NCBI RefSeq assembly: GCF_032393985.1
Contig: NZ_CP135918.1
Coordinates: 6,263,724 to 6,327,723, forward strand
Reading direction: 5' to 3'
DNA: 64,000 bases
Source: Fischerella sp. JS2
Lineage (GTDB): Bacteria; Cyanobacteriota; Cyanobacteriia; Cyanobacteriales; Nostocaceae
Shown: piece after piece, positions 1-64,000 of the stretch
Layout of the letters: each line of letters starts with the position of its first letter
Position numbering within the stretch: the first letter of the stretch is position 1
The notes under the pieces: generated by a model
The model's input: the letters and a program-made list of their open reading frames with translations, nothing else
What the model was told of the DNA's origin: nothing
The model's database searches: none
Made by a program: the position numbers and the translations under genes

Positions 1-14
1 TAGCTACTTGATCT

Positions 15-48
15 GTAAAAAAATGGCAGAGTAGATACTCTACTCTGC
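15..48 (-). terminator. Rho-independent terminator of the proline-rich lipoprotein gene
   Basis: A perfect 10-bp stem (GCAGAGTAGA / TCTACTCTGC, 26-48) closes a 3-nt loop. Read on the minus strand it is followed by a run of T residues (A-run at 17-23 on the plus strand). It lies 24 bases past the stop codon of the minus-strand gene that ends at 72. Confidence 0.8.
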
Positions 49-71
49 TTGTACCAATTCAACAACTACAG

Positions 72-1682
72 TCACGATTGATTTTGGGTTTCGCTGCTTG
101 GTTGTTCTGGTACAGAAGGTTGAATCATCTTTGGTTGAGCATACGGCAAACTTGGAGATGGTGCAGCATTAGGGTACTGGCGACGATTGAAATATCGTCC
201 TAACTCTGGGTGTTCTGGTTGGGGAGCAACTTTTTGAGGTAATAATTGTGGATCGGCTTCTGGCAAAATATCTAGCTGTGGTTCTTCTGTTTTTTCTGAC
301 GCTGGAGTCTCAATCATCTCCGGTAGAGTGGGAGGTAAGCTAGGCGATGCTTCCACTGTTGGTTGTGGTGTGGGCTTCTTGCCTGCCCGGCGATTAAAAA
401 ATCCGCCAAATCTTGATTTTTTTGGCTGAGTTTGCGGTACTGGTTGAGGTTCTGTTTCAGGAACAGCCTGTTTTTCTTCCTGAGGTTGTGGTTCTAAGGT
501 AGGTTCAACCGTCGGTATTACGGTGGGGATGGGTGTGGGTTCTATTTCAGGAACAGGTTGTTTTTCTTCCTTGGGCTGTATTTCTGGTATAGGTTCAACC
601 GTTGGTGTTGCGGTAGGGATGGGTTTGGGTTCTATTTCAGGAACAGGTTGTTTTTCTTCCTTGGGCTGTATTTCTGGTATAGGTTCAACAGTCGGTGTTG
701 CGGTAGGGACGGGTGTAGGTTCAACAGTTGGTAGCTTAGTTGTGTAGTTTGGATCTACGATTGTGCGAACTTGATCTGCTGAGAGTTCTCCTCTAACTAT
801 CTTAGAAAGGGTGTCTTTACCCTTGGGTTCGTAGGTTAGTAGCCGAACCGTACTGTTAAATTCATTTTTGACAGGATTACCCTGGTTGTCGAGAAATTCC
901 AGTTTTACCCAGTTTTTACCTGGTTTAAAACCTTTAAGGTAAACTGCTTGCCAACGATCAAGTACAAAGCTTTCACCATTAATTGTGCAGCGAATGCGCC
1001 AATCTGCGAACGGATTATCAGGATTGTCTTTGGCTAGCAGATGTAACGGCGCATTGGTTAAATAAAAGTCCAGTAAAATCGGTTCTGCCCCATAGTTACC
1101 ATCAGGACGGTTGTAGGTTAATAAAGGCAATGCTGGATCAGGGTTATTACTATCACTCTTAGTGAAAACGTGAAATGTTGTTTGGGCGTAAGCACCTTCA
1201 TTCTTATAGCTTTCGTGCCAAGGACGAGAGGCAAAAACACGTAGAGTATGAGTACCTGGAGATAAGTCAGATAAAACTAAGGGTTGATTCAGGTCATAAA
1301 CTGCTATGGCGGGTTGATTATCCAGAATGACCTGGAGATGGGGGCCTAAGTTCAATTTCGAGTCTTTATAAATAGGAAGATCCTTGACCTGAAAACGGAC
1401 TGTGACTATGTTATCTTGGAGGATTTCATCGGGTTTTGGGGAAATAATTAATACTTGTGGTCTGTATAAATCCGTAGTTTGTCGTAGTTCTTGGATCGCA
1501 ATAGGTGGGGCAACTTCTGAGAATTGCTTTGTGGAAATTTCGGGGTTTTGCTGGAAGCTAGCAGATGGTTCTTGACTAACAGCTTTTTCACCACAACTTG
1601 TCAGACTAAATACCAGTACTAAAGCGATTAGTGACTTTAGGAGAGTTACAGCTGTCGTCCGCCGCGAGTTCATGTTTTTCAT
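72..1682 (-). CDS. Putative lipoprotein with a C-terminal Pro/Glu/Thr repeat region
   Basis: A 536-residue protein of unknown function. The N-terminus is a lipoprotein signal: basic residues, a hydrophobic stretch (about 11-26) and a lipobox LTSC with Cys30, so it is probably lipid-anchored and exported. Residues ~70-290 look like two related all-beta segments, each ending in a stretch of the type 'GTHTLRVFASRPWHES' or 'KNWVKLEFLD'. Residues ~310-430 consist of three 30-residue repeats rich in Pro, Glu and Thr, followed by more low-complexity sequence. ATG at 1682 or 1673 could be the start. It is a single gene, divergent from psaA. A cell-wall or periplasmic structural role is only an inference. 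I do not recognise a named family. Confidence 0.75.
   Translation of the reverse strand: MKNMNSRRTTAVTLLKSLIALVLVFSLTSCGEKAVSQEPSASFQQNPEISTKQFSEVAPPIAIQELRQTTDLYRPQVLIISPKPDEILQDNIVTVRFQVKDLPIYKDSKLNLGPHLQVILDNQPAIAVYDLNQPLVLSDLSPGTHTLRVFASRPWHESYKNEGAYAQTTFHVFTKSDSNNPDPALPLLTYNRPDGNYGAEPILLDFYLTNAPLHLLAKDNPDNPFADWRIRCTINGESFVLDRWQAVYLKGFKPGKNWVKLEFLDNQGNPVKNEFNSTVRLLTYEPKGKDTLSKIVRGELSADQVRTIVDPNYTTKLPTVEPTPVPTATPTVEPIPEIQPKEEKQPVPEIEPKPIPTATPTVEPIPEIQPKEEKQPVPEIEPTPIPTVIPTVEPTLEPQPQEEKQAVPETEPQPVPQTQPKKSRFGGFFNRRAGKKPTPQPTVEASPSLPPTLPEMIETPASEKTEEPQLDILPEADPQLLPQKVAPQPEHPELGRYFNRRQYPNAAPSPSLPYAQPKMIQPSVPEQPSSETQNQS
451..720 (-). repeat. Three tandem 90-bp units inside the lipoprotein gene
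   Basis: Units begin at 451, 541 and 631, each opening with tctRtttcaggaacag. The second and third are nearly identical and the first is diverged. Period 90 keeps the frame and encodes a 30-residue repeat with PVPEIEP and EIQPKEEKQ motifs. The copy number is likely variable between strains. Confidence 0.9.
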
Positions 1683-2246
1683 TTACTCATTAACAACTGA
1701 CAGATTATTTTGGCTCAAAGTACCTACTCAAAAACATGAGCTAAAAGGTGAAATCTCCCTTACCCCTAGTAGAAAATCTGAATTTTAATTTACTGATGAC
1801 AGCATAAATTAATCTTATGTAATAAAAATAACTATTTTTCTTAATAGTAATTTAACGATATTTTAGTAGCCCTCATAACAGAAATATCCCAATCTGGCAA
1901 TAAGGTTGTAACTAAAAGATAGAGTAAGTTGCTTCAAATTGAACTATAAAGTTTGCGAATTGTTTACCTTTGTAAAATATATGGAGAAACTATTGACTTT
2001 TTGACAAGTGCTTTGAACTCAAAAAGCAGATTACGCAGTTACTCCAAGGATTTTGAATTATTGTTAAAATGTCTCCAACAATGTGCGAGAGAAGACTTTA
2101 TAATTCAACAGAAACCACTCTCCACACAAGGTCTTCATCGCAGCTCCAAAAAATTAATGGAGAAGGCGACTAAGCTTTACAAAAGCCTAAAGAAGACGTC
2201 CTGTGGTAACCATAATTCCTCAGTCCTTTTTAAGAGAGGAGGTCGA
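1683..2246 (+). promoter_or_regulatory. psaA upstream region with a long open leader
   Basis: This 564-bp stretch separates the divergent lipoprotein gene from psaA. It is AT-rich. The psaA frame stays open upstream to a TTG at 1953, adding 98 codons, but that stretch is not PsaA-like. A strong purine-rich ribosome site (agagagga, about 2233-2240) stands directly before the ATG at 2247, so I read 1953-2246 as leader. No -35/-10 pair was assigned with confidence. Confidence 0.4.
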
Positions 2247-4505
2247 ATGACAATAAGTCCTCCGGAGCGAGAGGAAAAAAAGGCAAGAGTGATCGTCGAT
2301 AACGACCCGGTTCCCACTTCATTTGAGCGGTGGGCTAAGCCAGGACACTTCGACAGAACTCTAGCCAAAGGCCCCAAAACCACCACGTGGATTTGGAACC
2401 TGCACGCACTCGCCCACGATTTTGATACACATACAAGCGATTTAGAAGACATTTCCCGCAAGATATTTGCAGCACACTTCGGTCACTTAGCCGTAGTGAC
2501 TCTGTGGCTGAGCGGGATGATTTTCCACGGCGCTCGTTTTTCCAATTACGAAGCTTGGTTAAGCGACCCTCTCAACGTTAGACCTAGTGCTCAAGTCGTT
2601 TGGCCAATCGTTGGTCAAGATATTTTGAATGGGGATGTCGGTGGCGGCTTCCACGGTATTCAAATTACTTCTGGCTTGTTCCAAGTTTGGCGTGGTTGGG
2701 GTATTACCAATTCGTTCCAACTTTATTGCACTGCGATCGGTGGTCTAGTATTAGCAGGCTTGCTCTTGTTTGCTGGCTGGTTCCACTACCATAAGCGCGC
2801 TCCCAAGTTGGAATGGTTCCAGAACGCTGAGTCCATGCTGAATCACCACTTGCAAGTGCTGCTAGGTTGTGGTTCCTTGGGCTGGGCTGGTCACATCATC
2901 CACGTATCCGCGCCAACTAACAAGCTCTTGGATGCAGGAGTCGCTGTCAAGGATATCCCCTTGCCCCACGAGTTCATCTTGAACTCAGCGAATTTAATCG
3001 ATCTGTATCCCAGCTTTGCCAAGGGTCTAGCACCATTTTTCACCCTGAACTGGGGTGTATATTCAGACTTCCTCACCTTCAAGGGAGGTCTTAACCCAGT
3101 TACAGGCGGCTTGTGGATGACAGACATTGCTCATCACCACTTGGCGATCGCGGTATTGTTTATCATTGCTGGTCACCAATACCGTACCAACTGGGGTATC
3201 GGTCACAGCATCAAAGAGATCCTCGAAAACCACAAAGGTCCCTTCACTGGTGATGGTCACAAGGGTCTCTATGAAAATATGACCACATCCTGGCACGCGC
3301 AGTTAGGCACTAACCTTGCCATGCTGGGTTCATTGACCATTATCGTGGCACACCACATGTACGCGATGCCTCCGTATCCGTACTTGGCAACAGACTACGC
3401 CACCCAACTGTGTATTTTCACTCATCACATGTGGATTGGCGGCTTCTTAATTGTTGGTGGTGCAGCCCACGCTGCCATCTTTATGGTGCGCGATTACGAC
3501 CCAGTAGTGAACCAAAACAACGTTTTGGATCGCGTAATTCGCCACCGAGATGCAATCATCTCTCACCTGAACTGGGTATGTATATTCCTTGGCTTCCATA
3601 GCTTTGGACTATACGTTCACAACGATACAATGCGTGCCTTGGGCCGTCCCCAAGACATGTTCTCTGACACAGCAATTCAGTTGCAGCCAGTATTTGCTCA
3701 GTGGGTACAAAACCTCCACACCCTAGCTCCTGGTGCAACCGCACCTAATGCACTTGAACCTGTCAGTTATGCCTTCGGCGGTGGTATCCTCGCTGTAGGT
3801 GGCAAAGTGGCAATGATGCCGATCGCGTTGGGTACGGCGGACTTCATGATCCACCATATTCACGCATTCCAAATTCATGTCACCACGCTCATTCTTTTAA
3901 AAGGATTCCTGTTTGCTCGTAGTTCTCGTCTGATTCCAGACAAAGCAAACCTGGGCTTCCGCTTCCCCTGCGATGGTCCTGGTCGTGGCGGCACCTGCCA
4001 AGTATCTGGTTGGGACCATGTATTCCTCGGACTGTTCTGGATGTACAACACCATTTCGATCGCTATTTTCCACTTCAGCTGGAAAATGCAATCTGACGTC
4101 TGGGGAACAGTAGACGCAGCTGGTAACGTGTCTCATGTCACTGGTGGTAACTTTGCCCAGAGTGCCATCACCATTAATGGCTGGTTGCGTGATTTCTTAT
4201 GGGCACAAGCTACACAAGTCATCAATTCCTATGGCAGCGCACTGTCAGCTTATGGATTGATGTTCTTGGGCGCACACTTCGTTTGGGCATTCAGCTTAAT
4301 GTTCCTGTTCAGTGGTCGTGGTTACTGGCAAGAACTGATTGAGTCCATTGTTTGGGCGCATAATAAACTGAAAGTAGCACCCTCAATTCAGCCCCGCGCT
4401 CTGAGTATTATTCAAGGTCGGGCTGTAGGTGTAGCTCACTACCTATTAGGAGGAATTGCCACAACCTGGGCATTCTTCCACGCACACATCCTTTCAATAG
4501 GCTAG
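2247..4505 (+). CDS. psaA: Photosystem I P700 apoprotein A1
   Basis: PsaA forms with PsaB the heterodimeric core of photosystem I in the thylakoid membrane. It binds P700, the A0/A1 acceptors, many antenna chlorophylls and half of the FX iron-sulfur cluster. The 752-residue length is normal for PsaA. It opens with [12 protein letters not shown] and carries the FX loop [12 protein letters not shown] (Cys575 and Cys584), with many His-rich membrane helices. Start chosen at ATG 2247 because of the ribosome site just upstream and the family length, although the frame is open to 1953. psaB follows after 167 bp, so the two are presumably cotranscribed. Confidence 0.99.
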
Positions 4506-4520
4506 CAATCAGCCAGAAGA

Positions 4521-4628
4521 GTTAGTAGTTAGTAGTTGGTGGTTAGTAGGATTTTGTTGGTGGTTGTATCGTTAAACAACAAACAACAAGCAACTAACAA
4601 CTAACAACTAACAACTAACAACTAACAA
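4521..4628. repeat. STRR tract between psaA and psaB
   Basis: The left half has gttagtagttagtagttgg-type units and the right half has aactaac heptamers in tandem (about four copies at 4599-4626). The two halves are complementary, so the spacer RNA could fold into a long imperfect hairpin. Such heptameric repeats are typical of heterocystous cyanobacteria. Confidence 0.8.
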
Positions 4629-4672
4629 AGCTGATACGTGATGGCTAAAAGTCAGAGGACTTATCGAAACCT

Positions 4673-6898
4673 ATGGCAACAAAATTTCCAAAATTTAGCC
4701 AGGATCTCGCACAAGACCCGACTACACGTCGGATCTGGTATGCGATGGCTATGGGAAATGATTTTGAAAGCCATGATGGCATGACTGAAGAAAATCTTTA
4801 CCAAAAGATTTTCGCTACTCACTTCGGTCACCTGGCAATCATTTTCCTGTGGGCTTCCAGCCTTCTCTTCCATGTAGCCTGGCAAGGTAACTTTGAACAG
4901 TGGATTAAAGATCCCCTTCATATCCGTCCTATTGCTCACGCGATTTGGGACCCTCACTTTGGTAAACCCGCAATAGAAGCTTTTACTCAAGGTGGTGCTA
5001 GCAACCCAGTCAACATTACATACTCTGGTATCTACCATTGGTGGTACACCATCGGTATGCGGACAAATGGCGACCTCTATATGGGTTCCATCTTCCTCCT
5101 AGTGTTGGCATCCTTGTTCCTGTTTGCAGGTTGGCTGCACTTACAACCCAAGTTCCGTCCTAGCCTGGCTTGGTTCAAGATGGCTGAGTCTCGTCTTAAC
5201 CACCATTTGGCAGGTCTGTTTGGTGTAAGTTCATTGGCTTGGACTGGTCACTTGGTTCACGTTGCAATCCCAGAATCTCGCGGACAGCACGTAGGCTGGG
5301 ATAACTTCCTCAGCACCTTACCCCACCCGGCTGGCTTACAGCCCTTCTTCACTGGTAACTGGGGTGTTTATGCAGAAAACCCAGACACTGCTAGCCACGT
5401 GTTTGGTACTTCCCAAGGTGCTGGTACTGCGATTCTCACCTTCTTGGGTGGTTTCCATCCCCAGACTGAATCGCTGTGGTTGACTGATATGGCTCACCAC
5501 CACTTAGCGATCGCAGTTCTGTTTATCGTTGCTGGTCACATGTACCGCACCAACTTTGGCATCGGTCACAGCATCAAAGAAATGATGGATGCCAAAACCT
5601 TCTTCGGTAAGCCCGTTGAAGGCCCCTTCAACATGCCTCACCAAGGCATTTATGAAACCTACAACAACTCTTTGCACTTCCAGTTGGGTTGGCACCTAGC
5701 TTGCTTGGGTGTAATCACCTCCTTGGTAGCGCAGCACATGTACTCTCTGCCTCCTTACGCATTTATTGCTAAGGACTACACAACTCAGGCAGCGCTGTAC
5801 ACTCACCACCAGTACATTGCTATATTCTTGATGCTCGGTGCTTTCGCTCACGGTGCCATCTTCTGGGTACGTGACTACGATCCCGAACAAAACAAGGGCA
5901 ACGTACTTGAGCGCGTGCTGAAGCACAAAGAAGCGATCATCTCTCACCTCAGCTGGGTATCCCTCTTCTTGGGCTTCCACACCTTGGGTTTGTATGTTCA
6001 CAACGACGTAGTAGTTGCTTTTGGCACACCAGAAAAGCAAATTTTGATTGAGCCTGTGTTTGCTCAATTTATCCAAGCTTCTCACGGTAAAGTGCTGTAC
6101 GGACTCAACGTTCTGTTGTCCAACCCAGATAGCGTTGCTTACACAGCTTATCCCAACTACGGCAACGTTTGGTTGTCTGGTTGGTTGGATGCTATCAACT
6201 CTGGTACTAACTCCCTCTTCTTAACTATTGGCCCTGGTGACTTCCTAGTACACCATGCCTTCGCGCTAGCTATCCACACCACCACCTTGGTATTAGTTAA
6301 AGGTGCTTTGGATGCTCGTGGTTCTAAGCTGATGCCCGATAAAAAGGACTTCGGCTATGCCTTCCCTTGTGACGGTCCTGGTCGTGGCGGTACTTGCGAT
6401 ATCTCCGGTTGGGACTCCTTCTACCTCGCTACCTTCTGGGCATTGAACACAGTAGGTTGGGTAACTTTCTACTGGCACTGGAAGCATCTAGGTATTTGGC
6501 AAGGTAACGTTGCTCAGTTCAACGAATCTTCTACTTACTTAATGGGCTGGTTCCGTGATTATCTGTGGGCTAACTCCGCTCAGTTGATCAATGGTTACAA
6601 CCCCTACGGCATGAACAACCTGTCTGTTTGGGCTTGGATGTTCCTCTTCGGACACCTAGTTTGGGCAACCGGCTTCATGTTCCTTATCTCCTGGAGAGGT
6701 TACTGGCAAGAGTTGATCGAAACTCTTGTTTGGGCCCACGAACGTACTCCAATTGCGAACCTGGTTCGCTGGAAAGACAAGCCCGTTGCTTTGTCTATCG
6801 TTCAAGCTCGTTTGGTTGGTTTAACTCACTTCGCTGTGGGCTACGTCCTCACCTACGCAGCATTCCTCATTGCCTCGACAGCTGGTAAGTTCGGTTAA
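4673..6898 (+). CDS. psaB: Photosystem I P700 apoprotein A2
   Basis: Second core subunit of photosystem I, partner of PsaA in the thylakoid membrane. It has 741 residues, full length for the family, starting [16 protein letters not shown]. It contains the same FX-binding loop [12 protein letters not shown], with Cys566 and Cys575 as cluster ligands, and repeated His-containing transmembrane helices. It is clearly paralogous to the upstream gene. A GC-rich hairpin with a T-tract lies 35 bases after the stop and probably ends the psaAB transcript. Confidence 0.99.
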
Positions 6899-6932
6899 CC
6901 TGGCTGCTAGTTTTGATAGATAATTAGTAAAG

Positions 6933-6963
6933 TCCCCTGCCGCAAGGTGGGGGATTTTGTTTG
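6933..6963 (+). terminator. psaAB terminator
   Basis: A 9-bp stem (TCCCCTGCC with GGTGGGGGA, two G-T pairs) closes a GCAA tetraloop at 6933-6954 and is followed by ttttgttt. The position directly after psaB fits intrinsic termination. Confidence 0.85.
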
Positions 6964-6980
6964 AATAATCAAATTAACTA

Positions 6981-7160
6981 TTGCTTGCTTACAAAGCGAT
7001 ACCACTACTACTAAGAGAGCTTGAAAAAAAATCTGGACAATGGTTCTGGGCACTAAAATCTATTAGCAGAGAAGATCCTGTACCTCCACAGTATAAAGGA
7101 AACACAAAACAGATGACTAAAGCTTGGCTTGAGTGGGGTAGGAGAAAGGGCTATAAGTGA
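6981..7160 (+). CDS. Small unknown protein or 3' remnant (59 aa)
   Basis: A frame opened by TTG 6981 encodes 59 residues ending GRRKGYK. The composition looks like a folded protein: a Trp-rich core (QWFWALKSISREDPVPPQY) and a basic amphipathic end (TKAWLEWGRRKGY). There is no clear ribosome site and no ATG before residue ~40. It may therefore be the C-terminal part of a gene whose 5' end was lost downstream of psaB, or a genuine small protein. I do recall similar WFWALK-type endings in cyanobacterial unknown proteins but cannot name the family. Confidence 0.45.
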   Translation: MLAYKAIPLLLRELEKKSGQWFWALKSISREDPVPPQYKGNTKQMTKAWLEWGRRKGYK

Positions 7161-7375
7161 TAGGTAATAATTTTTGGATAAGGACTAACGGGACAGCCTG
7201 GATATGGTGAGATTGCCTGTATTATGAAAAGAGCAATAATGCGATAAAAACATTTTGAAAAACCAAAAATATATAAGCTCATAAATTGAACGCTAATCTA
7301 ATTTTGAGATTAATAAACAAGCGATCGCAATATATAATCTGAGACCAGCAGTTGCTTAGCACAAGGAGTCTAAAA

Positions 7376-7816
7376 GTGTCTATTCCCGAAATAACTCAAA
7401 AACTGTTGGCGGCGAAAAAAGACAAGGGACTAAGCTTTACAGATTTAGAAAAGATTTTGGGACGTGATGAAGTCTGGATTGCGGCTGTAATCTATCGTCA
7501 AGCTAGTGCTTCCGAGGAAGAGGCAAAACAATTAGTTGAAGCATTAGGACTTGATGAAAGTTATGTGAAAGAATTAACACAATGTCCTGTAAAAGGATTA
7601 GGCCCTGTTGTACCAACAGATCCTCTGATTTACCGTTTCTACGAAATTATGCAGGTGTATGGAATGCCAATGAAAGCGGTGATTCACGAAAAGTTTGGCG
7701 ATGGAATCATGAGCGCAATTGATTTTACTTTGGATATTGAAAAAGAAGAAGACCCCAAAGGCGATCGCGTCAAAGTAATTATGTCTGGGAAATTTCTTCC
7801 CTATAAAAAGTGGTAG
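7376..7816 (+). CDS. cynS: Cyanate hydratase (cyanase)
   Basis: Catalyses bicarbonate-dependent breakdown of cyanate to ammonia and CO2, allowing cyanate detoxification and use as a nitrogen source. The protein is 146 residues from GTG 7376, which has a good AAGGAG ribosome site 8 bases upstream. The frame is open to TTG 7352 but those residues are not family-like. An N-terminal helical domain is followed by the catalytic domain. Arg87, Glu90 and Ser113 correspond to E. coli Arg96, Glu99 and Ser122 with a constant offset of nine. It is a single gene here, without the cyanate/nitrate transporter genes seen beside cynS in some cyanobacteria. Confidence 0.96.
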
Positions 7817-7848
7817 GTTTAATTTCTGCTGGATTTTCCTGATAAGTA

Positions 7849-7868
7849 CCCCTCTTTGTCAAGAGGGG
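7849..7868. terminator. Hairpin after cynS
   Basis: Perfect 8-bp stem CCCCTCTT / AAGAGGGG with a 4-base loop, 33 bases past the cynS stop. No clear T-tract follows on the plus strand, so it may be only a weak terminator or a 3'-end stabiliser. Confidence 0.5.
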
Positions 7869-7910
7869 AATTCAATAAGAATTGACCACAAGTTATAAAT
7901 ATAAATCCTC

Positions 7911-8816
7911 TTGACCCAAGAACAAATAACACCACAAATAACAATAAATTTAACCCCTTACTATACTCAAAAATACGGCTCAGCATATTTAGGTGATAGC
8001 CAAGAACTAATTAAATCTATTCAAGATAACAGCATAAATTTAATCTTGACTTCACCACCATTTGCACTTACCCGTCAAAAAGAATACGGCAATCAAAGTG
8101 CTGAAAAATATATCGAGTGGTTTCTACCTTTCGCCTACGAATTTAAACGGGTACTTGCAGATGATGGCTCATTTATATTGGATTTAGGCGGTGCTTACCT
8201 ACCTGGTAATCCAGTACGCAGTATCTACCAATATGAATTATTAATCAGGCTTTGCAAAGAAGTCGGCTTTTTTCTTGCCCAAGAATTTTATCACTATAAT
8301 CCAGCGCGATTGCCTACCCCAGCTGAGTGGGTAACAATTAGACGAATTCGTGTGAAAGATTCAGTAAATGTAGTTTGGTGGTTATCGAAAACACCTCACC
8401 CAAAAGCAGATAATAGAAAAGTTTTAAAGCCATACAGCGAGAGTATGAAGCAGTTACTTAAAAATGGTTATAAAGCGAAAATGCGTCCTAGTGGACATGA
8501 TATTTCTGATCGTTTCCAAAAAGATAATCAAGGTGCAATACCACCTAACTTACTAGAAATTGCCAATACAGAATCCAACAGTGGATACCTGCGTCGCTGC
8601 AAAGCAGCAAGCATACAACCCCATCCCGCACGTTTTCCCCAAGGTTTCGCAGAGTTTTTTATCAAATTTTTAACAGATCAAGGCGATTTAGTTTTAGATC
8701 CTTTTGCAGGTTCTAATACAACGGGTTTTGTGGCAGAGAGTTGGCAGAGGCGATGGATTTCGTTTGAAATGAGTGAAGATTATATTATCGGGAGTCGTTA
8801 TCGGTTTGAGGAGTAA
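7911..8816 (+). CDS. Site-specific DNA methyltransferase, beta class, probably N4-cytosine
   Basis: Transfers a methyl group from SAM to DNA. The 301-residue protein shows catalytic motif IV TSPPF (47-51) before SAM-binding motif I DPFAGSNTTG (263-272), the order of the beta class. A Ser-Pro-Pro motif, rather than Asp/Asn-Pro-Pro-Tyr, favours N4-cytosine modification. A variable stretch in between (about 130-240) is the likely target-recognition region. The start is TTG 7911, preceded by no strong ribosome site. No restriction endonuclease is adjacent, so it looks like an orphan methylase. Orphan GGCC N4-methylases are known in cyanobacteria (Synechocystis sll0729 type), and this may be that group, but specificity is inferred, not shown. 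Confidence 0.85.
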   Translation: MTQEQITPQITINLTPYYTQKYGSAYLGDSQELIKSIQDNSINLILTSPPFALTRQKEYGNQSAEKYIEWFLPFAYEFKRVLADDGSFILDLGGAYLPGNPVRSIYQYELLIRLCKEVGFFLAQEFYHYNPARLPTPAEWVTIRRIRVKDSVNVVWWLSKTPHPKADNRKVLKPYSESMKQLLKNGYKAKMRPSGHDISDRFQKDNQGAIPPNLLEIANTESNSGYLRRCKAASIQPHPARFPQGFAEFFIKFLTDQGDLVLDPFAGSNTTGFVAESWQRRWISFEMSEDYIIGSRYRFEE

Positions 8817-8904
8817 TACCAATTTGAAAAAACAATGCAACACATGAATAATATTAGACTCCTCCCCTACCCTCCGATATTAAAAGTAAAAGTTTTTCCT
8901 TTTC

Positions 8905-8937
8905 TTCCCCAGTTCACGGGGGAATTGAGGGGTTTTT
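8905..8937 (+). terminator. Possible terminator of the DNA methyltransferase gene
   Basis: TTCCCC / GGGGAA stem (8905-8924) with a short loop, followed after a G-rich gap by ttttt. It lies in the 232-bp spacer between two convergent genes. A second inverted repeat (AACAGTTATCAG at 8977-8988 with its complement at 9023-9034) sits 15 bases past the stop of the minus-strand gene and could serve that transcript. Confidence 0.45.
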
Positions 8938-9048
8938 ATAATTAATGTAAAAGGTCTAATGTTTGACCTATCTTTTAACAGTTATCAGTTTCATTACTGC
9001 GTTTAAATACCTCACCATATACCTGATAACTGTTCACTGATTCAATCC

Positions 9049-9660
9049 CTATTTTTTCACGAAAATTGTCAACAAAACTGGACCAAATAAATAGTGATGA
9101 CTGACACATTCCAGACCAACATTGTGACCAAGTTTTTCACGCTGCTTTTGGTTATAAAATCTCACTCCACCAGGAGTTAGAGGTATCACCTGAGATTTTG
9201 TCTGAATTTTAACAGTACTATCAACTAAGTAAAAGTATCCACCTTTTTTCAGTACTCTTGCAACTTCTGTCAAAACTTTTTCAGGTTGTAAATAATGTAA
9301 AAAACTAAAAGTATTGAAAACGGCATCAAATTGGCTATCTGCAAACGCAAGAGATTCGGCTTTGCCTTCAACATATATTAGACGAGGATGATGACGATTG
9401 TTTTGTCTTGCTACTCGTAGCATCTGAGGCGATAAATCCAATCCAGTAGCAGACATATCAAGAAACTGATTTGCTAGACGGTCAAGCAAGCGTCCAGTAC
9501 CACAGCCAAGGTCAAGTATATTTGAATGAGGTGGTAAGTTAACGTAATCTAGTAGTCGTTTATGGATAGCTTGGTAAAATACTGAAGGAAATAACCAGTC
9601 GTAACTTAGCGCCCAAATATCAAAAAATAGCTTTTTGTTAATGAGATAATTATTAGTCAT
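9049..9660 (-). CDS. Class I SAM-dependent methyltransferase, small
   Basis: A 203-residue protein with a Methyltransf_11-like fold. SAM-binding motif I is ILDLGCGTGRLLD (about 48-60), an acidic residue follows at the end of strand 2 (GLDLSPQML), and there are post-motifs FDAVFNTFSFLHYL and LKKGGYFYLVDS. It resembles UbiE/menaquinone-type and small-molecule methyltransferases; the substrate cannot be deduced. Starts at ATG 9660. A receiver-domain gene lies upstream on the same strand, but with a 67-bp gap and no functional link visible. Confidence 0.85.
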   Translation of the reverse strand: MTNNYLINKKLFFDIWALSYDWLFPSVFYQAIHKRLLDYVNLPPHSNILDLGCGTGRLLDRLANQFLDMSATGLDLSPQMLRVARQNNRHHPRLIYVEGKAESLAFADSQFDAVFNTFSFLHYLQPEKVLTEVARVLKKGGYFYLVDSTVKIQTKSQVIPLTPGGVRFYNQKQREKLGHNVGLECVSHHYLFGPVLLTIFVKK

Positions 9661-9727
9661 TATTTAACTTAAGTCAGAAACTATCTGACTACTTTTAGTA
9701 AGATAGTTTCTATTGTAGTTTTTTCCT

Positions 9728-10120
9728 TCATTTTTTTTCTAGAATAGCCTCCACTTGCATCAATAATTCATCAATATTGATGGGTTTGTGAAGAAATCCA
9801 TCTACACGTAGTTGCTGCTGATCGAATGTTGGTAATTCGTCATAGGCGGTCACTATCATGATTGCAACAGAAGGCTGGTTTTGTCGAATCCATTTCGCTA
9901 CCTCGTAACCATCTAATTCAGGCATCATTAAATCCAACAATACTAAGCTTGGTGGATTGGCTTCAATTTTAGCAATTGCTGTATATCCACAAGAAGCAAT
10001 GTCAACTTGATAGCCTTCAGACTCTAGTATTGTTGCTAGTAGCAAAGAATTATCGATGACATCATCAACAACAAGAATTTGCTTTTTATTCAAATTTTCT
10101 TCCGTAACCAAACAACTCAT
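9728..10120 (-). CDS. Single-domain response regulator (CheY-like)
   Basis: A 130-residue receiver domain with nothing else attached. The acidic pocket is VVDD (Asp19/Asp20), the phospho-acceptor is Asp63 in LLDLMMPELDGYE, the switch Thr is Thr91 (IVTAYDE), and the conserved Lys is Lys112 (LHKPI). All key residues for phosphotransfer are therefore present. With no output domain it must signal by protein contact, like CheY or Spo0F. No kinase gene is adjacent. Starts at ATG 10120. Confidence 0.92.
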   Translation of the reverse strand: MSCLVTEENLNKKQILVVDDVIDNSLLLATILESEGYQVDIASCGYTAIAKIEANPPSLVLLDLMMPELDGYEVAKWIRQNQPSVAIMIVTAYDELPTFDQQQLRVDGFLHKPINIDELLMQVEAILEKK

Positions 10121-10753
10121 ACAACAAGAGATTTATTAAATGTGTCATTTTATAAGAAGAGACTCCAAAAATTAGGCTCTTCCAAAAGAAAACGGTTTTT
10201 ATTCTATATTTCCTCTTACTTTGGTGTTATCTGCCTCTTACTGTAGGCATAATATAAAAATATCTAAAGAAATATTAAAAATAATAAGAAAAATAATACA
10301 TGATTAATAGAAAACTCTACTTAGTTGAGGTAGAGGTTATTGATGTAAGTTAAATTACTTTTGATTTGTAGTACAAATTAACTGTTATTGGAGAAATCTA
10401 AAAACTGAAAAAATGCGATCGCCTGGGTATCCTAGTGTAACTTATAGCAATTTTCTACTAACTTTTACTACAGGTGGAACCTGACTAATTTTGTGTAATA
10501 GTTAGAATAGAGGTATTTGAGTTTGATACGGGCATCCTAGTAGTGTGAAGGTCTCTACATATTTTCCCTAGTAAAGATAGCAGCGAATATTTCAAGTATT
10601 TTCACAATATTAATTTGAGTTGCAAAATCTGTTGATTGCTCAGCAAATACTGAATTACACAAGTATAATATTCCGTCATACAAAACCTCAAGTTTGTGTG
10701 CATATACGTATTTGCACACTTTACCTAACTACATAAATCAAAAGCCCATCACT
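10121..10753. other. Gene-free divergent promoter region
   Basis: About 630 bp between the minus-strand receiver gene and the plus-strand di-haem gene. It is AT-rich, contains one gcgatcgc octamer (about 10415), and has no convincing coding frame. It must hold the promoters of both flanking genes. The frame of the downstream gene is open back to TTG 10694 but that segment is not conserved-looking. Confidence 0.5.
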
Positions 10754-12826
10754 ATGAAAAATAGAAAAACAATCCCTAAAAAAAGTGTATTTAGGGGACT
10801 GTTTGCATTTAGAACCCGAATTTTCTTTTTAGTCTTCGTTTTCATTATTAGTTTTTTTGGCATTCTGCTATCAAATTGGTTGCTGGCAAGTCAGCCAACC
10901 TTAGCCAGAATTAGTCTTTTACAAGCTGCACCCACTCAGCCGCTTGGCTATTACGACTACTTCGGTAAACTCCTGAGTCCCCAAGATGCGGCAAAGTTAG
11001 TACAAGAAAAGCAACTTGATCCGAGTGACCCTATTTCTTATCAAAAAATAGGCGCAGTCGAAATTACACAAGAATTAATTGACAAAGGCGAAGATATATT
11101 TTTTAACAGGAAAATAGGCGATGACTTTGGTTTGCAAGATGTGTTTGGTTTTAGAAGGGGCTTAATTCGCATTTTGCCAGAATTAACTACAGCGATCGCT
11201 CAATTAGGCGGACAGGCGACAAACAACTTACAAATTACCCTGCAAAAAGACATAACACTGGGTAGTCGGACATTTCCTCAAGGAACTGTGATCAACACAG
11301 GTTTAAAAGTGGAAAGAGGAACACTTTTTCCTTTGGGAATCAAACAAAACGGCGATATTAGCTGTGCAGCCTGCCACGCAGTTGTTTCTGGTCAAGGTAA
11401 ACGCTTAGCTGGAGTACCCAATGGTGAACTTGCGATACCTCTATTAGTTGCTTTAGCACCAAATTCAGCCGCCGGATTTGCCAGGTTAAACTTTAATCCT
11501 CTAGACCCACAGTACCAAGGTAAAGGTAAAACTATTATTGATAGTCAAGGTAATTTGGTTACATTACCCGACCCTGATAAATTTGAACAAGCCTTCGACG
11601 ATGCTGTATTAGATGTGCCTTTTGGTCACTTCGAGAGTTCCCCAGATGGCATCGACAATACTACCCAAATTCCCAGTGTCTTCACTTTTCAGACACATCC
11701 TTATTTAGCTGATGGACAGTTTGCTGTTGGGCCGTTTGCTGGACTCAGCGCTATTAACAATGCAGTCCACTCTTCAGAAATTAACCTGTTAGCAGCTGCC
11801 CAACTAAGTCAAAAAACTCTTGGTATTGACTCAGAAGTCTACATTGGCACATTTCTCCAGAATGCTGCTGACCCACGTCTGCGTTTACCACCAGGACAAC
11901 CAGTGAAACCTTCAGAGTGGCTGCGACAGGTTGCACCAGATGTTATCCAAGCAGAGTTAGAAGATCAAATCCCTGCACCTGGAACAGGTACTTATCCCAA
12001 CTTAAGTCCTAGTTTGTTTACATACAACGGTTTGGTTTTCAGTCCCGACACTAATAAGTCAGATGATATCGCCAGTGGTAATTTCTTATTTGCCAGCAAT
12101 GCGATGTCAGCTTTCCAAAATAATTTATTGCCACCTGCTAACCGCACTCGCGAAAATTGGCAAGCACTAAAAAGCGGTTCTGTTGTGCGGGGGGCAAAAA
12201 TATTTCAGGAAGCCGGATGTGCAACTTGTCACATTCCACCTTTCTTTACCGATAACAAAATTCATCCAGTTAGTGAAATTGGTACTAACCCTGAACGTGG
12301 TAAATCTCGCCTGAAACTCAATGATTTGTTAGTGCCACCAAAAATATACAGCTTCGATACACCTGTGCCTGTACCTGCCAATGCTACAGTTCTGGATGTA
12401 CCAACAGAAGGCATTTCTGTTAACCCGACAACTTTACCTACAGGTATATTGCCAGAGGGAGGTTATAAAACTACTTCCTTACGGGGTCTTTACTTCAGCG
12501 CCCCATATTTGCACGATGGTGGTGCAGCAGTCAGGGTTGGAAGTTTGCAAGTTAACTCAGATGGCAACTTTAATGTAGTTGACCCCACAGGCTTGGGATT
12601 AACTGGTACTCTCAGTCAAAGCATACCCGCCGATCCTGCTAGCAGCTTGCGCGCCTTGCTAGATGAGGAACTCCGCACCCAAGTTATAGCAGCCAACCAA
12701 GCTAACCCTGCTTTGGTGAGGAGTAATCTTGATGGTACTGGTCATGAATTTTATGTGGGTCGTGAGAAGCAAACTGACTTGATTAACTTCTTGTTAGCAC
12801 TGGATGATGACCCTAGTCGATTTTAG
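10754..12826 (+). CDS. Large di-haem cytochrome c peroxidase/MauG-family protein
   Basis: A 690-residue protein from ATG 10754. The N-terminus has a basic stretch and a hydrophobic signal/anchor (about 25-47), so the bulk is exported to the periplasm or thylakoid lumen. Two haem c attachment sites are visible: CAACH at 204-208 and CATCH at 489-493. The C-terminal motif SLRGLYFSAPYLHDGG is typical of this peroxidase superfamily. It is about twice the size of bacterial CcpA because of insertions between and around the haem domains. Whether it reduces peroxide or oxidises another substrate cannot be told. It stands alone and ends in a strong hairpin terminator. Confidence 0.85.
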   Translation: MKNRKTIPKKSVFRGLFAFRTRIFFLVFVFIISFFGILLSNWLLASQPTLARISLLQAAPTQPLGYYDYFGKLLSPQDAAKLVQEKQLDPSDPISYQKIGAVEITQELIDKGEDIFFNRKIGDDFGLQDVFGFRRGLIRILPELTTAIAQLGGQATNNLQITLQKDITLGSRTFPQGTVINTGLKVERGTLFPLGIKQNGDISCAACHAVVSGQGKRLAGVPNGELAIPLLVALAPNSAAGFARLNFNPLDPQYQGKGKTIIDSQGNLVTLPDPDKFEQAFDDAVLDVPFGHFESSPDGIDNTTQIPSVFTFQTHPYLADGQFAVGPFAGLSAINNAVHSSEINLLAAAQLSQKTLGIDSEVYIGTFLQNAADPRLRLPPGQPVKPSEWLRQVAPDVIQAELEDQIPAPGTGTYPNLSPSLFTYNGLVFSPDTNKSDDIASGNFLFASNAMSAFQNNLLPPANRTRENWQALKSGSVVRGAKIFQEAGCATCHIPPFFTDNKIHPVSEIGTNPERGKSRLKLNDLLVPPKIYSFDTPVPVPANATVLDVPTEGISVNPTTLPTGILPEGGYKTTSLRGLYFSAPYLHDGGAAVRVGSLQVNSDGNFNVVDPTGLGLTGTLSQSIPADPASSLRALLDEELRTQVIAANQANPALVRSNLDGTGHEFYVGREKQTDLINFLLALDDDPSRF

Positions 12827-12891
12827 GTTGGGGTGGTTTGCACCGGACATTGCAACTATAGCCATCCTACATACATCATTTGTGAAAAACA

Positions 12892-12924
12892 AGATCCGCG
12901 ACTTTTCTAAAAAGTCGCGGATCT
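12892..12924. terminator. Bidirectional hairpin terminator (15-bp stem)
   Basis: Perfect 15-bp stem (AGATCCGCGACTTTT with its complement) and a 3-base loop, between the di-haem gene and a converging pseudogene. T-rich on one arm and A-rich on the other, so it can work on both strands. It belongs to a small family with the hairpins at 41887 and 43570. Confidence 0.75.
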
Positions 12925-12943
12925 GAGCGATCTGATGAGCATC

Positions 12944-13328
12944 TCAATTTTGCCAAAATATATAGGATTGTGACAAAAACTCTTTATAAACGTCTTTCCT
13001 TTGTGTTCTTTGTGTCCTTTGCGGTTCTTCCCCATCTAGAACAGAAAACTCTGTTAATTCTGGATGTTTGAAAAAATCTTCAACTGTTGAGTCTATATAA
13101 GGTGCTAGTAATTTATGCCTTTCCTCGACAGGAAGCCTAGCAATTTCTTGCAAAGATAATTGTTTTTCTTGGATTTATTGATGAAACAGTAGCATCTGAT
13201 GCTTTGTTGGTTACTTGCTTTAGCTGTCGTGATTTTTGCACGAGAAATTCTACAAAATCTAGTACTTCCTGTTGTTTTTCATAAGGGAGTATCCGCAGAT
13301 TATCTAATACTGCTTGTTCAATATTCAT
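12944..13328 (-). pseudogene. Frameshifted DUF2281-like antitoxin-type gene
   Basis: The 5' part (13328-13137) starts MNIEQAVLDNLRILPYEKQ, like the small DUF2281/VapB-type proteins of cyanobacteria. The frame then shifts: the continuation SLQEIARLPVEERHKLLAP is read in another frame from about 13165 on. The 3' end runs into an intergenic-type repeat encoding PQRTQRTQRK. A frame change plus a repeat-derived tail suggest a decayed gene. No toxin gene is adjacent. Confidence 0.6.
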
Positions 13329-13336
13329 ACTTCCTC

Positions 13337-13817
13337 CTATTGTATTAACGTCTGAAATCTCTCATTTTCTCGAATAGCATCAAAATCAGAGTCGGTTTTT
13401 GCCATTTCTCGACATTCGGGATTAAGAATAATTGCTTTTTGCAAGTTTGCAATTGCTTGTTCAATATTTCTTTGTAGTGCATAACAACAAGCTTTGTTGT
13501 ACCAAGCTTCGTGGTCGTCAACTTTAATTGCAACGGCTTTGTTGTAGGATGCGATCGCATCTTCGTATTCTTTTGCTGAATACAGCAAGTTTATCTAAAG
13601 TTTGTTGACTATCAAAAATTTCGTTTTCTATTGATAATTCCGGTGTGATTTGTCGAATTCGCTTGTAAATCACTTCTTTAAATTTTTGCAATCCTGGCTC
13701 GTAAATATCTCCTTCGAGATTATAAAGGGTTAAATGCTGGCGAAGAAAGTTTGTAGTAAGGACTTTAGTCCTTATTTTTTCAGCACTAAATACAAACCCT
13801 GAATTAAATCTTGACAA
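13337..13817 (-). pseudogene. Truncated TPR-protein remnant
   Basis: Two overlapping minus-strand frames. The 3' one (13588-13337) encodes 83 residues with TPR-type sequence (AIASYNKAVAIKVDDHEAWY and AIANLQKAIILNPE) and an ending often seen at the C-terminus of cyanobacterial TPR proteins. The 5' one (13817-13524) encodes an unrelated-looking segment (LRQHLTLYNLEGDIYEPGL). The change of frame at about 13590 indicates a deletion or frameshift joining two gene parts. The first ~30 residues overlap a palindrome (AAGGAC / GTCCTT, about 13757-13772) typical of intergenic repeats. Probably not functional. Confidence 0.55.
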
Positions 13818-13873
13818 CTACTGGGTAAAGCTAACCCAGCAAGAATTTTAATTCGTGTTCAACGAAGCTTTAA

Positions 13874-14120
13874 TACTCGCGAATGAAGTTTTAATACTCG
13901 TTTATTTATTTCAAAGACTCAATGACGGAGTTATATTACTCATTTATTGAGTTCAAAGACTCGCCGACGCAGTTCTAATACTCGTTCATCTGTTTCCAAG
14001 ACTCATCGACGCAGTTGTGATACTCGTTCATTCTAGTTCAAAGACTCGCCGACGCAGTTCTAATACTCGTTCATCTGTTTCCAAGACTCATCGACGCAGT
14101 TGTGATACTCGTTTACTGAT
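13874..14120. repeat. 42-bp imperfect tandem repeat array
   Basis: The core gactcRYcgacgcagtt begins at 13916 (diverged), 13958, 14000, 14043 and 14085, so spacing is 42-43 bp. Each unit ends with tactcgtt. Odd and even units alternate (gactcgcc / gactcatc), giving an 85-bp higher-order repeat that is essentially exact between about 13951 and 14120. Units to the left are decayed. Stops occur in all frames inspected, so it is not coding. There are no unique spacers, so it is not CRISPR. It resembles long tandem repeats reported from heterocystous cyanobacteria. Confidence 0.85.
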
Positions 14121-14125
14121 AAATT

Positions 14126-14200
14126 AAGAGCCAGAGGCTCTAATTCTCGTTAGCAAGTTGAACCTGGTAACGAGGCTTTGGAGACTCTGTTGCAAAATAT
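14126..14200. repeat. Dispersed repeat, copy 1
   Basis: Contains the short palindrome gagccagaggctc followed by ttctcgttagcaagttgaac and a ggtaacgaggctttggag segment. A diverged second copy with the same order of blocks lies at 44612-44706. Probably a non-coding mobile or miniature element. Confidence 0.6.
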
Positions 14201-14212
14201 CTAATTTCTACT

Positions 14213-14237
14213 CCCCTCTCCTTACCAAGGAGAGGGG
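14213..14237 (-). terminator. Hairpin overlapping the end of cofG
   Basis: CCCCTCTCCTT / AAGGAGAGGGG stem with a 3-base loop. The cofG stop codon (14222-14224) falls inside it, and the last residues of the protein (TPSPSPW) are encoded by the repeat-like arm. It may serve as terminator or be an inserted repeat. Confidence 0.6.
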
Positions 14238-15187
14238 CTGGGGGTGAGGTTCCGCCACCGCTTCACTGCTACTTGCAACTCCTGTGACAACCAACTATCA
14301 AACTGCGGATAAACTGGCAACCTCGGCACTAACTCCCACCCCACAGGCTGTAAAATTTCTCTTAGCTCCTGCTCTTGCATATGAGGATAATCAGGATTAA
14401 CTTCATCTACAGGGCCAATTCCACCTAAATCTCTCGCGCCAGCTGCTAAACATGTGAGTAACCACTTCTCATCTTTAACTAAATTCGGTGGAATTTGAAT
14501 AGTAATATCTGACGGTAAAATTTGACGTGCTTTAAAAATGACTTCTGGTAGCTGATTCGGGTCAAAGGGTGGCGCATCAAAGCTTTGCTGATTTCCAGGA
14601 CTGTGGGGTTGCAGAATCACTTCTTGAATGTGATGATAACGCTGATGCAAATTGGCTATTGCTTCCAAAGTTTCCCACCAATCATTTTCCGTTTCTCCAA
14701 TTCCCAACAATAAACCTGTTGTAAACGGAATTTTTAATTCTCCAGCCCATTCTAATTGTTGCAGCCTGAGAGCTGGTAATTTACTCGGTGCATGTTTATG
14801 TACAGTTTTCAGTAATTCTGGGGTTAACTGTTCTAACATCAACCCCATAGAAACGTTTACCTGCTTGAGTTTTTGCATTTCCGCAAAACTCAACGGCCCA
14901 GCATTTGTATGCGGCAAAAAACCCATTGTCAAGGCTAATTCACACAAATCATAAATGTGTTCAAACCATTCTAAACGTCGTGAGGATTGGGGGTGAACTT
15001 CGCCACTAAGTATGAGAATTTCACAGACATTTTGAGTTTGAAGTTGTTGCAAAATATTTGCTGCCGCTGCTATCCTTAGCCAAGGACTTTTACCCGGGTC
15101 TGTACGAAAATTACAATAGGCACAGCGATTAAAACATTCATAAGTAGGAACAATAGTGTAAGCAGGACTGTAGGTAATTATGTTCAT
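14222..15187 (-). CDS. cofG: 7,8-didemethyl-8-hydroxy-5-deazariboflavin (FO) synthase subunit 1
   Basis: Radical-SAM half of FO synthase, which builds the deazaflavin chromophore used in cyanobacteria as the antenna of DNA photolyase. From ATG 15187 the product has 321 residues. The cluster motif is C18-x3-C22-x2-C25 (CFNRCAYC). Further family features are ILILSGEVHP, GLLLGIGETENDWWETL and GARDLGGIGPVDEVNPD. The frame extends 13 codons upstream to 15226 but ATG 15187 matches the family start. The partner cofH is not in this window. The C-terminus reads into a repeat hairpin, so the native end may have been altered. Confidence 0.92.
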   Translation of the reverse strand: MNIITYSPAYTIVPTYECFNRCAYCNFRTDPGKSPWLRIAAAANILQQLQTQNVCEILILSGEVHPQSSRRLEWFEHIYDLCELALTMGFLPHTNAGPLSFAEMQKLKQVNVSMGLMLEQLTPELLKTVHKHAPSKLPALRLQQLEWAGELKIPFTTGLLLGIGETENDWWETLEAIANLHQRYHHIQEVILQPHSPGNQQSFDAPPFDPNQLPEVIFKARQILPSDITIQIPPNLVKDEKWLLTCLAAGARDLGGIGPVDEVNPDYPHMQEQELREILQPVGWELVPRLPVYPQFDSWLSQELQVAVKRWRNLTPSPSPW

Positions 15188-15348
15188 ATGTATTTGGCAG
15201 TGCGTGATAGCAAAGCCATAACGCACCCTACTTAAGATTTACTGACTGTATCTATCTGTGTGCATCTGTGTGCATCGGTGGTCGAATTTAAAACATAAAT
15301 TTTGTCACAGTTTCAATTCACATTAGATATAACTCATAATTTCCCACA

Positions 15349-15975
15349 CTATACCAAATACATCATTTCCTGTTGCTTCGCATATATATTTTTCAGATGC
15401 TTTTTAACAGTATTGATAGTAATATACAGCCTATCTGCTATTTCTCTGTAAGTAAAATTAGCTCGGCGTAACATCCAAACCTGTGCTTCACGTTCAGTTA
15501 GACCATACTTTTTCGCATCAGCGATCGCTATACTGTGGCTAGTTTGCTGACAATCTTCCAAAGTTAATAACAAAAACCTCTGATTGCTTCTATTCCAGTC
15601 TAACCATCTAGCTCTAACACGTAATTTTACTTGATTCTTAGCATCTATTTCTATAGATACATTCCCCTTTGGAAATAATTTGCGACCTTCAATCATAGAC
15701 TCACAAAAACACCAAATTTCATCTGGAATAATATTTTTATTTTGGGTGTTTTGTCTCAACTGGTGACAAATATCAAGAGCGTATTCATTAGCATAAATTA
15801 ATTGGCGTTGAGTTGTAAGTATTAAAACTCCATCGACAAAACTATCAAGAACAGCTTGCATTAAATAAATTTGTAAGGCTGGTTGGAATTTATCTATGGA
15901 AGAATTGTCTACTTTAATATACTGGAATTTACTAGATGCAATGTTATGATTTTGTTCATTACTACTCATAAACAT
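15349..15975 (-). CDS. LuxR-type transcriptional regulator with N-terminal sensor region
   Basis: A 208-residue protein. The N-terminal part (about 30-135) looks like a PAS-type sensor (DSFVDGVLILTTQRQLIYAN). The C-terminus is a LuxR/GerE helix-turn-helix: LTEREAQVWMLRRANFTYRE followed by IADRLYITINTVKKHLKNIY. This architecture is common among cyanobacterial stress and light regulators, but target genes are unknown. ATG 15975 is preferred because AGGGAGA lies 6 bases upstream; the TTG at 15981 is too close to it. The gene is divergent from the unknown gene at 16320. Confidence 0.85.
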   Translation of the reverse strand: MFMSSNEQNHNIASSKFQYIKVDNSSIDKFQPALQIYLMQAVLDSFVDGVLILTTQRQLIYANEYALDICHQLRQNTQNKNIIPDEIWCFCESMIEGRKLFPKGNVSIEIDAKNQVKLRVRARWLDWNRSNQRFLLLTLEDCQQTSHSIAIADAKKYGLTEREAQVWMLRRANFTYREIADRLYITINTVKKHLKNIYAKQQEMMYLV

Positions 15976-15981
15976 AATCAA

Positions 15982-16319
15982 TCTCCCTGTAGGCTCAGCC
16001 CAAAAACAAAAAATTCAACTGTAAACAAACAATTCCGATGCTTAGCTGAATTTTGATGGGGGAGATGATGTATCTGCAATGACTGAGTTGTAAGCACCCC
16101 AAAAGGGATGTAAGGAAACTTTGTAGCTACTAGTTAACGGAATCAAACTGAAGTAGGGTGAAGTTTTTCTAAAACTAACGTGTGTAGCCCATTAACCGCG
16201 AAATAATAAGGATAGCTGTGTCTAGTTAGCTTTTTGAGAAGCATTAGCCACGAGTTCTGATGTTTTGTAGTTAGTTGTGTTGCCAAGCTTGAGAGAAGTT
16301 TGCTAAAGAGTTTTGTTAT
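15982..16319. other. Divergent intergenic region
   Basis: A 338-bp stretch between the LuxR-type regulator (minus) and the conserved unknown gene (plus). No coding frame or structured element was recognised. It should carry both promoters. Confidence 0.4.
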
Positions 16320-17351
16320 ATGAATCCTGCCAACATCGACGAGTGGTTCCCGATTGAACAACAGCGCAAATATGTATCGCAGGTAAAAGGGCGAGTAGGG
16401 ATAACGCGTCGTCGGGCAGAGTGCTTCGTTAAATTATGGGCTTACTTATTCCTAAAACAGCAGCAAGAATTAGGTAAGCAGTTACAGCTACCTTTAACTG
16501 AATTATCTTTACCAGAAGACTTTGTTGCTTGTACTCATCGCGAAGCCCATGAACTCTTTTATAGTCAGCAAGAACGAGGAAGCGATCGCGCGGCGGGTAT
16601 GATGATTGATAAACTCGTAGCCTTGGGATTAATTGAGAAAGAGTTTGACGGTAACACTACTTGTATTCGTATTAAGTACTTATCGCCTAATCTTTACAAT
16701 TCTGAAAATACTCAAAAATCAATAGATTTTGTACCTGATAACTTCAATCCCCGCACCGATGCCATCCCCGTTGCCAGTTTTTTGGCTCAGAATTACAACT
16801 GGATGAACAAAAAAACTACAGCTGTCCCCCAGAGAATAGCTAGAATACTGCGTGGTTGGGCAGCCCAATATCCAACATCTATGAGAGTATTACGTTGCTG
16901 CGAAACTCAAGATCCAGTTGGTTTTTATGTTGTATATCCTACAGCTAAAGAATCTGAAGAAAAATTCTTTCTCCCCCCTAGCAGAAGTCTTCATCTCAGT
17001 GCTGCTACAGAAACCGATCCCATCAAAATGGCAACACCAGGGGATAAGGATTGTACTTCTGTGTTTATCCGTAGCTTCCAACTAGATTTGTCCCACCAGC
17101 AACATCATCTTTTGTGTCAATTATTAAAAGATGTCCAAAAAACTCTGATCCAGATGCAAGCGGATTTTCCAAATCTTTGCGACATGTATACACTCGCCAT
17201 CCATCCAACTTCAGAAAACTTAGCAACAATAGTGGGCTTTCGCAAAACAAGTCCAGATCCACAATTATCTCTCTACTGGATGTATCTAGCATTAGATAAA
17301 TTCTTGGCTCTTGATATTGAACAAGCAGTGTCATTCGATTTTAGATTTTAG
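16320..17351 (+). CDS. Conserved cyanobacterial protein of unknown function
   Basis: A 343-residue soluble protein. Residues 1-140 are basic and helical, rich in Arg/Lys (VSQVKGRVGITRRRAECFVK), and could form a winged-helix-like DNA- or RNA-binding unit (REAHELFYSQQERGSDRAAG then MMIDKLVALGLIEKEFD). The remainder (about 190-343) looks alpha/beta and faintly resembles an acyltransferase fold (DPVGFYVVYP), without a clear catalytic motif. No transmembrane segment. Starts at ATG 16320. It ends 180 bp before psbA on the same strand. A role in regulation is conceivable but not shown. Confidence 0.7.
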   Translation: MNPANIDEWFPIEQQRKYVSQVKGRVGITRRRAECFVKLWAYLFLKQQQELGKQLQLPLTELSLPEDFVACTHREAHELFYSQQERGSDRAAGMMIDKLVALGLIEKEFDGNTTCIRIKYLSPNLYNSENTQKSIDFVPDNFNPRTDAIPVASFLAQNYNWMNKKTTAVPQRIARILRGWAAQYPTSMRVLRCCETQDPVGFYVVYPTAKESEEKFFLPPSRSLHLSAATETDPIKMATPGDKDCTSVFIRSFQLDLSHQQHHLLCQLLKDVQKTLIQMQADFPNLCDMYTLAIHPTSENLATIVGFRKTSPDPQLSLYWMYLALDKFLALDIEQAVSFDFRF

Positions 17352-17439
17352 ATTTTGGATTTTGGATTGGTTCCACGCATAAATCTGGATATGAATTAGG
17401 GGTAAATATCATACCAGAAGTAGATATTTCTGAAAAGTC

Positions 17440-17468
17440 TTTACAAACCGCAATACACACTTTAAGAT
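17440..17468 (+). promoter_or_regulatory. Putative psbA promoter
   Basis: TTTACA (17440-17445) and TAAGAT (17463-17468) are separated by exactly 17 bases, matching a group-1 sigma promoter. Transcription would start near 17475, leaving a leader of about 57 bases before psbA. The assignment is by motif only. Confidence 0.5.
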
Positions 17469-17483
17469 ATGTAACAAGGGTAG

Positions 17484-18614
<1,131 letters not shown>

Positions 18615-18645
18615 TATCAAGTAGTCTTTCAGATAGATAAAAAAT

Positions 18646-18676
18646 CTCCCTCCACTTTGGAGGGGGCTTTTGTTTT
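18646..18676 (+). terminator. psbA terminator
   Basis: CCCTCCA / TGGAGGG stem with a 3-base loop (18648-18664), followed by cttttgtttt, about 33 bases past the psbA stop. Confidence 0.85.
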
Positions 18677-18805
18677 AAACGCAGAGGGACACAGAGTAAA
18701 CGCAAACGCGGAGTTTTTCTACAGAGAATTCGCTATTAATTGATGAAACGCTCTATCTCCGTGTGCATCGGTGTTTATCTGTGTTCATCTGTGTTCGATT
18801 TATAA
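18677..18805. repeat. Degenerate intergenic repeat
   Basis: Contains acgcagagggacacagagt, a segment gagtttttctacagagaatt, and gtgtgcatcggtgtttatctg. Related sequence occurs at 36195-36253 (acgcggaggaacgcagagt) and at 15256-15294 (gtgtgcatctgtgtgcatcg). Non-coding; common filler repeat of these genomes. Confidence 0.55.
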
Positions 18806-18845
18806 AAAAATTATTTTGTCACCACTTCAACCCAGATATAAAATT

Positions 18846-18910
18846 ACTGGGTCTTATTTCCATCTTACGCAATGCTCAGGCACTACATTAACAGGGAAAC
18901 AAGACCCAGT
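18846..18910 (-). terminator. Stem-loop after the last cpcG gene
   Basis: ACTGGGTCTT (18846-18855) is perfectly complementary to AAGACCCAGT (18901-18910), with flanking extra pairs. On the minus strand it starts 42 bases past the cpcG4 stop and is followed by AATTTTATAT. A likely end point of the cpc operon. Confidence 0.6.
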
Positions 18911-18951
18911 ATAAAGTTGATGTATTACTCTAAGCGATCGCAGTAGGGATT

Positions 18952-19713
18952 TTAGCGTCTACTACGATTTGGTACTAAGCTCATGTAATCAAGCTCAGCC
19001 GCACGAATATTTTGAGCGTAGTTGCCCTTAGCATTAATTGAGGCTGCCATATCGGCGTACTTCCGTGGATCACCTTCTGCCAGTCGCCGTTCTTGGAACT
19101 TGCGGCTGTAGAATTTCTCTAGGGTAAAGCGCCAATCTGTGGAAACAGTACCAGCACTTTCTTGGAAATCTTCGCCGTAGCGAGGTGTTACCAAGTTGTA
19201 GGGACGATCTACCAAACGCTTACGTTGGTAGGGTACGGTATTATCACCAAATGCTTCGGTGTACTCATCGCTATCTAATAAGGCATCAATGAAACCGCCA
19301 AAACCTTTAGTTGCGATCACAATAGACCAAGCAATTTCTTCTTCTTTGTTGTAAGCAGAACGACCTAAAAAGCGCTTGAGGCAAATGTCTACAAGACGGT
19401 AGTTATTGTTAACTGAAACAACTAAGCGGTAGAAAGCTTCAGACTTCGCCAAACCACGAATGAAGTCGCGTACAGTCAATGAGCCGTTTTTCAGTTGAGA
19501 TTCGATGTGCTTTTGGCGGTTGAACTTAAGAATCTCGTGTTCGCTGAAAACTTGGCGATAAGCTGCCCAAATGATGTCTTGCATGTCAGAAAAAGAACTG
19601 ACATCTTCTAGGCGGTAAATATACGGTGTATCTTCGTTTAGGTCAGCCTTTCCAAAGCTTTTGACTCGATGATTTTGGCTGCTGGGTTTGTATTCAAGTA
19701 ATGGCAGTGCCAT
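18952..19713 (-). CDS. cpcG4: Phycobilisome rod-core linker CpcG4
   Basis: Links phycocyanin rods to the allophycocyanin core of the phycobilisome. The 253-residue protein starts [14 protein letters not shown] at ATG 19713. A PBS linker domain (Pfam00427 type) spans about 20-180, with [18 protein letters not shown] and [10 protein letters not shown] motifs and the ending FNLVTPRYG-like [12 protein letters not shown]. It has a distinctive C-terminal extension ([20 protein letters not shown]) thought in the family to contact the core. Last gene of the pec-cpc block. Numbering follows gene order in Anabaena. Confidence 0.93.
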
Positions 19714-19831
19714 TTGCAATTTTCCCCTTTAATTATTAAGAGATTAAACAGAGCTTGCTGTTGAAAACTGAATGAGGTTTGATTGATTTAATCAATCCTC
19801 TTTCATTGTTTAGTTAAGTTTCTGCATTTTG

Positions 19832-20566
19832 TTAAAAAGCAGAACTGTTTACAAACCAGTTTAGTATGAGCAAGAAAGCGATTATTCCAGACAGGCCGAT
19901 AATGACGGCTGATATTGTCCTCCAATCCACTTGCTTGGGGTATGGCGATGAAGCCAAAAACCCATACCATTCAGTATGATGTATCCAACTGGTCTGAACA
20001 ATACCCGCGCGATCGCGATAATCTTCTCCGTAACGCGGGGTAAAGCTGAATGGTCTATCTGTTGACATTCGTTTGCGTTGATAGGGTACGCTATAATCAC
20101 CAAAAGCCTCGGTGTACTCTTCACTATCAATTAAGGCATCTACGAATCCTGACCAACCGCAAGTAGCGATTTGAATAGACCAAGCAATTTCTTCTTCTTG
20201 ATTGTAGGGAGCGCGACCCAACAATCGCTTTAAACAGATTTCTACCAGCCGATAGTTATTATTAGCTGCGACTACTAGCTGATAAAATCGTCCAGATTTT
20301 GCCAAACCACGAATAAAATCACGTACCGTAATTGAGCGATTTTTTAGTTGTGTTTCTAAAGCAATCTGACGATTAAATTGTAGGATTTCCTGTTCGTTAA
20401 AGACTTGACGATAGGCTGCCCAAATCAGTTCTGCAATTTCACCACTAGAATTTGTATCTTCAAGACGGTAGATATAAGGACTATCTTCATTTAAATCTGC
20501 CGTTCCAAAACTACAAACTCGTTGATTTTGAGTAGTGGGTTTGTAGGTATGTATAGGTAGTGCCAT
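19832..20566 (-). CDS. cpcL: Membrane-anchored phycobilisome linker CpcL (CpcG3)
   Basis: In Anabaena this linker attaches a phycocyanin rod directly to photosystem I instead of the PBS core, aiding PSI excitation and cyclic flow. From ATG 20566 the product has 244 residues. A normal PBS linker domain (about 20-180) is followed by a hydrophobic C-terminal helix (about 217-239: [20 protein letters not shown]), which the three other cpcG products here lack. The C-terminal core-binding extension of the other copies is missing. This anchor is diagnostic for CpcL. It is cotranscribed with the other linker genes. Confidence 0.93.
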
Positions 20567-20706
20567 CTTTCCATTCACCTTTTACATAACTTGCCACATT
20601 AGAAGGTTGTGAGATTTACACTTTAGAAAATTCCCAAAAGCAAATCTTGCAACCTTCTAAACTGTGTGAAACAATGACTGGATTTAGCAGACCCACTCTT
20701 TATTTT

Positions 20707-20779
20707 TTGTTGTTAGTTGTTTATTGTTAGTTGTTAGTTGTTAACCACTATCTACTAACCATGAACTACTAACTATTTA
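20707..20779. repeat. STRR spacer between cpcG2 and cpcL
   Basis: Runs of ttgttagttg on one side and actactaac on the other, arranged as opposed complementary tracts. It could fold in the operon RNA. Confidence 0.75.
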
Positions 20780-20786
20780 CTTTAGC

Positions 20787-21530
20787 TTAACGCACAGGAA
20801 AACTGGCACTAGGACTGATAGAAATAGGGATACCTTGCGGTTTTTCCTTCTTTGTTGTATCAGGAATTTGAATGTTGTCGGTGCTAACTGGTGTGTAAGA
20901 AACTGTTTTGATCTCAATAGACTTCGCCATATCCAAGAAGTTATTAATATCACCCCATTTATAGCGCTCAGTTTCTTGTTTATCACGCCAGTAATTGCCG
21001 TAGCGAGGTGTTACCAAATTAAATGGTCTGTCTTTAAAACGACGGCGTTGGTAAGGAACAGTGTTATCACCAAAATTGATTTGATACTCTTCAGAATCTA
21101 CTAAAGCATCAACAAAACCGCTAAAACCTTTGGTGGCAATTTTAATTGACCAAGCTATTTCTTCGTCTTTATTGTAAGGCGCACGACCTAAAATACGTTT
21201 GAGAGTAATTTCTACAACGCGGTAATTAGAGTTTGTCTCTACTACTAGACGACGGTAAGCTTCTGATTTTGCCAAACCCCGGATGAAGTCACGCACAGTA
21301 ATTGCCCGATTTTTCAACTGGGATTCTAAATTTTTTTGGCGGTGAAACTGGAGATTTTCGTGTTCGCTAAATATTTGTCGATACCCAGCCCAAATTAATT
21401 CTTTGATTTCGCTTTCAGTGGGAGAATCTTCTAAACGATAAGTTCTGGGAGTATCTTCGTTTGGTACTTCGTAACCAGGAACACGCTGGTTTTGAGAACT
21501 AGGTTTGTATTGGAGTAGTGGTATTGACAT
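20787..21530 (-). CDS. cpcG2: Phycobilisome rod-core linker CpcG2
   Basis: A 247-residue rod-core linker starting [20 protein letters not shown] at ATG 21530. The PBS linker domain (about 20-175) has [35 protein letters not shown] and [12 protein letters not shown]. The short C-terminal tail (about 190-247) differs from the other copies and is Pro/Ser-rich at the end. Different CpcG paralogues are thought to place rods at different core sites. It is flanked by STRR tracts on both sides. Confidence 0.94.
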
Positions 21531-21550
21531 TGTTAATATTTGTCCTTTGT

Positions 21551-21636
21551 TATGTTAGTTGTTGGTTGTTGGTTGTTGGTTGTTGGTTGTCAAAAAGTAT
21601 TGCAAACCACTAACAACTAACCACTAACTATGAACT
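21551..21636. repeat. STRR spacer between cpcG1 and cpcG2
   Basis: Five tandem gttggtt-type heptamers (about 21555-21590) face actaacaactaacc-type units (about 21608-21633), again in opposed orientation with a short loop. Confidence 0.8.
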
Positions 21637-21638
21637 AA

Positions 21639-22478
21639 TTAAGTTGTTTTGTTACCAGGAATGTAACGATAAGGTAAAGCAACTTGTGTGGGTTTTACGG
21701 TTGGAGGTGGGGTAGTAGATTCGCGGCTGGTGTCAGGAATCTGTACACTAGAGGCAATATTTCTCGCGCGATCGCTTGAGCGTTGATATTCTGCCCCACC
21801 TGGTGTAACACTAGCAGCCATTGACAGGAAGTTGGCTGGAATGGCTTGACGAACTCCTCGTTGCACAGCTTGTCCTGAGCGAACGACTTGATAGAAGGAA
21901 CGTCCACCGATATACTGCTCGACCAAGCGACCGCGCCAGTAATCGGTGTAGCGAGGGTTTACTAAGTTAAAGGGTCTGTCTTTGAAGCGGCGGCGTTGGA
22001 AGGGTACGATGTCATCACCAAAGTTTTGACGATACTCTTCAGAATCTACAATGGCGTCGATAAAACCATGCAATCCTTTGGTCGCAATCACAATTGACCA
22101 AGAAATTTGCTCATCTTTACCGTAGGTAGCCCGTCCCAAAAACCGCTTGAAGCTGATGTCTACTAAACGATAATTAGAATTGGTTTCTGCTACTTCATCA
22201 CGATAAACATCGGATTTACCCAATCCCCGAATAAAATCTCGGACGTTAATAGCCCGATTTCTTAACTGCGATTCTAGGAAGGGTTGACGATATTTTTCTA
22301 ATATTAAGTGTTCGCTAAATATTTGCCGATAGGCTGCCCAGATGATGGCATCAAGATCAGCATCGGAGGTAGCGTTTGCTAACCGATACATAGTAGGTGT
22401 GTCTTCGCCAGCTACTTCGTAGCCTTCAACACGCTGATTTTGGGTTGTTGGAGTAAATTCAAGTAATGGTATCGGCAT
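21639..22478 (-). CDS. cpcG1: Phycobilisome rod-core linker CpcG1
   Basis: A 279-residue linker, the longest of the set, starting [20 protein letters not shown] at ATG 22478. PBS linker domain about 20-175 ([47 protein letters not shown]). The C-terminal ~100 residues include AIPANFLSMAASVTPGGAEY and a Pro-rich end, the part that docks to the core in known structures. First of the four linkers after the lyase genes and probably the main rod-core linker. Confidence 0.94.
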   Translation of the reverse strand: MPIPLLEFTPTTQNQRVEGYEVAGEDTPTMYRLANATSDADLDAIIWAAYRQIFSEHLILEKYRQPFLESQLRNRAINVRDFIRGLGKSDVYRDEVAETNSNYRLVDISFKRFLGRATYGKDEQISWSIVIATKGLHGFIDAIVDSEEYRQNFGDDIVPFQRRRFKDRPFNLVNPRYTDYWRGRLVEQYIGGRSFYQVVRSGQAVQRGVRQAIPANFLSMAASVTPGGAEYQRSSDRARNIASSVQIPDTSRESTTPPPTVKPTQVALPYRYIPGNKTT

Positions 22479-22517
22479 TTTTGAGATTGTGACCTTGTTT
22501 TAGGGTTTCACAGAGAC

Positions 22518-22584
22518 TGATTAATGGTTAGTGGTTATTGGTTAGTGGTCAAAAAACTACTACTAACTACTAACTACTAACCAA
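22518..22584. repeat. STRR tract reaching into the 3' end of cpcF
   Basis: ggttagtggt units face ctactaacta units. The right arm runs past the cpcF stop (22570-22572), so the final Val-Ser-Ser of CpcF are encoded by repeat DNA. Confidence 0.75.
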
Positions 22585-23193
22585 TACTTGTTTTTGAGCT
22601 AACTGCACGCGGGCTCTAAGTGAGTGTTCGCTATCATTAGCTAAGATTTCTGCAAATTTTGCGAGAATTTGCTGTTGCAATTCGGGTATTTTTGCTAAAT
22701 TTTGCAAACCAACAACAGCGGCATAACGAATTGACCAGTCAGGGTCTTGAGAAATAAACATTAGGGTTTCTAATGCTTTTACTTGCGCTTGTTGGCGTTC
22801 TGGGTTGTCCAGCTTGTGAAAACGCAAGTTTCCCAATCCTTTGGCTGCGGCGCGACGAACGCTAGGAGCAAAATCGGTAGCAGCTGATGCTAATAACACA
22901 TCCAGGGCGCGGGGATCTGCGATCGCTGCTAAAGCACGAATTGAATAAGCCCGTGCGCCATAGTTGTAGTCGTCAATTTGCTGTAGTAATTGTGGTACTG
23001 CTACTTCTCCTAACTGAGTTAATCCACTCACTGCTGCTACTGCTGCGGTTGGATTGTTATAACCAAACACGGCAATTAATGTGGGAATTGCCGCTTCATC
23101 TTGCGCTGCTGCTAATTTTTGTACTGTCGCTATCATTCGCGCTGGCGAGTCTGCCTCTGCTACGGCACGAATTAATTGTTGGGTGTTAGTCAT
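22570..23193 (-). CDS. cpcF: Phycocyanobilin lyase subunit CpcF
   Basis: Partner of CpcE in the heterodimeric lyase that attaches phycocyanobilin to Cys84 of CpcA. The 207 residues form HEAT/PBS-lyase repeats (AAVAAVSGLTQLGEVAVPQL; YGARAYSIRALAAIADPRAL; APSVRRAAAKGLGNLRF; WSIRYAAVVGLQNLA). There is no NHCQGN motif, which separates it from PecF. Starts at ATG 23193. It follows cpcE after a 77-bp STRR spacer, and its last three codons lie in another STRR. Confidence 0.95.
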   Translation of the reverse strand: MTNTQQLIRAVAEADSPARMIATVQKLAAAQDEAAIPTLIAVFGYNNPTAAVAAVSGLTQLGEVAVPQLLQQIDDYNYGARAYSIRALAAIADPRALDVLLASAATDFAPSVRRAAAKGLGNLRFHKLDNPERQQAQVKALETLMFISQDPDWSIRYAAVVGLQNLAKIPELQQQILAKFAEILANDSEHSLRARVQLAQKQVLVSS

Positions 23194-23206
23194 TGGTCAA
23201 GAGTTA

Positions 23207-23267
23207 GTAGTTAGTAGTTAGTAGTTAGTAGTGGTTCTTTGACCAACAACCACTAACCACTAACTAA
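23207..23267. repeat. STRR spacer between cpcE and cpcF
   Basis: Five gttagta units (23209-23236) face accactaaccactaacta units (23247-23265), separated by a short loop. This tract fills nearly the whole intergenic space. Confidence 0.8.
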
Positions 23268-23270
23268 TCA

Positions 23271-24101
23271 CTACAAAAGTGAATCCATCAAGTTCATTAC
23301 CCGAATAGCATCCTCACAAAGAGAGGAAACATCTAACTCCTTTTGAAGTTGATGTTCCAGTAAACCTTTGAGGGCTATCAGTTTGAAGCTATTTTCGACT
23401 TTGGCATTCGCGATCGCATCTGCTGCTGGTAAATAACCTATGGCACCCAAATCCCCTAAGGCAACGCGGCGCAATTTTAAGTCGTTGCTGTCCAAAACTT
23501 GCACTAAACGCTCTCCATATTTGGCGTCTTGGGTCAGCTGGTACATTGCTCTTGCTGCTGCACACTGCACTCGTGGTAATGGATGCTCAAGGAAAGGTTC
23601 TATTAGGGAAATAGCCTCAGTTGCACTAATAGCTCCCAAGGCTTCTAATACTGCTTCATAGGGCTGGATCAAGTGGGGGCGTCCTGGTACTGGCACTGCT
23701 GCTGCTACTCCACCATTGAGCAATTGCATCAGTGCTGGGGCAGCAGCTATGCCTTTTAGTTGTGCTAAGGATTGGGCAGCGGCTTCGCGCACATAAAAAT
23801 CAGAGCATTCCAAGCACTTAATTAAGCTTGGTACGGCTCGCATGTCGCCCAACTTTCCTAATGCTCTTGCAGCATTACGGCGTAGAGGATAGCCTCCCAT
23901 TTCTGTTCTGTCGGCTTCATCCTCTAATGCCACGACCAGAGCATCTACAACAGCTTGATCCCGGACGCGGTTTTTACCTAGCCACCAAGCAGCATAATAG
24001 CGGAGACTTAAATCTGGAGATTGCAGGTTAGCGATCGCTTGCTCTTTTGTTAAGGGCGGAGCGTTTTCGGCAGAATATTCTTCTGCACTTGGTTCAATCA
24101 T
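23271..24101 (-). CDS. cpcE: Phycocyanobilin lyase subunit CpcE
   Basis: With CpcF attaches (and can transfer) phycocyanobilin at Cys84 of alpha-phycocyanin. From ATG 24101 the product has 276 residues made of HEAT-like PBS lyase repeats, including RYYAAWWLGKNRV, YPLRRNAARALGKLGD and RVQCAAARAMYQLTQ. YYAAWWL is a motif shared by CpcE and PecE. A TTG two codons upstream also fits, but ATG is preferred. Only about 10 bases separate it from the cpcD stop, so translation may be coupled. Confidence 0.95.
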   Translation of the reverse strand: MIEPSAEEYSAENAPPLTKEQAIANLQSPDLSLRYYAAWWLGKNRVRDQAVVDALVVALEDEADRTEMGGYPLRRNAARALGKLGDMRAVPSLIKCLECSDFYVREAAAQSLAQLKGIAAAPALMQLLNGGVAAAVPVPGRPHLIQPYEAVLEALGAISATEAISLIEPFLEHPLPRVQCAAARAMYQLTQDAKYGERLVQVLDSNDLKLRRVALGDLGAIGYLPAADAIANAKVENSFKLIALKGLLEHQLQKELDVSSLCEDAIRVMNLMDSLL

Positions 24102-24111
24102 TGCCAAAGCG

Positions 24112-24357
24112 TTAGTTTGCTTCTGCTGTAGTTAAAGGCTCGATTTTAACGATTTTACCGCCCATACGAGTGATCCTCTGCATTTCTTCATTCATACGGT
24201 TGTATGGCACAGTCATGAATACGCTGCCGCTATTGCGGATGTCGTAGTTATTTTTGTCGTTTTCTTCGTTTTGCCGCAAGCCTACGACTTCATAACGAAA
24301 CATCCGGCTGTTTGCACTAGAAATGCCATTAGCACCAACTGTGGTTTGACCGAACAT
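24112..24357 (-). CDS. cpcD: Phycobilisome rod-capping linker, phycocyanin-associated
   Basis: Small linker (about 9 kDa, 81 residues) that caps the distal end of the phycocyanin rod and limits its length. It is a single CpcD-type domain: SRMFRYEVVGLRQNEE at the start of the fold, VFMTVPYNRMNEEMQRI and MGGKIVKIEPL at the end. The same domain forms the C-terminus of CpcC and PecC. It precedes cpcE closely on the same transcript. Confidence 0.96.
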   Translation of the reverse strand: MFGQTTVGANGISSANSRMFRYEVVGLRQNEENDKNNYDIRNSGSVFMTVPYNRMNEEMQRITRMGGKIVKIEPLTTAEAN

Positions 24358-24398
24358 TTTTGTTAACCTCTCCTGTAAAATTAGCTTTTGGGCAATTG

Positions 24399-24530
24399 TT
24401 AAGGAGTTAGGAGCTAGGAGTTAAGAATTAGGAGTTAAGAATTAGGAGTTTTGAAGTTTATATTTTCTTCAACCCATAACTCGTAACTCATGACTCATAA
24501 TTCTTAACCCATAGCTCCTCACTACTAACT
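24399..24530. repeat. Repeat spacer between cpcC and cpcD
   Basis: Tandem gagttaagaattag-type units (24413-24450) oppose aactcataattcttaacc-type units (24479-24515). Different unit from the gttagta STRR but the same fold-back layout. Confidence 0.7.
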
Positions 24531-24633
24531 TTTATACGGGTGTTCGCGCAGCCTTTCCCTTGAGAGAAATGGCGTTGAAACAGAAGTACTTGCTAAATCG
24601 ATAAATTACCACCCAAATGCTTCGCTCTTGCTA

Positions 24634-25500
24634 TTACGCTGGGGTGACACTAACGATTTTGCCGCCTTGACGTACAATTTGCTGAATTTTGTCCGAAAGA
24701 CGCTCGTAAGGTACAACCACGGCATAACTGCTACGACGTACGCTCGGGAACCCGGGATTGCGCTGTCCGGTAACTTCGATGCGATAAACGCGATCGCTCT
24801 GTCCAACAGCATTTCCCATATTTTTTCTGGGAGTCACATCCGTGCTTGCACGATAACTCCAGCTAGCATTACTACCAGAAGGCCCAACAATTGAGGAAGT
24901 GCTATTGGTTGCTAGTTCACGAGCAAGACGAGTTTTAGTGCCTTCTACTTGGGCGCGATCGCTATTAGCATAACCCCGATATAAACGGAACATCCGGGTA
25001 AAGCCAGCGGTTTTTTGTCCTGTTTGAATCTCAAAACCGCGATAGTAGGGGACAATGTTGTCGCCGAAGTTATTCAGATATTCAATTGAATCTATGTAGG
25101 AGTCGATTTCAGTATCGTACCCTTGGTTTTGGTACAAGTCTAAGTGGAAAATCACCTCAGACTCATCGTAGGGAGCGCGACCCAATAAATGCTTGTAGTT
25201 GAGTTCGATAAACCGAGTTTGGAAGCTGTTGTAGAAAAATTTCTTCTTGTAGAGTTCTGACTTGGCAACGCTACGCACAAACTCCCGCACTGTCAGGTTC
25301 CCATCCCGCAGGAGTGATTCTGCACTCTTCAAGCGTTCTGATGCCATGATGTAGTCATTACCCAAGATTTGCCGATATACGGCTCTAATTACTGCTTCTA
25401 CATCATCTCTGCTTGCATTGGGGCGTAACTCAACTTTAGCTGCGCTTGTGCTACTAAAGGCTTCTGTTCCTAGCCTGGATGCTGCTGCTGTAATCGGCAT
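24634..25500 (-). CDS. cpcC: Phycobilisome rod linker, phycocyanin-associated
   Basis: A 288-residue rod linker (about 32 kDa) that joins phycocyanin hexamers within the rod. The N-terminal PBS linker domain (about 20-180) has [36 protein letters not shown] and [15 protein letters not shown]-terminal CpcD-like domain (about 235-288) has [16 protein letters not shown] and [11 protein letters not shown]. It lies after the cpcBA pair beyond a conserved stem-loop that probably lowers its expression relative to the chromoproteins. Confidence 0.95.
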
Positions 25501-25577
25501 TTTTTCCCCCTATTTATTTACACGCTTAACTTTTGCGTGTCTGAATAAATATTTTTATCAATCCCCAGATAAAACTA

Positions 25578-25636
25578 TGCCCGGAGCTAGATCCAACTGC
25601 TTGGTGATTCCATACAGCTGCATCCCTCTCCGGGCA
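25578..25636 (-). terminator. cpcA-cpcC intergenic stem-loop (attenuating or stabilising)
   Basis: A perfect 9-bp stem TGCCCGGAG / CTCCGGGCA (25578-25586 and 25628-25636) encloses a further structured 41-base region. It starts 10 bases past the cpcA stop. No T-run follows on the minus strand, so it is better read as an RNA-stabilising or partial-termination element. Similar elements are known after cpcBA in other cyanobacteria. Confidence 0.8.
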
Positions 25637-25645
25637 TTACGCTAT

Positions 25646-26134
25646 CTAGCTAAGAGCGTTGATTGCGTAATCAATGTAGGTGTTGGCTTCGTTAGCAGCT
25701 TGACCACTCAAACCGTGGTTGCCTTTGATGTACTTGAGAGCTTCTACATACCAGCTGGGAGACAATTCAAAAGCGCTGTTGATTTCATCCAAACCAGCAA
25801 TTAGGTATTCATCCATTGGACCAGTACCACCAGCAACTAGGCAGTAGGTTACCATCCGCAGGTAGTGGCCGATGTCACGAGCGCACTTTGATTTACCACG
25901 GGAATCAGCAGCGTACTGAGGACCGCTCATTTGGGTGGTGTAGGGGAACTTCTGATATACAGCTTGAGCTGCACCATCAATCAAGCGCTGAGCGTTAGAG
26001 GTCAAAGCACGAGCAGCTTCCATGCTAGCGGTAGCACGCTCTAAACGACCACGAACAGCTTGCAGTTCGGTGTTGCTCAGAAAACGTCCTTGGGTATCAG
26101 CAGCTGCGATTGCTTCGGTAATGGGTGTTTTCAT
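25646..26134 (-). CDS. cpcA: C-phycocyanin alpha subunit
   Basis: Light-harvesting biliprotein of the PBS rod, 162 residues, globin-like phycobilisome fold. The phycocyanobilin attachment site is Cys84 in [14 protein letters not shown], the target of CpcE/CpcF. It pairs with CpcB to form alpha-beta monomers, then trimers and hexamers. Starts at ATG 26134 with a ribosome site (aaggag) just upstream, 81 bases after cpcB. Confidence 0.98.
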
Positions 26135-26215
26135 GATGTTAAATCTCCTTAACGTTTCGTAATTTTTTGCCTGGATACCAAGCTTTTTGGTTCTGGGCTT
26201 TCTTTTTTATGTTTA

Positions 26216-26734
26216 TTACGCAACAGCAGCAGCAGCGCGATCAAAGTAGCTAGCTACTTCAGACATCAACTGACTGCAATCACCCTTAGTGATACCATTG
26301 GGGTCGTTAGCAATGTTGACCGCAGCTTCTTTCATTTTCTGAACACCAGTTGCTACAGAAGAACCGGGAGTTCCCAGAGCTTGGTAGGTTTCGCGCAAGC
26401 CATTTAAGCAACGATCATCAAGAACGCTAGCGTCACCTGCGAGGATAGCGTAGGTAACATAACGCAAGATGATTTCCATATCGCGGAGGCAAGCAGCCAT
26501 GCGACGGTTGGTGTAAGCGTTTCCACCAGGAGAAATCAATTGAGGTTGCTCTTCAAACAAAGCACGAGCAGCGTTGGTAACGATGGTGGAAGCATTGCTG
26601 GTGATGCGGTTGACTACATCCAGGCGCTTGTTGCCGTCCTTAACTAAGTTGCTCAGACCATCAAGTTGTTCGCTGCTGAGAAATTCGCCTCTGGAGTCAG
26701 CTTGAGAAACCACCTTGGCAAATGCGTCTAACAT
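26216..26734 (-). CDS. cpcB: C-phycocyanin beta subunit
   Basis: 172-residue beta subunit of phycocyanin. It binds two bilins: Cys82 ([13 protein letters not shown]) and Cys153 ([10 protein letters not shown]), normally attached by CpcS/CpcU- and CpcT-type lyases that are not in this window. Asn72, the residue usually methylated, is present (GGNAY). First gene of the cpc transcript and preceded by a 690-bp upstream region, so it probably has its own promoter separate from pec. Confidence 0.98.
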
Positions 26735-27424
26735 GGAAGATTCTCCTAATTCCTTAGTTGAGTGCTGTGTTGATTAAAACTGGAATTGTTTTATCAATTT
26801 GGATTGGTCTATAACAGACGTTAAACAAGAGTGTTTCTCTTTTGATCTTCACTTTTGTGTTCTGCGAACAGAATCAGAAAAATGAGAAACTGGGGTGATT
26901 TTATGAGAAACTGGCAAACTTTACAAATTGATTGCCATCTTTAACTTTTGCCTGTTAATTAACCCCTCCAGCTTATGTTTATACAACGCTACAGGGGCAT
27001 TATTTGTTACAAATTATGAATAAATGATTTCGACCAATAAGAAAAGCCTCAAAACCTTTACATGCAAGGACTTTAACTGAGAATTAGTGCTTTTTTTCTT
27101 AACATTACTTTACAAAAGGGTAAGATAAGACGCAACTTTTCTTTGCTTAGATTTTCTTAATTTTTGTTCAATACTCATACAGTACAATCTATTCGAGTTC
27201 TACATGACTTTTATAGACATACCCATCTATGTTAAGAATTTTTAACAAAAAAATTCCAAATGTTGCTATTAGTTGCAGAAATTTGTCACAACAGATGGAG
27301 ATAGGGAACTCGAAGCCCTAGGATTGACTGAGCTTTGAAAGCAGAACAAACAGGAGGAGAGGAAGGGGTGGCTAGAAAAATAAATTCCTCTCATCCTGCT
27401 GATTTATATATTTCCAGTTTGTAG
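26735..27424 (-). promoter_or_regulatory. cpc operon upstream region
   Basis: 690 bp without a gene between the pecF stop and cpcB. It is AT-rich with many A/T runs and no STRR tract. Its size, and the fact that the other spacers in this block are far shorter, suggest that it holds the main cpc promoter and leader. No promoter boxes were assigned with confidence. Confidence 0.5.
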
Positions 27425-28054
27425 TTAATCTGGCAGATTTTTTGTTGCAGCCATTGTAATACGCGATCGCACCACTTTGTCTGCTTCTTGATTTAGTGAA
27501 GCCTGTAAGGCAGCATGAGCTGCTGGTGTGGCAATTTCTTGTAGAGCAACCGCAGCAGCGTAACGTAGCCCCCAATCTTCTGGAGTCAGTAAAGCCCAAG
27601 TTAGTTTTTCGACAGCATAGCGGATTACTTCTGGTTGCTCAGTAGTCCTCCCTATTTTTCCTAGTCCCCGTGCGGCAATCCGACGGACATTTCCTTGACA
27701 GTGGTTAGCTACTTCTGTACCAACAACTTCTGCCAACAAATCAACTGCTCGCTTGTCCCCAATTAGTGCTAAAGCTTGAATAATATAAGCCTGCACGCCC
27801 TGATCAGAAGAATTACGGAAAGCAAAAATCAGTGGTTCTACGCTTGCAGGTGCTAGCTTTACTAAAGCTTCAACTGCCGCTTTGCCTACAGAAAGGTGAT
27901 GATGGCTAAAAGCTTGAATTAAAGCTGAAATCGCCTTAGTTTCCGTAGTTTCCCTAGCAGATAGAGTAGCAATTGCAGATATCGCATCAGTTGGTAGCCG
28001 GGCATTACTTAATTGTAAAATTAGTTGCTCGGTATTTACATTCTGTATATTCAT
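27425..28054 (-). CDS. pecF: Phycoviolobilin isomerase-lyase subunit PecF
   Basis: With PecE attaches phycocyanobilin to Cys84 of PecA and isomerises it to phycoviolobilin. The 209-residue HEAT-like protein contains NHCQGN at 117-122, the motif specific to PecF and required for isomerisation. This shows that the alpha subunit carries phycoviolobilin rather than phycocyanobilin. Starts at ATG 28054, after a 99-bp STRR spacer downstream of pecE. Confidence 0.96.
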   Translation of the reverse strand: MNIQNVNTEQLILQLSNARLPTDAISAIATLSARETTETKAISALIQAFSHHHLSVGKAAVEALVKLAPASVEPLIFAFRNSSDQGVQAYIIQALALIGDKRAVDLLAEVVGTEVANHCQGNVRRIAARGLGKIGRTTEQPEVIRYAVEKLTWALLTPEDWGLRYAAAVALQEIATPAAHAALQASLNQEADKVVRSRITMAATKNLPD

Positions 28055-28089
28055 GATTGTTAAAGATTGCAGACATAAAAAAGACCGGG

Positions 28090-28144
28090 TTAGTGGTTAG
28101 TGGTAAAAAACTAACTACTAATTACTAACTAATAACTACTAACA
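28090..28144. repeat. STRR spacer between pecE and pecF
   Basis: gttagtggttagtgg faces actactaattactaacta in opposed orientation with a short A-rich loop. Confidence 0.75.
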
Positions 28145-28153
28145 ATCCCAATC

Positions 28154-28924
28154 TCAAAGCTGAATTAACAAATCATCAATTGCCTGAAAAATTAACTCAG
28201 TTGTTTCCTGATCAGTTCGTTCGTTATCTAACAAGGCTTCCAAAATGCGTTTCAAATTTAATAACTTTAAACTGTTAGGAACCCGAGCAGCTAAAATCGC
28301 ATTTATTGCTTGACGATGACCAACAGCTCCTAAATCAAATATGGCTGCCCAGCGCAAATACATATTGTCATGATTCAAATTATTAATAATACGTTCAATG
28401 TACTGGGGTTCTTGGGTTAAAAGAAACAAATATCGTGCCGCAGCACATTGTACTCGCTCGGAAGTGTGATTGAGAAAGGGTTCTATTTGGGGACGAGCAG
28501 ACCATACTTGTAAAGTCGCTAGGGCTTCTATCAAGGCTTCTAATGGTTGCTGTTGGTGAGATTGCAACAGTTTCAGCAAAGGCTCAACAGCCTGCTGGTC
28601 GCCAATAGCTGCTAAAGCTTGAATAACTGCTTCCCGTAGGTGCAGATCATCACATGCAAGTGCAGCAATTAACGCTGGTACTGCTTGTGGATTCTTTAAT
28701 TGTCCTAAAGCACGTGCAGCTTGACGACGTAGGGGATAGCCTCCTGATGGAATGCGATAGCGTTCATCAAATAGGGCTTCACACAACGCTGTACAAGCAG
28801 ATTGTACTTGATGTTTTCCCAACCACCAAGCAGCGTAATAACGAATTTGGTTATCTTCGCCCTTTAGTGCTGCGATCGCTGCTTCTTTTGAAAGAATTGG
28901 TTCGGCAGAATATGCAGCAGTCAT
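28154..28924 (-). CDS. pecE: Phycoviolobilin lyase subunit PecE
   Basis: Lyase subunit acting with PecF on alpha-phycoerythrocyanin. The 256 residues are HEAT/PBS lyase repeats: RYYAAWWLGKHQVQ (the YYAAWWL motif), YPLRRQAARALGQLKNPQAV, LREAVIQALAAIGD and RVQCAAARYLFLLTQ. It is clearly homologous to CpcE in this window. Starts at ATG 28924. The spacer to pecC (85 bp) contains a G/A-rich 'ggggaggtaggg' tract facing 'ccccccatctccc', another fold-back repeat. Confidence 0.95.
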   Translation of the reverse strand: MTAAYSAEPILSKEAAIAALKGEDNQIRYYAAWWLGKHQVQSACTALCEALFDERYRIPSGGYPLRRQAARALGQLKNPQAVPALIAALACDDLHLREAVIQALAAIGDQQAVEPLLKLLQSHQQQPLEALIEALATLQVWSARPQIEPFLNHTSERVQCAAARYLFLLTQEPQYIERIINNLNHDNMYLRWAAIFDLGAVGHRQAINAILAARVPNSLKLLNLKRILEALLDNERTDQETTELIFQAIDDLLIQL

Positions 28925-29009
28925 AAGTAAGTCAAAAGTTAAAAGTGAGAGATGTGGGGAGGTAGGGAGGTAGGGAGAATATATTTATCCCCCCATCTCC
29001 CATCTTGTT

Positions 29010-29849
29010 CTATGAGGCTGGCGTAATCTTGACTATCTTACCCCCACGCTTGTGAATTTCTTGGTAGGTAGCTGACAACCGCTCATAGGGTACGGTGTAA
29101 ACTTGTCTGCTACGACGCACTGCAACTTTGGTGTTCACTCCACCAGCGATCGCTTCGATGATGAACATGCGATTATCTCCCAATACAGGAGAACTAATCA
29201 AAGTTGGTGCAATTGATGTAAAGCCAAGGCCTGGAGATGATGGTGGCGAAATCATGTTGGACATGTTCATCGCAATTTTCGAGCGTAAGCGCGAACTTTT
29301 ACCACCAAATTGAGCGTTGTCGCTGTTACCTCTGCCACGGTAAAGCTCGAAGATACGGTTGTATCCTACCGTCTTCATACCAGGAATCGACTGAAATCCC
29401 CGGTAATAAGGAACAACATAGTTACCAAAGGCATTGTCATATTCGGAACTGTAAATGTACGATTCTATTTCAGCGTCGTAACCACTAGAAGCATACAGAT
29501 CAGTGTGATATGCAATTTCTGATTGATCGTAGGGTGCGCGTCCCAACAAATGCTTATAGTTCAATTCAATGAACCGCACTTGGGAGTTTTTGTAAAAGAA
29601 ACATTCTCTATAAAATTCAGATTTTGCGAGAATTTCCACAAATTGTTTAACGCTGATTTTGCCGTTACGTAGCATTGCTTCAGCGCTAGTAAATCTTTGG
29701 CTAGCATACACACCTTGGCGACCAAAAATTTGCTCGTAAGCAGCGCGAAATACTAGCTGCAATTCATCTTCAGTCCAATTTTGGCGTAGCTCTATTTTTT
29801 TGCCGATCTCATCTCTAATTGCTAGACGTTCTGCGACTGAAGTAGTCAT
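29010..29849 (-). CDS. pecC: Phycobilisome rod linker, phycoerythrocyanin-associated
   Basis: 279-residue linker that fixes the phycoerythrocyanin hexamer at the distal end of the rod. PBS linker domain about 20-175 ([48 protein letters not shown]), then a CpcD-like domain (about 225-279: [10 protein letters not shown] and [12 protein letters not shown]). Starts at ATG 29849, third gene of pecBACEF. Confidence 0.95.
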
Positions 29850-29933
29850 CTTGACAATCGCTCCATATTTGCGAATTTTTTATTGTTTCTTTTCTCAAAT
29901 ACAACGAATGGCTAATTGCTAATTGCACTAGTG

Positions 29934-30056
29934 CTAGCTGTTAGTTGTTGATTTTTAGTAGTTAGCTGTTAATAAATAGTTGTTGATTTTTTCTGACCAA
30001 CCACTAACCATTAACTACTAACCACTAACCACTAACTACTAACTACTAACCAGTCT
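29934..30056. repeat. STRR spacer between pecA and pecC
   Basis: agctgttagttgttga-type units oppose an array of accactaaccactaactac units (about 30000-30052). One of the longest tracts in the block. Confidence 0.75.
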
Positions 30057-30107
30057 CGATTAGCCATTAGCCATCAAAGAGGGACAAAGGACACTTGCTG
30101 TGTAAAC

Positions 30108-30596
30108 TTAGCTCAATGCATTAATTGCATAGTTGATATAGGTGTTGGCTTCACCAGCAACATCACCAGTCAAACCATGATTGTCACGGACAAATTCTAG
30201 AGCCGCTACATACCAACTGGGAGACAAGCCAAGAGCGCTGTTGAATTCTTTTAAGCCTGCAACTACGTATTCATCCAAGGGGCCAGTACCACCAACTACG
30301 CAGCAATAGCTGATAGTACGTAAGTAATGGTCAATATCACGTACGCACTTAGATTTACCTTCTGGGGTAGAAGCATACTGGGGCCCTTGCATTTGGGTGG
30401 TGTAGGGGAATTTTTGATAAACGTGATTGGCTGCTGCTTCCGCCCATCTTTGGCCATTGTTAGCAAATGCTTTAGCTGCTTCTAAGCCAGCACGAGCGCG
30501 GTTAAAACGACCAAATACTGCTTGGATTTCAGTGTTGCTTAAGTAAGAACCGCGAACATCAGCAGCGGCGATCGCTTCAGTTAATGGGGTTTTCAT
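30108..30596 (-). CDS. pecA: Phycoerythrocyanin alpha subunit
   Basis: 162-residue biliprotein of the rod tip. Cys84 in [14 protein letters not shown] is the phycoviolobilin attachment site processed by PecE/PecF. The sequence is close to CpcA but distinct, for example [17 protein letters not shown]. Phycoerythrocyanin absorbs near 570 nm and passes energy to phycocyanin. Second gene of the pec operon, 176 bp after pecB. Confidence 0.97.
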
Positions 30597-30772
30597 GATT
30601 TAATTAATCTCCAAAAATTGCTAACTAAAAAACTCAAAAAAGTCTTGCCAAAAATTTATGAAAACAAGTTGTACTTGCAACTTTTATATCCATATCCTTT
30701 GCAATTACAAATGACCCAGGCATAATGACAAAGGATACTTACAAAAAGTGCAATCTACAACCAGAAAAATTT

Positions 30773-31291
30773 TTAAGCAACCGCCGAAGCAGCGCGGTCA
30801 AAATAGCTGGCAACTTCAGACATTAACTGACTGCAATCACCTCTGGTAATTCCATTAGGATCGTTAGCAATATTGATGGCAGCTTCTTTCATTTTTTGAA
30901 TTCCAGAAGCTACAGCATCACCAGGAGTACCAAGAGCTTGATAAGTTTCACGTAAACCATTCAAGCAGCGATCATCCATAACGCTGGAATCACCTGCTAG
31001 TACAGAGTAGGTAACATAGCGCAGAATAAATCCTAAATCGCGGATACATGCAGCCTGATTACGATGGTGGAAGCAAGCACCACCAGGATTGAAGACTTGG
31101 GGACGTTCTGCTACCAAAGCACGATAAGCATTAGCAACAATAGAGGAAGCATTGCTGGTGAGTCTATTAACAACATCTAAGCGCTTGTTGCTATCAGCAA
31201 CCATTCCTTGCAGAGCGTTGATTTCATCACCGCTTAAATAAGCACCTTTCTTATCAGCCTGTTCAACTACTCTGGAAAAAGCATCAAGCAT
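30773..31291 (-). CDS. pecB: Phycoerythrocyanin beta subunit
   Basis: 172-residue beta subunit with bilin sites Cys82 ([13 protein letters not shown]) and Cys153 ([10 protein letters not shown]). It differs from CpcB in the loop GGACFHHRN, which adds an extra Cys73 and His pair, as in other PecB proteins. First gene of the pec operon, preceded by a 660-bp promoter region. Confidence 0.97.
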
Positions 31292-31951
31292 TTTTTTCTC
31301 CTAGTATTCACAGCAGCAAATTCAAGCCATTAATTCAGCTTTTTTTGGTATAAGCAATCACATGAGTAAGACAAATAGGCAATTATAAATTTAGCAAATA
31401 TTGCACACAAAAAATCAAATCAATATAATTGATACGTGCAAATATTTAGCCCGAAAAAACCTTTATTGTCTTGATATTGTGAAATTGCTTTTTGACCTAG
31501 TTCGTATTTTATATTTGGCTTGCAGCCTTTTTTTATAAACTTTATTTAACAAGTGTAAAACTCTGGATGAATGAGTGAAACCTATGAATCGTCAGGCTTA
31601 TTTACTTATTACTTAAATCTTTGTTTTACATTATGAAACCTTTGTTAATCTAACTTCATACTTTCTGTCCTATAAGATTAACAGTAGTAAAAGTTACATT
31701 GAATGTTATTTTGCTCTGAAAAAAATAAAGTTTTCCTATCCTTCTTGAAGAAGATGCAATTAAAAAAACTGTATTGTAATTAACGGTTTTATGGATTTTT
31801 GACTTCAGCCAAAATACTTAAAATCCAAATCTGAAATTTTTTCAAAAAATTGTGGCTAAAAGTAAACATCTCGCAAATTTACTGAAGCTTTGATAAATGA
31901 TAAATGTGTAAATTTCTGTAAAGATGGGTAAAGAAGATTCGTAAAGATTTC
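31292..31951 (-). promoter_or_regulatory. pec operon upstream region
   Basis: 660 bp between rluD (same strand) and pecB without a gene. Very AT-rich with many A and T runs. It should hold the pec promoter and leader, which in this group respond to light quality and nutrients. No boxes assigned. Confidence 0.45.
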
Positions 31952-32899
31952 TCATTTGTTATTTTTATCGGAAGTGGCAACTCGTCTTCTCAATACTTCT
32001 AGGAGAGTCTTGAACGTTTGAGGAATAGGTGCAGTGACTTCGATCCATTGTTCAGAAACCGGATGTTGTAACCTGAGTCGCCAAGCGTGGAGTGCTTGAC
32101 CCGGTAAATTGACACCTACTGAACGGCCAGAACTATAAACAGGATCGCCAACAATAGGATGACCTATGTGGCTGCTATGGACACGAATTTGATGGGTACG
32201 TCCGGTTTCCAATTGAAAGTGTATTAATGTATAGTTGCCCAGACGTTCAAGTATTCGCCAATGCGTAGTTGCAGATCTACCACCTTTTTCTAGTGAGACA
32301 ACAGCCATTTTTTTTCGATCTACTGGATGACGACCGATGGGTAAGTCAACTGTACCGTTTTCAGTTTTTGGTACACCGTAGACAACACCTAGATATTCTC
32401 GTTGTGCGGTTTTAGCCTTGAGTTGTGCTTGGAGATGTTGGTGAGCAAATTCAGTTTTAGCAATTGCGATCGCCCCTGTTGTATCTTTATCTAATCGATG
32501 TACAATTCCCGGACGCTGCACACCACCGATGCCGGGTAAGTTGGGACAATGAGCTAAAATGGCGTTAACCAATGTGCCATCAGGATGGCCGGGTGCAGGA
32601 TGGACAACTAACCCCGCAGGTTTATTGAGAATTAATAGTTGATTATCTTCGTAGAGGATGTCTATGGGGATATCTTCTGCTGTGAGTTCGAGAGGTTCTG
32701 CTGGGGGAATTTCTAAGGAAATGCGATCGCCTAGTTTCACGGTAGTCTTTTTAGATGTGCAAACTTTACCGTTGAGTTGAACCTGACCCTGTTCAATTAA
32801 CTGCTGGATGCGGGAACGAGATAGGTCTGTTAATTGTTCAGTAAGGTAGCGGTCTAGACGTTCTCCCTGTTCTTCTACTTGTAAACTAATTTCGGTCAC
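31952..32899 (-). CDS. rluD: RluD-type 23S rRNA pseudouridine synthase
   Basis: 315-residue pseudouridine synthase of the RluA/RluD family. An N-terminal S4 RNA-binding domain (about 13-62) precedes the catalytic domain. The catalytic Asp137 lies in HRLDKDTTG; other motifs are NKPAGLVVHPA and LETGRTHQIRVH. By homology it modifies helix 69 of 23S rRNA, but RluA-type specificity cannot be fully excluded. GTG start at 32899. It lies upstream of pecB on the same strand but is too far away to be cotranscribed with certainty. Confidence 0.9.
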   Translation of the reverse strand: MTEISLQVEEQGERLDRYLTEQLTDLSRSRIQQLIEQGQVQLNGKVCTSKKTTVKLGDRISLEIPPAEPLELTAEDIPIDILYEDNQLLILNKPAGLVVHPAPGHPDGTLVNAILAHCPNLPGIGGVQRPGIVHRLDKDTTGAIAIAKTEFAHQHLQAQLKAKTAQREYLGVVYGVPKTENGTVDLPIGRHPVDRKKMAVVSLEKGGRSATTHWRILERLGNYTLIHFQLETGRTHQIRVHSSHIGHPIVGDPVYSSGRSVGVNLPGQALHAWRLRLQHPVSEQWIEVTAPIPQTFKTLLEVLRRRVATSDKNNK

Positions 32900-34792
32900 A
32901 GTTGTATTTAGTCTCAGATCCAGTTTTTGTAGTTTAGCTTTTCTGGAGAATAGCAGAAAGTTTTGTGAGGTGGTTAATCGGTAACTTTATCATTCTTCTT
33001 GTCTCCCTTACGCTTTACACTTTGCTCGATTTTCATAGTGGGGGGTGACAGCAATGCTGGTTTTGCACCCATTGCCATACTCTAATTTCAAGTTTATTCT
33101 TGTTGGACAAGAGAAAATATATGCAGTTATTTTGGATGTGAATAATGTCGAATGACTGAGTTTCACATCTTACATATTTCTTGGCTCTCTTTTGTATAAG
33201 AAACTGCTTCTCAAAAGGCAAAATATTTCATGTCCATATTTGAGCTGATTTAGCTCTTGATTTGCTGCGTCGTTATTTTGACTGCGCTGCACTATTACTA
33301 TATGGACAGTCAAAAAACTTGCTATTAAAAATACACTATTTTTATGATGCTATCCGGATAAACTTTAATTTTCAAATTTACGTAATAGTTCTGAGTTTTA
33401 TCTTTGTTGATTTCAAACAAACCTTCTATTTGTATCAAAGCTAGCTAAATCAACTATCCAAGTTTTCTCTGTAGATTTGATGACTTGATTAGGAAGCTTG
33501 AGTTTGTGATTTGTTCTTTATTTACTACAGATGCTTGTGAACACACTAACTTCAGCCTTAGCTTTGTAAGGACTAACAAGTGGTGCAAAAAATTAAAATT
33601 GACATAGTCAAGATAATGCCATTTTGGCTAAATAAAATCCTATCACTAGGTTTATAATGCATACATAATTACAATTACTCTAGTATTTCTCTATTTATCA
33701 ACATGAATTATCAAGAGTATTTATTTAGTTGTAATTGCTGCTCAGAACGAATTTTCTAAATATAGAAATGTATCAGTAAAAACAAAATGATAAAGGATTA
33801 GTTGCTAAAAAGCTACTAAAATTATGAATTAAATAAATAGAGACTCTAACATTAAGTTGTACATTTTTGTACACTTAAGTATCAATACTTGCAACAAGAA
33901 ACTTTATAGATAAATTTGTTGTAAATTATGACAATAAATTCTATTTCACAATATCTTTACTTCTTAATAGGATATTTCATGCTTCTTTTATTTATTTTCG
34001 TGAAATTAGAGTAATCTAAAAGTAAGGAGATAATTTTGTTTTTAAGTATGGAGTAAATTGTTCGAGTTACACCAAAATCATCGATTTAATAGTTGTAATT
34101 CACTACGGTAGCTACTCATCGAGATCATCAGGGCAAACTTCTAATTCTTTAAGACAATACTTGAGAGGGTGTTTTCATAACAAATGCAGAAATAAATTGC
34201 CTTCTTGGGAGCCAACCACTGCTGCATCTTTTACTCCACCATTAAAATTCATGCAAAATCTGGGGAAAAGGTAAGTCAGTGTACCCTTAAAGGTTTCCTT
34301 ATTCAGTACAACTGGTGTTTCAAGGACAGGGTGAAAGGCATAAATTTTTACCTTATCCCTGTCATCTATAGCCTTTACCCATTTCTGATTAATGCGATCG
34401 CAAAATTAATGACAATGAAATCTCAGTATTGACAAAATGCCCCACATCCTACTCAAAAATGATCAATTTTGGGTTAGTCAATTACTAAGTCACATTACTT
34501 ATCAAATTTATGGATTAAATCTTTAACAGCCTGCTTGTAGGCTACCTGCTATTCCATTTTGCTCTAAAAACCAACAACAGAGTTTGTACAAAGCACTAAA
34601 TCTCCTTAAGATGGCTCTGTTAGTGAGTTTTGCTATTGCTTTTTGAGACGAATTATCTACTTTCCGCATTTTTTATCTTTTTATATGGGTATATGCACCC
34701 ACGCCATAAGCTAATGTTAAGTAAGTGCAATATACAGGCGCTGTTTCATGGCAACAAGTAGAGCCATTTGCATTTGTCAATTTTGAGTTTAT
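32900..34792. other. Gene-free, AT-rich tract of 1.9 kb
   Basis: No frame here looks like a real protein: open stretches at 33262-33444 and 34205-34432 (60 and 75 codons) have no ribosome site and biased, unconserved-looking composition. There is no rRNA, tRNA or obvious insertion sequence. A small palindrome (aaaaatgatcaattttg, about 34454) was noticed. The right end must carry the promoter of the PatA-like gene. Confidence 0.5.
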
Positions 34793-34807
34793 TTGAGAGC
34801 CGTAGCC

Positions 34808-36013
34808 ATGAAGATACTCCCTATTAATAGATACAGGTTTTATCAATCGTTACAACCGTTATTTCTACTGAAGAAAATAACTAGTAAATCTACTACTGGT
34901 TGTTTACAAGTTTTTACCGCTTCTGGTTCTTGGTCAATCTATGTGGAGGAGGGTAAATTAGTTTATGCGTGCTGTACAGAAAAAATGTTTGAGTTGCTTT
35001 ACAAGCACTTGCAGCGTTTAAGCCAAAAAATACCTACTCTCCACAATGGCATCAAAGAGCAATTGCGGGCAATTTTTGAAACTGGGATTGAGAATCAAGC
35101 AATACCCAATCCAGACTATCTAGCTATTTGCTGGTTAGTTAATCAGAAATATATCACTCCAGCTCAAGCTGGAATATTGGTGGAACAATTGGCATTAGAA
35201 GTTTTAGAGTCGTTTTTATTGTTAAAAGAGGGAAGTTACGAATTTACTCCTGAAAGCTTTTTGGATGAGATGCCAAAGTTCTGCCATTTAGATGTGCGTT
35301 TGCTAGTCGAACGTTGCCAAAAGCGATCGCCTGGCTATGCATCCAGCCCCAGTAGTAAATCAGAAAATTCCACTGCTGATGTAGCGCCACCGCAGCCAGC
35401 TTCCTTGGAAAGACGACATCTCAATCATCAGTCAGCTTCGGAAATTGCAGCTACCTCCCCACAACAAACTCCCCAGAGGACATCTAAGGGGAAAAGCACA
35501 CCAAATTCTGGACAGCAACAGCATCTCCATGTTGTTCCCCCAAGCCAGCAACCCTTGCCTAAACCAAGATTGAATAATGTCTTACCTCATCCTGTTAATA
35601 CTAATAACAGTAATCGTCCACAAATTTCTCAACCAAACGTTGATAAAAAACTCTACACGGTTTTTTGTATTGATGACAGTCCTGCTGTCGTAAATGCCAT
35701 CAGTAAATTTTTGGATGATCAAATGTTTTCTGTTGTGGGCATCAACGATCCACTCAAGGCTTTAATGCAAATTATTCGCCTCAAACCAGATTTGATTTTA
35801 TTAGATATTGAAATGCCAAACTTAGATGGTTATGAATTGTGTTCATTGGTACGGAAACATTCTCATTTTAAAGATACACCCATAATCATGATTACAGGTA
35901 GAACAGGTTTTATCGATAAAGCTAGAGCCAAACTTGTGAGGGCATCAGGCTATTTGAGTAAACCTTTTACACAGGCAGATTTACTTAAAGAAGTATTTCA
36001 ACACATTAAGTAG
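34808..36013 (+). CDS. PatA-family response regulator (PATAN plus receiver)
   Basis: A 401-residue protein. The N-terminal half (about 10-170) is the PATAN/DUF4388-like domain of PatA, with TGCLQVFTASGSWSIYVEEG. A low-complexity Ser/Pro/Gln linker (about 175-275) leads to a C-terminal receiver domain: acidic pair CIDD, phospho-acceptor Asp333 in LLLDIEMPNLDGYE, and Lys385. ATG 34808 is preferred over TTG 34793. PatA controls heterocyst pattern in Anabaena, and relatives (PixG type) head phototaxis gene clusters. The chemoreceptor and CheA-like genes that follow favour the phototaxis/motility role. Confidence 0.85.
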   Translation: MKILPINRYRFYQSLQPLFLLKKITSKSTTGCLQVFTASGSWSIYVEEGKLVYACCTEKMFELLYKHLQRLSQKIPTLHNGIKEQLRAIFETGIENQAIPNPDYLAICWLVNQKYITPAQAGILVEQLALEVLESFLLLKEGSYEFTPESFLDEMPKFCHLDVRLLVERCQKRSPGYASSPSSKSENSTADVAPPQPASLERRHLNHQSASEIAATSPQQTPQRTSKGKSTPNSGQQQHLHVVPPSQQPLPKPRLNNVLPHPVNTNNSNRPQISQPNVDKKLYTVFCIDDSPAVVNAISKFLDDQMFSVVGINDPLKALMQIIRLKPDLILLDIEMPNLDGYELCSLVRKHSHFKDTPIIMITGRTGFIDKARAKLVRASGYLSKPFTQADLLKEVFQHIK

Positions 36014-36371
36014 CTGTAAAAATTTTAAGTTTTAATTGTAGATGCACAGACTCTTGTGTCATCTTCTATTTTCTGCAACATAAATATAGTGATTATAAGG
36101 AGATAGGAGGCATAAGAAAATAAATTATGCCTGTGTCGTTGCTTTTTGCCATACTCTACTGATACAGCTTTGCGTGAAATGGTAATGTTTTTAAACGCGG
36201 AGGAACGCAGAGTCAGCGCGGAGGGACGCTGAGTTTTTCTACATAGAATTCGCTACGACTAGTAACTCTCACAATTGATTTTTAAGCCCTCAAGTTTATC
36301 TGTAGAAGTCATCCAAAATCTAAAATCCAAAATCCAAAATCGCTTCACCCTCTGAGTATAGAGATAACTTA
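36014..36371. repeat. Spacer with generic repeat between the PatA-like and receptor genes
   Basis: 358 bp. Contains acgcggaggaacgcagagt and gagtttttctacatagaatt (36195-36253), a relative of the repeat at 18677, followed by aaatctaaaatccaaaatcc. No gene seen. Confidence 0.5.
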
Positions 36372-39300
36372 ATGGTTAACAGAATTAATTCAGAACCGAA
36401 AAATAATAATTATCATCGGCGCACATTTAGAGTTACTTCCGAAACCGAAACTGTACTTCAGCGCAGAACTTATTCTCTCTATTCTCCGATCAATAGTGTT
36501 ATAGCATGGGCAAAACAAATTAGTTTCCGCACCAAAGCGATCGCTTTTGCTATTGCTATTTCCACATTACCAACATTGGGAGTGGGAGCTATGACATATT
36601 ACTTAGTAAATCAGTCTCTCACTAAAGAGATTAGTAATATTAAACAAGCCAGCGCTCGCAATTTAGCAGACAATGTTGAGCGTTTTATGCTGAAACGATA
36701 TAAAGAAGTTCAGCTATTCGCCAACCAAAAATTTCTCACTGAGTCCACACTGCGAGATAGTTTAAATGCTCAAGATCAAACAGCACGGCTCAATAATTGG
36801 CAGGATATTTATCAAGTCTATGAAAGTATTGCTGTTGTGGATCTTAATGGTAAAGTTGTTTTACAAACTCCAGGCGAAGCAATTCCTAACCAAAAAAATC
36901 AGAAATATTTTCAAGCAGTTCTGAAAACAAATCAACCATATATTAGTCAGCCATTGGTAAGTGTAAATTTAGAACAGTCGAAAATTTACTTGGCTGCACC
37001 AGTTAAAGATAGTGTAACGAATAAAACTATTTATATTATCCAAGCAGTTATACCTATACAATCCTTAGCACAAACACTTAATAAGCTCTCCGGAATCAAG
37101 GATGAGTACCAGTTAATAGATTCTGGGGGCAAGATTTTTTTGGCAACAGATCAGAATCACCTGGGTAGAGATGCTCAAAAAATTATTCCTAAATGGCAAG
37201 AATTACAAACATCAAAACAAGTAGTAACACGTATACTGCGAGATCGAAAAGGTAAAGCTGAAGATTTAACTACCTTTGTTCCTTGGGAAAAAACAGCAGG
37301 TTTACCGGATTTAAATTGGCAATTAGTTTTGAGTACAGACAAAGCGATCGCCTTGGGTACACAAAGACAATTATTATTGACATTGGCAATTGGAACGATT
37401 GTGACAGCGTTATTGGTGGGTGCGATCGCTGCTATTTTAGCCAATCGTCTTACTCTACCCATTCAAACTGCCACGATGGTAGTGAAAAAACTGGCTAGAG
37501 GTAATTTTGACACACGTATTACTGTTAAAGGGGAAGATGAATTTGCTACTTTGGGAGCCAGTATAAACCGTATGGCTGACCAACTGCAAGACTTACTCAA
37601 TAAACAAAAAATTGAGGCTGAACGCCTCAAGATGTTTACAAACATTTTAACGGCGATTCGGCAATCACTTAATTGTGAGGATTTATTTAACACTACAGTT
37701 GCCGAAGCTAGACAAGCACTAGGAGCCCATCGAGTAGTTGTCTATCACTTTAATGCTCACGGTAGGGGACAAGTCATCGCCGAGTCTGTCGCGCCTGAAT
37801 TACCCGTAACTTTGGGCGACACAATTGAAGACACTTCCATTGCTAGGCAATTAGTAGAAACCTACACAACCAATGGCATTCTCATCGCCAATAACGTCTT
37901 TGAGACAGACTTGGTTCCCGAACATCTGAGATTGATGGAAAGACTGCAAGTCAAAGCAATATTAGCGACACCGATTCTCAAAGATAATCAGATTTTTGGC
38001 TTTTTAATTGCTCATTATTGCTGGGCGCCCCATGTTTGGCAACCTTTTGAAATTAATTTCTTGCGACAGTTAGCAGTTCAAGTCGGATTGGCTTTAGAAC
38101 GAGTCCATTTGCTGGAAGTCAGCCAGGTACTCAAGGACTTTGCGATTCACTTATCTGGAACTCTTAATTCTCAGGAAATCTACAACTTGGCAGTTCAAGA
38201 TATCCGTAAAGCCTTAAAGGTGGAGCGTGTTGTCATCTGTAAATTTGATGAGAAATCACAAGGTAGTATTTTAGCTGAGTCGGTAGTTGAGGGTTTACCT
38301 GGTGTAGAAACAAGATTTCATGAAGCTGTTGTGCAAGATTACGTAGAAAAGTATCGCCAAGGTGGTGTACTGGCTGCTAACAATATTTATCAAGCAGGTT
38401 TTTCAGAAGTCTACGTCAAACAGCTAGAATCTTTTGCTGTAAAAGCTCACCTCCAAGCACCAATTTTGTTGGGGAGTAATCTACTAGGCTTGTTAATTGC
38501 TCATCAATGTACCAGAACTCGTGTCTGGCAACAAGCAGAGATTGAGTTATTCGAGCAATTTGCTAGATTGGTGGGACTAGCTTTAGAAAGAGCTAATCTG
38601 CTAGAACAAAGTGAAAAAGCTTCCGAACAGCAACGTCAACAAGCAGAACAACTACAGCAACAGCTAAACAGACTCTTAGATGATGTAGTAGGAGTTAAAA
38701 GAGGCGATTTAACAGTACACATCGAAGTTAACAAAGGCGAAATCGGAGCGATCGCAGACTTTTGCAACTTCATTATCGAAAGCTTGCGGGAGGTTGTCGT
38801 ACAAGTGAAAGCAGCCGCTACCCAATTAAATATAGCGATCGCTGAAAATTCTGGAATCATCAGCCAACTAGCTATTGACACATTCAAACAAACACAGGAA
38901 ATAGATCGTTCCCTTGATGTTGTTGATCAAATTCGGCTTTCCATCAAAGGCGTAGCCAAAAATGCCAGATTAGCTACAGCAGTTGTTCGTACAGCCTCCC
39001 CTACCGCTGAAATTGGTGACACAGCGATGGATCTCACCGTCGAAAATATCTTTAGCCTGCGGGAGTCGATGGGAGAAACAGCAATAAAAATCAAGCGTCT
39101 AGGGGATTACTCGCAACATATTACTCGTCTGGCTTCCTTAATTAAACAAATCTCCTTACAAACTAACTTATTAGCGATCAACGCTGGTATCGAAACAGCA
39201 CGTATGGGTGGAGATAGTGACAGTTTAATCTCTTTCTCTGAAGAAGTAGCCGCACTGGCTACCGAAAGTGCCACAGTCACAGGTGAAATCGAAGGAATCG

Positions 39301-39635
39301 CCACCAATATTAACTTGGAAGTTAGCGAAGTAGTCAAGACAATAGAATTAGGAAACGCCCAGCTAATAGAAGTCACTCGTCTGATTGAAGATAGCAAACA
39401 CATCTTAAATCAAATGCTGAATGTTTGTTGCCAAATTGACGAATTAGTACAATCAATTTCTCTCGCTTCAGTATCTCAAGTGCAAACTTCTAAAGAAGTC
39501 ATTAATTTAATGAGAGAGATTGCGAAAGTATCTGAAATGACTGGTGGTTCCTATCGTAAAGTATCCGCATCTCTCCAAAGAACATTAGAGATTTACCAGC
39601 ATTTACAAGCAAGTGTTGGTAGTTTCAAAGTTTAA
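36372..39635 (+). CDS. Methyl-accepting chemotaxis-type receptor with two GAF domains
   Basis: A 1087-residue membrane receptor. Order: TM1 (~55-78), extracytoplasmic dCache-like sensor (~85-325), TM2 (~333-358), HAMP (~359-412), GAF1 (~432-575), GAF2 (~598-740), then a coiled-coil MCP signalling domain (~760-1087). The GAFs resemble PixJ-type domains, but the bilin-binding Cys is replaced: GAF1 has VPEHLRLMERLQVKA where CBCRs have a Cys-His, and GAF2 has SEVYVKQLESFAVKA. So a bilin is unlikely to be bound covalently. The signalling hairpin tip (SFSEEVAALATESA) lacks the Arg of the usual EVRxLA motif. It sits between the PatA-like and CheA-like genes. Confidence 0.88.
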   Translation: MVNRINSEPKNNNYHRRTFRVTSETETVLQRRTYSLYSPINSVIAWAKQISFRTKAIAFAIAISTLPTLGVGAMTYYLVNQSLTKEISNIKQASARNLADNVERFMLKRYKEVQLFANQKFLTESTLRDSLNAQDQTARLNNWQDIYQVYESIAVVDLNGKVVLQTPGEAIPNQKNQKYFQAVLKTNQPYISQPLVSVNLEQSKIYLAAPVKDSVTNKTIYIIQAVIPIQSLAQTLNKLSGIKDEYQLIDSGGKIFLATDQNHLGRDAQKIIPKWQELQTSKQVVTRILRDRKGKAEDLTTFVPWEKTAGLPDLNWQLVLSTDKAIALGTQRQLLLTLAIGTIVTALLVGAIAAILANRLTLPIQTATMVVKKLARGNFDTRITVKGEDEFATLGASINRMADQLQDLLNKQKIEAERLKMFTNILTAIRQSLNCEDLFNTTVAEARQALGAHRVVVYHFNAHGRGQVIAESVAPELPVTLGDTIEDTSIARQLVETYTTNGILIANNVFETDLVPEHLRLMERLQVKAILATPILKDNQIFGFLIAHYCWAPHVWQPFEINFLRQLAVQVGLALERVHLLEVSQVLKDFAIHLSGTLNSQEIYNLAVQDIRKALKVERVVICKFDEKSQGSILAESVVEGLPGVETRFHEAVVQDYVEKYRQGGVLAANNIYQAGFSEVYVKQLESFAVKAHLQAPILLGSNLLGLLIAHQCTRTRVWQQAEIELFEQFARLVGLALERANLLEQSEKASEQQRQQAEQLQQQLNRLLDDVVGVKRGDLTVHIEVNKGEIGAIADFCNFIIESLREVVVQVKAAATQLNIAIAENSGIISQLAIDTFKQTQEIDRSLDVVDQIRLSIKGVAKNARLATAVVRTASPTAEIGDTAMDLTVENIFSLRESMGETAIKIKRLGDYSQHITRLASLIKQISLQTNLLAINAGIETARMGGDSDSLISFSEEVAALATESATVTGEIEGIATNINLEVSEVVKTIELGNAQLIEVTRLIEDSKHILNQMLNVCCQIDELVQSISLASVSQVQTSKEVINLMREIAKVSEMTGGSYRKVSASLQRTLEIYQHLQASVGSFKV

Positions 39636-40030
39636 GTAAATAGCTAAGAGGATATATTTTTACCATCAAAGATTGTAGTTAATGGCTCTAGTCGCTCAAA
39701 AGTCCAATTGCAAGCACTAGAGCAACTAACTATAATATTTTTTTTGGTATTCAATTTTATTTTACTAATTAAATAAATTAGATAAACTTTTAATTAAGAA
39801 AAATAAATTATATAAATAATGAATTTTGCAAATTATTTGACAGTTTCATTGCTGATTACTAATTTATAATTGAATAATTTCTGATTAGAAAAACAGAAGT
39901 ATCTGAACTTATATTAAGGATATTAAGGACTCAAAAGCCTCTTCTTTCTGCTTTCTACCATAACCCAACGACAAATATCTATGTTGGGCTACTTATTCCC
40001 TTTTATTTGGTATCAAAAATAATTCCAACT
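39636..40030. other. Spacer before the CheA-like gene
   Basis: 395 bp, very AT-rich with runs of A and T; no gene or structured repeat recognised. The frame of the next gene is open to TTG 40007. A separate promoter is possible. Confidence 0.4.
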
Positions 40031-41803
40031 ATGTTAAAAGATAGGGAACTAGAGAACCAGATAAACTTTCTGGAAGAAGCCAACGGTAATTTGAATACCC
40101 TAGAATCTATATTCTTGGAACTCAAATCTAACCATCAAAGCTATTTACAAAATATTGATATGGCTCTCAAAGTGATTCATTCGATCAAAGCTGGTGCAGA
40201 TATTGTAGGTTTTCCTTTACTGAGTGATTTTGCTCACCGTCTAGCAGATGCGCTACAAGATTTCAAAAAACAGACAAACTTTTTAGAAATTGACACCGAG
40301 TTACACAGTTTGCTCTTATCTAGCATTGAATGGTTACGACAGATAGTGAAATTACTTTCTGTTGGCTATGTCATAGATGAGCAATGGTTAACAAGTTTTT
40401 GTTTTCCAGTATTTGAAGAGCTAAAAAAGCGTTTGACTCAGCAAATTTGGGCAAATAACCCAACGCAGTACTCACCACCTCAAGAACTGGAAGACATCAT
40501 CTTATTAATTTTCAAAACTGAAGTAGAAGAATATTTACAACACCTAAAATCTTTATTAGCTCAAACGGATAAGTCTGCTTTAAAATCAGAAGTCATCATG
40601 ATAGCTACTCAGTTGGGTGATTTAGGTGAGCTACTTTATTTAAAGGCTTTTACCCAGCTTTGTCAGTCAGTTATACAACATTTAGAAGTAGCTGTATCTA
40701 ATACAGATGTCATAGATATTGCTAAATTAGCATTATTGACATGGCAGCGATCGCAAACATTGATACTGACAAAGCAACTTGCAAAATTGCCGACTGAAAT
40801 TGGTGTGAACTGGGATATAAAAGGTAAATTTATTCAAAATTTTCCAGAGCAAGAATTCACATGTATAGAACTGTTACCAGATGTACTGTTTTCTAATTAC
40901 CAGAGAGAATGTCAAGAAATAACAGTACGAATTCCTGTCAATAAAAACGAGAAAATCAATTTTTTATTTCAGGAAGTTACTATCCAGCAACAAAACCTAA
41001 AAATGCATATAGATAGATTACACAAGCTCATTCACAATCTTAGCCTTCGCGTCAAAAAGCTGGAATTAAAAAATTATGAACTACATCTTGCTTATAATAA
41101 ATTATCTACTAATGTATGTACATTGACGAAAATACATGCACAAAATGAAAATCCATATCACATTGTTGCCGCTCATCATCTCACAGACAACAGTCAAGAA
41201 TTAAATTATCTGTCACAAACAGTCATCGAAACCATTGCTAAAATTCAAGCAATCACAAAAGATATTGAGAGCAATATAACTGATGCCAATCAAGTTAATT
41301 TCCTTTTAGAAAAAACAGCTCAAAATCTTAGAGAATCTTTTGTACAAACACCATTGCTTCACTCTAGACAGCGAGTCATGCTAGTAGAATGTCATGGTAT
41401 GCTCGTGGCATTACCAACAAATATAATTGTAGAAACATGTTTGTTAGAACAACTTGATAGTGAGTTTTTGCACTGGCAAGGTTCAACAATTCGCTTAATT
41501 AGGCTTGAGCAATACTTACAATTTTATAACTTACATCCCGCAATATCATCTTCAGATACTCTGCCACAAATCGATACTGCGAATGTATTAATCATTAGAG
41601 ATAACAATCAACAAGTTGCAGTACAAATAGATCGTTGTTGGGGTGAAATAGAAGTTTCTCTTCATCAAGTTGAAGCTAACACAACTCTACCTACTGGCAT
41701 TAGTAACTATACAATTGTAAATGATGAGCAAATAGTGCCTGTGCTGAGTACTAGTGATTTGCTGAATTGGATTACTACTAGTCAATTCTCAACAGCTACT
41801 TGA
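40031..41803 (+). CDS. CheA-like protein lacking the histidine-kinase ATPase domain
   Basis: 590 residues from ATG 40031 (TTG 40007 also possible). An N-terminal Hpt domain keeps the phosphorylatable His in VIHSIKAGADIVGF (His50 from the ATG). A second Hpt-like helical segment (~150-245) seems to lack its His (IATQLGDLGELL). A coiled-coil/dimerisation region (~315-435) includes QELNYLSQTVIETIAKIQA. It is followed at once by a CheW-like P5 domain (~440-585: RQRVMLVECHGMLVALP onward). The ~190-residue HATPase_c (P4) domain that separates P3 from P5 in every active CheA is missing, with no N, G1 or G2 box. It probably acts as a phosphotransfer or scaffold protein. Third gene of the chemotaxis-like cluster. 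Confidence 0.8.
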   Translation: MLKDRELENQINFLEEANGNLNTLESIFLELKSNHQSYLQNIDMALKVIHSIKAGADIVGFPLLSDFAHRLADALQDFKKQTNFLEIDTELHSLLLSSIEWLRQIVKLLSVGYVIDEQWLTSFCFPVFEELKKRLTQQIWANNPTQYSPPQELEDIILLIFKTEVEEYLQHLKSLLAQTDKSALKSEVIMIATQLGDLGELLYLKAFTQLCQSVIQHLEVAVSNTDVIDIAKLALLTWQRSQTLILTKQLAKLPTEIGVNWDIKGKFIQNFPEQEFTCIELLPDVLFSNYQRECQEITVRIPVNKNEKINFLFQEVTIQQQNLKMHIDRLHKLIHNLSLRVKKLELKNYELHLAYNKLSTNVCTLTKIHAQNENPYHIVAAHHLTDNSQELNYLSQTVIETIAKIQAITKDIESNITDANQVNFLLEKTAQNLRESFVQTPLLHSRQRVMLVECHGMLVALPTNIIVETCLLEQLDSEFLHWQGSTIRLIRLEQYLQFYNLHPAISSSDTLPQIDTANVLIIRDNNQQVAVQIDRCWGEIEVSLHQVEANTTLPTGISNYTIVNDEQIVPVLSTSDLLNWITTSQFSTAT

Positions 41804-41886
41804 TATACATATGAATTTTAGATGGGAATTACCTACCCTAGCTTTGATTTACCCATTAGCGATCGCATGAATTTTCATCGCCTGTG

Positions 41887-41920
41887 AGATCCCCCAACTT
41901 TTTAAAAAAGTCGGGGATCT
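41887..41920. terminator. Bidirectional hairpin between the CheA-like gene and cobA
   Basis: Long fold-back AGATCCCC...GGGGATCT with T- and A-rich inner arms, between two convergent genes. Same family as the hairpins at 12892 and 43570. Confidence 0.75.
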
Positions 41921-41945
41921 GATCCCTCATAACTTATAAGGTTGC

Positions 41946-42740
41946 TCATAATGGACGACAACTAGATAAAATTTTGTGCATATTTACCACCGCACCAATC
42001 ACCACAATTGCAGGTGCTTCAAATCCAGTTTGCTCAACCTGCTCTACAATTGTTCCTAACTCACCAATCAACTCTTCCTGATCTGGTCTTGTACCCCAAC
42101 GTACCAAAGCAATAGGAGTTTCCAGACTCAACCCCGCCTTCATTAACTCCTCGACAATATAAGGCAAATTGTGAATTCCCATATATATCACTATAGTTTC
42201 GGAACCGTGAGCGATCGCACTCCAATTCACAGTCGGTCGATACTTACCTGCCGCCTCATGACCTGTAACAAATGTTACTGAGGAACTATACAATCGATGT
42301 GTCAAAGGAATATCCGCGTAGGCTGGAGCCGCTATCCCCGATGTAATGCCCGGCACAACCTCCACAGCTACTCCCGCTTGCAATAATTCTTCCATCTCTT
42401 CGCCACCGCGACCAAAAATAAACGGATCACCCCCCTTCAACCGGACGACAACCGCGTGTTCTTGCGCTTTCTCAATCATTAACTGGGTTGTTTCTTCCTG
42501 CACTAGTGAATGACGTCCCCGCCGCTTCCCAGCATTAATTTTTTCCGCTTGATGATTAATCATTTCTAGAATTGCTGGACTTACCAAAGCATCATAAATC
42601 ACAACGTCTGCACACTCCAACAACCCTTTACCCTTGAGTGTCATCAACCCCGGATCTCCTGGCCCAGCACCCACCAAATAAACCTTTCCCAAACTATTCT
42701 TCCCCTCTTCCTTCGCGTCCTTAGCGTCTTCGCGGTTCAT
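41946..42740 (-). CDS. cobA: Uroporphyrinogen-III C-methyltransferase
   Basis: Adds two methyl groups from SAM to uroporphyrinogen III, giving precorrin-2 for sirohaem and cobalamin. 264 residues from ATG 42740, which overlaps the sirB stop by four bases (ATGA), so translation is coupled. Motifs: [12 protein letters not shown] (23-34), [24 protein letters not shown] and VTGH. No fused HemD or CysG domain. The first ~14 residues ([14 protein letters not shown]) are encoded by a common intergenic-type repeat, so the original start may have been replaced. Confidence 0.95.
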
Positions 42741-43456
42741 TCTTGAATTAAATCCCAAACTAAATCAGCTAACTGTGCACTTGCTCCTAAAGGTTCTGCC
42801 AACTGCAAATCCACCCCAGGAAACTGTAATTGTAACTTTTCTGTTACCTGAGCGATCGCATCAGTTATTCCACCTGCGAATAAAAAGTATGGCAGAATTG
42901 CAATTTGCCTGTGGCCAACATCAATCAACTCTTTGACTTGCACTTCTAAACTAGGAGGTACAGACCAGTAAGCAGTCACTGCATCTAAATTTTTCGCTAT
43001 TGCTTCTACTCGTATTTGTGAACCCGGACGACGGCTACCATGCGCTACAAGAATCCTCGCCGTCGCTTTTGTCGCAGTGAATTGCTTGGCTAAAAAGTTC
43101 TCTAACCCAGAGTGACTACCCAAATGTGGTTGTAATTCTATTAAAATATCTTCACCAAGAGCCGCTCTTGCCAGCCTGACTTCATTAGGAATATCATCCA
43201 TCACATGTACCCCTGATAGCAAAAACAGTGGCACAACTTTGAGATAAACCTTCTGCCAACCAACAGAATTTCTGACGAACTTGATGATTTGCTTATGTAA
43301 AGGTTCTGGCTTAAGTTCTAAACACGCTGTACCAACTCTAATTCCAACTTCAAGACTTCGCGCTTGCTCAATTACAAGCTTTGCCAACTCCTGCATGGCA
43401 ACTTCTGGACGTGGATCTCGGCTACCGTGGGATACTAGTAAACATGCAGACACCAT
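42737..43456 (-). CDS. sirB: Sirohydrochlorin ferrochelatase / CbiX-type chelatase, two-domain
   Basis: Inserts iron (or cobalt) into sirohydrochlorin. The 239-residue product has two tandem CbiX domains: LLVSHGSRDPRPE at residue 7 on, with His10, and the second copy ILVAHGSRRPGS. The family motif VHVMDDIP is present. ATG 43456 is chosen over TTG 43462. Gene order sirB-cobA with a 4-base overlap covers two steps of sirohaem synthesis needed by nitrite and sulfite reductases. SirB versus CbiX function is not separable by sequence alone. Confidence 0.9.
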   Translation of the reverse strand: MVSACLLVSHGSRDPRPEVAMQELAKLVIEQARSLEVGIRVGTACLELKPEPLHKQIIKFVRNSVGWQKVYLKVVPLFLLSGVHVMDDIPNEVRLARAALGEDILIELQPHLGSHSGLENFLAKQFTATKATARILVAHGSRRPGSQIRVEAIAKNLDAVTAYWSVPPSLEVQVKELIDVGHRQIAILPYFLFAGGITDAIAQVTEKLQLQFPGVDLQLAEPLGASAQLADLVWDLIQE

Positions 43457-43569
43457 TAGCAAGGGAAAATTTAAAATATATAGTCAATAATCTTAGCAAA
43501 TTTTTAATATTATTTTTATTACTTTGACACAGTTGTATTTCATTGATCGCATTAATTATCATGGGCAGC

Positions 43570-43604
43570 GAGAACCCCGACTTTTTTAAAAAGTCAGGGT
43601 TCTC
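43570..43604 (-). terminator. Terminator of the Mn-catalase gene
   Basis: GAGAACCC...GGGTTCTC fold-back with T/A-rich inner arms, 112 bases past the catalase stop and 114 bases before sirB. Third member of the hairpin family seen at 12892 and 41887. Confidence 0.7.
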
Positions 43605-43647
43605 ATCTCTCGCAACCCTTTAGAACTAATGAAATAGGACACTCATA

Positions 43648-43698
43648 GTTGATTGTTGGTAGAAAAATTGTTTTTCCAACCAACCAACAACTAACATT
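43648..43698. repeat. STRR-type fold-back after the Mn-catalase gene
   Basis: gttgattgttggt faces accaaccaacaacta with an A/T loop. Same repeat style as in the cpc block. Confidence 0.6.
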
Positions 43699-43715
43699 TA
43701 AGACCAACTAACTAA

Positions 43716-44405
43716 TTATGATTGCTTTTCTGCTAAAGGATCAGCAATGTAACGGAAAGTTGGCTCTGAATTCCAAGGTCCACGTTCATCTTTGCCATCT
43801 GTGGACAAGTTGTAGTAAATATCAACAGTGCTATCAGGTTGGATATTACCAAAGAACGGATCTGTTAATTTACCCAAAGAATCTAATGCTTTCATAAACA
43901 TTTGGGTGTGGGATATTTCTCTTGTCAAAAGATGAACAAGAGTATTTTTAGTACCTTCATCTGGTGCTAATTTAATTAATGCTTCGTAAGTTTGACGTGC
44001 GCCAGCTTCAGCAGCAATATCTGCTCTTAAATCGCGTACGACATCACCACCTTCATTTACGTAATTAGCATTCCAAGCAACACCTTGGCTATCTAGTAAG
44101 TGTGGTCCCATACCACGTACAGCGAACAAAGTACTTTTATAAGCTTCAGTTTGATCAACATTTTTGGTATGCGCTTCGATGAGTTTACCCACCATTTCTA
44201 AATGACCAAACTCTTCAATGGCAATATCTTGCAGCATATCTCGAATTCCAGGATTCTCACAGTGAAATGATTGAGTCCAGTATTGCAAAGCTGCTGTTAA
44301 TTCACCTGTTGCACCACCAAACTGCTCTAAAAGTAATTGAGCAAAGCGTGGGTTAGCTTCTTTAACATCAACGACATGAATAGTCTCTTTTTTGTGAAAG
44401 AACAT
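43716..44405 (-). CDS. Manganese catalase
   Basis: Haem-free catalase that removes H2O2 with a di-manganese site. 229 residues in a four-helix ferritin-like bundle. Candidate ligands are Glu35 (GELTAAL), Glu65 and His68 (AIEEFGHLEM), Glu133 (AAEAGARQTY) and His166 (REISHTQMF). It is shorter than Lactobacillus-type enzymes but typical of the cyanobacterial KatA/KatB type. Starts at ATG 44405 with gagaggaaaa just upstream. Transcribed alone, ending at a hairpin. Confidence 0.92.
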   Translation of the reverse strand: MFFHKKETIHVVDVKEANPRFAQLLLEQFGGATGELTAALQYWTQSFHCENPGIRDMLQDIAIEEFGHLEMVGKLIEAHTKNVDQTEAYKSTLFAVRGMGPHLLDSQGVAWNANYVNEGGDVVRDLRADIAAEAGARQTYEALIKLAPDEGTKNTLVHLLTREISHTQMFMKALDSLGKLTDPFFGNIQPDSTVDIYYNLSTDGKDERGPWNSEPTFRYIADPLAEKQS

Positions 44406-44611
44406 CAGTTATTTTCCTCTCTTAAGATATCTACTTTGGTCACAAACTATTAAGGATAAAGCATTGTTCAAAATTTCATATCTCTGGAAATTTTTTTGAC
44501 AATACTTTTCTCTAAGCACTAGATAATTGTTAGTTGTTAAAGTTTCACAACTAACTGTAGTCACCAGAAAAAATGATGTTTGTTGATCTGATACCTTACA
44601 CCAAGAGCAAC

Positions 44612-44706
44612 AAGAGCTAGAGGCTTTATTTCTTGTTATCAGATTCAACCTGGGAACAAGGATTTGGAGGCTGAGACTCCTGGCTGTTGCAGGTGGTGCA
44701 AGATAT
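44612..44706. repeat. Dispersed repeat, copy 2
   Basis: aagagctagaggctttatt, then cttgttatcagattcaacc, then gggaacaaggatttggagg and gagactcctggctgttgc. The same blocks in the same order as at 14126-14200, diverged. Non-coding. Confidence 0.6.
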
Positions 44707-44926
44707 AAATTGAGGTTACTCTATTTAAAAATGCTAAACATAACAGCAAATCTTTACCTTCACCTAAAGAAAGACTTACTGTTTGATTATTTCTAACCAA
44801 AGCTTTATTTGCTTATCAGAAAGATTTAACTAAAATTAGATTCTTATCCTCCAGTTAAAATAGATAGTAAAGTGCGATCGCTCACAGCTAATCTCGTGAA
44901 AAAGCCACAGACAAAGGGAGATATAT

Positions 44927-45343
44927 CTATTGCTGTTCAGCCTTATAAGTGTAAAACTGGTTAAAAGCTCCTATTGTCTCAAATTGATAACCAGGTGTAG
45001 AAGGCAAAATAGAATCAACTCTGAGTGCAGGTATCAACGAATTTACATTTAAGTCTGTATGGTAAATACTAAAAACAATAAAATCTTGACGTACGGTACT
45101 GTCAGCAATGATCTCTCGTAGTTGCGGCTGGGCAGAATCTACAACTTGCCTGCAATTAAACTGTATAATATTTTCTAAAAATTTAGGGGTTTTTTTGCAG
45201 ACATTTGTATTCAGATATTCTGTTAACCGTTGTGCTGCGTAGTTTTCATATTCAACCTGACTGGGATTTGTCTTAGTCATAGCCACTCCCAAAGCAGCTA
45301 GACCTAAGACTCCCACATATGCCATAATATTTAAGGCTTTCAT
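44927..45343 (-). CDS. DUF4359 family protein
   Basis: 138 residues. N-terminal hydrophobic segment (about 4-23: NIMAYVGVLGLAALGVAM) acts as signal or anchor, followed by a small soluble domain with two Cys (NVCKKTPKFLENII and QFNCRQVV), a possible disulfide. The pattern (NPSQVEYENYAAQRLTEYL; DFIVFSIYHTDL) matches the cyanobacterial DUF4359 family, whose function is unknown. Probably periplasmic. Confidence 0.8.
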   Translation of the reverse strand: MKALNIMAYVGVLGLAALGVAMTKTNPSQVEYENYAAQRLTEYLNTNVCKKTPKFLENIIQFNCRQVVDSAQPQLREIIADSTVRQDFIVFSIYHTDLNVNSLIPALRVDSILPSTPGYQFETIGAFNQFYTYKAEQQ

Positions 45344-45453
45344 TATCTGAACAGTGATTTGCTGTAGTTTCTAGACTCCAGATTAGCTGAGTCCGTTCCT
45401 TGGAAAAAATTTGGATCAATTTCCCAGGGAAGTGCTATAATGAGAAACGCAAT

Positions 45454-45527
45454 GGCGAGCGTAGCCAAGTGGTTAAGGCAGAGGATTGTGGTTCCTCCAT
45501 TCGTGGGTTCGAGTCCCATCGTTCGCC
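45454..45527 (+). tRNA. tRNA-His (GUG)
   Basis: A full cloverleaf: acceptor GGCGAGCG with CGTTCGCC (8 pairs including G-1:C73, the hallmark of tRNA-His), D-arm agccaagtggttaaggc, anticodon stem GAGGA/TCCTC with loop TTGTGGT (anticodon GTG), and T-arm GTGGGTTCGAGTCCCAT. The CCA end is not encoded. Confidence 0.96.
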
Positions 45528-46097
45528 CTCAGTTTTCAACTAAAGTATATGCCCAGTGATGGCAAATCTTTATGGTTTGCTAGCAAAAATTATCTCAGTT
45601 ATCAGATATTTATGGTTGCCCTCTAGGCGTCTGTGTGTAATTGTCTCCAAATCAAAGTTTTCTAACTATAAGGCATAATGAAGAGCCAAAATCATTTAAT
45701 TTACTACTCTTAGCCGAATTGATTCTACCTGATCCACGTTCTAGCATTAGTGATCATTTACCTCAAAAGATAATTGTTGAATCTACAGAGTGAAGAGACA
45801 ATTTTTGGCAATATTCTGATGAAGCTTGCGATATACGGGTGATACCGTTCTACAGATTGGATTTCTTGTAGGAATGATGTATTTGTATCATCCAAAAAGT
45901 AAAATAGTATGAAGCATTTAAGTAAGTCGGTAGGAATAAACATAAAGCGAGTTCCGAAAAGTAAACATGTCTAAAAGCATTACCAATGAATGGTAGTGCT
46001 ACAACGAGGGGAACTACCGCAACGCACTGTTTCCCAATGACAAAGGACAAATGACGACTCTAACGAGTTAGCTTTATTTGTACCGACTTGCTTACTT
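45528..46097. other. Gene-poor region with possible degenerate coding remnant
   Basis: 570 bp. On the plus strand around 45670-45793 one frame reads LLLLAELILPDPRSSISDHL before a stop, which looks protein-like but has no start, so it may be a decayed gene. The minus-strand open stretches at 45758-46050 overlap each other and are not convincing. No other element recognised. Confidence 0.35.
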
Positions 46098-46436
46098 TTA
46101 ATCCTCATCAAGAGCAGGGAAATATTCCTCAAATTGCCACAACTCATTTCTATTTTCAAAAAACCAAGTCCGAGTTGCTGGAGTTAATTTACTCCAAATA
46201 ATTTCAGGGGAGATATGAGGAGATGCATATTGATATTCTTTACCAAGGGCTTGGAGATTTTCTGTAACATCATCAGGGATACCAAATTCTTGCCAATCAA
46301 CTTTTCTATATATTCCAGACACACCTCTAGCAGGATCAAAAATTAATTGTGCAGCTCTAATTAAGTCCGCAAAGTGTACTGGCTTGAGTTTGTTGATTGC
46401 TTGAATTTCAATTGATTCGTTATTTTCGGGAGACAT
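46098..46436 (-). CDS. Small conserved acidic protein, unknown
   Basis: 112 residues, acidic, no membrane segment. Features: RAAQLIFDPARGVSGIYRKV, then DWQEFGIPDD, and an aromatic acidic C-terminus (TWFFENRNELWQFEEYFPAL). No enzymatic motif is visible. Starts at ATG 46436. It is one of four minus-strand genes (46098-48137) separated by short gaps; whether they share a transcript is unclear. Confidence 0.65.
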   Translation of the reverse strand: MSPENNESIEIQAINKLKPVHFADLIRAAQLIFDPARGVSGIYRKVDWQEFGIPDDVTENLQALGKEYQYASPHISPEIIWSKLTPATRTWFFENRNELWQFEEYFPALDED

Positions 46437-46545
46437 CGTAACTAGAGTGGTGAATAGTAATTATCTGTTGGATTTACTTTAGTGAGACTCCCACCCCGAT
46501 GCCTCTAGTTTAGCGCATAGCAGCAAATGTGAGCATTGCTCATCT

Positions 46546-46935
46546 CTAAGAACGCAACTGTGCAAGCATTAGCGCCGGATTCCAATAAGCACGTGTTGTT
46601 TGAATCTTGCCAAAATTGTTAATTTCAAACACTGTTATTCCTTCAAATGTCACTGATTTATCAGTTTTACTAATTCCCTGCATAGTCCATTTAACAGCTG
46701 CTTCATTACCTGCAATAAAAATATGCTCTGTTGTTGCTTCTAATTTATTAAATACTGTTTTTAACTGGTTGATAAATGCACGAAAATTTTCATGAATTTT
46801 TGTGGGTGGTTCTCCAACTGGGTTATAACTGATAGCATCTTCTGTGAAATTTTCAATCCAATCTTCAGCATTCATAGCGGCAATATTGCTAAAATAGTTA
46901 GCAATTAAATTTGTGATTTCTTCTTTTGTTAACAT
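46546..46935 (-). CDS. SnoaL/NTF2-like family protein
   Basis: 129 residues with the cone-shaped alpha+beta NTF2-like pattern: helices (LTKEEITNLIANYFSNIAAM), then AEDWIENFTEDAISYNPVG, a beta sheet (EHIFIAGNEAAVKWTMQGIS; VTFEGITVFEINNFGKI) and an aromatic end (TRAYWNPALM). Family members include ketosteroid isomerase-like and small ligand-binding proteins; the ligand is unknown here. Starts at ATG 46935. Confidence 0.8.
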   Translation of the reverse strand: MLTKEEITNLIANYFSNIAAMNAEDWIENFTEDAISYNPVGEPPTKIHENFRAFINQLKTVFNKLEATTEHIFIAGNEAAVKWTMQGISKTDKSVTFEGITVFEINNFGKIQTTRAYWNPALMLAQLRS

Positions 46936-46986
46936 ATTTTTTATATATTTTTAGTTCAAAATTTTACTAAATATTACTAATGCCTT

Positions 46987-47748
46987 TTAGCTTTGAGTAA
47001 TAAATGTTTGTAGTGTAAGATTAGTAAAAATATGACTGTTATAATTACGACTAGCACGTATCAATAAATTGGGATTAACCTGCCACTCAAGTACTGCACA
47101 AAACTCTTGTGCAGTTACTATTTTTGGAGGAAAAGTAACAGAAATACCATCACACAAATGTAAAGTTATGAAATTATCGCCTAAGTTTTCTAATTGATTG
47201 CAAGAAATATCTACAGGCGATGACACTATCCAATCGGGTGTGATAGTTTTAGCTGTTCCTTTCCAGTTCTGATGAAACTCTATAGACTTTTTGGTTGAGG
47301 GAGGAGTAGGTGTTTCTGGAAATGAAGTTAAATTTTCAGGAATAACTACAATTCTTTCTAAGTTGCCAGACTCATCATACATGATGACAACGCTAGCGCG
47401 TCTATCTTCGTAGCTCAAACCTGTTTCAAAACCAAAATTTGTACCTAGTTCAATTTTTTGAGAACCCCAAGAAAAACTATTATCTAAAAATAAAGCCCTG
47501 GTAATTGGTTTTTGATAAGGTCCAAAGATCTTTGTCTCCTTTGTGCCATCAGCATATGTATAGTGATTTTGGTGATATATTTCACTACCATCGGCACTGA
47601 TTTTAAAACTTCTAATACAATTAAAACTTTCGATTATTTCTCCGTCAGCAGAGTATCTCGTCCAAGTGCCATACCAATCTCTATTGGCATGATATCGACA
47701 AAAATTATCCCAATTTTGTAGTTGTGCTGCTGTATTATCTGTATTCAT
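46987..47748 (-). CDS. DUF3598 (calycin-like) protein
   Basis: 253 residues from ATG 47748 (TTG one codon earlier). The N-terminal half has WDNFCRYHANRDWYGTWTRY, typical of cyanobacterial DUF3598 proteins, which adopt a lipocalin/calycin-like barrel for small hydrophobic ligands. The C-terminal part (LHLCDGISVTFPPKI; CAVLEWQVNPNLLIRASRNY) fits a second barrel. No export signal. Function not established. Confidence 0.8.
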   Translation of the reverse strand: MNTDNTAAQLQNWDNFCRYHANRDWYGTWTRYSADGEIIESFNCIRSFKISADGSEIYHQNHYTYADGTKETKIFGPYQKPITRALFLDNSFSWGSQKIELGTNFGFETGLSYEDRRASVVIMYDESGNLERIVVIPENLTSFPETPTPPSTKKSIEFHQNWKGTAKTITPDWIVSSPVDISCNQLENLGDNFITLHLCDGISVTFPPKIVTAQEFCAVLEWQVNPNLLIRASRNYNSHIFTNLTLQTFITQS

Positions 47749-47774
47749 CAATTTTGTTTTGAGTACTTTAGTTA

Positions 47775-48137
47775 CTAATTTTCAACTAGGACTGTAACCG
47801 CAGCCACAGCTATCAACATTTCGTCATTTTTATCATTGAGTTCAGGGATGGCTCTACCTTGCACAACCATTCCCCCCAGTTCAACTGTTAAGGATTTGCG
47901 ACCAAAAGGTAGTACAGCTAGTACCTCTTGTTGACGAACTTGTGAGGGGTAGGGTACTGCAACTTGCACTTCTACAATCATTTCATTGGGGTGACTCAAG
48001 CCCGCTACCTCCCAAACACCAGGTAAAGCATTGTTGGCGATCGCATTTCTCACAGCCCTGGCTGCTGCTATTGTTGGATCTTGTCCATGCTGATCTATCC
48101 CCATTCCCATTTCGATAATTAACCGTTTACGTGCCAT
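47775..48137 (-). CDS. Lin0512 family protein
   Basis: 120 residues from ATG 48137, preceded by agaggtaact; the frame upstream to 48176 is not family-like. Features: MARKRLIIEMGMGIDQHGQD, then TIAAARAVRNAIANNALPGV, EVQVAVPYPSQV and the C-terminal EMLIAVAAVTVLVE. This is the conserved Lin0512 pattern, of unknown function. It is first in the run of four minus-strand small genes and divergent from the putative sRNA at 48336. Confidence 0.85.
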   Translation of the reverse strand: MARKRLIIEMGMGIDQHGQDPTIAAARAVRNAIANNALPGVWEVAGLSHPNEMIVEVQVAVPYPSQVRQQEVLAVLPFGRKSLTVELGGMVVQGRAIPELNDKNDEMLIAVAAVTVLVEN

Positions 48138-48288
48138 AGTTACCTCTGATACTGTTTTTGAATTACAGAAGCTCATCCAACTGAGTGGGAAAGATGCTAG
48201 CCCACAAATCTACAAATCATAAGAAAAGCTTATACAGGCTATTGATTATTCTTTGTCAAGTCTAGTTGACCTTTTGCAACAAAAAACT

Positions 48289-48330
48289 TTATATTTATTT
48301 ACATAAGTTAATTTTTTTAAATATTAATAT
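48289..48330 (+). promoter_or_regulatory. NtcA-type activated promoter of the orphan sRNA
   Basis: TTA-N8-TAC (48289-48302) is one base off the NtcA consensus GTA-N8-TAC. Exactly 22 bases later comes TAATAT (48325-48330), a -10 box of the TAN3T form. This spacing is that of class II NtcA-activated promoters. Predicted start is about 48336. Confidence 0.6.
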
Positions 48331-48335
48331 CTCCC

Positions 48336-48392
48336 ATCGACATTTGGATTCCTCATGGTCGCCTCGGTGTTTTGTACCGAGGCTTTTTGTTT
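48336..48392 (+). ncRNA. Orphan small RNA, NsiR4-like candidate
   Basis: About 57 nt. The first stem-loop is CGACAT / ATGgTCG (48338-48361) with loop TTGGATTCCTC. The second is a strong intrinsic terminator, GCCTCGGT / ACCGAGGC, followed by TTTTTGTTT (48361-48392). No plus-strand gene lies upstream, so the terminator cannot belong to an mRNA. Size, two-hairpin layout and NtcA-like promoter fit NsiR4, the nitrogen-stress sRNA that represses glutamine-synthetase inactivating factor. Identity is inferred, not proven. Confidence 0.65.
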
Positions 48393-48449
48393 ATAAAAAG
48401 GCAGGGAGCAAAAAGCAGAGGGCAAGAGGCCAGAAGGAACAAATAAGTT

Positions 48450-48552
48450 ATACCAATTCGCCAAAAGAATGCGACAGATAGGCCATCTTGTAGAGACGCG
48501 ATTCATCGCGTCTTTATCCAAGGATGTGTTGCAATCATTAATTGAATTGGTA
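48450..48552. mobile_element. MITE-like element (103 bp)
   Basis: Terminal inverted repeats ataccaatt (48450-48458) and aattggtat (48544-48552) flank an internal palindrome AGACGCGAT-tc-ATCGCGTCT (48494-48513). No coding capacity. It looks like a miniature inverted-repeat element of a type widely scattered in cyanobacterial genomes. Confidence 0.6.
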
Positions 48553-48656
48553 TTAGTTGGGCATTGGGCATGGCAAAATGATGAGTCAGTATCTTTATTA
48601 CCAATTACCCATTACCGACCCCAACGGATAATATAACTGTTCAAGTGGACATAATA

Positions 48657-50276
48657 TTATCTCTTCAAAAACCGTTGACGTAGACGAAAAACAAAAATAT
48701 TCACCTCTTGTAATTTCATAGCAGCAACGATCGCACCAAAAACAACCAAACCAACTAAGCCACATATAACTAATTGCAACAGTTGAATTAGCAAACCATT
48801 TCCACCCAAAAATTGCTGCAAAATTTGAAGAGTAGCAAAACTAGCTACACCAGCGACAATGCTACTAGCTGTTAAACCGAAAATAGGTAAACTCCATTGT
48901 CCTAAGGGCAAGCCATTTAACCTGCGATTTAGCAAAAACAACAGCATCAACACAGAACAGCAATTTACTCCCACTGTTGCTAATACCAAACCGGCAGCAC
49001 CAAAAGATTTAATTAAAAGGAAATCTAACAAAGCGTTGAGAAAAATATTAATCACGCTGATCCGAAAGGGTGTTGCACCGTCACCCAAAGCATAAAACAC
49101 CCGTACCAGAACGTCACGCCCTAAATAGACAAACATTCCGATCCCATTCGCAATCAACAAAGAGGCTACCAGTTCTGAGTCTGTGCCTTTAAAAGCACCG
49201 CGTTCGTATACCACTCGTACAATTGGTACGGCTAAAGTTATCATTAATGCCCCCAAGGGCAGCATTGTCAAAGCAGAAAGTAATAGTCCTTGACGAATGC
49301 GTAATTTTAACTCATGCCAATGTTCAGGAGCGGCAAGGCGGGCAAAAATGGGTAACAGGGGAACCAAAATTACGTTGGAAATAATACCCAAAGGTGTCTG
49401 CACAAGTAAGCCGGCATTAGACAAAGCAGCAGCAACCCCTGTAAAGGGAATCAAAGAAGCAAAAAACAAATCTGTGTAAAGGTTAATTTGCAACATTCCT
49501 GAGGAAAAGGTCGCTGGTAGCATGATTTTCATCACATCGCCGACTCCAGGCTGATGAAAATCAAAGCGTAGCCGGAATTTACCCATACCTGCTTTTGCTT
49601 GGGCGATCACCTGTACTAACCACTGTAAAAATGCACCTAGCAAAACACTTCCTGCTAACACCTTTCCACCTAATATGGCATAGTCAGGTGTGCTAATTTT
49701 ACTACCAAGTTGCAAAGCCAGGACACCAAGACCAATAATAACAGTAACACTGGAAAATAAAGGACTAATTGAGGGCAACCAAAATTGATTGGCAGCATTA
49801 AGAACGCCAAAACCAATCCCTATCAAACCTGCCAAGACTGCCATCGGGGCCATAATTTGGAGTTGGTTGATGGCGATCGCTCTCACTAATTCTTTTCCTG
49901 GCACTTTTAAACCAGGTGCAAACATATCTATGAAAGTAGGTGCAAAAATCACCAAAAAAATCGATACTAATAACAGTATCCCACCCACTAGCGTTGTAAT
50001 AGTTTCTACCAAAGGGGCGGCTTCTTCTTTCTTACGCTTAGCTAAAACACTGACAACAGCGCTGTAAAAGGGCCCATTAATTCCTCCTAGCAAAATCAGC
50101 AGAAAACCAGGAATCGTGTAGGCATAATTAAAAGCATCAGCAGCGGGTCCCAAACCAAAAGCGGCAGCAATAACTTGCTGCCGGACTAAACCAAATACTT
50201 TACTGATTAAAGTAGCGGCGGCAATAATACCAGCAATTCCAGCAAGGGAACGAGAAACCTTTTGTTCTTCTGTCAC
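48657..50276 (-). CDS. murJ: Lipid II flippase MurJ
   Basis: 539-residue polytopic inner-membrane protein of the MVF/MurJ (MOP) superfamily. It moves lipid II across the membrane for peptidoglycan synthesis. It begins with the typical AGIIAAATLISKVFGLVRQQ and shows about 14 hydrophobic segments and PLLPIFARLAAPEHWHELK-type loops. In heterocystous species homologues also serve heterocyst wall formation (HglJ/Alr type), so the exact paralogue is uncertain. The stop lies about 100 bases from the MITE-like element. Confidence 0.9.
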   Translation of the reverse strand: MTEEQKVSRSLAGIAGIIAAATLISKVFGLVRQQVIAAAFGLGPAADAFNYAYTIPGFLLILLGGINGPFYSAVVSVLAKRKKEEAAPLVETITTLVGGILLLVSIFLVIFAPTFIDMFAPGLKVPGKELVRAIAINQLQIMAPMAVLAGLIGIGFGVLNAANQFWLPSISPLFSSVTVIIGLGVLALQLGSKISTPDYAILGGKVLAGSVLLGAFLQWLVQVIAQAKAGMGKFRLRFDFHQPGVGDVMKIMLPATFSSGMLQINLYTDLFFASLIPFTGVAAALSNAGLLVQTPLGIISNVILVPLLPIFARLAAPEHWHELKLRIRQGLLLSALTMLPLGALMITLAVPIVRVVYERGAFKGTDSELVASLLIANGIGMFVYLGRDVLVRVFYALGDGATPFRISVINIFLNALLDFLLIKSFGAAGLVLATVGVNCCSVLMLLFLLNRRLNGLPLGQWSLPIFGLTASSIVAGVASFATLQILQQFLGGNGLLIQLLQLVICGLVGLVVFGAIVAAMKLQEVNIFVFRLRQRFLKR

Positions 50277-50565
50277 AAACAGTACCCAATAAGCAAAAAT
50301 GGCCCATACTTGAAAACATTTAACCGAAAATTCGGTACTTTGTCAGGGTATTTTTGATTAAAGGGAGTAAATTTGACTTGATGCTCCTCAAGCATCACTC
50401 ATAATATCTACAAGAAGAGTGGTAATGTAAAGCTTTTCTTCCTCGTCTTCCTCGCCAAGAATTCTCCCATATGACTGTAAGAATATCAATTACACTTAAT
50501 TGTGGAAATCACTTACATCAGTTGTCTCTAAAAAGCTTAATGCCTTGATCGCATTTTACTTACTA

Positions 50566-51126
50566 TTACCAGGTCTTGTACCAAAAGTATAATGCCAGAA
50601 TGAGGTAATTCAACATCCAAAGAATATTAAAGAAAATTTCGCCTGAAGTAAATCGAGACACATATTGAGTTCTGGTAATCTCTACAGGTGGGAGGTTTAT
50701 TTCCTCTAGCATTTCTGTAAAGTAAACTTGTTGAATCCAGTATTTGCCATTTTGTTTATAAATCCGCCGTTTACCAGGCTGAGGACGAAACTCATTTATT
50801 TGCAACAGCGCAATGATCAGCGAGTAGATAAGAAAAAATGCGATCGCTAATTTTGTCCATACTGGTAAGAATTTGTAAAAATCCCGAAAAAATTCAACAA
50901 AGTGGGCTGCATTCCATAACTGTTCCCAAATAAAAAGCAAGCCATTTCCCAGCATTAATCCGAAATGTAATACTAGTGACCATCTGGGAAAATTTAGGGT
51001 TGTGATCTGCTCAACTTCAGCTTCAGAAAAAATACAAAATATTACTTTAATATGCCGTATCAGGCTGGCAAAAAAACCAACGAAGGCCAGTAAGAACAAT
51101 ATCAGGAACATAACAAATAAAATCAC
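50566..51126 (-). CDS. Membrane protein of unknown function
   Basis: 186 residues with about four hydrophobic segments (1-24; ~50-70; ~88-110; ~165-184). A cytoplasmic or lumenal stretch between (EFRPQPGKRRIYKQNGKYWI) is basic. No named domain recognised. It is followed downstream by a 41-residue membrane ORF on the same strand (51347-51222), then the LCP gene starts at 52856 further on and reads toward them. Confidence 0.6.
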   Translation of the reverse strand: MILFVMFLILFLLAFVGFFASLIRHIKVIFCIFSEAEVEQITTLNFPRWSLVLHFGLMLGNGLLFIWEQLWNAAHFVEFFRDFYKFLPVWTKLAIAFFLIYSLIIALLQINEFRPQPGKRRIYKQNGKYWIQQVYFTEMLEEINLPPVEITRTQYVSRFTSGEIFFNILWMLNYLILALYFWYKTW

Positions 51127-51221
51127 CTGAATAAATGTCTTAACTTGTGCCTAATTCTCAGAAAAAATAAAAAGTGAAGAAGTGAGACTTAAAACGTACT
51201 TTTCACCATCAGCAAATAATA

Positions 51222-51347
51222 TTAATTATTTACCTTTGTTTCACTTCTTCTTAAAAGAATAGCGGGTTTAGCATTTAGCATTACCCATAAAAAGGCAAGA
51301 GCCAAAATAAAAATTATGCCTAACAAGCGCAGCAGAATTTTTGACAT
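51222..51347 (-). CDS. Small single-span membrane protein (41 aa)
   Basis: ATG 51347 to TAA 51222. Residues 5-24 form one hydrophobic helix (LLRLLGIIFILALAFLWVML), followed by a basic tail ending LLRRSETKVNN. This resembles the size and layout of small cyanobacterial membrane proteins. It lies between the LCP-family gene (its stop is at 51417) and the 186-residue membrane protein, all on the minus strand. No ribosome site is obvious, so confidence is moderate. Confidence 0.4.
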   Translation of the reverse strand: MSKILLRLLGIIFILALAFLWVMLNAKPAILLRRSETKVNN

Positions 51348-51365
51348 AATAGCAGTGTTATTTGT

Positions 51366-51412
51366 TGATTGGTGGTGATTCCAAACAACCACCAACTACT
51401 AACTACTAACAA
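51366..51412. repeat. STRR fold-back after the LCP gene
   Basis: gattggtggtgattcc faces accaccaactactaactac immediately downstream of the LCP stop codon; likely serves as a 3' hairpin. Confidence 0.55.
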
Positions 51413-51416
51413 ATGA

Positions 51417-52856
51417 CTACTTCCAATCTTTCCCAATTCTAATAGTGAGATCAGATTCTAAGTCACCCATTGCTGAGACTTCAATAGTTCCCAAACCCAA
51501 GATTTTTTGCAGTTGTTCTGCGGCTTGGCGGTTGCCTTTTTGGGCAATAATCTTAGTTTCACTACGCCCATCGGGCCAATCTGAAATAGCATAGACTTTT
51601 TTAAAGCCTTTGCTTTTGAGAGAGTTGATTACCTTGGCAGTTAGCTGGGGTTGATTGGAGGCATTTTGAATAGCAATTTTGAGACTAGGTAGCGATCGCC
51701 TATCTGGTTTCAGACCACCTATACTAACTCCAGTATAATTATTGAGCAAGTCAACTTTTCCAGTTAGATTCAACCAATAACTATCAGGATCTGCACTTAA
51801 ACGACTAAAAATACCTGGTAGCAAGGTCATTTGAAAATTATCCCGCTCCATGTTCAAAGAGAAGTTGACTAGTGCCATCATCTCTTCAACTTTCAGGTTT
51901 GTGTCAAAGTACTTGCCCATAATGTGGACTAGCTGTGGCAACCTGGGTAAAACAGTGGGACTAAACAAGCGTTCGCGTAACCCCATCAGCAATGCTTGCT
52001 GTCGCTGTACTCTTGGAAGATCCCCTGTGTTAGCTTCACGGTAACGCACAAACTGTTCAGCCTGTTCACCGTTAAGAGTTTGCCAACCACTGACTAAATT
52101 AATTGAAAACTTACCAGCCGAGTCTTTGTATTCCATCGGTTTGGGAACAAACACTTCTACGCCACCCAACTGATCTACTAACTGCCGTAAGCCGCTAGTA
52201 GAAATACGGATGTAGCGATCAATGGGTGCATTACTCAAAGTCCGACTCACAACCCGCGCTGCCAACACCGGACCCCCTTGGGCGTTAGCTTGGGATACTT
52301 TAGTTAATCCCTTTGATTCTGGGATCGCAATCATAGTATCCCTGGGAATCGAAAGCACGCGTATGGTATGATTTTCTGGGTTTAGTCTTACCAACAACAT
52401 CGTATCGCTCTTACCAGCATAACTTTCTGGAGAACCATCAACGCTACCACGGACTGGTTCGATGCCCATGATCAGAACATTCATTGGGCGTGTGAGCTTA
52501 TATTGAGAAATATTGCTCCAAATCTCCCCTGGTAATGGCGTTTTTTCTGCGTCTGGGCCACCCATACCCAACTCTTCATCTGTTCGATCTATATCGCTCC
52601 AGAGGGGAGTCCAAAGCGCTAAAGTCGATACTAATAACCCTGAAAGTGTGATCCCTACAACTATTGTCAACAGCCAAAATAGCCACCGAGGCATTGCCAA
52701 ACCCAACCTTTGATAAAGTTGGCTGGGTATAGAACCTACAGACTCTACAAACTGAGATGATACATTCGCTTGTTGTTGTGGGTTTGCCTCATCAGTAGAT
52801 TTTTGCGCTTGTTGAGATTTACCCTGATTTTTGATCTGTGCTACTTGTTTAACCAC
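51417..52856 (-). CDS. LytR-CpsA-Psr (LCP) family protein
   Basis: 479 residues; transfers polyprenyl-linked polymers to peptidoglycan in this family. N-terminal cytoplasmic part is Gln-rich, then a single TM helix (~58-82), then the LCP domain (~125-330) with VLIMGIEP, SDTMLLVRLNPENHTIRVLS, IPRDTMIAIP and the Arg-rich VRYREANTGDLPRVQRQ substrate pocket. A LytR_C domain follows (~385-478). GTG start 52856. It is divergent from the mannose-1-phosphate guanylyltransferase gene, so both may act in cell-surface polysaccharide synthesis. Confidence 0.9.
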   Translation of the reverse strand: MVKQVAQIKNQGKSQQAQKSTDEANPQQQANVSSQFVESVGSIPSQLYQRLGLAMPRWLFWLLTIVVGITLSGLLVSTLALWTPLWSDIDRTDEELGMGGPDAEKTPLPGEIWSNISQYKLTRPMNVLIMGIEPVRGSVDGSPESYAGKSDTMLLVRLNPENHTIRVLSIPRDTMIAIPESKGLTKVSQANAQGGPVLAARVVSRTLSNAPIDRYIRISTSGLRQLVDQLGGVEVFVPKPMEYKDSAGKFSINLVSGWQTLNGEQAEQFVRYREANTGDLPRVQRQQALLMGLRERLFSPTVLPRLPQLVHIMGKYFDTNLKVEEMMALVNFSLNMERDNFQMTLLPGIFSRLSADPDSYWLNLTGKVDLLNNYTGVSIGGLKPDRRSLPSLKIAIQNASNQPQLTAKVINSLKSKGFKKVYAISDWPDGRSETKIIAQKGNRQAAEQLQKILGLGTIEVSAMGDLESDLTIRIGKDWK

Positions 52857-52974
52857 AAACTATCTCCCCACTCATCCACTCCCTAAACCTAATGTTAATC
52901 TAAGCAACCAATCTTGCCAGTGATGAAGACCACAGTACACTTAGTAGTGTTCTTGAGTAAGTTTCTATGACAAC

Positions 52975-54039
52975 ATGACTAGAGCATTGTTCCCTGTAAT
53001 TCTTGCTGGTGGTAAAGGTGAACGCTTTTGGCCCTTAAGTCGCCAAAATCGACCCAAACAATTTTTAAACCTAGATGGTAGCTCTAGAAGTCTTCTACAA
53101 GCAACGGCTGATCGACTGCTACCATTAGCAGACGGTTGGGATCGCTTGTTGGTGATTACTTCTAGTCAGATAGCCCAAGGAGTTAAGGAACAACTGCCCG
53201 AACTACCATCGAATAACTTGCTAGTCGAGTCTCAAGGAAGGGACACAGCCGCAGCAGTTGCTTGGACAAGCTTGGAAATCAAAAAGCGTCACGGAGATGA
53301 CGCTATTATCGGCTTTTTCCCTGCTGATCATTGGATTGCTAACCAAGATGTTTTTGCACACACAATAAATGCAGCAATTGAACTAGCAGCAAACACAGCA
53401 GCAATTGTCACACTGGGGATCAAGCCCACCTTTCCATCAACTGGCTACGGTTACATAGAACAAGGCGAAAAGATTGGTTGCTTTGATGACTTGCCAGCTT
53501 ATCATGTCAACCGCTTTACTGAAAAGCCCGACCGTCAAACGGCAGAAAATTTTCTGGCGACGGGACGTTTTAGCTGGAATAGCGGGATGTTTATTTTCCG
53601 GGCGGGTGTTGTTCTCAAGGAACTGCATATCCACGCCCCAGAAATTATTGAACCGTTGATACAGCACGGCCCTGATATCTATCCCCAGTTACCTAAGAAG
53701 AGTATAGACTATGCGCTCATGGAAAAAACGAATTTGACACATGTCTTACCAGTGGATTTTGGCTGGGATGACTTAGGTGATTGGAATGCGATCGAACGTT
53801 TATTAAAAAAAGAAGATTCCCCAAATGTAGAACTAGGTACTCATGTAGGGTTAGATACACAGGGTGCTATTGTTTACACTAACAATCCTGATGAGGTTGT
53901 TGTCACCATTGGTCTAGAAGATGTCGTAATTGTGCGCGATCGCAATGTGACTCTTGTTGTCAAAAAAGACCGTACTCAAGAAATCAAGCAAATTTTGAAA
54001 ACTTTACAAAGTGATCCCCGATTTACGGAATTGTTGTGA
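52975..54039 (+). CDS. manC: Mannose-1-phosphate guanylyltransferase
   Basis: Makes GDP-mannose from mannose-1-phosphate and GTP for surface glycans. 354 residues with the nucleotidyltransferase signature LAGGKGERFWPLSR (11-24), RPKQFLNL, and FTEKPDRQTAE. The C-terminal phosphomannose isomerase half of bifunctional AlgA/ManC enzymes is absent, so this is the short monofunctional form. ATG at 52975. Divergent from the LCP gene and convergent with the aminopeptidase gene. Confidence 0.93.
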   Translation: MTRALFPVILAGGKGERFWPLSRQNRPKQFLNLDGSSRSLLQATADRLLPLADGWDRLLVITSSQIAQGVKEQLPELPSNNLLVESQGRDTAAAVAWTSLEIKKRHGDDAIIGFFPADHWIANQDVFAHTINAAIELAANTAAIVTLGIKPTFPSTGYGYIEQGEKIGCFDDLPAYHVNRFTEKPDRQTAENFLATGRFSWNSGMFIFRAGVVLKELHIHAPEIIEPLIQHGPDIYPQLPKKSIDYALMEKTNLTHVLPVDFGWDDLGDWNAIERLLKKEDSPNVELGTHVGLDTQGAIVYTNNPDEVVVTIGLEDVVIVRDRNVTLVVKKDRTQEIKQILKTLQSDPRFTELL

Positions 54040-54041
54040 AG

Positions 54042-54086
54042 TTAGTAGTTAGTGGTTAAGAATCAACAATCAACTACTAACTACCA
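54042..54086. repeat. STRR fold-back between convergent manC and pepN
   Basis: agttagtagttagtggtt faces caactactaactaccaacta. It fills the 48-bp gap between two convergent stop codons and could act as a bidirectional terminator. Confidence 0.7.
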
Positions 54087-54087
54087 A

Positions 54088-56682
54088 CTACTTCGCCTTC
54101 GCTTCTAAGTTTTCCAAACGACTTCTCAGTTCCTGATTTTGTTGTTTGAGTTGATCAAGTTCCTCGCGCAGTAGTTTAACTGCACTGTCTGTACCAATAT
54201 TCTTTTGCACTTTGGCAATCTCTTCTTCTGCATAGCGGCGTACCCGTCCATCTGCTGTTTGATCGCCAAGGGATTGCAAGATACTGATGGCTTTGGGAGT
54301 TTCCATATTTCCCAAGGCTGTCACTACTGCGACTTGAGTTAAGAAGAATCTTTCTTTAGCAAGTTCTGCCAAATGATCTAAGATTCGCTCTACATTGGCA
54401 GGAGTTTGACCGACAGAGACTATACCCAATGCCCGAATTGCTGTCAAGCGCAAAGGCTGGGGAATGCCTATTTTGGTGTATTCCAAAATCAGATTTAAGG
54501 CTGCTTCGGAAGTTTTAAGTTTGGCTAAACCAGCGATCGCCCCACTGCGTACTACTTCATTCCAACCTGCTTTTGCTTCTAAAACTGTTTTTAGCAGTTT
54601 CAAAACTTTTTCTTCTTTGGGTTTTTCTTCCAAACTGGCAGCTGCAATTGTACCAACTGCGCGGGCTGCGGCTGCTTCTACATAGTAGCTGGCATCTCCA
54701 TTCTCAACTACTTCTTTGATAGCCTTATAACTAGCGTAGGTTTTGATTGTTGCCAGTGCTTCTACTACAGCTCGACGTACATTGGGATTATCATCTTTTA
54801 ACCCTAGCACTAAAGCATCAAAGCTTTGGTCTAACTTGATTTCTGCTATTTGGGCAGCTACTTCTGCACGCACACCCCAAAAAGGATCTTTTTGCAGTGC
54901 TGACAATAGTGCTTTAAGGACTTCTAGTCCTCCTTTTTTCGCTAAGGCTTCAGCTGCGTAAATACGCGAAATTGGATTGGGATCAAATTCTAACTGTGCT
55001 TTTAACTCTGGTACTGAGTACTCCAAGGAAACAGTTTTCAAGAAATTATTCCCCACATCAAAGCTGACAAACAGTGGTTTCTCTTCTAGTGGGAAATAGA
55101 AAGTTTGTTCACGTTCGTGAACCCGTACCTTGAAAATTTTTAATTCCGCAGTAGCACCATTTTTAGCATAACCAAAACCAATGGGAATTCGTAGGTCAAA
55201 TAAATCACTGTTACTGCCATTTTTATCAGATGATGCTTGGGTTTGAGTTACCGTCACCTTAGCTAAGTTAGCATCGCCATCCCAAGAGTATGCGACTTTG
55301 AAATCTGGATGCCCCCCTCGAAATACATACTGGTCAAACAGAAATAATAGATTACGTCCAGTTGCCTTTTCGATCGCCCGAAGTAAATCTATTGTTTCTA
55401 CGGTTTTATGGGCATTATCCTGGACAAATGTCTGCATTGCTTGCCAAAACATTTCGTCGCCCAACTCCGTACGGATCATGTGATATACACAAGACCCTTT
55501 TTCATAGATGTGGCGATCATAGAGTTCGATCGCTTCTCGATAGACGTGTGTCACCATCGGACGGCGGTAGCGACTGCTATCTTCTGCTAGATAGCTGCGG
55601 GCTTCTCCTAAGCGATAATAGGCTGCTTCATCTGCACCGTACTCATGCTCTGTCCACATTACTTCAGAATAAGAAGCCATGCCTTCTTTTACCCAAGCAT
55701 GTGACCAGTGTTTGATGACAACTAAATCACCAAACCATTGGTGTGCCAGTTCGTGGACTACTAAACTTTCTGTATTGCGGTTATCTAATGCTGCTTTAGC
55801 ATCCAGCAAACATCTATCTGTTAACAGTGTGGTGGAAGTGTTTTCCATGCCACCAAAGATGAAATCATCAACGCAGACTTGGGCATACTTTGGATAGGGA
55901 TAAACATAGCCATATTTTTCGCTGAGAAACTCCATCATTCGGGGAGTTTTGCCCATACTACGTTTGGCATCTGCTTCCCGTCCTTTTTCCACATAGTATG
56001 TAACAGGTTTTCCGTTCCAATCATCGCGAATTTCTGCAAAGTCACCTACCGCCAGTGTCATTAAATAGGTAGGATGAATTTGCTGCTGCAACCAGTGATA
56101 AATTTTGTCCTCACCGTCTGCTTCTGTAGCAATTAGTTCACCATTAGATATGGCAATCAGTGGTTTGGGAACACGGACACGAATTTCGGAAGTAGACAAC
56201 TGTCCCGGGTAGTCAAAACAAGGAAACCAGAAGCGTGAGTCTTCATCTTCACCCTGTGTCCAAACTTGAGTGGGTTTGTGGGGATAATGTTTATTGGGTT
56301 GGATGAAGTAGATCCCCCGTTGGGGCTTTTGGACAGAGTAGGCGATCGCGATCGCAAGTCGTTGATTAACAAGGGTGGGTGAATGTAGTTGGATCGAGAG
56401 TTTTTCACCGTCGTAATCAAACTTCTGCTGTACTTCATCCACAAAGACAGATTCAATGTTCAAATTAACAGCATCCAAGCTTAAACGGTCAATACCATTA
56501 CGGATGGGCAATAAAGTAATATTGCACTTTCCTTGAACGCTCTGGTTGGGAATATCTAAATCGAGATCTAGAAAAATATGTTCAACCTGTCCGGGGCGGT
56601 CAGGGTTATAGTGTGGTTTTGCCCCTGGCAACTCAAAAGATTTGTAACGGTAATTTTCTGTATCAAAAAAATAATAAGACAT
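54088..56682 (-). CDS. pepN: M1 family aminopeptidase with C-terminal HEAT repeats
   Basis: 864-residue zinc aminopeptidase. N-terminal beta domain, then the catalytic domain with substrate motif GGMENTSTT (GAMEN type) and zinc site H310-E-L-A-H314 plus Glu333 (WVKEGMASYSE). The C-terminal third consists of HEAT repeats (DPFWGVRAEVAAQIAEIKLD; NPNVRRAVVEALATIKTYA; RYAEEEIAKVQKN), in place of the PepN helical domain, and ends in a coiled coil (KQQNQELRSRLENLEAK). HEAT-repeat forms are common in cyanobacteria. Role: peptide turnover; symbol by family only. Starts at ATG 56682. Confidence 0.92.
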   Translation of the reverse strand: MSYYFFDTENYRYKSFELPGAKPHYNPDRPGQVEHIFLDLDLDIPNQSVQGKCNITLLPIRNGIDRLSLDAVNLNIESVFVDEVQQKFDYDGEKLSIQLHSPTLVNQRLAIAIAYSVQKPQRGIYFIQPNKHYPHKPTQVWTQGEDEDSRFWFPCFDYPGQLSTSEIRVRVPKPLIAISNGELIATEADGEDKIYHWLQQQIHPTYLMTLAVGDFAEIRDDWNGKPVTYYVEKGREADAKRSMGKTPRMMEFLSEKYGYVYPYPKYAQVCVDDFIFGGMENTSTTLLTDRCLLDAKAALDNRNTESLVVHELAHQWFGDLVVIKHWSHAWVKEGMASYSEVMWTEHEYGADEAAYYRLGEARSYLAEDSSRYRRPMVTHVYREAIELYDRHIYEKGSCVYHMIRTELGDEMFWQAMQTFVQDNAHKTVETIDLLRAIEKATGRNLLFLFDQYVFRGGHPDFKVAYSWDGDANLAKVTVTQTQASSDKNGSNSDLFDLRIPIGFGYAKNGATAELKIFKVRVHEREQTFYFPLEEKPLFVSFDVGNNFLKTVSLEYSVPELKAQLEFDPNPISRIYAAEALAKKGGLEVLKALLSALQKDPFWGVRAEVAAQIAEIKLDQSFDALVLGLKDDNPNVRRAVVEALATIKTYASYKAIKEVVENGDASYYVEAAAARAVGTIAAASLEEKPKEEKVLKLLKTVLEAKAGWNEVVRSGAIAGLAKLKTSEAALNLILEYTKIGIPQPLRLTAIRALGIVSVGQTPANVERILDHLAELAKERFFLTQVAVVTALGNMETPKAISILQSLGDQTADGRVRRYAEEEIAKVQKNIGTDSAVKLLREELDQLKQQNQELRSRLENLEAKAK

Positions 56683-57302
56683 TGATGCCTACTGACCTTT
56701 TAATCCTGATAACTCTAAATGGATTTAGTTAACAAAAAGAAAACGAAGTAAAAGAATGAAAAATTGCTACATAGTACACTTTTCCCAAATCGACTCTTGA
56801 TGCTCCCCGTTGTCATTTAGTCGAGAGTGTCCTACGCTCTATTCGGTTTTCATTGAGTAAAAATACTCCAAAGCATTTACATAGCTTTAGGATAGCTTGT
56901 TGCTATTGTTAATATTAATTTTTTTTCGATGAATAACAGAAAATTTCTTAAATTTTATCTTCATACTTGTGTGGGAGATTCAGATTTATTGACAATTTAA
57001 GTTTGTTTATTTACTGGTTAATCAGTAAATTCAACTAAGAGAGTAGATAAAAGCAATAAGACTAAGCACCCAAAACAAAATCTTTGTCTTGATGACAAAT
57101 TTATAAAAATACAATAATAGAATAAAAATACCTAAAACAAAAACATGATGTTTTGAATTCGTGATAAATTCATAGCCGCAATTGTAGTAGAAATTGATGA
57201 GTATAAGGGTATATGGGTGTTAGAGTGTAAAAAAGACTTAATTTAAAGATTATTTAATCATTTAAAAATCTTAGAATTGGTATAAAAGAACTCAGAAATA
57301 CA
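56683..57302. other. Gene-free divergent region
   Basis: 620 bp between pepN (minus) and rsmB (plus). AT-rich, no coding frame, no clear hairpin or repeat. It must hold both promoters. Confidence 0.45.
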
Positions 57303-58814
57303 TTGCAACATCAAAAATCCAGAAATCAAAATATTTCATCCCGGCAACTAGCTTTTATTGCCTTGCGAGAAGTCCACAAGGGAGCTTATGCTGATGTGGC
57401 ACTAGACCGAGTGTTAGCAAAAGCAGACATAGCAGATGGTGAAGTTGGTGCAAAGATGCTCAGCGATCGCCGTTTAGTCACAGAATTAGTTTATGGCTGC
57501 ACCAGAAGACAGCGTACTCTCGACGCTATTATTGATCAACTTGCCAAAAAGCAATCCCATCAGCAACCCAAAGACCTCCGCACGATCCTGCATTTAGGCT
57601 TCTACCAGTTGCTATATCAAGAACGAATTCCTCCTAGTGCGGCTGTGAATACCACCGTACAATTATCCAAGGAAAATGGTTTTGCTGGATTGGCTGGTTT
57701 TGTGAATGGTTTATTGCGGCAGTTTCTTCGCCTCATGGAAGAGATGGGGAGGTGGGGAGATGGTGGAGATGGGGGACAAACCAGACAAGGGGAACAAGGG
57801 AGGAACACGGGGAATATAGATGAAATACTCTGTGTGTCACCGCGTCTTTTTTTCCTCACATCTTTCTTACAGCTACCAGAAAACCAAGTTGAACGTTTGG
57901 GTATTCTACACAGTTTTCCTGACTGGATAATTCAAGTTTGGATAGACCAATTTGGTGTAATCGAGACAGAAAAACTATGTATCTGGATGAACCAAACCCC
58001 AGCAATTGATCTACGGGTAAATCCACTTCGCGCTGATTTAGAAACAGTAGAAGCAGCATTGCAGGCGGCTGGTATTTCCTGTCAACGTCTTCCCCACCTC
58101 CCGCAAGCTTTACGATTACTGACTCACCCAGGTCAAATTCAAAATCTGCCTGGTTTTAGTCAGGGTTGGTGGAGTATCCAAGATAGTAGTGCCCAACTAG
58201 TTGGTCATTTCCTTGATCCCCAACCAAAAGAAGTAGTGATTGATGCCTGTGCTGCACCCGGTGGTAAAACCACTCACATGGCTGAGTTAATGCAGGATAC
58301 GGGGAAAATTTGGGCGTGCGATCGCACTGCTTCTCGGATGCGGAAACTTCAAGAAAATATCCAACGGCTTGATCTGAAATCTATAAAAATTTGCATTGAT
58401 GACACTCGGAATTTATCCCAATTTCGTAACTCTGCTGACCGTGTCTTACTGGATGCACCTTGTTCTGGTTTAGGGACGTTACATCGCCATGCTGATGCGC
58501 GCTGGCGACAAACACCAGACTCAGTCAAAGAACTTTCCATCCTGCAAAAAGAATTAATATCACATACAAGCACTTTTGTAAAACAAGGAGGGTTACTAGT
58601 TTATGCTACCTGTACGTTGCATCCAACTGAAAATGAAAGCGTCATAGAATCATTTATCACAGAAAACTGTGATTGGAAAATAGAGACTTCTTTTCAAAAT
58701 GTAGCTTTTCATAAGTATTCCACGTCACTAGGCTGCCTAAAAGTTTTACCCCATCAACATGACATGGATGGCTTTTTTATGGTTCGTTTAAGAAAAACCA
58801 ATAATTCAGGGTGA
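57303..58814 (+). CDS. rsmB: 16S rRNA (cytosine-967) methyltransferase RsmB
   Basis: 503 residues from TTG 57303. An N-terminal NusB-like RNA-binding domain (~12-140, RQLAFIALREVHKGAYADVA) is followed by the Sun/NOL1 SAM domain with DACAAPGGKTTHMAEL and the catalytic Cys pair in DAPCSGLGT and VYATCTLHP. It methylates C967 of 16S rRNA by homology. Between the two domains (~145-180) lies a low-complexity insert, GRWGDGGDGGQTRQGEQG, encoded by repeat-type DNA and in frame. It is longer than typical RsmB (about 430-450) for this reason. The stop is 59 bases before the TerB-like gene. Confidence 0.93.
   Translation: MQHQKSRNQNISSRQLAFIALREVHKGAYADVALDRVLAKADIADGEVGAKMLSDRRLVTELVYGCTRRQRTLDAIIDQLAKKQSHQQPKDLRTILHLGFYQLLYQERIPPSAAVNTTVQLSKENGFAGLAGFVNGLLRQFLRLMEEMGRWGDGGDGGQTRQGEQGRNTGNIDEILCVSPRLFFLTSFLQLPENQVERLGILHSFPDWIIQVWIDQFGVIETEKLCIWMNQTPAIDLRVNPLRADLETVEAALQAAGISCQRLPHLPQALRLLTHPGQIQNLPGFSQGWWSIQDSSAQLVGHFLDPQPKEVVIDACAAPGGKTTHMAELMQDTGKIWACDRTASRMRKLQENIQRLDLKSIKICIDDTRNLSQFRNSADRVLLDAPCSGLGTLHRHADARWRQTPDSVKELSILQKELISHTSTFVKQGGLLVYATCTLHPTENESVIESFITENCDWKIETSFQNVAFHKYSTSLGCLKVLPHQHDMDGFFMVRLRKTNNSG
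57736..57845 (+). repeat. Repeat insertion inside rsmB
   Basis: ggggaggtggggagatggtg followed by gggggacaaaccagacaagg and aacaagggaggaacacgggg. Purine-rich tandem DNA of a kind usually found in spacers of these genomes. It interrupts the linker between the NusB and SAM domains without breaking the frame. Confidence 0.65.
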
Positions 58815-58873
58815 ATACTGTGTAGCAGTTGTAAGATTTCAAGGAGGGCAGAGTCAAACTATAGGAGGCTGTG

Positions 58874-59299
58874 ATGTCAGTAAACTCCAGTAACGTCAAA
58901 AACTTAGTTAAAATTCTGATTGGAGCAGCTTGGATAGATGGCACAATCCAAGCAGAAGAAAGGCAGTATCTGCGTCAAATAGCTCAAGAGAAAGGGATAG
59001 CTAGCGATCCAGATATTAAGCCTTTATTATACGAACTAGTTCCCGTGAAGCCAATCGAATGCTATGACTGGGTCAAGGAATATTTAGGTGAGCATCCGAG
59101 TATGGAAGATTACCAAAATCTAATTCAAGCCATCAGTGGTTTAATTTACAGTGATGATGAAGTAGCAGTAGAAGAAGCAAAACTGCTGATGAAGTTACAA
59201 CAATTATCTACCCAAGAGCAATCAACCCAAGCCGGATTAAATGCCCTTCTCAAACAAATTCAAAAGCTTTACCGTCGTTGGGTTGAAATTCAAAATTAA
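58874..59299 (+). CDS. TerB-family (tellurite-resistance-like) protein
   Basis: 141 residues from ATG 58874, with aggagg 5 bases upstream. The all-helical TerB-like domain has ILIGAAWIDGTIQAEERQYL and ISGLIYSDDEVAVEEAKLLM, two related half-motifs with conserved acidic residues. Ends ...KLYRRWVEIQN. In cyanobacteria such proteins are general and not proven to act on tellurite. It follows rsmB on the same strand by 59 bp and may be cotranscribed. Confidence 0.85.
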   Translation: MSVNSSNVKNLVKILIGAAWIDGTIQAEERQYLRQIAQEKGIASDPDIKPLLYELVPVKPIECYDWVKEYLGEHPSMEDYQNLIQAISGLIYSDDEVAVEEAKLLMKLQQLSTQEQSTQAGLNALLKQIQKLYRRWVEIQN

Positions 59300-59386
59300 T
59301 CATTGTCAAAAATCCATTGTCAAGTGTCCATTGTCAAAAGTTTTTTTACTATTGACCATTGACCATTGACCATTGACCATTGACTA
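59296..59386. repeat. ccattga heptamer repeat
   Basis: Tandem heptamers attgaccattgaccattgac run from about 59351 to 59384, after looser cattgtcaaaaatccattg units from 59305. The last unit contains the stop codon of the Psb35-like gene (59384-59386). Confidence 0.8.
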
Positions 59387-59605
59387 TTTAGGTTCACCTA
59401 CACCAGGTGTTTCATCTTTGTCAACTTTGGGGACAAAGTCGGGGCGTTCTTTATCTTCCCAACCTACGGGACGCTTGGAATTGTACCAAGCAATTGAACC
59501 AATTGTGACAGCAGCAATAAAGCCAATTACATAAACCGCAGTAAAAGCGAAAGGAAAATGAGGTTCATTAGCTGCTTGTGCTGCTGCTTGCATTAATAAA
59601 TTCAT
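59384..59605 (-). CDS. psb35: Psb35-like small thylakoid protein
   Basis: 73 residues with one membrane helix (about 20-40: FTAVYVIGFIAAVTIGSIAW) and a polar C-tail (YNSKRPVGWEDKERPDFVPK). This pattern matches the cyanobacterial Ssl2148/Psb35 family, a single-span protein linked to PSII CP47 stability. It starts at ATG 59605 with aggaga upstream. The stop codon lies in a heptamer repeat, so the very end may be repeat-derived. The assignment is from memory of the family, not a search. Confidence 0.6.
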   Translation of the reverse strand: MNLLMQAAAQAANEPHFPFAFTAVYVIGFIAAVTIGSIAWYNSKRPVGWEDKERPDFVPKVDKDETPGVGEPK

Positions 59606-59726
59606 GAGTATAATCTCCTAAAATAAGTAACACTACTTAAAAACTTATAAAAAGAGCATACCACCTACATCCCCCACAAGTCAGAGGGAAGGGGAGGAAA
59701 TTAGTACAGTAGTTAGTAGGTGGTTA

Positions 59727-59754
59727 GTACAGACGCGATTAATCGCGTCTGTAC
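59727..59754. repeat. 28-bp perfect palindrome in an STRR context
   Basis: Core AGACGCGATTAATCGCGTCT extended by GTAC on both sides. A shorter relative is found inside the MITE-like element at 48494-48513. It is flanked by gttagtagg / ggttagtgg units (59703-59782). Confidence 0.8.
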
Positions 59755-59866
59755 AATAGTGGTTAGTGGTTAGTTGTTGGTTATTTCCAATGCCCAACGC
59801 CCACTCCACACACTCCCCCCACCCTGCCTTAAGCCTATGAGCGCGTCTACACCCCACCTCCCCATT

Positions 59867-62356
59867 TCACTGTGAAGAACTTGGCTTCAGTCTCTCTCGC
59901 CAAGAGGGTGTGGATGCGGAACTAGAAGAACCACTACTAGAGCTAGCAGACGGTGTATACCTGACTCGAGGAATTATAGGTGTAGAAGAATTTGAATATT
60001 GTCTATATCTTCGTCGTGATGGAGATGACGAATAATCACTATTAGAAGCCGATTCGTCATTACGATATCGACGCCGATAGCTTCTTTGGGAACTAGAGTC
60101 GTCAGCTGCTTGCTGTTCTCGATAGCGGCGTCTGCGTCGCCGCCTTGGGGTTTGTTCTTGCTGTTGTTCTTGCTGTTGATAATTAGTTCTTCTGTATCTT
60201 CTTCTGCGAGACGATCGCCCTTGGCTATTATTAGAATCTACCTGTTGATTTTGTCCATCAGAATTCTCGTTATTAGAAGGAGCAGGAGGATTAACAATTC
60301 GTTTAGCTTTGATGCGTTGTGCTTTAATAGTACCTTTACGACCTTCTAGCTTCGGTCGTTCCGGAAACTTCTCGACTGGCATTCCTTCTGTTGCTTTTTC
60401 CATGAATTCGTGCCAGGTATAAGCAGCAGTACTGCTACTACCCGCAGTTGGTTTGTTGTCGTCGTTACCTAGCCATACGCCTGTTACTAACTGGGGTATG
60501 AAGCCAATAAACCACAAATCTCGAGCCTCATCGGTAGTACCAGTCTTACCTGCAACAGGTCTATCATTCAAGTTAGCAGCACCGCCTGTACCTGCATTTA
60601 CCACATTACGCAACATCCAGGTCATAATCGCGGCACTTTCTGTATCTAAAGCGCGCTTTGGCTGAAAATTATCTCTCCAAATTACCTGACCTTGGCGGTT
60701 GAGAATGCGGGTGATGCCGTGGGGTTCTACGTGTAATCCTTGAGTGGCAAAGGAACCATAAGCACTTGTTAACTCCAGCAAATTCACTTCATTTGAGCCG
60801 AGAGCTAAAGAATACATCGGTTTGAGTTCCGATCTAATTCCCATATCATGAGCAAGCTTAATTGTTGGCTCAAATCCTATATCCATCAACACTTTCACCG
60901 CAATAATATTTATTGACTTGGTGAGAGCATCTCTCATATTCATCCAGCCGTAGAAATTCTCGCTGAAGTTTTTCGGCTCGTAACCATCCACAATCAGGGG
61001 TGCATCTTCATAACCATCATAGGGATTTTTACCAGTAGCGATCGCTGTTGCATACACAAATCCTTTAAAAGTCGACCCTGGCTGTCGTTGTGCCTGGGTA
61101 ACACGATTAAATTGGTTTTTGCTAAAGTCTTTTCCCCCAACCATTGCTTTGATCGCACCAGTCCGGGGATCAATCGCCACCAAAGCTCCTTGCTTAAAGT
61201 TTTCCCAGCGACCCTGATTACGTAAAGTTTTATCCACTGCTTCTTCTGCCATCTTCTGCCAAGACAAGTTTAAGGAGGTTTCCACCGTTAAACCGCCTGC
61301 ATTCAAAACCTCTGGGGAAACATATTTAGGCAATTCTTTCTGGACATAACTGATAAAGTAAGGAGCTTCAACTTGCCAGCGTTTGGGTTGACTAGGCCTA
61401 ACGGCTAATTTTTCGCTAACTGCGATGTCTCTCTCAATTTTGGTGATGTATCCGTCTTCATACATCCGTTGCAAAACTAAATTCCGCCGTTGTTGGGCAG
61501 ATTCTAGATTCACTTGCGGTGAAAAACGGTTGGGGGCTGGAGGTAAGGCTGCGATCGCTGCCATTTCCCCCAAGGTGAGTTCATGGACTGGTTTACTAAA
61601 ATACACCCATGCCGCATCTGCAATTCCGTAGGCTCCTGAACCCAAATACACTAAATTGAGATAACGCTCTAAAATCTGGTCTTTAGACAATTGGTCTTCG
61701 ATTTTCTGTGCTAGACGAGCTTCTTTGAGCTTACGCCAAATTGTCCGCTCTTGTTTGAGAAAGAGAATTCGTGCTAGCTGTTGCGTGATGGTGCTACCAC
61801 CTTCGACGACGTTTTGCGATCGCAAATTATTTAAAACTGCTCTCACAATTCCTTGGGCATCAACACCATCGTGTTTGTAAAATCTTCTGTCTTCTGAGGC
61901 AATAAAAGCTTTTTTGAATTTCTCTGGTATTTCCTCTAATTTCAACTGTTCTCTAGTTGCTTCTCCCTGCTGTTGCAAAATCGTCCCATCGGCAGCTTTG
62001 ATGGTTAATGTTTGCTCTCTAACAACAGCACTGAGTTCAGTTTTATTTGGTAATGTTTGGTCAATAGACCAAACTCCATAACAAACAGCAGCGACACCGC
62101 CGCTTACACCCAAGCCTGCCCAAAACCAATAACGACGGTATAGTGGTTTATGACTGCCAGGAAGCTTGGCAACTACCTGAGTTACTATCTGCTTAGCTTG
62201 CTTCAGTTTTGTTGGTGGCCGGTTCTCATCATGGTTTTGTTCATTTGTGGATTCCTCTTTTGCTTGGGTATCACCTATTGCCGACCCCAATTTTTCTGTT
62301 TGAGAATCACTCGATTTTGTAGTTCTTTCTTTAAACCAGGAGGTAAACTTCCCCAC
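59867..62356 (-). CDS. Penicillin-binding protein 1A, bifunctional
   Basis: 829 residues, GTG start 62356. Cytoplasmic N-tail, one TM helix (~76-96), GT51 glycosyltransferase with catalytic Glu155 (SEDRRFYKHDG) and GGSTITQQLARILFLKQERT, then the transpeptidase: active Ser428 (STFK), SIN, and KTG at 604 (GKTGTTDEARDLWF). It polymerises and cross-links peptidoglycan. The last ~140 residues are a low-complexity Arg/Ser/Gln tail (RRRRRRYREQQAADDSSSQ), unusual in length. No partner gene adjacent. Confidence 0.94.
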   Translation of the reverse strand: MGKFTSWFKERTTKSSDSQTEKLGSAIGDTQAKEESTNEQNHDENRPPTKLKQAKQIVTQVVAKLPGSHKPLYRRYWFWAGLGVSGGVAAVCYGVWSIDQTLPNKTELSAVVREQTLTIKAADGTILQQQGEATREQLKLEEIPEKFKKAFIASEDRRFYKHDGVDAQGIVRAVLNNLRSQNVVEGGSTITQQLARILFLKQERTIWRKLKEARLAQKIEDQLSKDQILERYLNLVYLGSGAYGIADAAWVYFSKPVHELTLGEMAAIAALPPAPNRFSPQVNLESAQQRRNLVLQRMYEDGYITKIERDIAVSEKLAVRPSQPKRWQVEAPYFISYVQKELPKYVSPEVLNAGGLTVETSLNLSWQKMAEEAVDKTLRNQGRWENFKQGALVAIDPRTGAIKAMVGGKDFSKNQFNRVTQAQRQPGSTFKGFVYATAIATGKNPYDGYEDAPLIVDGYEPKNFSENFYGWMNMRDALTKSINIIAVKVLMDIGFEPTIKLAHDMGIRSELKPMYSLALGSNEVNLLELTSAYGSFATQGLHVEPHGITRILNRQGQVIWRDNFQPKRALDTESAAIMTWMLRNVVNAGTGGAANLNDRPVAGKTGTTDEARDLWFIGFIPQLVTGVWLGNDDNKPTAGSSSTAAYTWHEFMEKATEGMPVEKFPERPKLEGRKGTIKAQRIKAKRIVNPPAPSNNENSDGQNQQVDSNNSQGRSSRRRRYRRTNYQQQEQQQEQTPRRRRRRRYREQQAADDSSSQRSYRRRYRNDESASNSDYSSSPSRRRYRQYSNSSTPIIPRVRYTPSASSSSGSSSSASTPSWRERLKPSSSQ

Positions 62357-62557
62357 GTCAGCTCCTCACTTTCAGTAGTTCCAACCTAACCACCATGAAA
62401 TTTTCAGATTGGTACACAACGTTTGTGTTTGTACAGTATCCTAATAAATTATTCACTTAATTCACTATATAACAAATAAGATTTCTTAAGATTAGTCTTA
62501 AAGATATTTACGAGATTTATACCTGTTCTTGAGTAATATTTTGGAGTCAGAAAATAA

Positions 62558-63106
62558 TTGAAAATATTTGCAAACAGCAAACTCCAGCTACAGACAACAA
62601 ACGATGCCAGCAAAGATGAGTGGAAGCCTGTTGCAGTAGCTTTAGGTAGTAATATAGGAGATTCCTATACAATTTTAGAGACAGCTATCAAAAATCTGGC
62701 TCAAATACCAGGTATTATCTTAGAAGCGAGATCCAATTGGTACAAAACTAAAGCTGTAGGCCCAGCACAACCAGATTATTTGAATGGTTGTGTAATTATG
62801 CAAGTCAATATGACACCAAATTTATTATTGGCAAGCTTGCTAGAAATAGAAAAAAAATTTGGGCGCGTCCGGAAAGAGCGTTGGGGTCCTCGCACATTAG
62901 ATTTAGATTTGTTGTTATATGATGACTTAATTTTACATACGCCAAACTTGCAAATTCCCCATCCGAGAATGCAAGAACGTGCTTTTGTCTTAGTGCCGTT
63001 AGCAGAAATAGCCCCAAATTGGGTAGAGCCAGTCACAGGACGCTCAATTCAAGAACTAGCCAAAGTTGTAGACTGTTCTGAAGTGCATTTGTTAACGAAT
63101 ATATGA
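62558..63106 (+). CDS. folK: 2-amino-4-hydroxy-6-hydroxymethyldihydropteridine pyrophosphokinase
   Basis: HPPK, folate pathway. 182 residues from TTG 62558 with ggag upstream. The family motifs are VALGSNIGDS, PDYLNGC, ERWGPRTLDLDLLLY and HPRMQERAFVLVPLAEIAP. The first ~25 residues before the VALGSN core are not typical, so a later start is possible. Not fused to FolP or FolB. It precedes a Nudix gene by 133 bp on the same strand. Confidence 0.93.
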   Translation: MKIFANSKLQLQTTNDASKDEWKPVAVALGSNIGDSYTILETAIKNLAQIPGIILEARSNWYKTKAVGPAQPDYLNGCVIMQVNMTPNLLLASLLEIEKKFGRVRKERWGPRTLDLDLLLYDDLILHTPNLQIPHPRMQERAFVLVPLAEIAPNWVEPVTGRSIQELAKVVDCSEVHLLTNI

Positions 63107-63239
63107 TTTTACAGCAATACAATTAGGCGTGTAAGGGAATTAGGGTATATAGGTGTAGTAATTAAGTTGAAGATTTCCCTAACACCCTTAAACCCATCCA
63201 CCTTTTTTCTTGCGACTTTTTAGACTAAAAAACTTAACT

Positions 63240-63806
63240 ATGCCATTAGGTAGAGAATTACCCCAGCTACTAAAACAACGTCTATTCTACAGAGGACGTA
63301 AGTTTGATTTTGAGGTCAACCGCTTACGTTTGCCTAACAAATCAGAAGGAGAATGGGAGTGCATTCGTCACCCTGGAGGTGCTTTAGCTGTACCGATAAC
63401 GCCAGAAGGTAAACTCGTTCTCGTACGTCAGTATCGTTTTGCAGTTGGGGGAAGGTTATTAGAGTTTCCCGCAGGAACTGTGGAAGCAAATGAAGATCCC
63501 TTGGATACAGTGAAGCGGGAAATAGAAGAGGAAACTGGTTATCGCGCTCATAAGTGGCAAACCTTGGGAGAATTTTTTATTGCCCCTGGATATTCTGATG
63601 AAATTATTTATGCTTTTTTGGCTCAAGATTTAGAAAAGCTCGAAACACCACCAGCACAAGAAGAAGACGAGGATATAGAAACAGTTTTACTGACTCCACA
63701 AGATTTGGAGAAAGCAATTCTACAAGGTGAACCTATAGATGCTAAATCGATTTCTAGCTTTTTCCTAGTTCGCAATTTTCTTTTAGGAGACAAAAAAGAT
63801 ATTTGA
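63240..63806 (+). CDS. Nudix hydrolase, ADP-ribose pyrophosphatase type
   Basis: 188 residues from ATG 63240 (the frame is open to 63210). The Nudix box is present: FPAGTVEANEDPLDTVKREI followed by EEETGY. LVLVRQYRFAVGGRLLEFPAG upstream is typical of the ADP-ribose pyrophosphatase group (NudF/MutT). Cleaves ADP-ribose to AMP and ribose-5-phosphate by homology. The next gene encodes an ADP-ribosylglycohydrolase-like protein, so the two could act on the same metabolite. Confidence 0.88.
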   Translation: MPLGRELPQLLKQRLFYRGRKFDFEVNRLRLPNKSEGEWECIRHPGGALAVPITPEGKLVLVRQYRFAVGGRLLEFPAGTVEANEDPLDTVKREIEEETGYRAHKWQTLGEFFIAPGYSDEIIYAFLAQDLEKLETPPAQEEDEDIETVLLTPQDLEKAILQGEPIDAKSISSFFLVRNFLLGDKKDI

Positions 63807-63890
63807 GCAATGCATCTTGTAGGGTAAAGGGTAAAAGCTTACCTCTTCCCATAAGAAGTATGTTGATTACACAACCTTTGCATTTCTAAA

Positions 63891-63928
63891 ATTCCACAAT
63901 ATACTACAAATGTAGTGTATTGTGGAAT
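63891..63928. promoter_or_regulatory. Large palindrome, possible operator
   Basis: Two 18-base arms (ATTCCACAATATACTACA and TGTAGTGTATTGTGGAAT) flank AA, with a single mismatch (G-T in RNA). The inner core TACTACA-AA-TGTAGT contains TACA-N2-TGTA, the half-site pattern of BlaI/MecI/CopY-type winged-helix repressors. It ends 2 bases before the ATG at 63931, so a bound repressor or the RNA hairpin would block expression. Confidence 0.7.
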
Positions 63929-63930
63929 AT

Positions 63931-64000
63931 ATGTTGTTAGAATTAGCGGTCGGTGATGCTTATGGTGCAGGCTTTGAGTATGCGAATGAAATGAGCGCTT
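63931..64000 (+). CDS. ADP-ribosylglycohydrolase family protein (5' part)
   Basis: The window ends within the gene. 23 residues are visible (MLLELAVGDAYGAGFEYANE then MSA). GDAYGAGFEY matches the N-terminal Asp-containing motif of ADP-ribosylglycohydrolases (DraG/ARH fold), which remove ADP-ribose from proteins. No ribosome site is visible because the palindrome abuts the ATG. Confidence 0.75.
   Translation, partial: MLLELAVGDAYGAGFEYANEMSA

Follow-up and report, generated by a model that had tools for sequence, protein, structure and literature searches.

A CheA-like protein without the kinase domain beside a PatA-type gene in Fischerella sp. JS2

A CheA-like gene of Fischerella sp. JS2 encodes a protein that keeps the P1 (Hpt), D2, P3-like and P5 domains and has no HATPase_c domain (P4), in a cluster with a PatA-type regulator and a methyl-accepting receptor. 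The protein is kin to a complete CheA of the same genome and to complete operons of related genomes, is under purifying selection and has kept its phosphoacceptor histidine. We tentatively read it, with slightly less than even confidence, as a selected, non-catalytic CheA remnant of PatA's own chemosensory operon that would still serve PatA and the receptor, with possible phosphorylation of its P1 in trans. The stretch analysed, hereafter the window, comprises 64,000 nucleotides (contig NZ_CP135918.1, positions 6,263,724 to 6,327,723), and its relevant features are the following.

31952 to 32899, reverse strand: RluA-family pseudouridine synthase, a conserved flank of the patA locus
34808 to 36013, forward strand: PatA, PATAN/DUF4388 and receiver, with DD, D, T and K kept (Pfam, tree)
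35804, forward strand: codon of the PatA receiver phosphoacceptor Asp333
36372 to 39635, forward strand: methyl-accepting receptor with dCache, HAMP, two GAF and MCP signalling domains (Pfam, HmpD alignment)
40031 to 41803, forward strand: kinase-less CheA-like gene, P1(Hpt)-D2-P3-P5, 590 aa, ATG start (open reading frame, Pfam, HmpE alignment, model)
40031 to 40441, forward strand: P1/Hpt domain, residues 1-137 (Pfam, alignment, model)
40178 to 40180, forward strand: codon of the P1 phosphoacceptor His50
40244 to 40246, forward strand: codon of P1 Ala72, the position equivalent to E. coli Glu70
40481 to 40768, forward strand: D2, a second helical bundle common to HmpE, residues 151-246 (alignment, model)
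40937 to 41341, forward strand: P3-like long helical hairpin, residues 303-437 (alignment, junction comparison, model)
41342 to 41365, forward strand: P3/P5 junction, site of the missing P4, which spans about 187 aa in HmpE
41366 to 41788, forward strand: P5, CheW-like domain, residues 446-586 (Pfam, model, Foldseek)
41946 to 42758, reverse strand: uroporphyrinogen-III C-methyltransferase, the conserved flank on the other side

Pfam matched the 590-aa reading frame to Hpt at residues 13-81 (29.3 bits against a cut-off of 24.6) and to CheW at residues 449-580 (44 bits against 23.5), and found neither H-kinase_dim nor, even at E<=1, HATPase_c in it. None of the N, G1, F and G2 boxes was recovered by motif search, against all four in the paralogue HmpE, and a HATPase hidden near the frame was excluded, since the genome-wide HATPase_c search listed none within the window. 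An AlphaFold2 model from 19 sequences (mean pLDDT 69) contained a P1 helical bundle (residues 2-137), a further helical bundle (151-246), a hairpin (303-437) and the strands of P5 (446-586); the relative placement of these domains is meaningless because the pTM was 0.29. Foldseek matched the model to CheA P5/CheW (best E 5.5e-8) and to CheA P1 (1i5n_D, TM 0.82 by target length, E 0.007). The D2 of HmpE gave two matches among PDB sequences, both at E of at least 0.4 and neither significant, and the single PADLOC match (E 0.05) was taken as chance. An earlier note on this DNA had described an Hpt with its His, a P3-like coiled coil running directly into a CheW-like P5, and the loss of HATPase_c with its four boxes, and had proposed a profile search and a structure prediction. 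The results agree with that description: the Hpt match and kept His, the alignable and modelled long hairpin, the CheW matches of Pfam and Foldseek, the HmpE alignment together with a junction that recurs in three relatives, and the absence of any HATPase_c match or box. The same note had held that an active CheA is impossible in this form, and rightly so, as a protein without P4 cannot autophosphorylate.

The complete CheA of the same genome (1020 aa, L037:10659-13721) stands in a row of PatA-type, CheY-like, CheW, receptor and CheA genes followed by a second receptor. By this gene order we take the row to be the hmp locus and its CheA to be HmpE, the name of the CheA in the hmp hormogonium-motility locus of Nostoc punctiforme. 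P1, D2, P3 and P5 are common to both proteins and align on either side of a clean gap, some 187 aa long, that corresponds to P4; the window P3, without a Pfam match and modelled as a 135-residue hairpin, aligns to that of HmpE at about 35% identity. In addition to P4, the window protein differs from HmpE in having no C-terminal receiver and no Hpt-P3 linker, two absences on which the earlier note was silent. The kinship extends to the neighbours, as the CheA-like gene, receptor and PatA-type gene of the window are paralogous to HmpE, HmpD and HmpA of the same genome, although the window cluster, unlike the hmp locus, contains neither CheW nor CheY. Outside the window, the genome has six CheA genes in which HATPase_c is combined with CheW; Hpt was present in all six, which rules out a P1-less partner among them.

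The gap is shared by relatives, as the earlier note had proposed to check: the same P3-to-P5 junction occurs in the window and in Fischerella muscicola PCC 7414 (G069), Chlorogloeopsis fritschii PCC 6912 (G033) and G035, that is, in two genera, at 87, 52 and 50% identity to the window protein, respectively. Because the junction is common to these genomes, chance and misassembly are excluded as its source; in addition, the JS2 assembly is a single contig of 7.02 Mb, and the probability that an assembly error or a recent laboratory deletion produced the gap is practically negligible. The shared junction also implies that the divergence of the window and C. fritschii genes most likely postdates the loss of P4. 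In F. muscicola, PatA and receptor lie on one contig and the CheA remnant on another (L136, L041), with the break between window positions 39640 and 39727, and the frame of the remnant is open.

Selection was estimated as pairwise omega by the Nei-Gojobori method with our own script, and not by branch-model likelihood. For the whole gene, omega was 0.35 (0.25-0.49) between the window and F. muscicola and 0.31 (0.24-0.41) between the window and C. fritschii, the latter at dS 1.10. By domain, the C. fritschii comparison gave 0.21 for P1, 0.33 for D2, 0.28 for P3 and 0.31 for P5, and the printed fraction of 2000 bootstraps with omega >=1 was 0.000 for each domain; in the F. muscicola comparison, constraint on P5 was not clear (0.57, 0.26-1.53). 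Under neutral simulation at three divergences, all 200 copies acquired stops every time, and together with omega this rules out a recent pseudogene. Control values for the F. muscicola and C. fritschii pairs, respectively, were 0.10 and 0.14 for the receptor, 0.13 and 0.18 for PatA, 0.12 and 0.08 for the uroporphyrinogen methyltransferase, and 0.15 and 0.21 for a flanking chelatase-type gene. Across all Fischerella/Chlorogloeopsis pairs, the remnant (0.20-0.45) exceeded receptor and PatA (0.08-0.21), the receptor taken by itself being strongly constrained at 0.08-0.14, and the chelatase-type gene ranged from 0.15 to 0.39. The remnant is thus maintained under a constraint weaker than that on its neighbours, since its omega is below 1 yet above the control genes, and these sequence comparisons show that a P4-less CheA can be maintained by selection.

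The earlier note had seen only a PatA-like regulator and a receptor in the cluster; the two are indeed its only other members, and the regulator groups with PatA itself. Its protein has DUF4388 and Response_reg above the Pfam cut-offs, and in a quick tree (SH-aLRT only) built from 104 PATAN-receiver proteins it falls into a group of 83 rows with support 82, the smaller sets that hold it being starred. The HmpA group (7 rows, support 100), which includes the genome's own hmp copy, stands apart. On one side of the patA locus lie phycobiliprotein genes and an RluA-type pseudouridine synthase, on the other the uroporphyrinogen methyltransferase, and 65 of the 83 rows have the RluA-type or the methyltransferase flank on the fetched stretch; in Anabaena PCC 7120, patA presumably adjoins the pec genes. 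From tree and flanks, the window gene is most likely the PatA of heterocystous cyanobacteria and not HmpA. At E<=1e-70, a limit that may miss matches split in two, a protein search matched it in 190 of 217 family genomes, the matches being PatA or near relatives of it. PatA of PCC 7120 (all0521) is described in passages of PMC3566145 as a protein of 379 aa with conserved surroundings; the window PatA resembles it in its PATAN and receiver domains, in its conserved surroundings and in sharing a tree group with the rows of G199, G200 and G207, which have exactly this length, but 60 of the 95 patA loci examined have no CheA beside patA.

As for the receptor, the tip of its hairpin (window 39159-39269) has diverged from HmpD, reading ETARMGGDSDSLISFSEEVAALA versus EAARAGEEGQGFAVVAEEVGELA in the hmp receptor, and the canonical motifs of the tip are gone in the Fischerella-type lineage despite a receptor omega of about 0.1. 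No canonical Cys for bilin binding was seen by eye in its GAF domains.

The locus was compared across 95 of the 217 family genomes, hand-picked among the matches listed, so that short remnants may be missed in the other 122, and the tally was keyed on P1. A complete CheA was present in nine genomes, eight with receptor and CheW seen and one (G185) at a contig end; 25 carried CheA remnants, and 60 had no CheA at the locus, among them G001, which has a receptor and CheW. The remnants comprised P1-D2 (16), P1-D2-P3-P5 (4), P1-P3-P4 (2), P1-D2-P5 (1), P1-D2-P3-P4 (1) and P1 alone (1). A renewed search for CheA, CheW or receptor pieces in the 60 loci found none in 51 and, in 8, only distant kinase, GAF or receptor matches of low identity more than 4 kb from PatA; no P1-less CheA piece stood beside PatA in any of the 60. 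P1-D2 was kept without a receptor or intact CheW at the locus in 10 genomes. Among the nine complete loci, the RluA flank was seen in two: in G194 (L115) the RluA gene adjoins PatA, CheW, receptor and complete CheA, and in G190 (L061) the same set has part of an RluA gene at the end of the locus. Furthermore, G038 (L066) has P1-D2-P3-P4-P5 with PatA, CheW and a truncated receptor, likewise beside the RluA gene. The complete sets and G038 fall outside the 83-row PatA group of the PATAN-receiver tree, as its near relatives.

Fossils of the missing parts were also found: 4 of 10 Scytonema-type loci (L054, L056, L067, L068) have CheW remains that separate PatA from P1-D2, and G170 has a weak P5-end match (38 bits) 3' of P1-D2. 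All 25 remnants cluster together, with weak support (75/83), in a tree of 44 P1-D2 rows, where the 11 Fischerella/Chlorogloeopsis-type rows make up a starred group with P1-D2-P3-P5 on both sides of its basal split. Since this architecture spans the split, the tree is most simply read as a single loss of P4 followed by separate P3-P5 losses, which would have occurred in G034, G170 and G171-G174. The earlier note, sound on the class of explanation as discussed below, was thus incomplete: the gene represents one stage in the wider reduction of a complete operon.

Pruning in the opposite direction was observed at L127:6726-8180 and L151:9853-11298, where P1-P3-P4 is left without P5 or receiver. 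These proteins, of G198 and G082, keep P4 with P5 gone, and their F and G2 boxes were absent even with a loose G2 pattern; the PatA receivers at the two loci are damaged (in G198, D is replaced by G; in G082, DD by SN and T by A). In the P4 of G193, the G1 and F boxes match and the N and G2 boxes match loosely. The remnants of G193 (L052:7802-9685, 627 aa) and G192 (L137:10502-10978, 158 aa) lie beside the methyltransferase gene with no adjacent PatA, which argues mildly against a strict PatA-only role; both genomes have PATAN-receiver genes of 375-376 aa elsewhere, either PatA or a paralogue.

In E. coli CheA, the catalytic roles of P1 fall to the quartet H48-K51-H67-E70. The phosphoacceptor His was present in 47 of 47 P1 domains compared, including all 25 remnants, although the remnants were found by their P1, so that its constant retention is partly circular. 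At the quartet positions, 40 of the 47 had HKHE, and all seven exceptions were remnants: HKHA in the window and in F. thermalis PCC 7521 (G070), HKNV in F. muscicola, HKQE in C. fritschii and G035, HKLE in G034 and HNHE in G082. The window P1 has thus lost the conserved catalytic Glu (Ala72). The quartet was broken in 5 of 5 P4-less, P5-bearing proteins against 1 of 17 cut to P1-D2 or P1. Of all results, this one speaks most strongly against phosphotransfer in the window protein.

On the side of PatA, the window receiver keeps its Asp, Thr and Lys. Among the PATAN rows, the receiver Asp was kept in 90 of 104 (otherwise N in 9, S in 3, G in 1, gap in 1), and 12 of the 13 substitutions belonged to loci with PatA alone. 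Where the locus has a P1 gene, complete operons included, 30 of 31 PatA rows retained it, against 48 of 60 where it has none, over the 91 rows left after dropping 12 HmpA-type or outgroup loci and the truncated PatA of L072. Because the rows provide just two independent pairs, no conclusion was drawn on whether Asp loss follows P1 loss. The 12 lone-PatA loci with Asp replaced by Asn or Ser (L100, L102, L103, L104, L108-L114, L129) include Anabaena subtropica FACHB-260 (G210) and Nostoc parmelioides FACHB-3921 (G200), and the substitution suggests a phosphorylation-independent PatA there.

In a survey of 13,673 sequences, HATPase_c is reported for every CheA (Berry et al. 2023; PMC10782961), and with a kinase domain in every homologue, that survey probably does not list P4-less proteins. 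The window protein has P1 with its His and P5/CheW; without P4, it falls outside the definition of CheA. The arrangement had been called unknown as a described system in the earlier note, which is too strong, for a kinase-deficient CheA of P1...P5 form is already described in Rhodobacter sphaeroides CheA3 (PMC3591291, PMC10782961), whose phosphorylation in trans is carried out by CheA4 (PMC3591291), its P1-less partner (PMC10782961). Both proteins keep P1 and P5 and, with no working kinase domain, do not autophosphorylate; by this analogy the window protein may work like CheA3. However, CheA3 has a long region of degenerate Hpt, P2, dimerisation and kinase domains (PMC10782961), whereas the window protein physically lacks P4 and keeps P3. 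Because the six P4-bearing CheA of its genome all carry Hpt and no P1-less partner exists among them, it also falls outside the CheA3-type split-kinase definition, a type further marked by a P1 that is phosphorylated in trans and by phosphatase activity on the regulator. A bipartite CheA with a separate Hpt gene is likewise described in passages of Berry et al. (2023; PMC10782961); it resembles the P1-D2-only relatives in that Hpt is separate from the kinase, but no kinase half is found in the window cluster. A kinase-deficient P1/P5 CheA being already known, the interest lies in the link to PatA.

Under the reading that we tentatively favour, a PatA-CheW-receptor-CheA operon would have been ancestral, an in-frame deletion in an ancestor common to the Fischerella and Chlorogloeopsis lines would have removed P4, and the C-terminal receiver would have been lost as well. 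The protein, no longer able to make phosphohistidine itself, would be docked by P3 and P5 to a chemosensory complex (with a second copy of itself, with the receptor, or with a different CheA, for instance HmpE), its P1 His would take phosphate in trans from another CheA, HmpE being the closest, and P1 would exchange phosphate with the PatA receiver. This reading is supported by the CheW and P5-end fossils, the complete operons beside the RluA gene and the shared P4 junction, by omega of 0.31 at dS 1.10 with His in 47/47 and PatA Asp in 30/31 at P1 loci, and by the precedent of CheA3 phosphorylation by CheA4, as passages of PMC3591291 give it. It is weakened by the P1 quartet broken in 5/5 and the diverged receptor hairpin tip, by the lack of a P1-less CheA4-like partner and the G192 and G193 remnants without adjacent PatA, by the unclear constraint on P5 against F. 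muscicola, and by there being just two independent pairs to relate Asp loss to P1 loss.

The earlier note had offered a scaffold, a phosphate sink or a modulator, a sensible class of explanation given the missing P4 and the PatA-type/receptor setting. The broken quartet of the five P5-bearing P4-less proteins, selection on P3 and P5 over a dS of about 1.1 and the strongly constrained receptor (omega 0.08-0.14) would all suit a phosphorylation-independent scaffold whose P3 and P5 hold receptor and PatA together or cap an array, P1 being only a binding surface; yet the P1 His is kept in all 47, sister lineages dropped P3 and P5 and retained P1-D2, mostly with HKHE, and in 10 genomes P1-D2 persists without receptor or intact CheW at the locus, so that we regard a pure scaffold as unlikely. 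A sink draining phosphate from PatA or CheY, or a negative modulator poisoning HmpE as a putative kinase-dead heterodimer, is very improbable: P1 and the P3-like hairpin are kept without P4, and P3 is still alignable to that of HmpE, but at only about 35% identity.

Repeated losses of P3, P4, P5, CheW and receptor, the 60 of 95 genomes without CheA at the locus, and a remnant omega (0.20-0.45) above that of receptor and PatA (0.08-0.21) in the Fischerella/Chlorogloeopsis group could also indicate slow decay under relaxed selection, the gene being on its way out as in the lone-PatA lineages. We consider this quite unlikely, since the frame is open and omega well below 1 across a long divergence, the P1-D2-only proteins of Scytonema type have omega of 0.11-0.23, and a flanking chelatase-type gene of unquestioned standing itself reaches 0.15-0.39.

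The maintenance of the remnant next to what is probably patA points to an origin of patA as the output of a chemotaxis-like sensor, with the kinase being dismantled later. A larger claim, that the heterocyst-pattern regulator PatA was at first the output regulator in a chemosensory operon of type IV pilus style and that the leftover kinase-less CheA still links PatA, and thereby cell patterning, to another CheA's phosphate and, where one is kept, to an environmental receptor in Fischerella, Chlorogloeopsis and Scytonema types, appears rather doubtful. No paper tying patA to a CheA remnant appeared in the titles and abstract openings of the best-ranked literature matches, and the literature passages on PatA do not state a phosphate donor, if any. 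Some relatives have a complete receptor and CheA, others have remnants that are P4-less or cut to P1-D2, and the Nostoc- and Anabaena-type loci fetched have neither receptor nor CheA; at 12 of these loci the phosphoacceptor Asp of PatA is gone as well. The locus makes PatA phosphorylation a testable question, because complete sensor, stages of dismantling and lone PatA can be compared across living relatives. In addition, a gene set for phycobiliprotein subunits, linker and lyase adjoins the patA locus as a tandem duplicate (window 23271-31291), the two sets being 67-71% identical in their subunits and 47% in linker and lyase.
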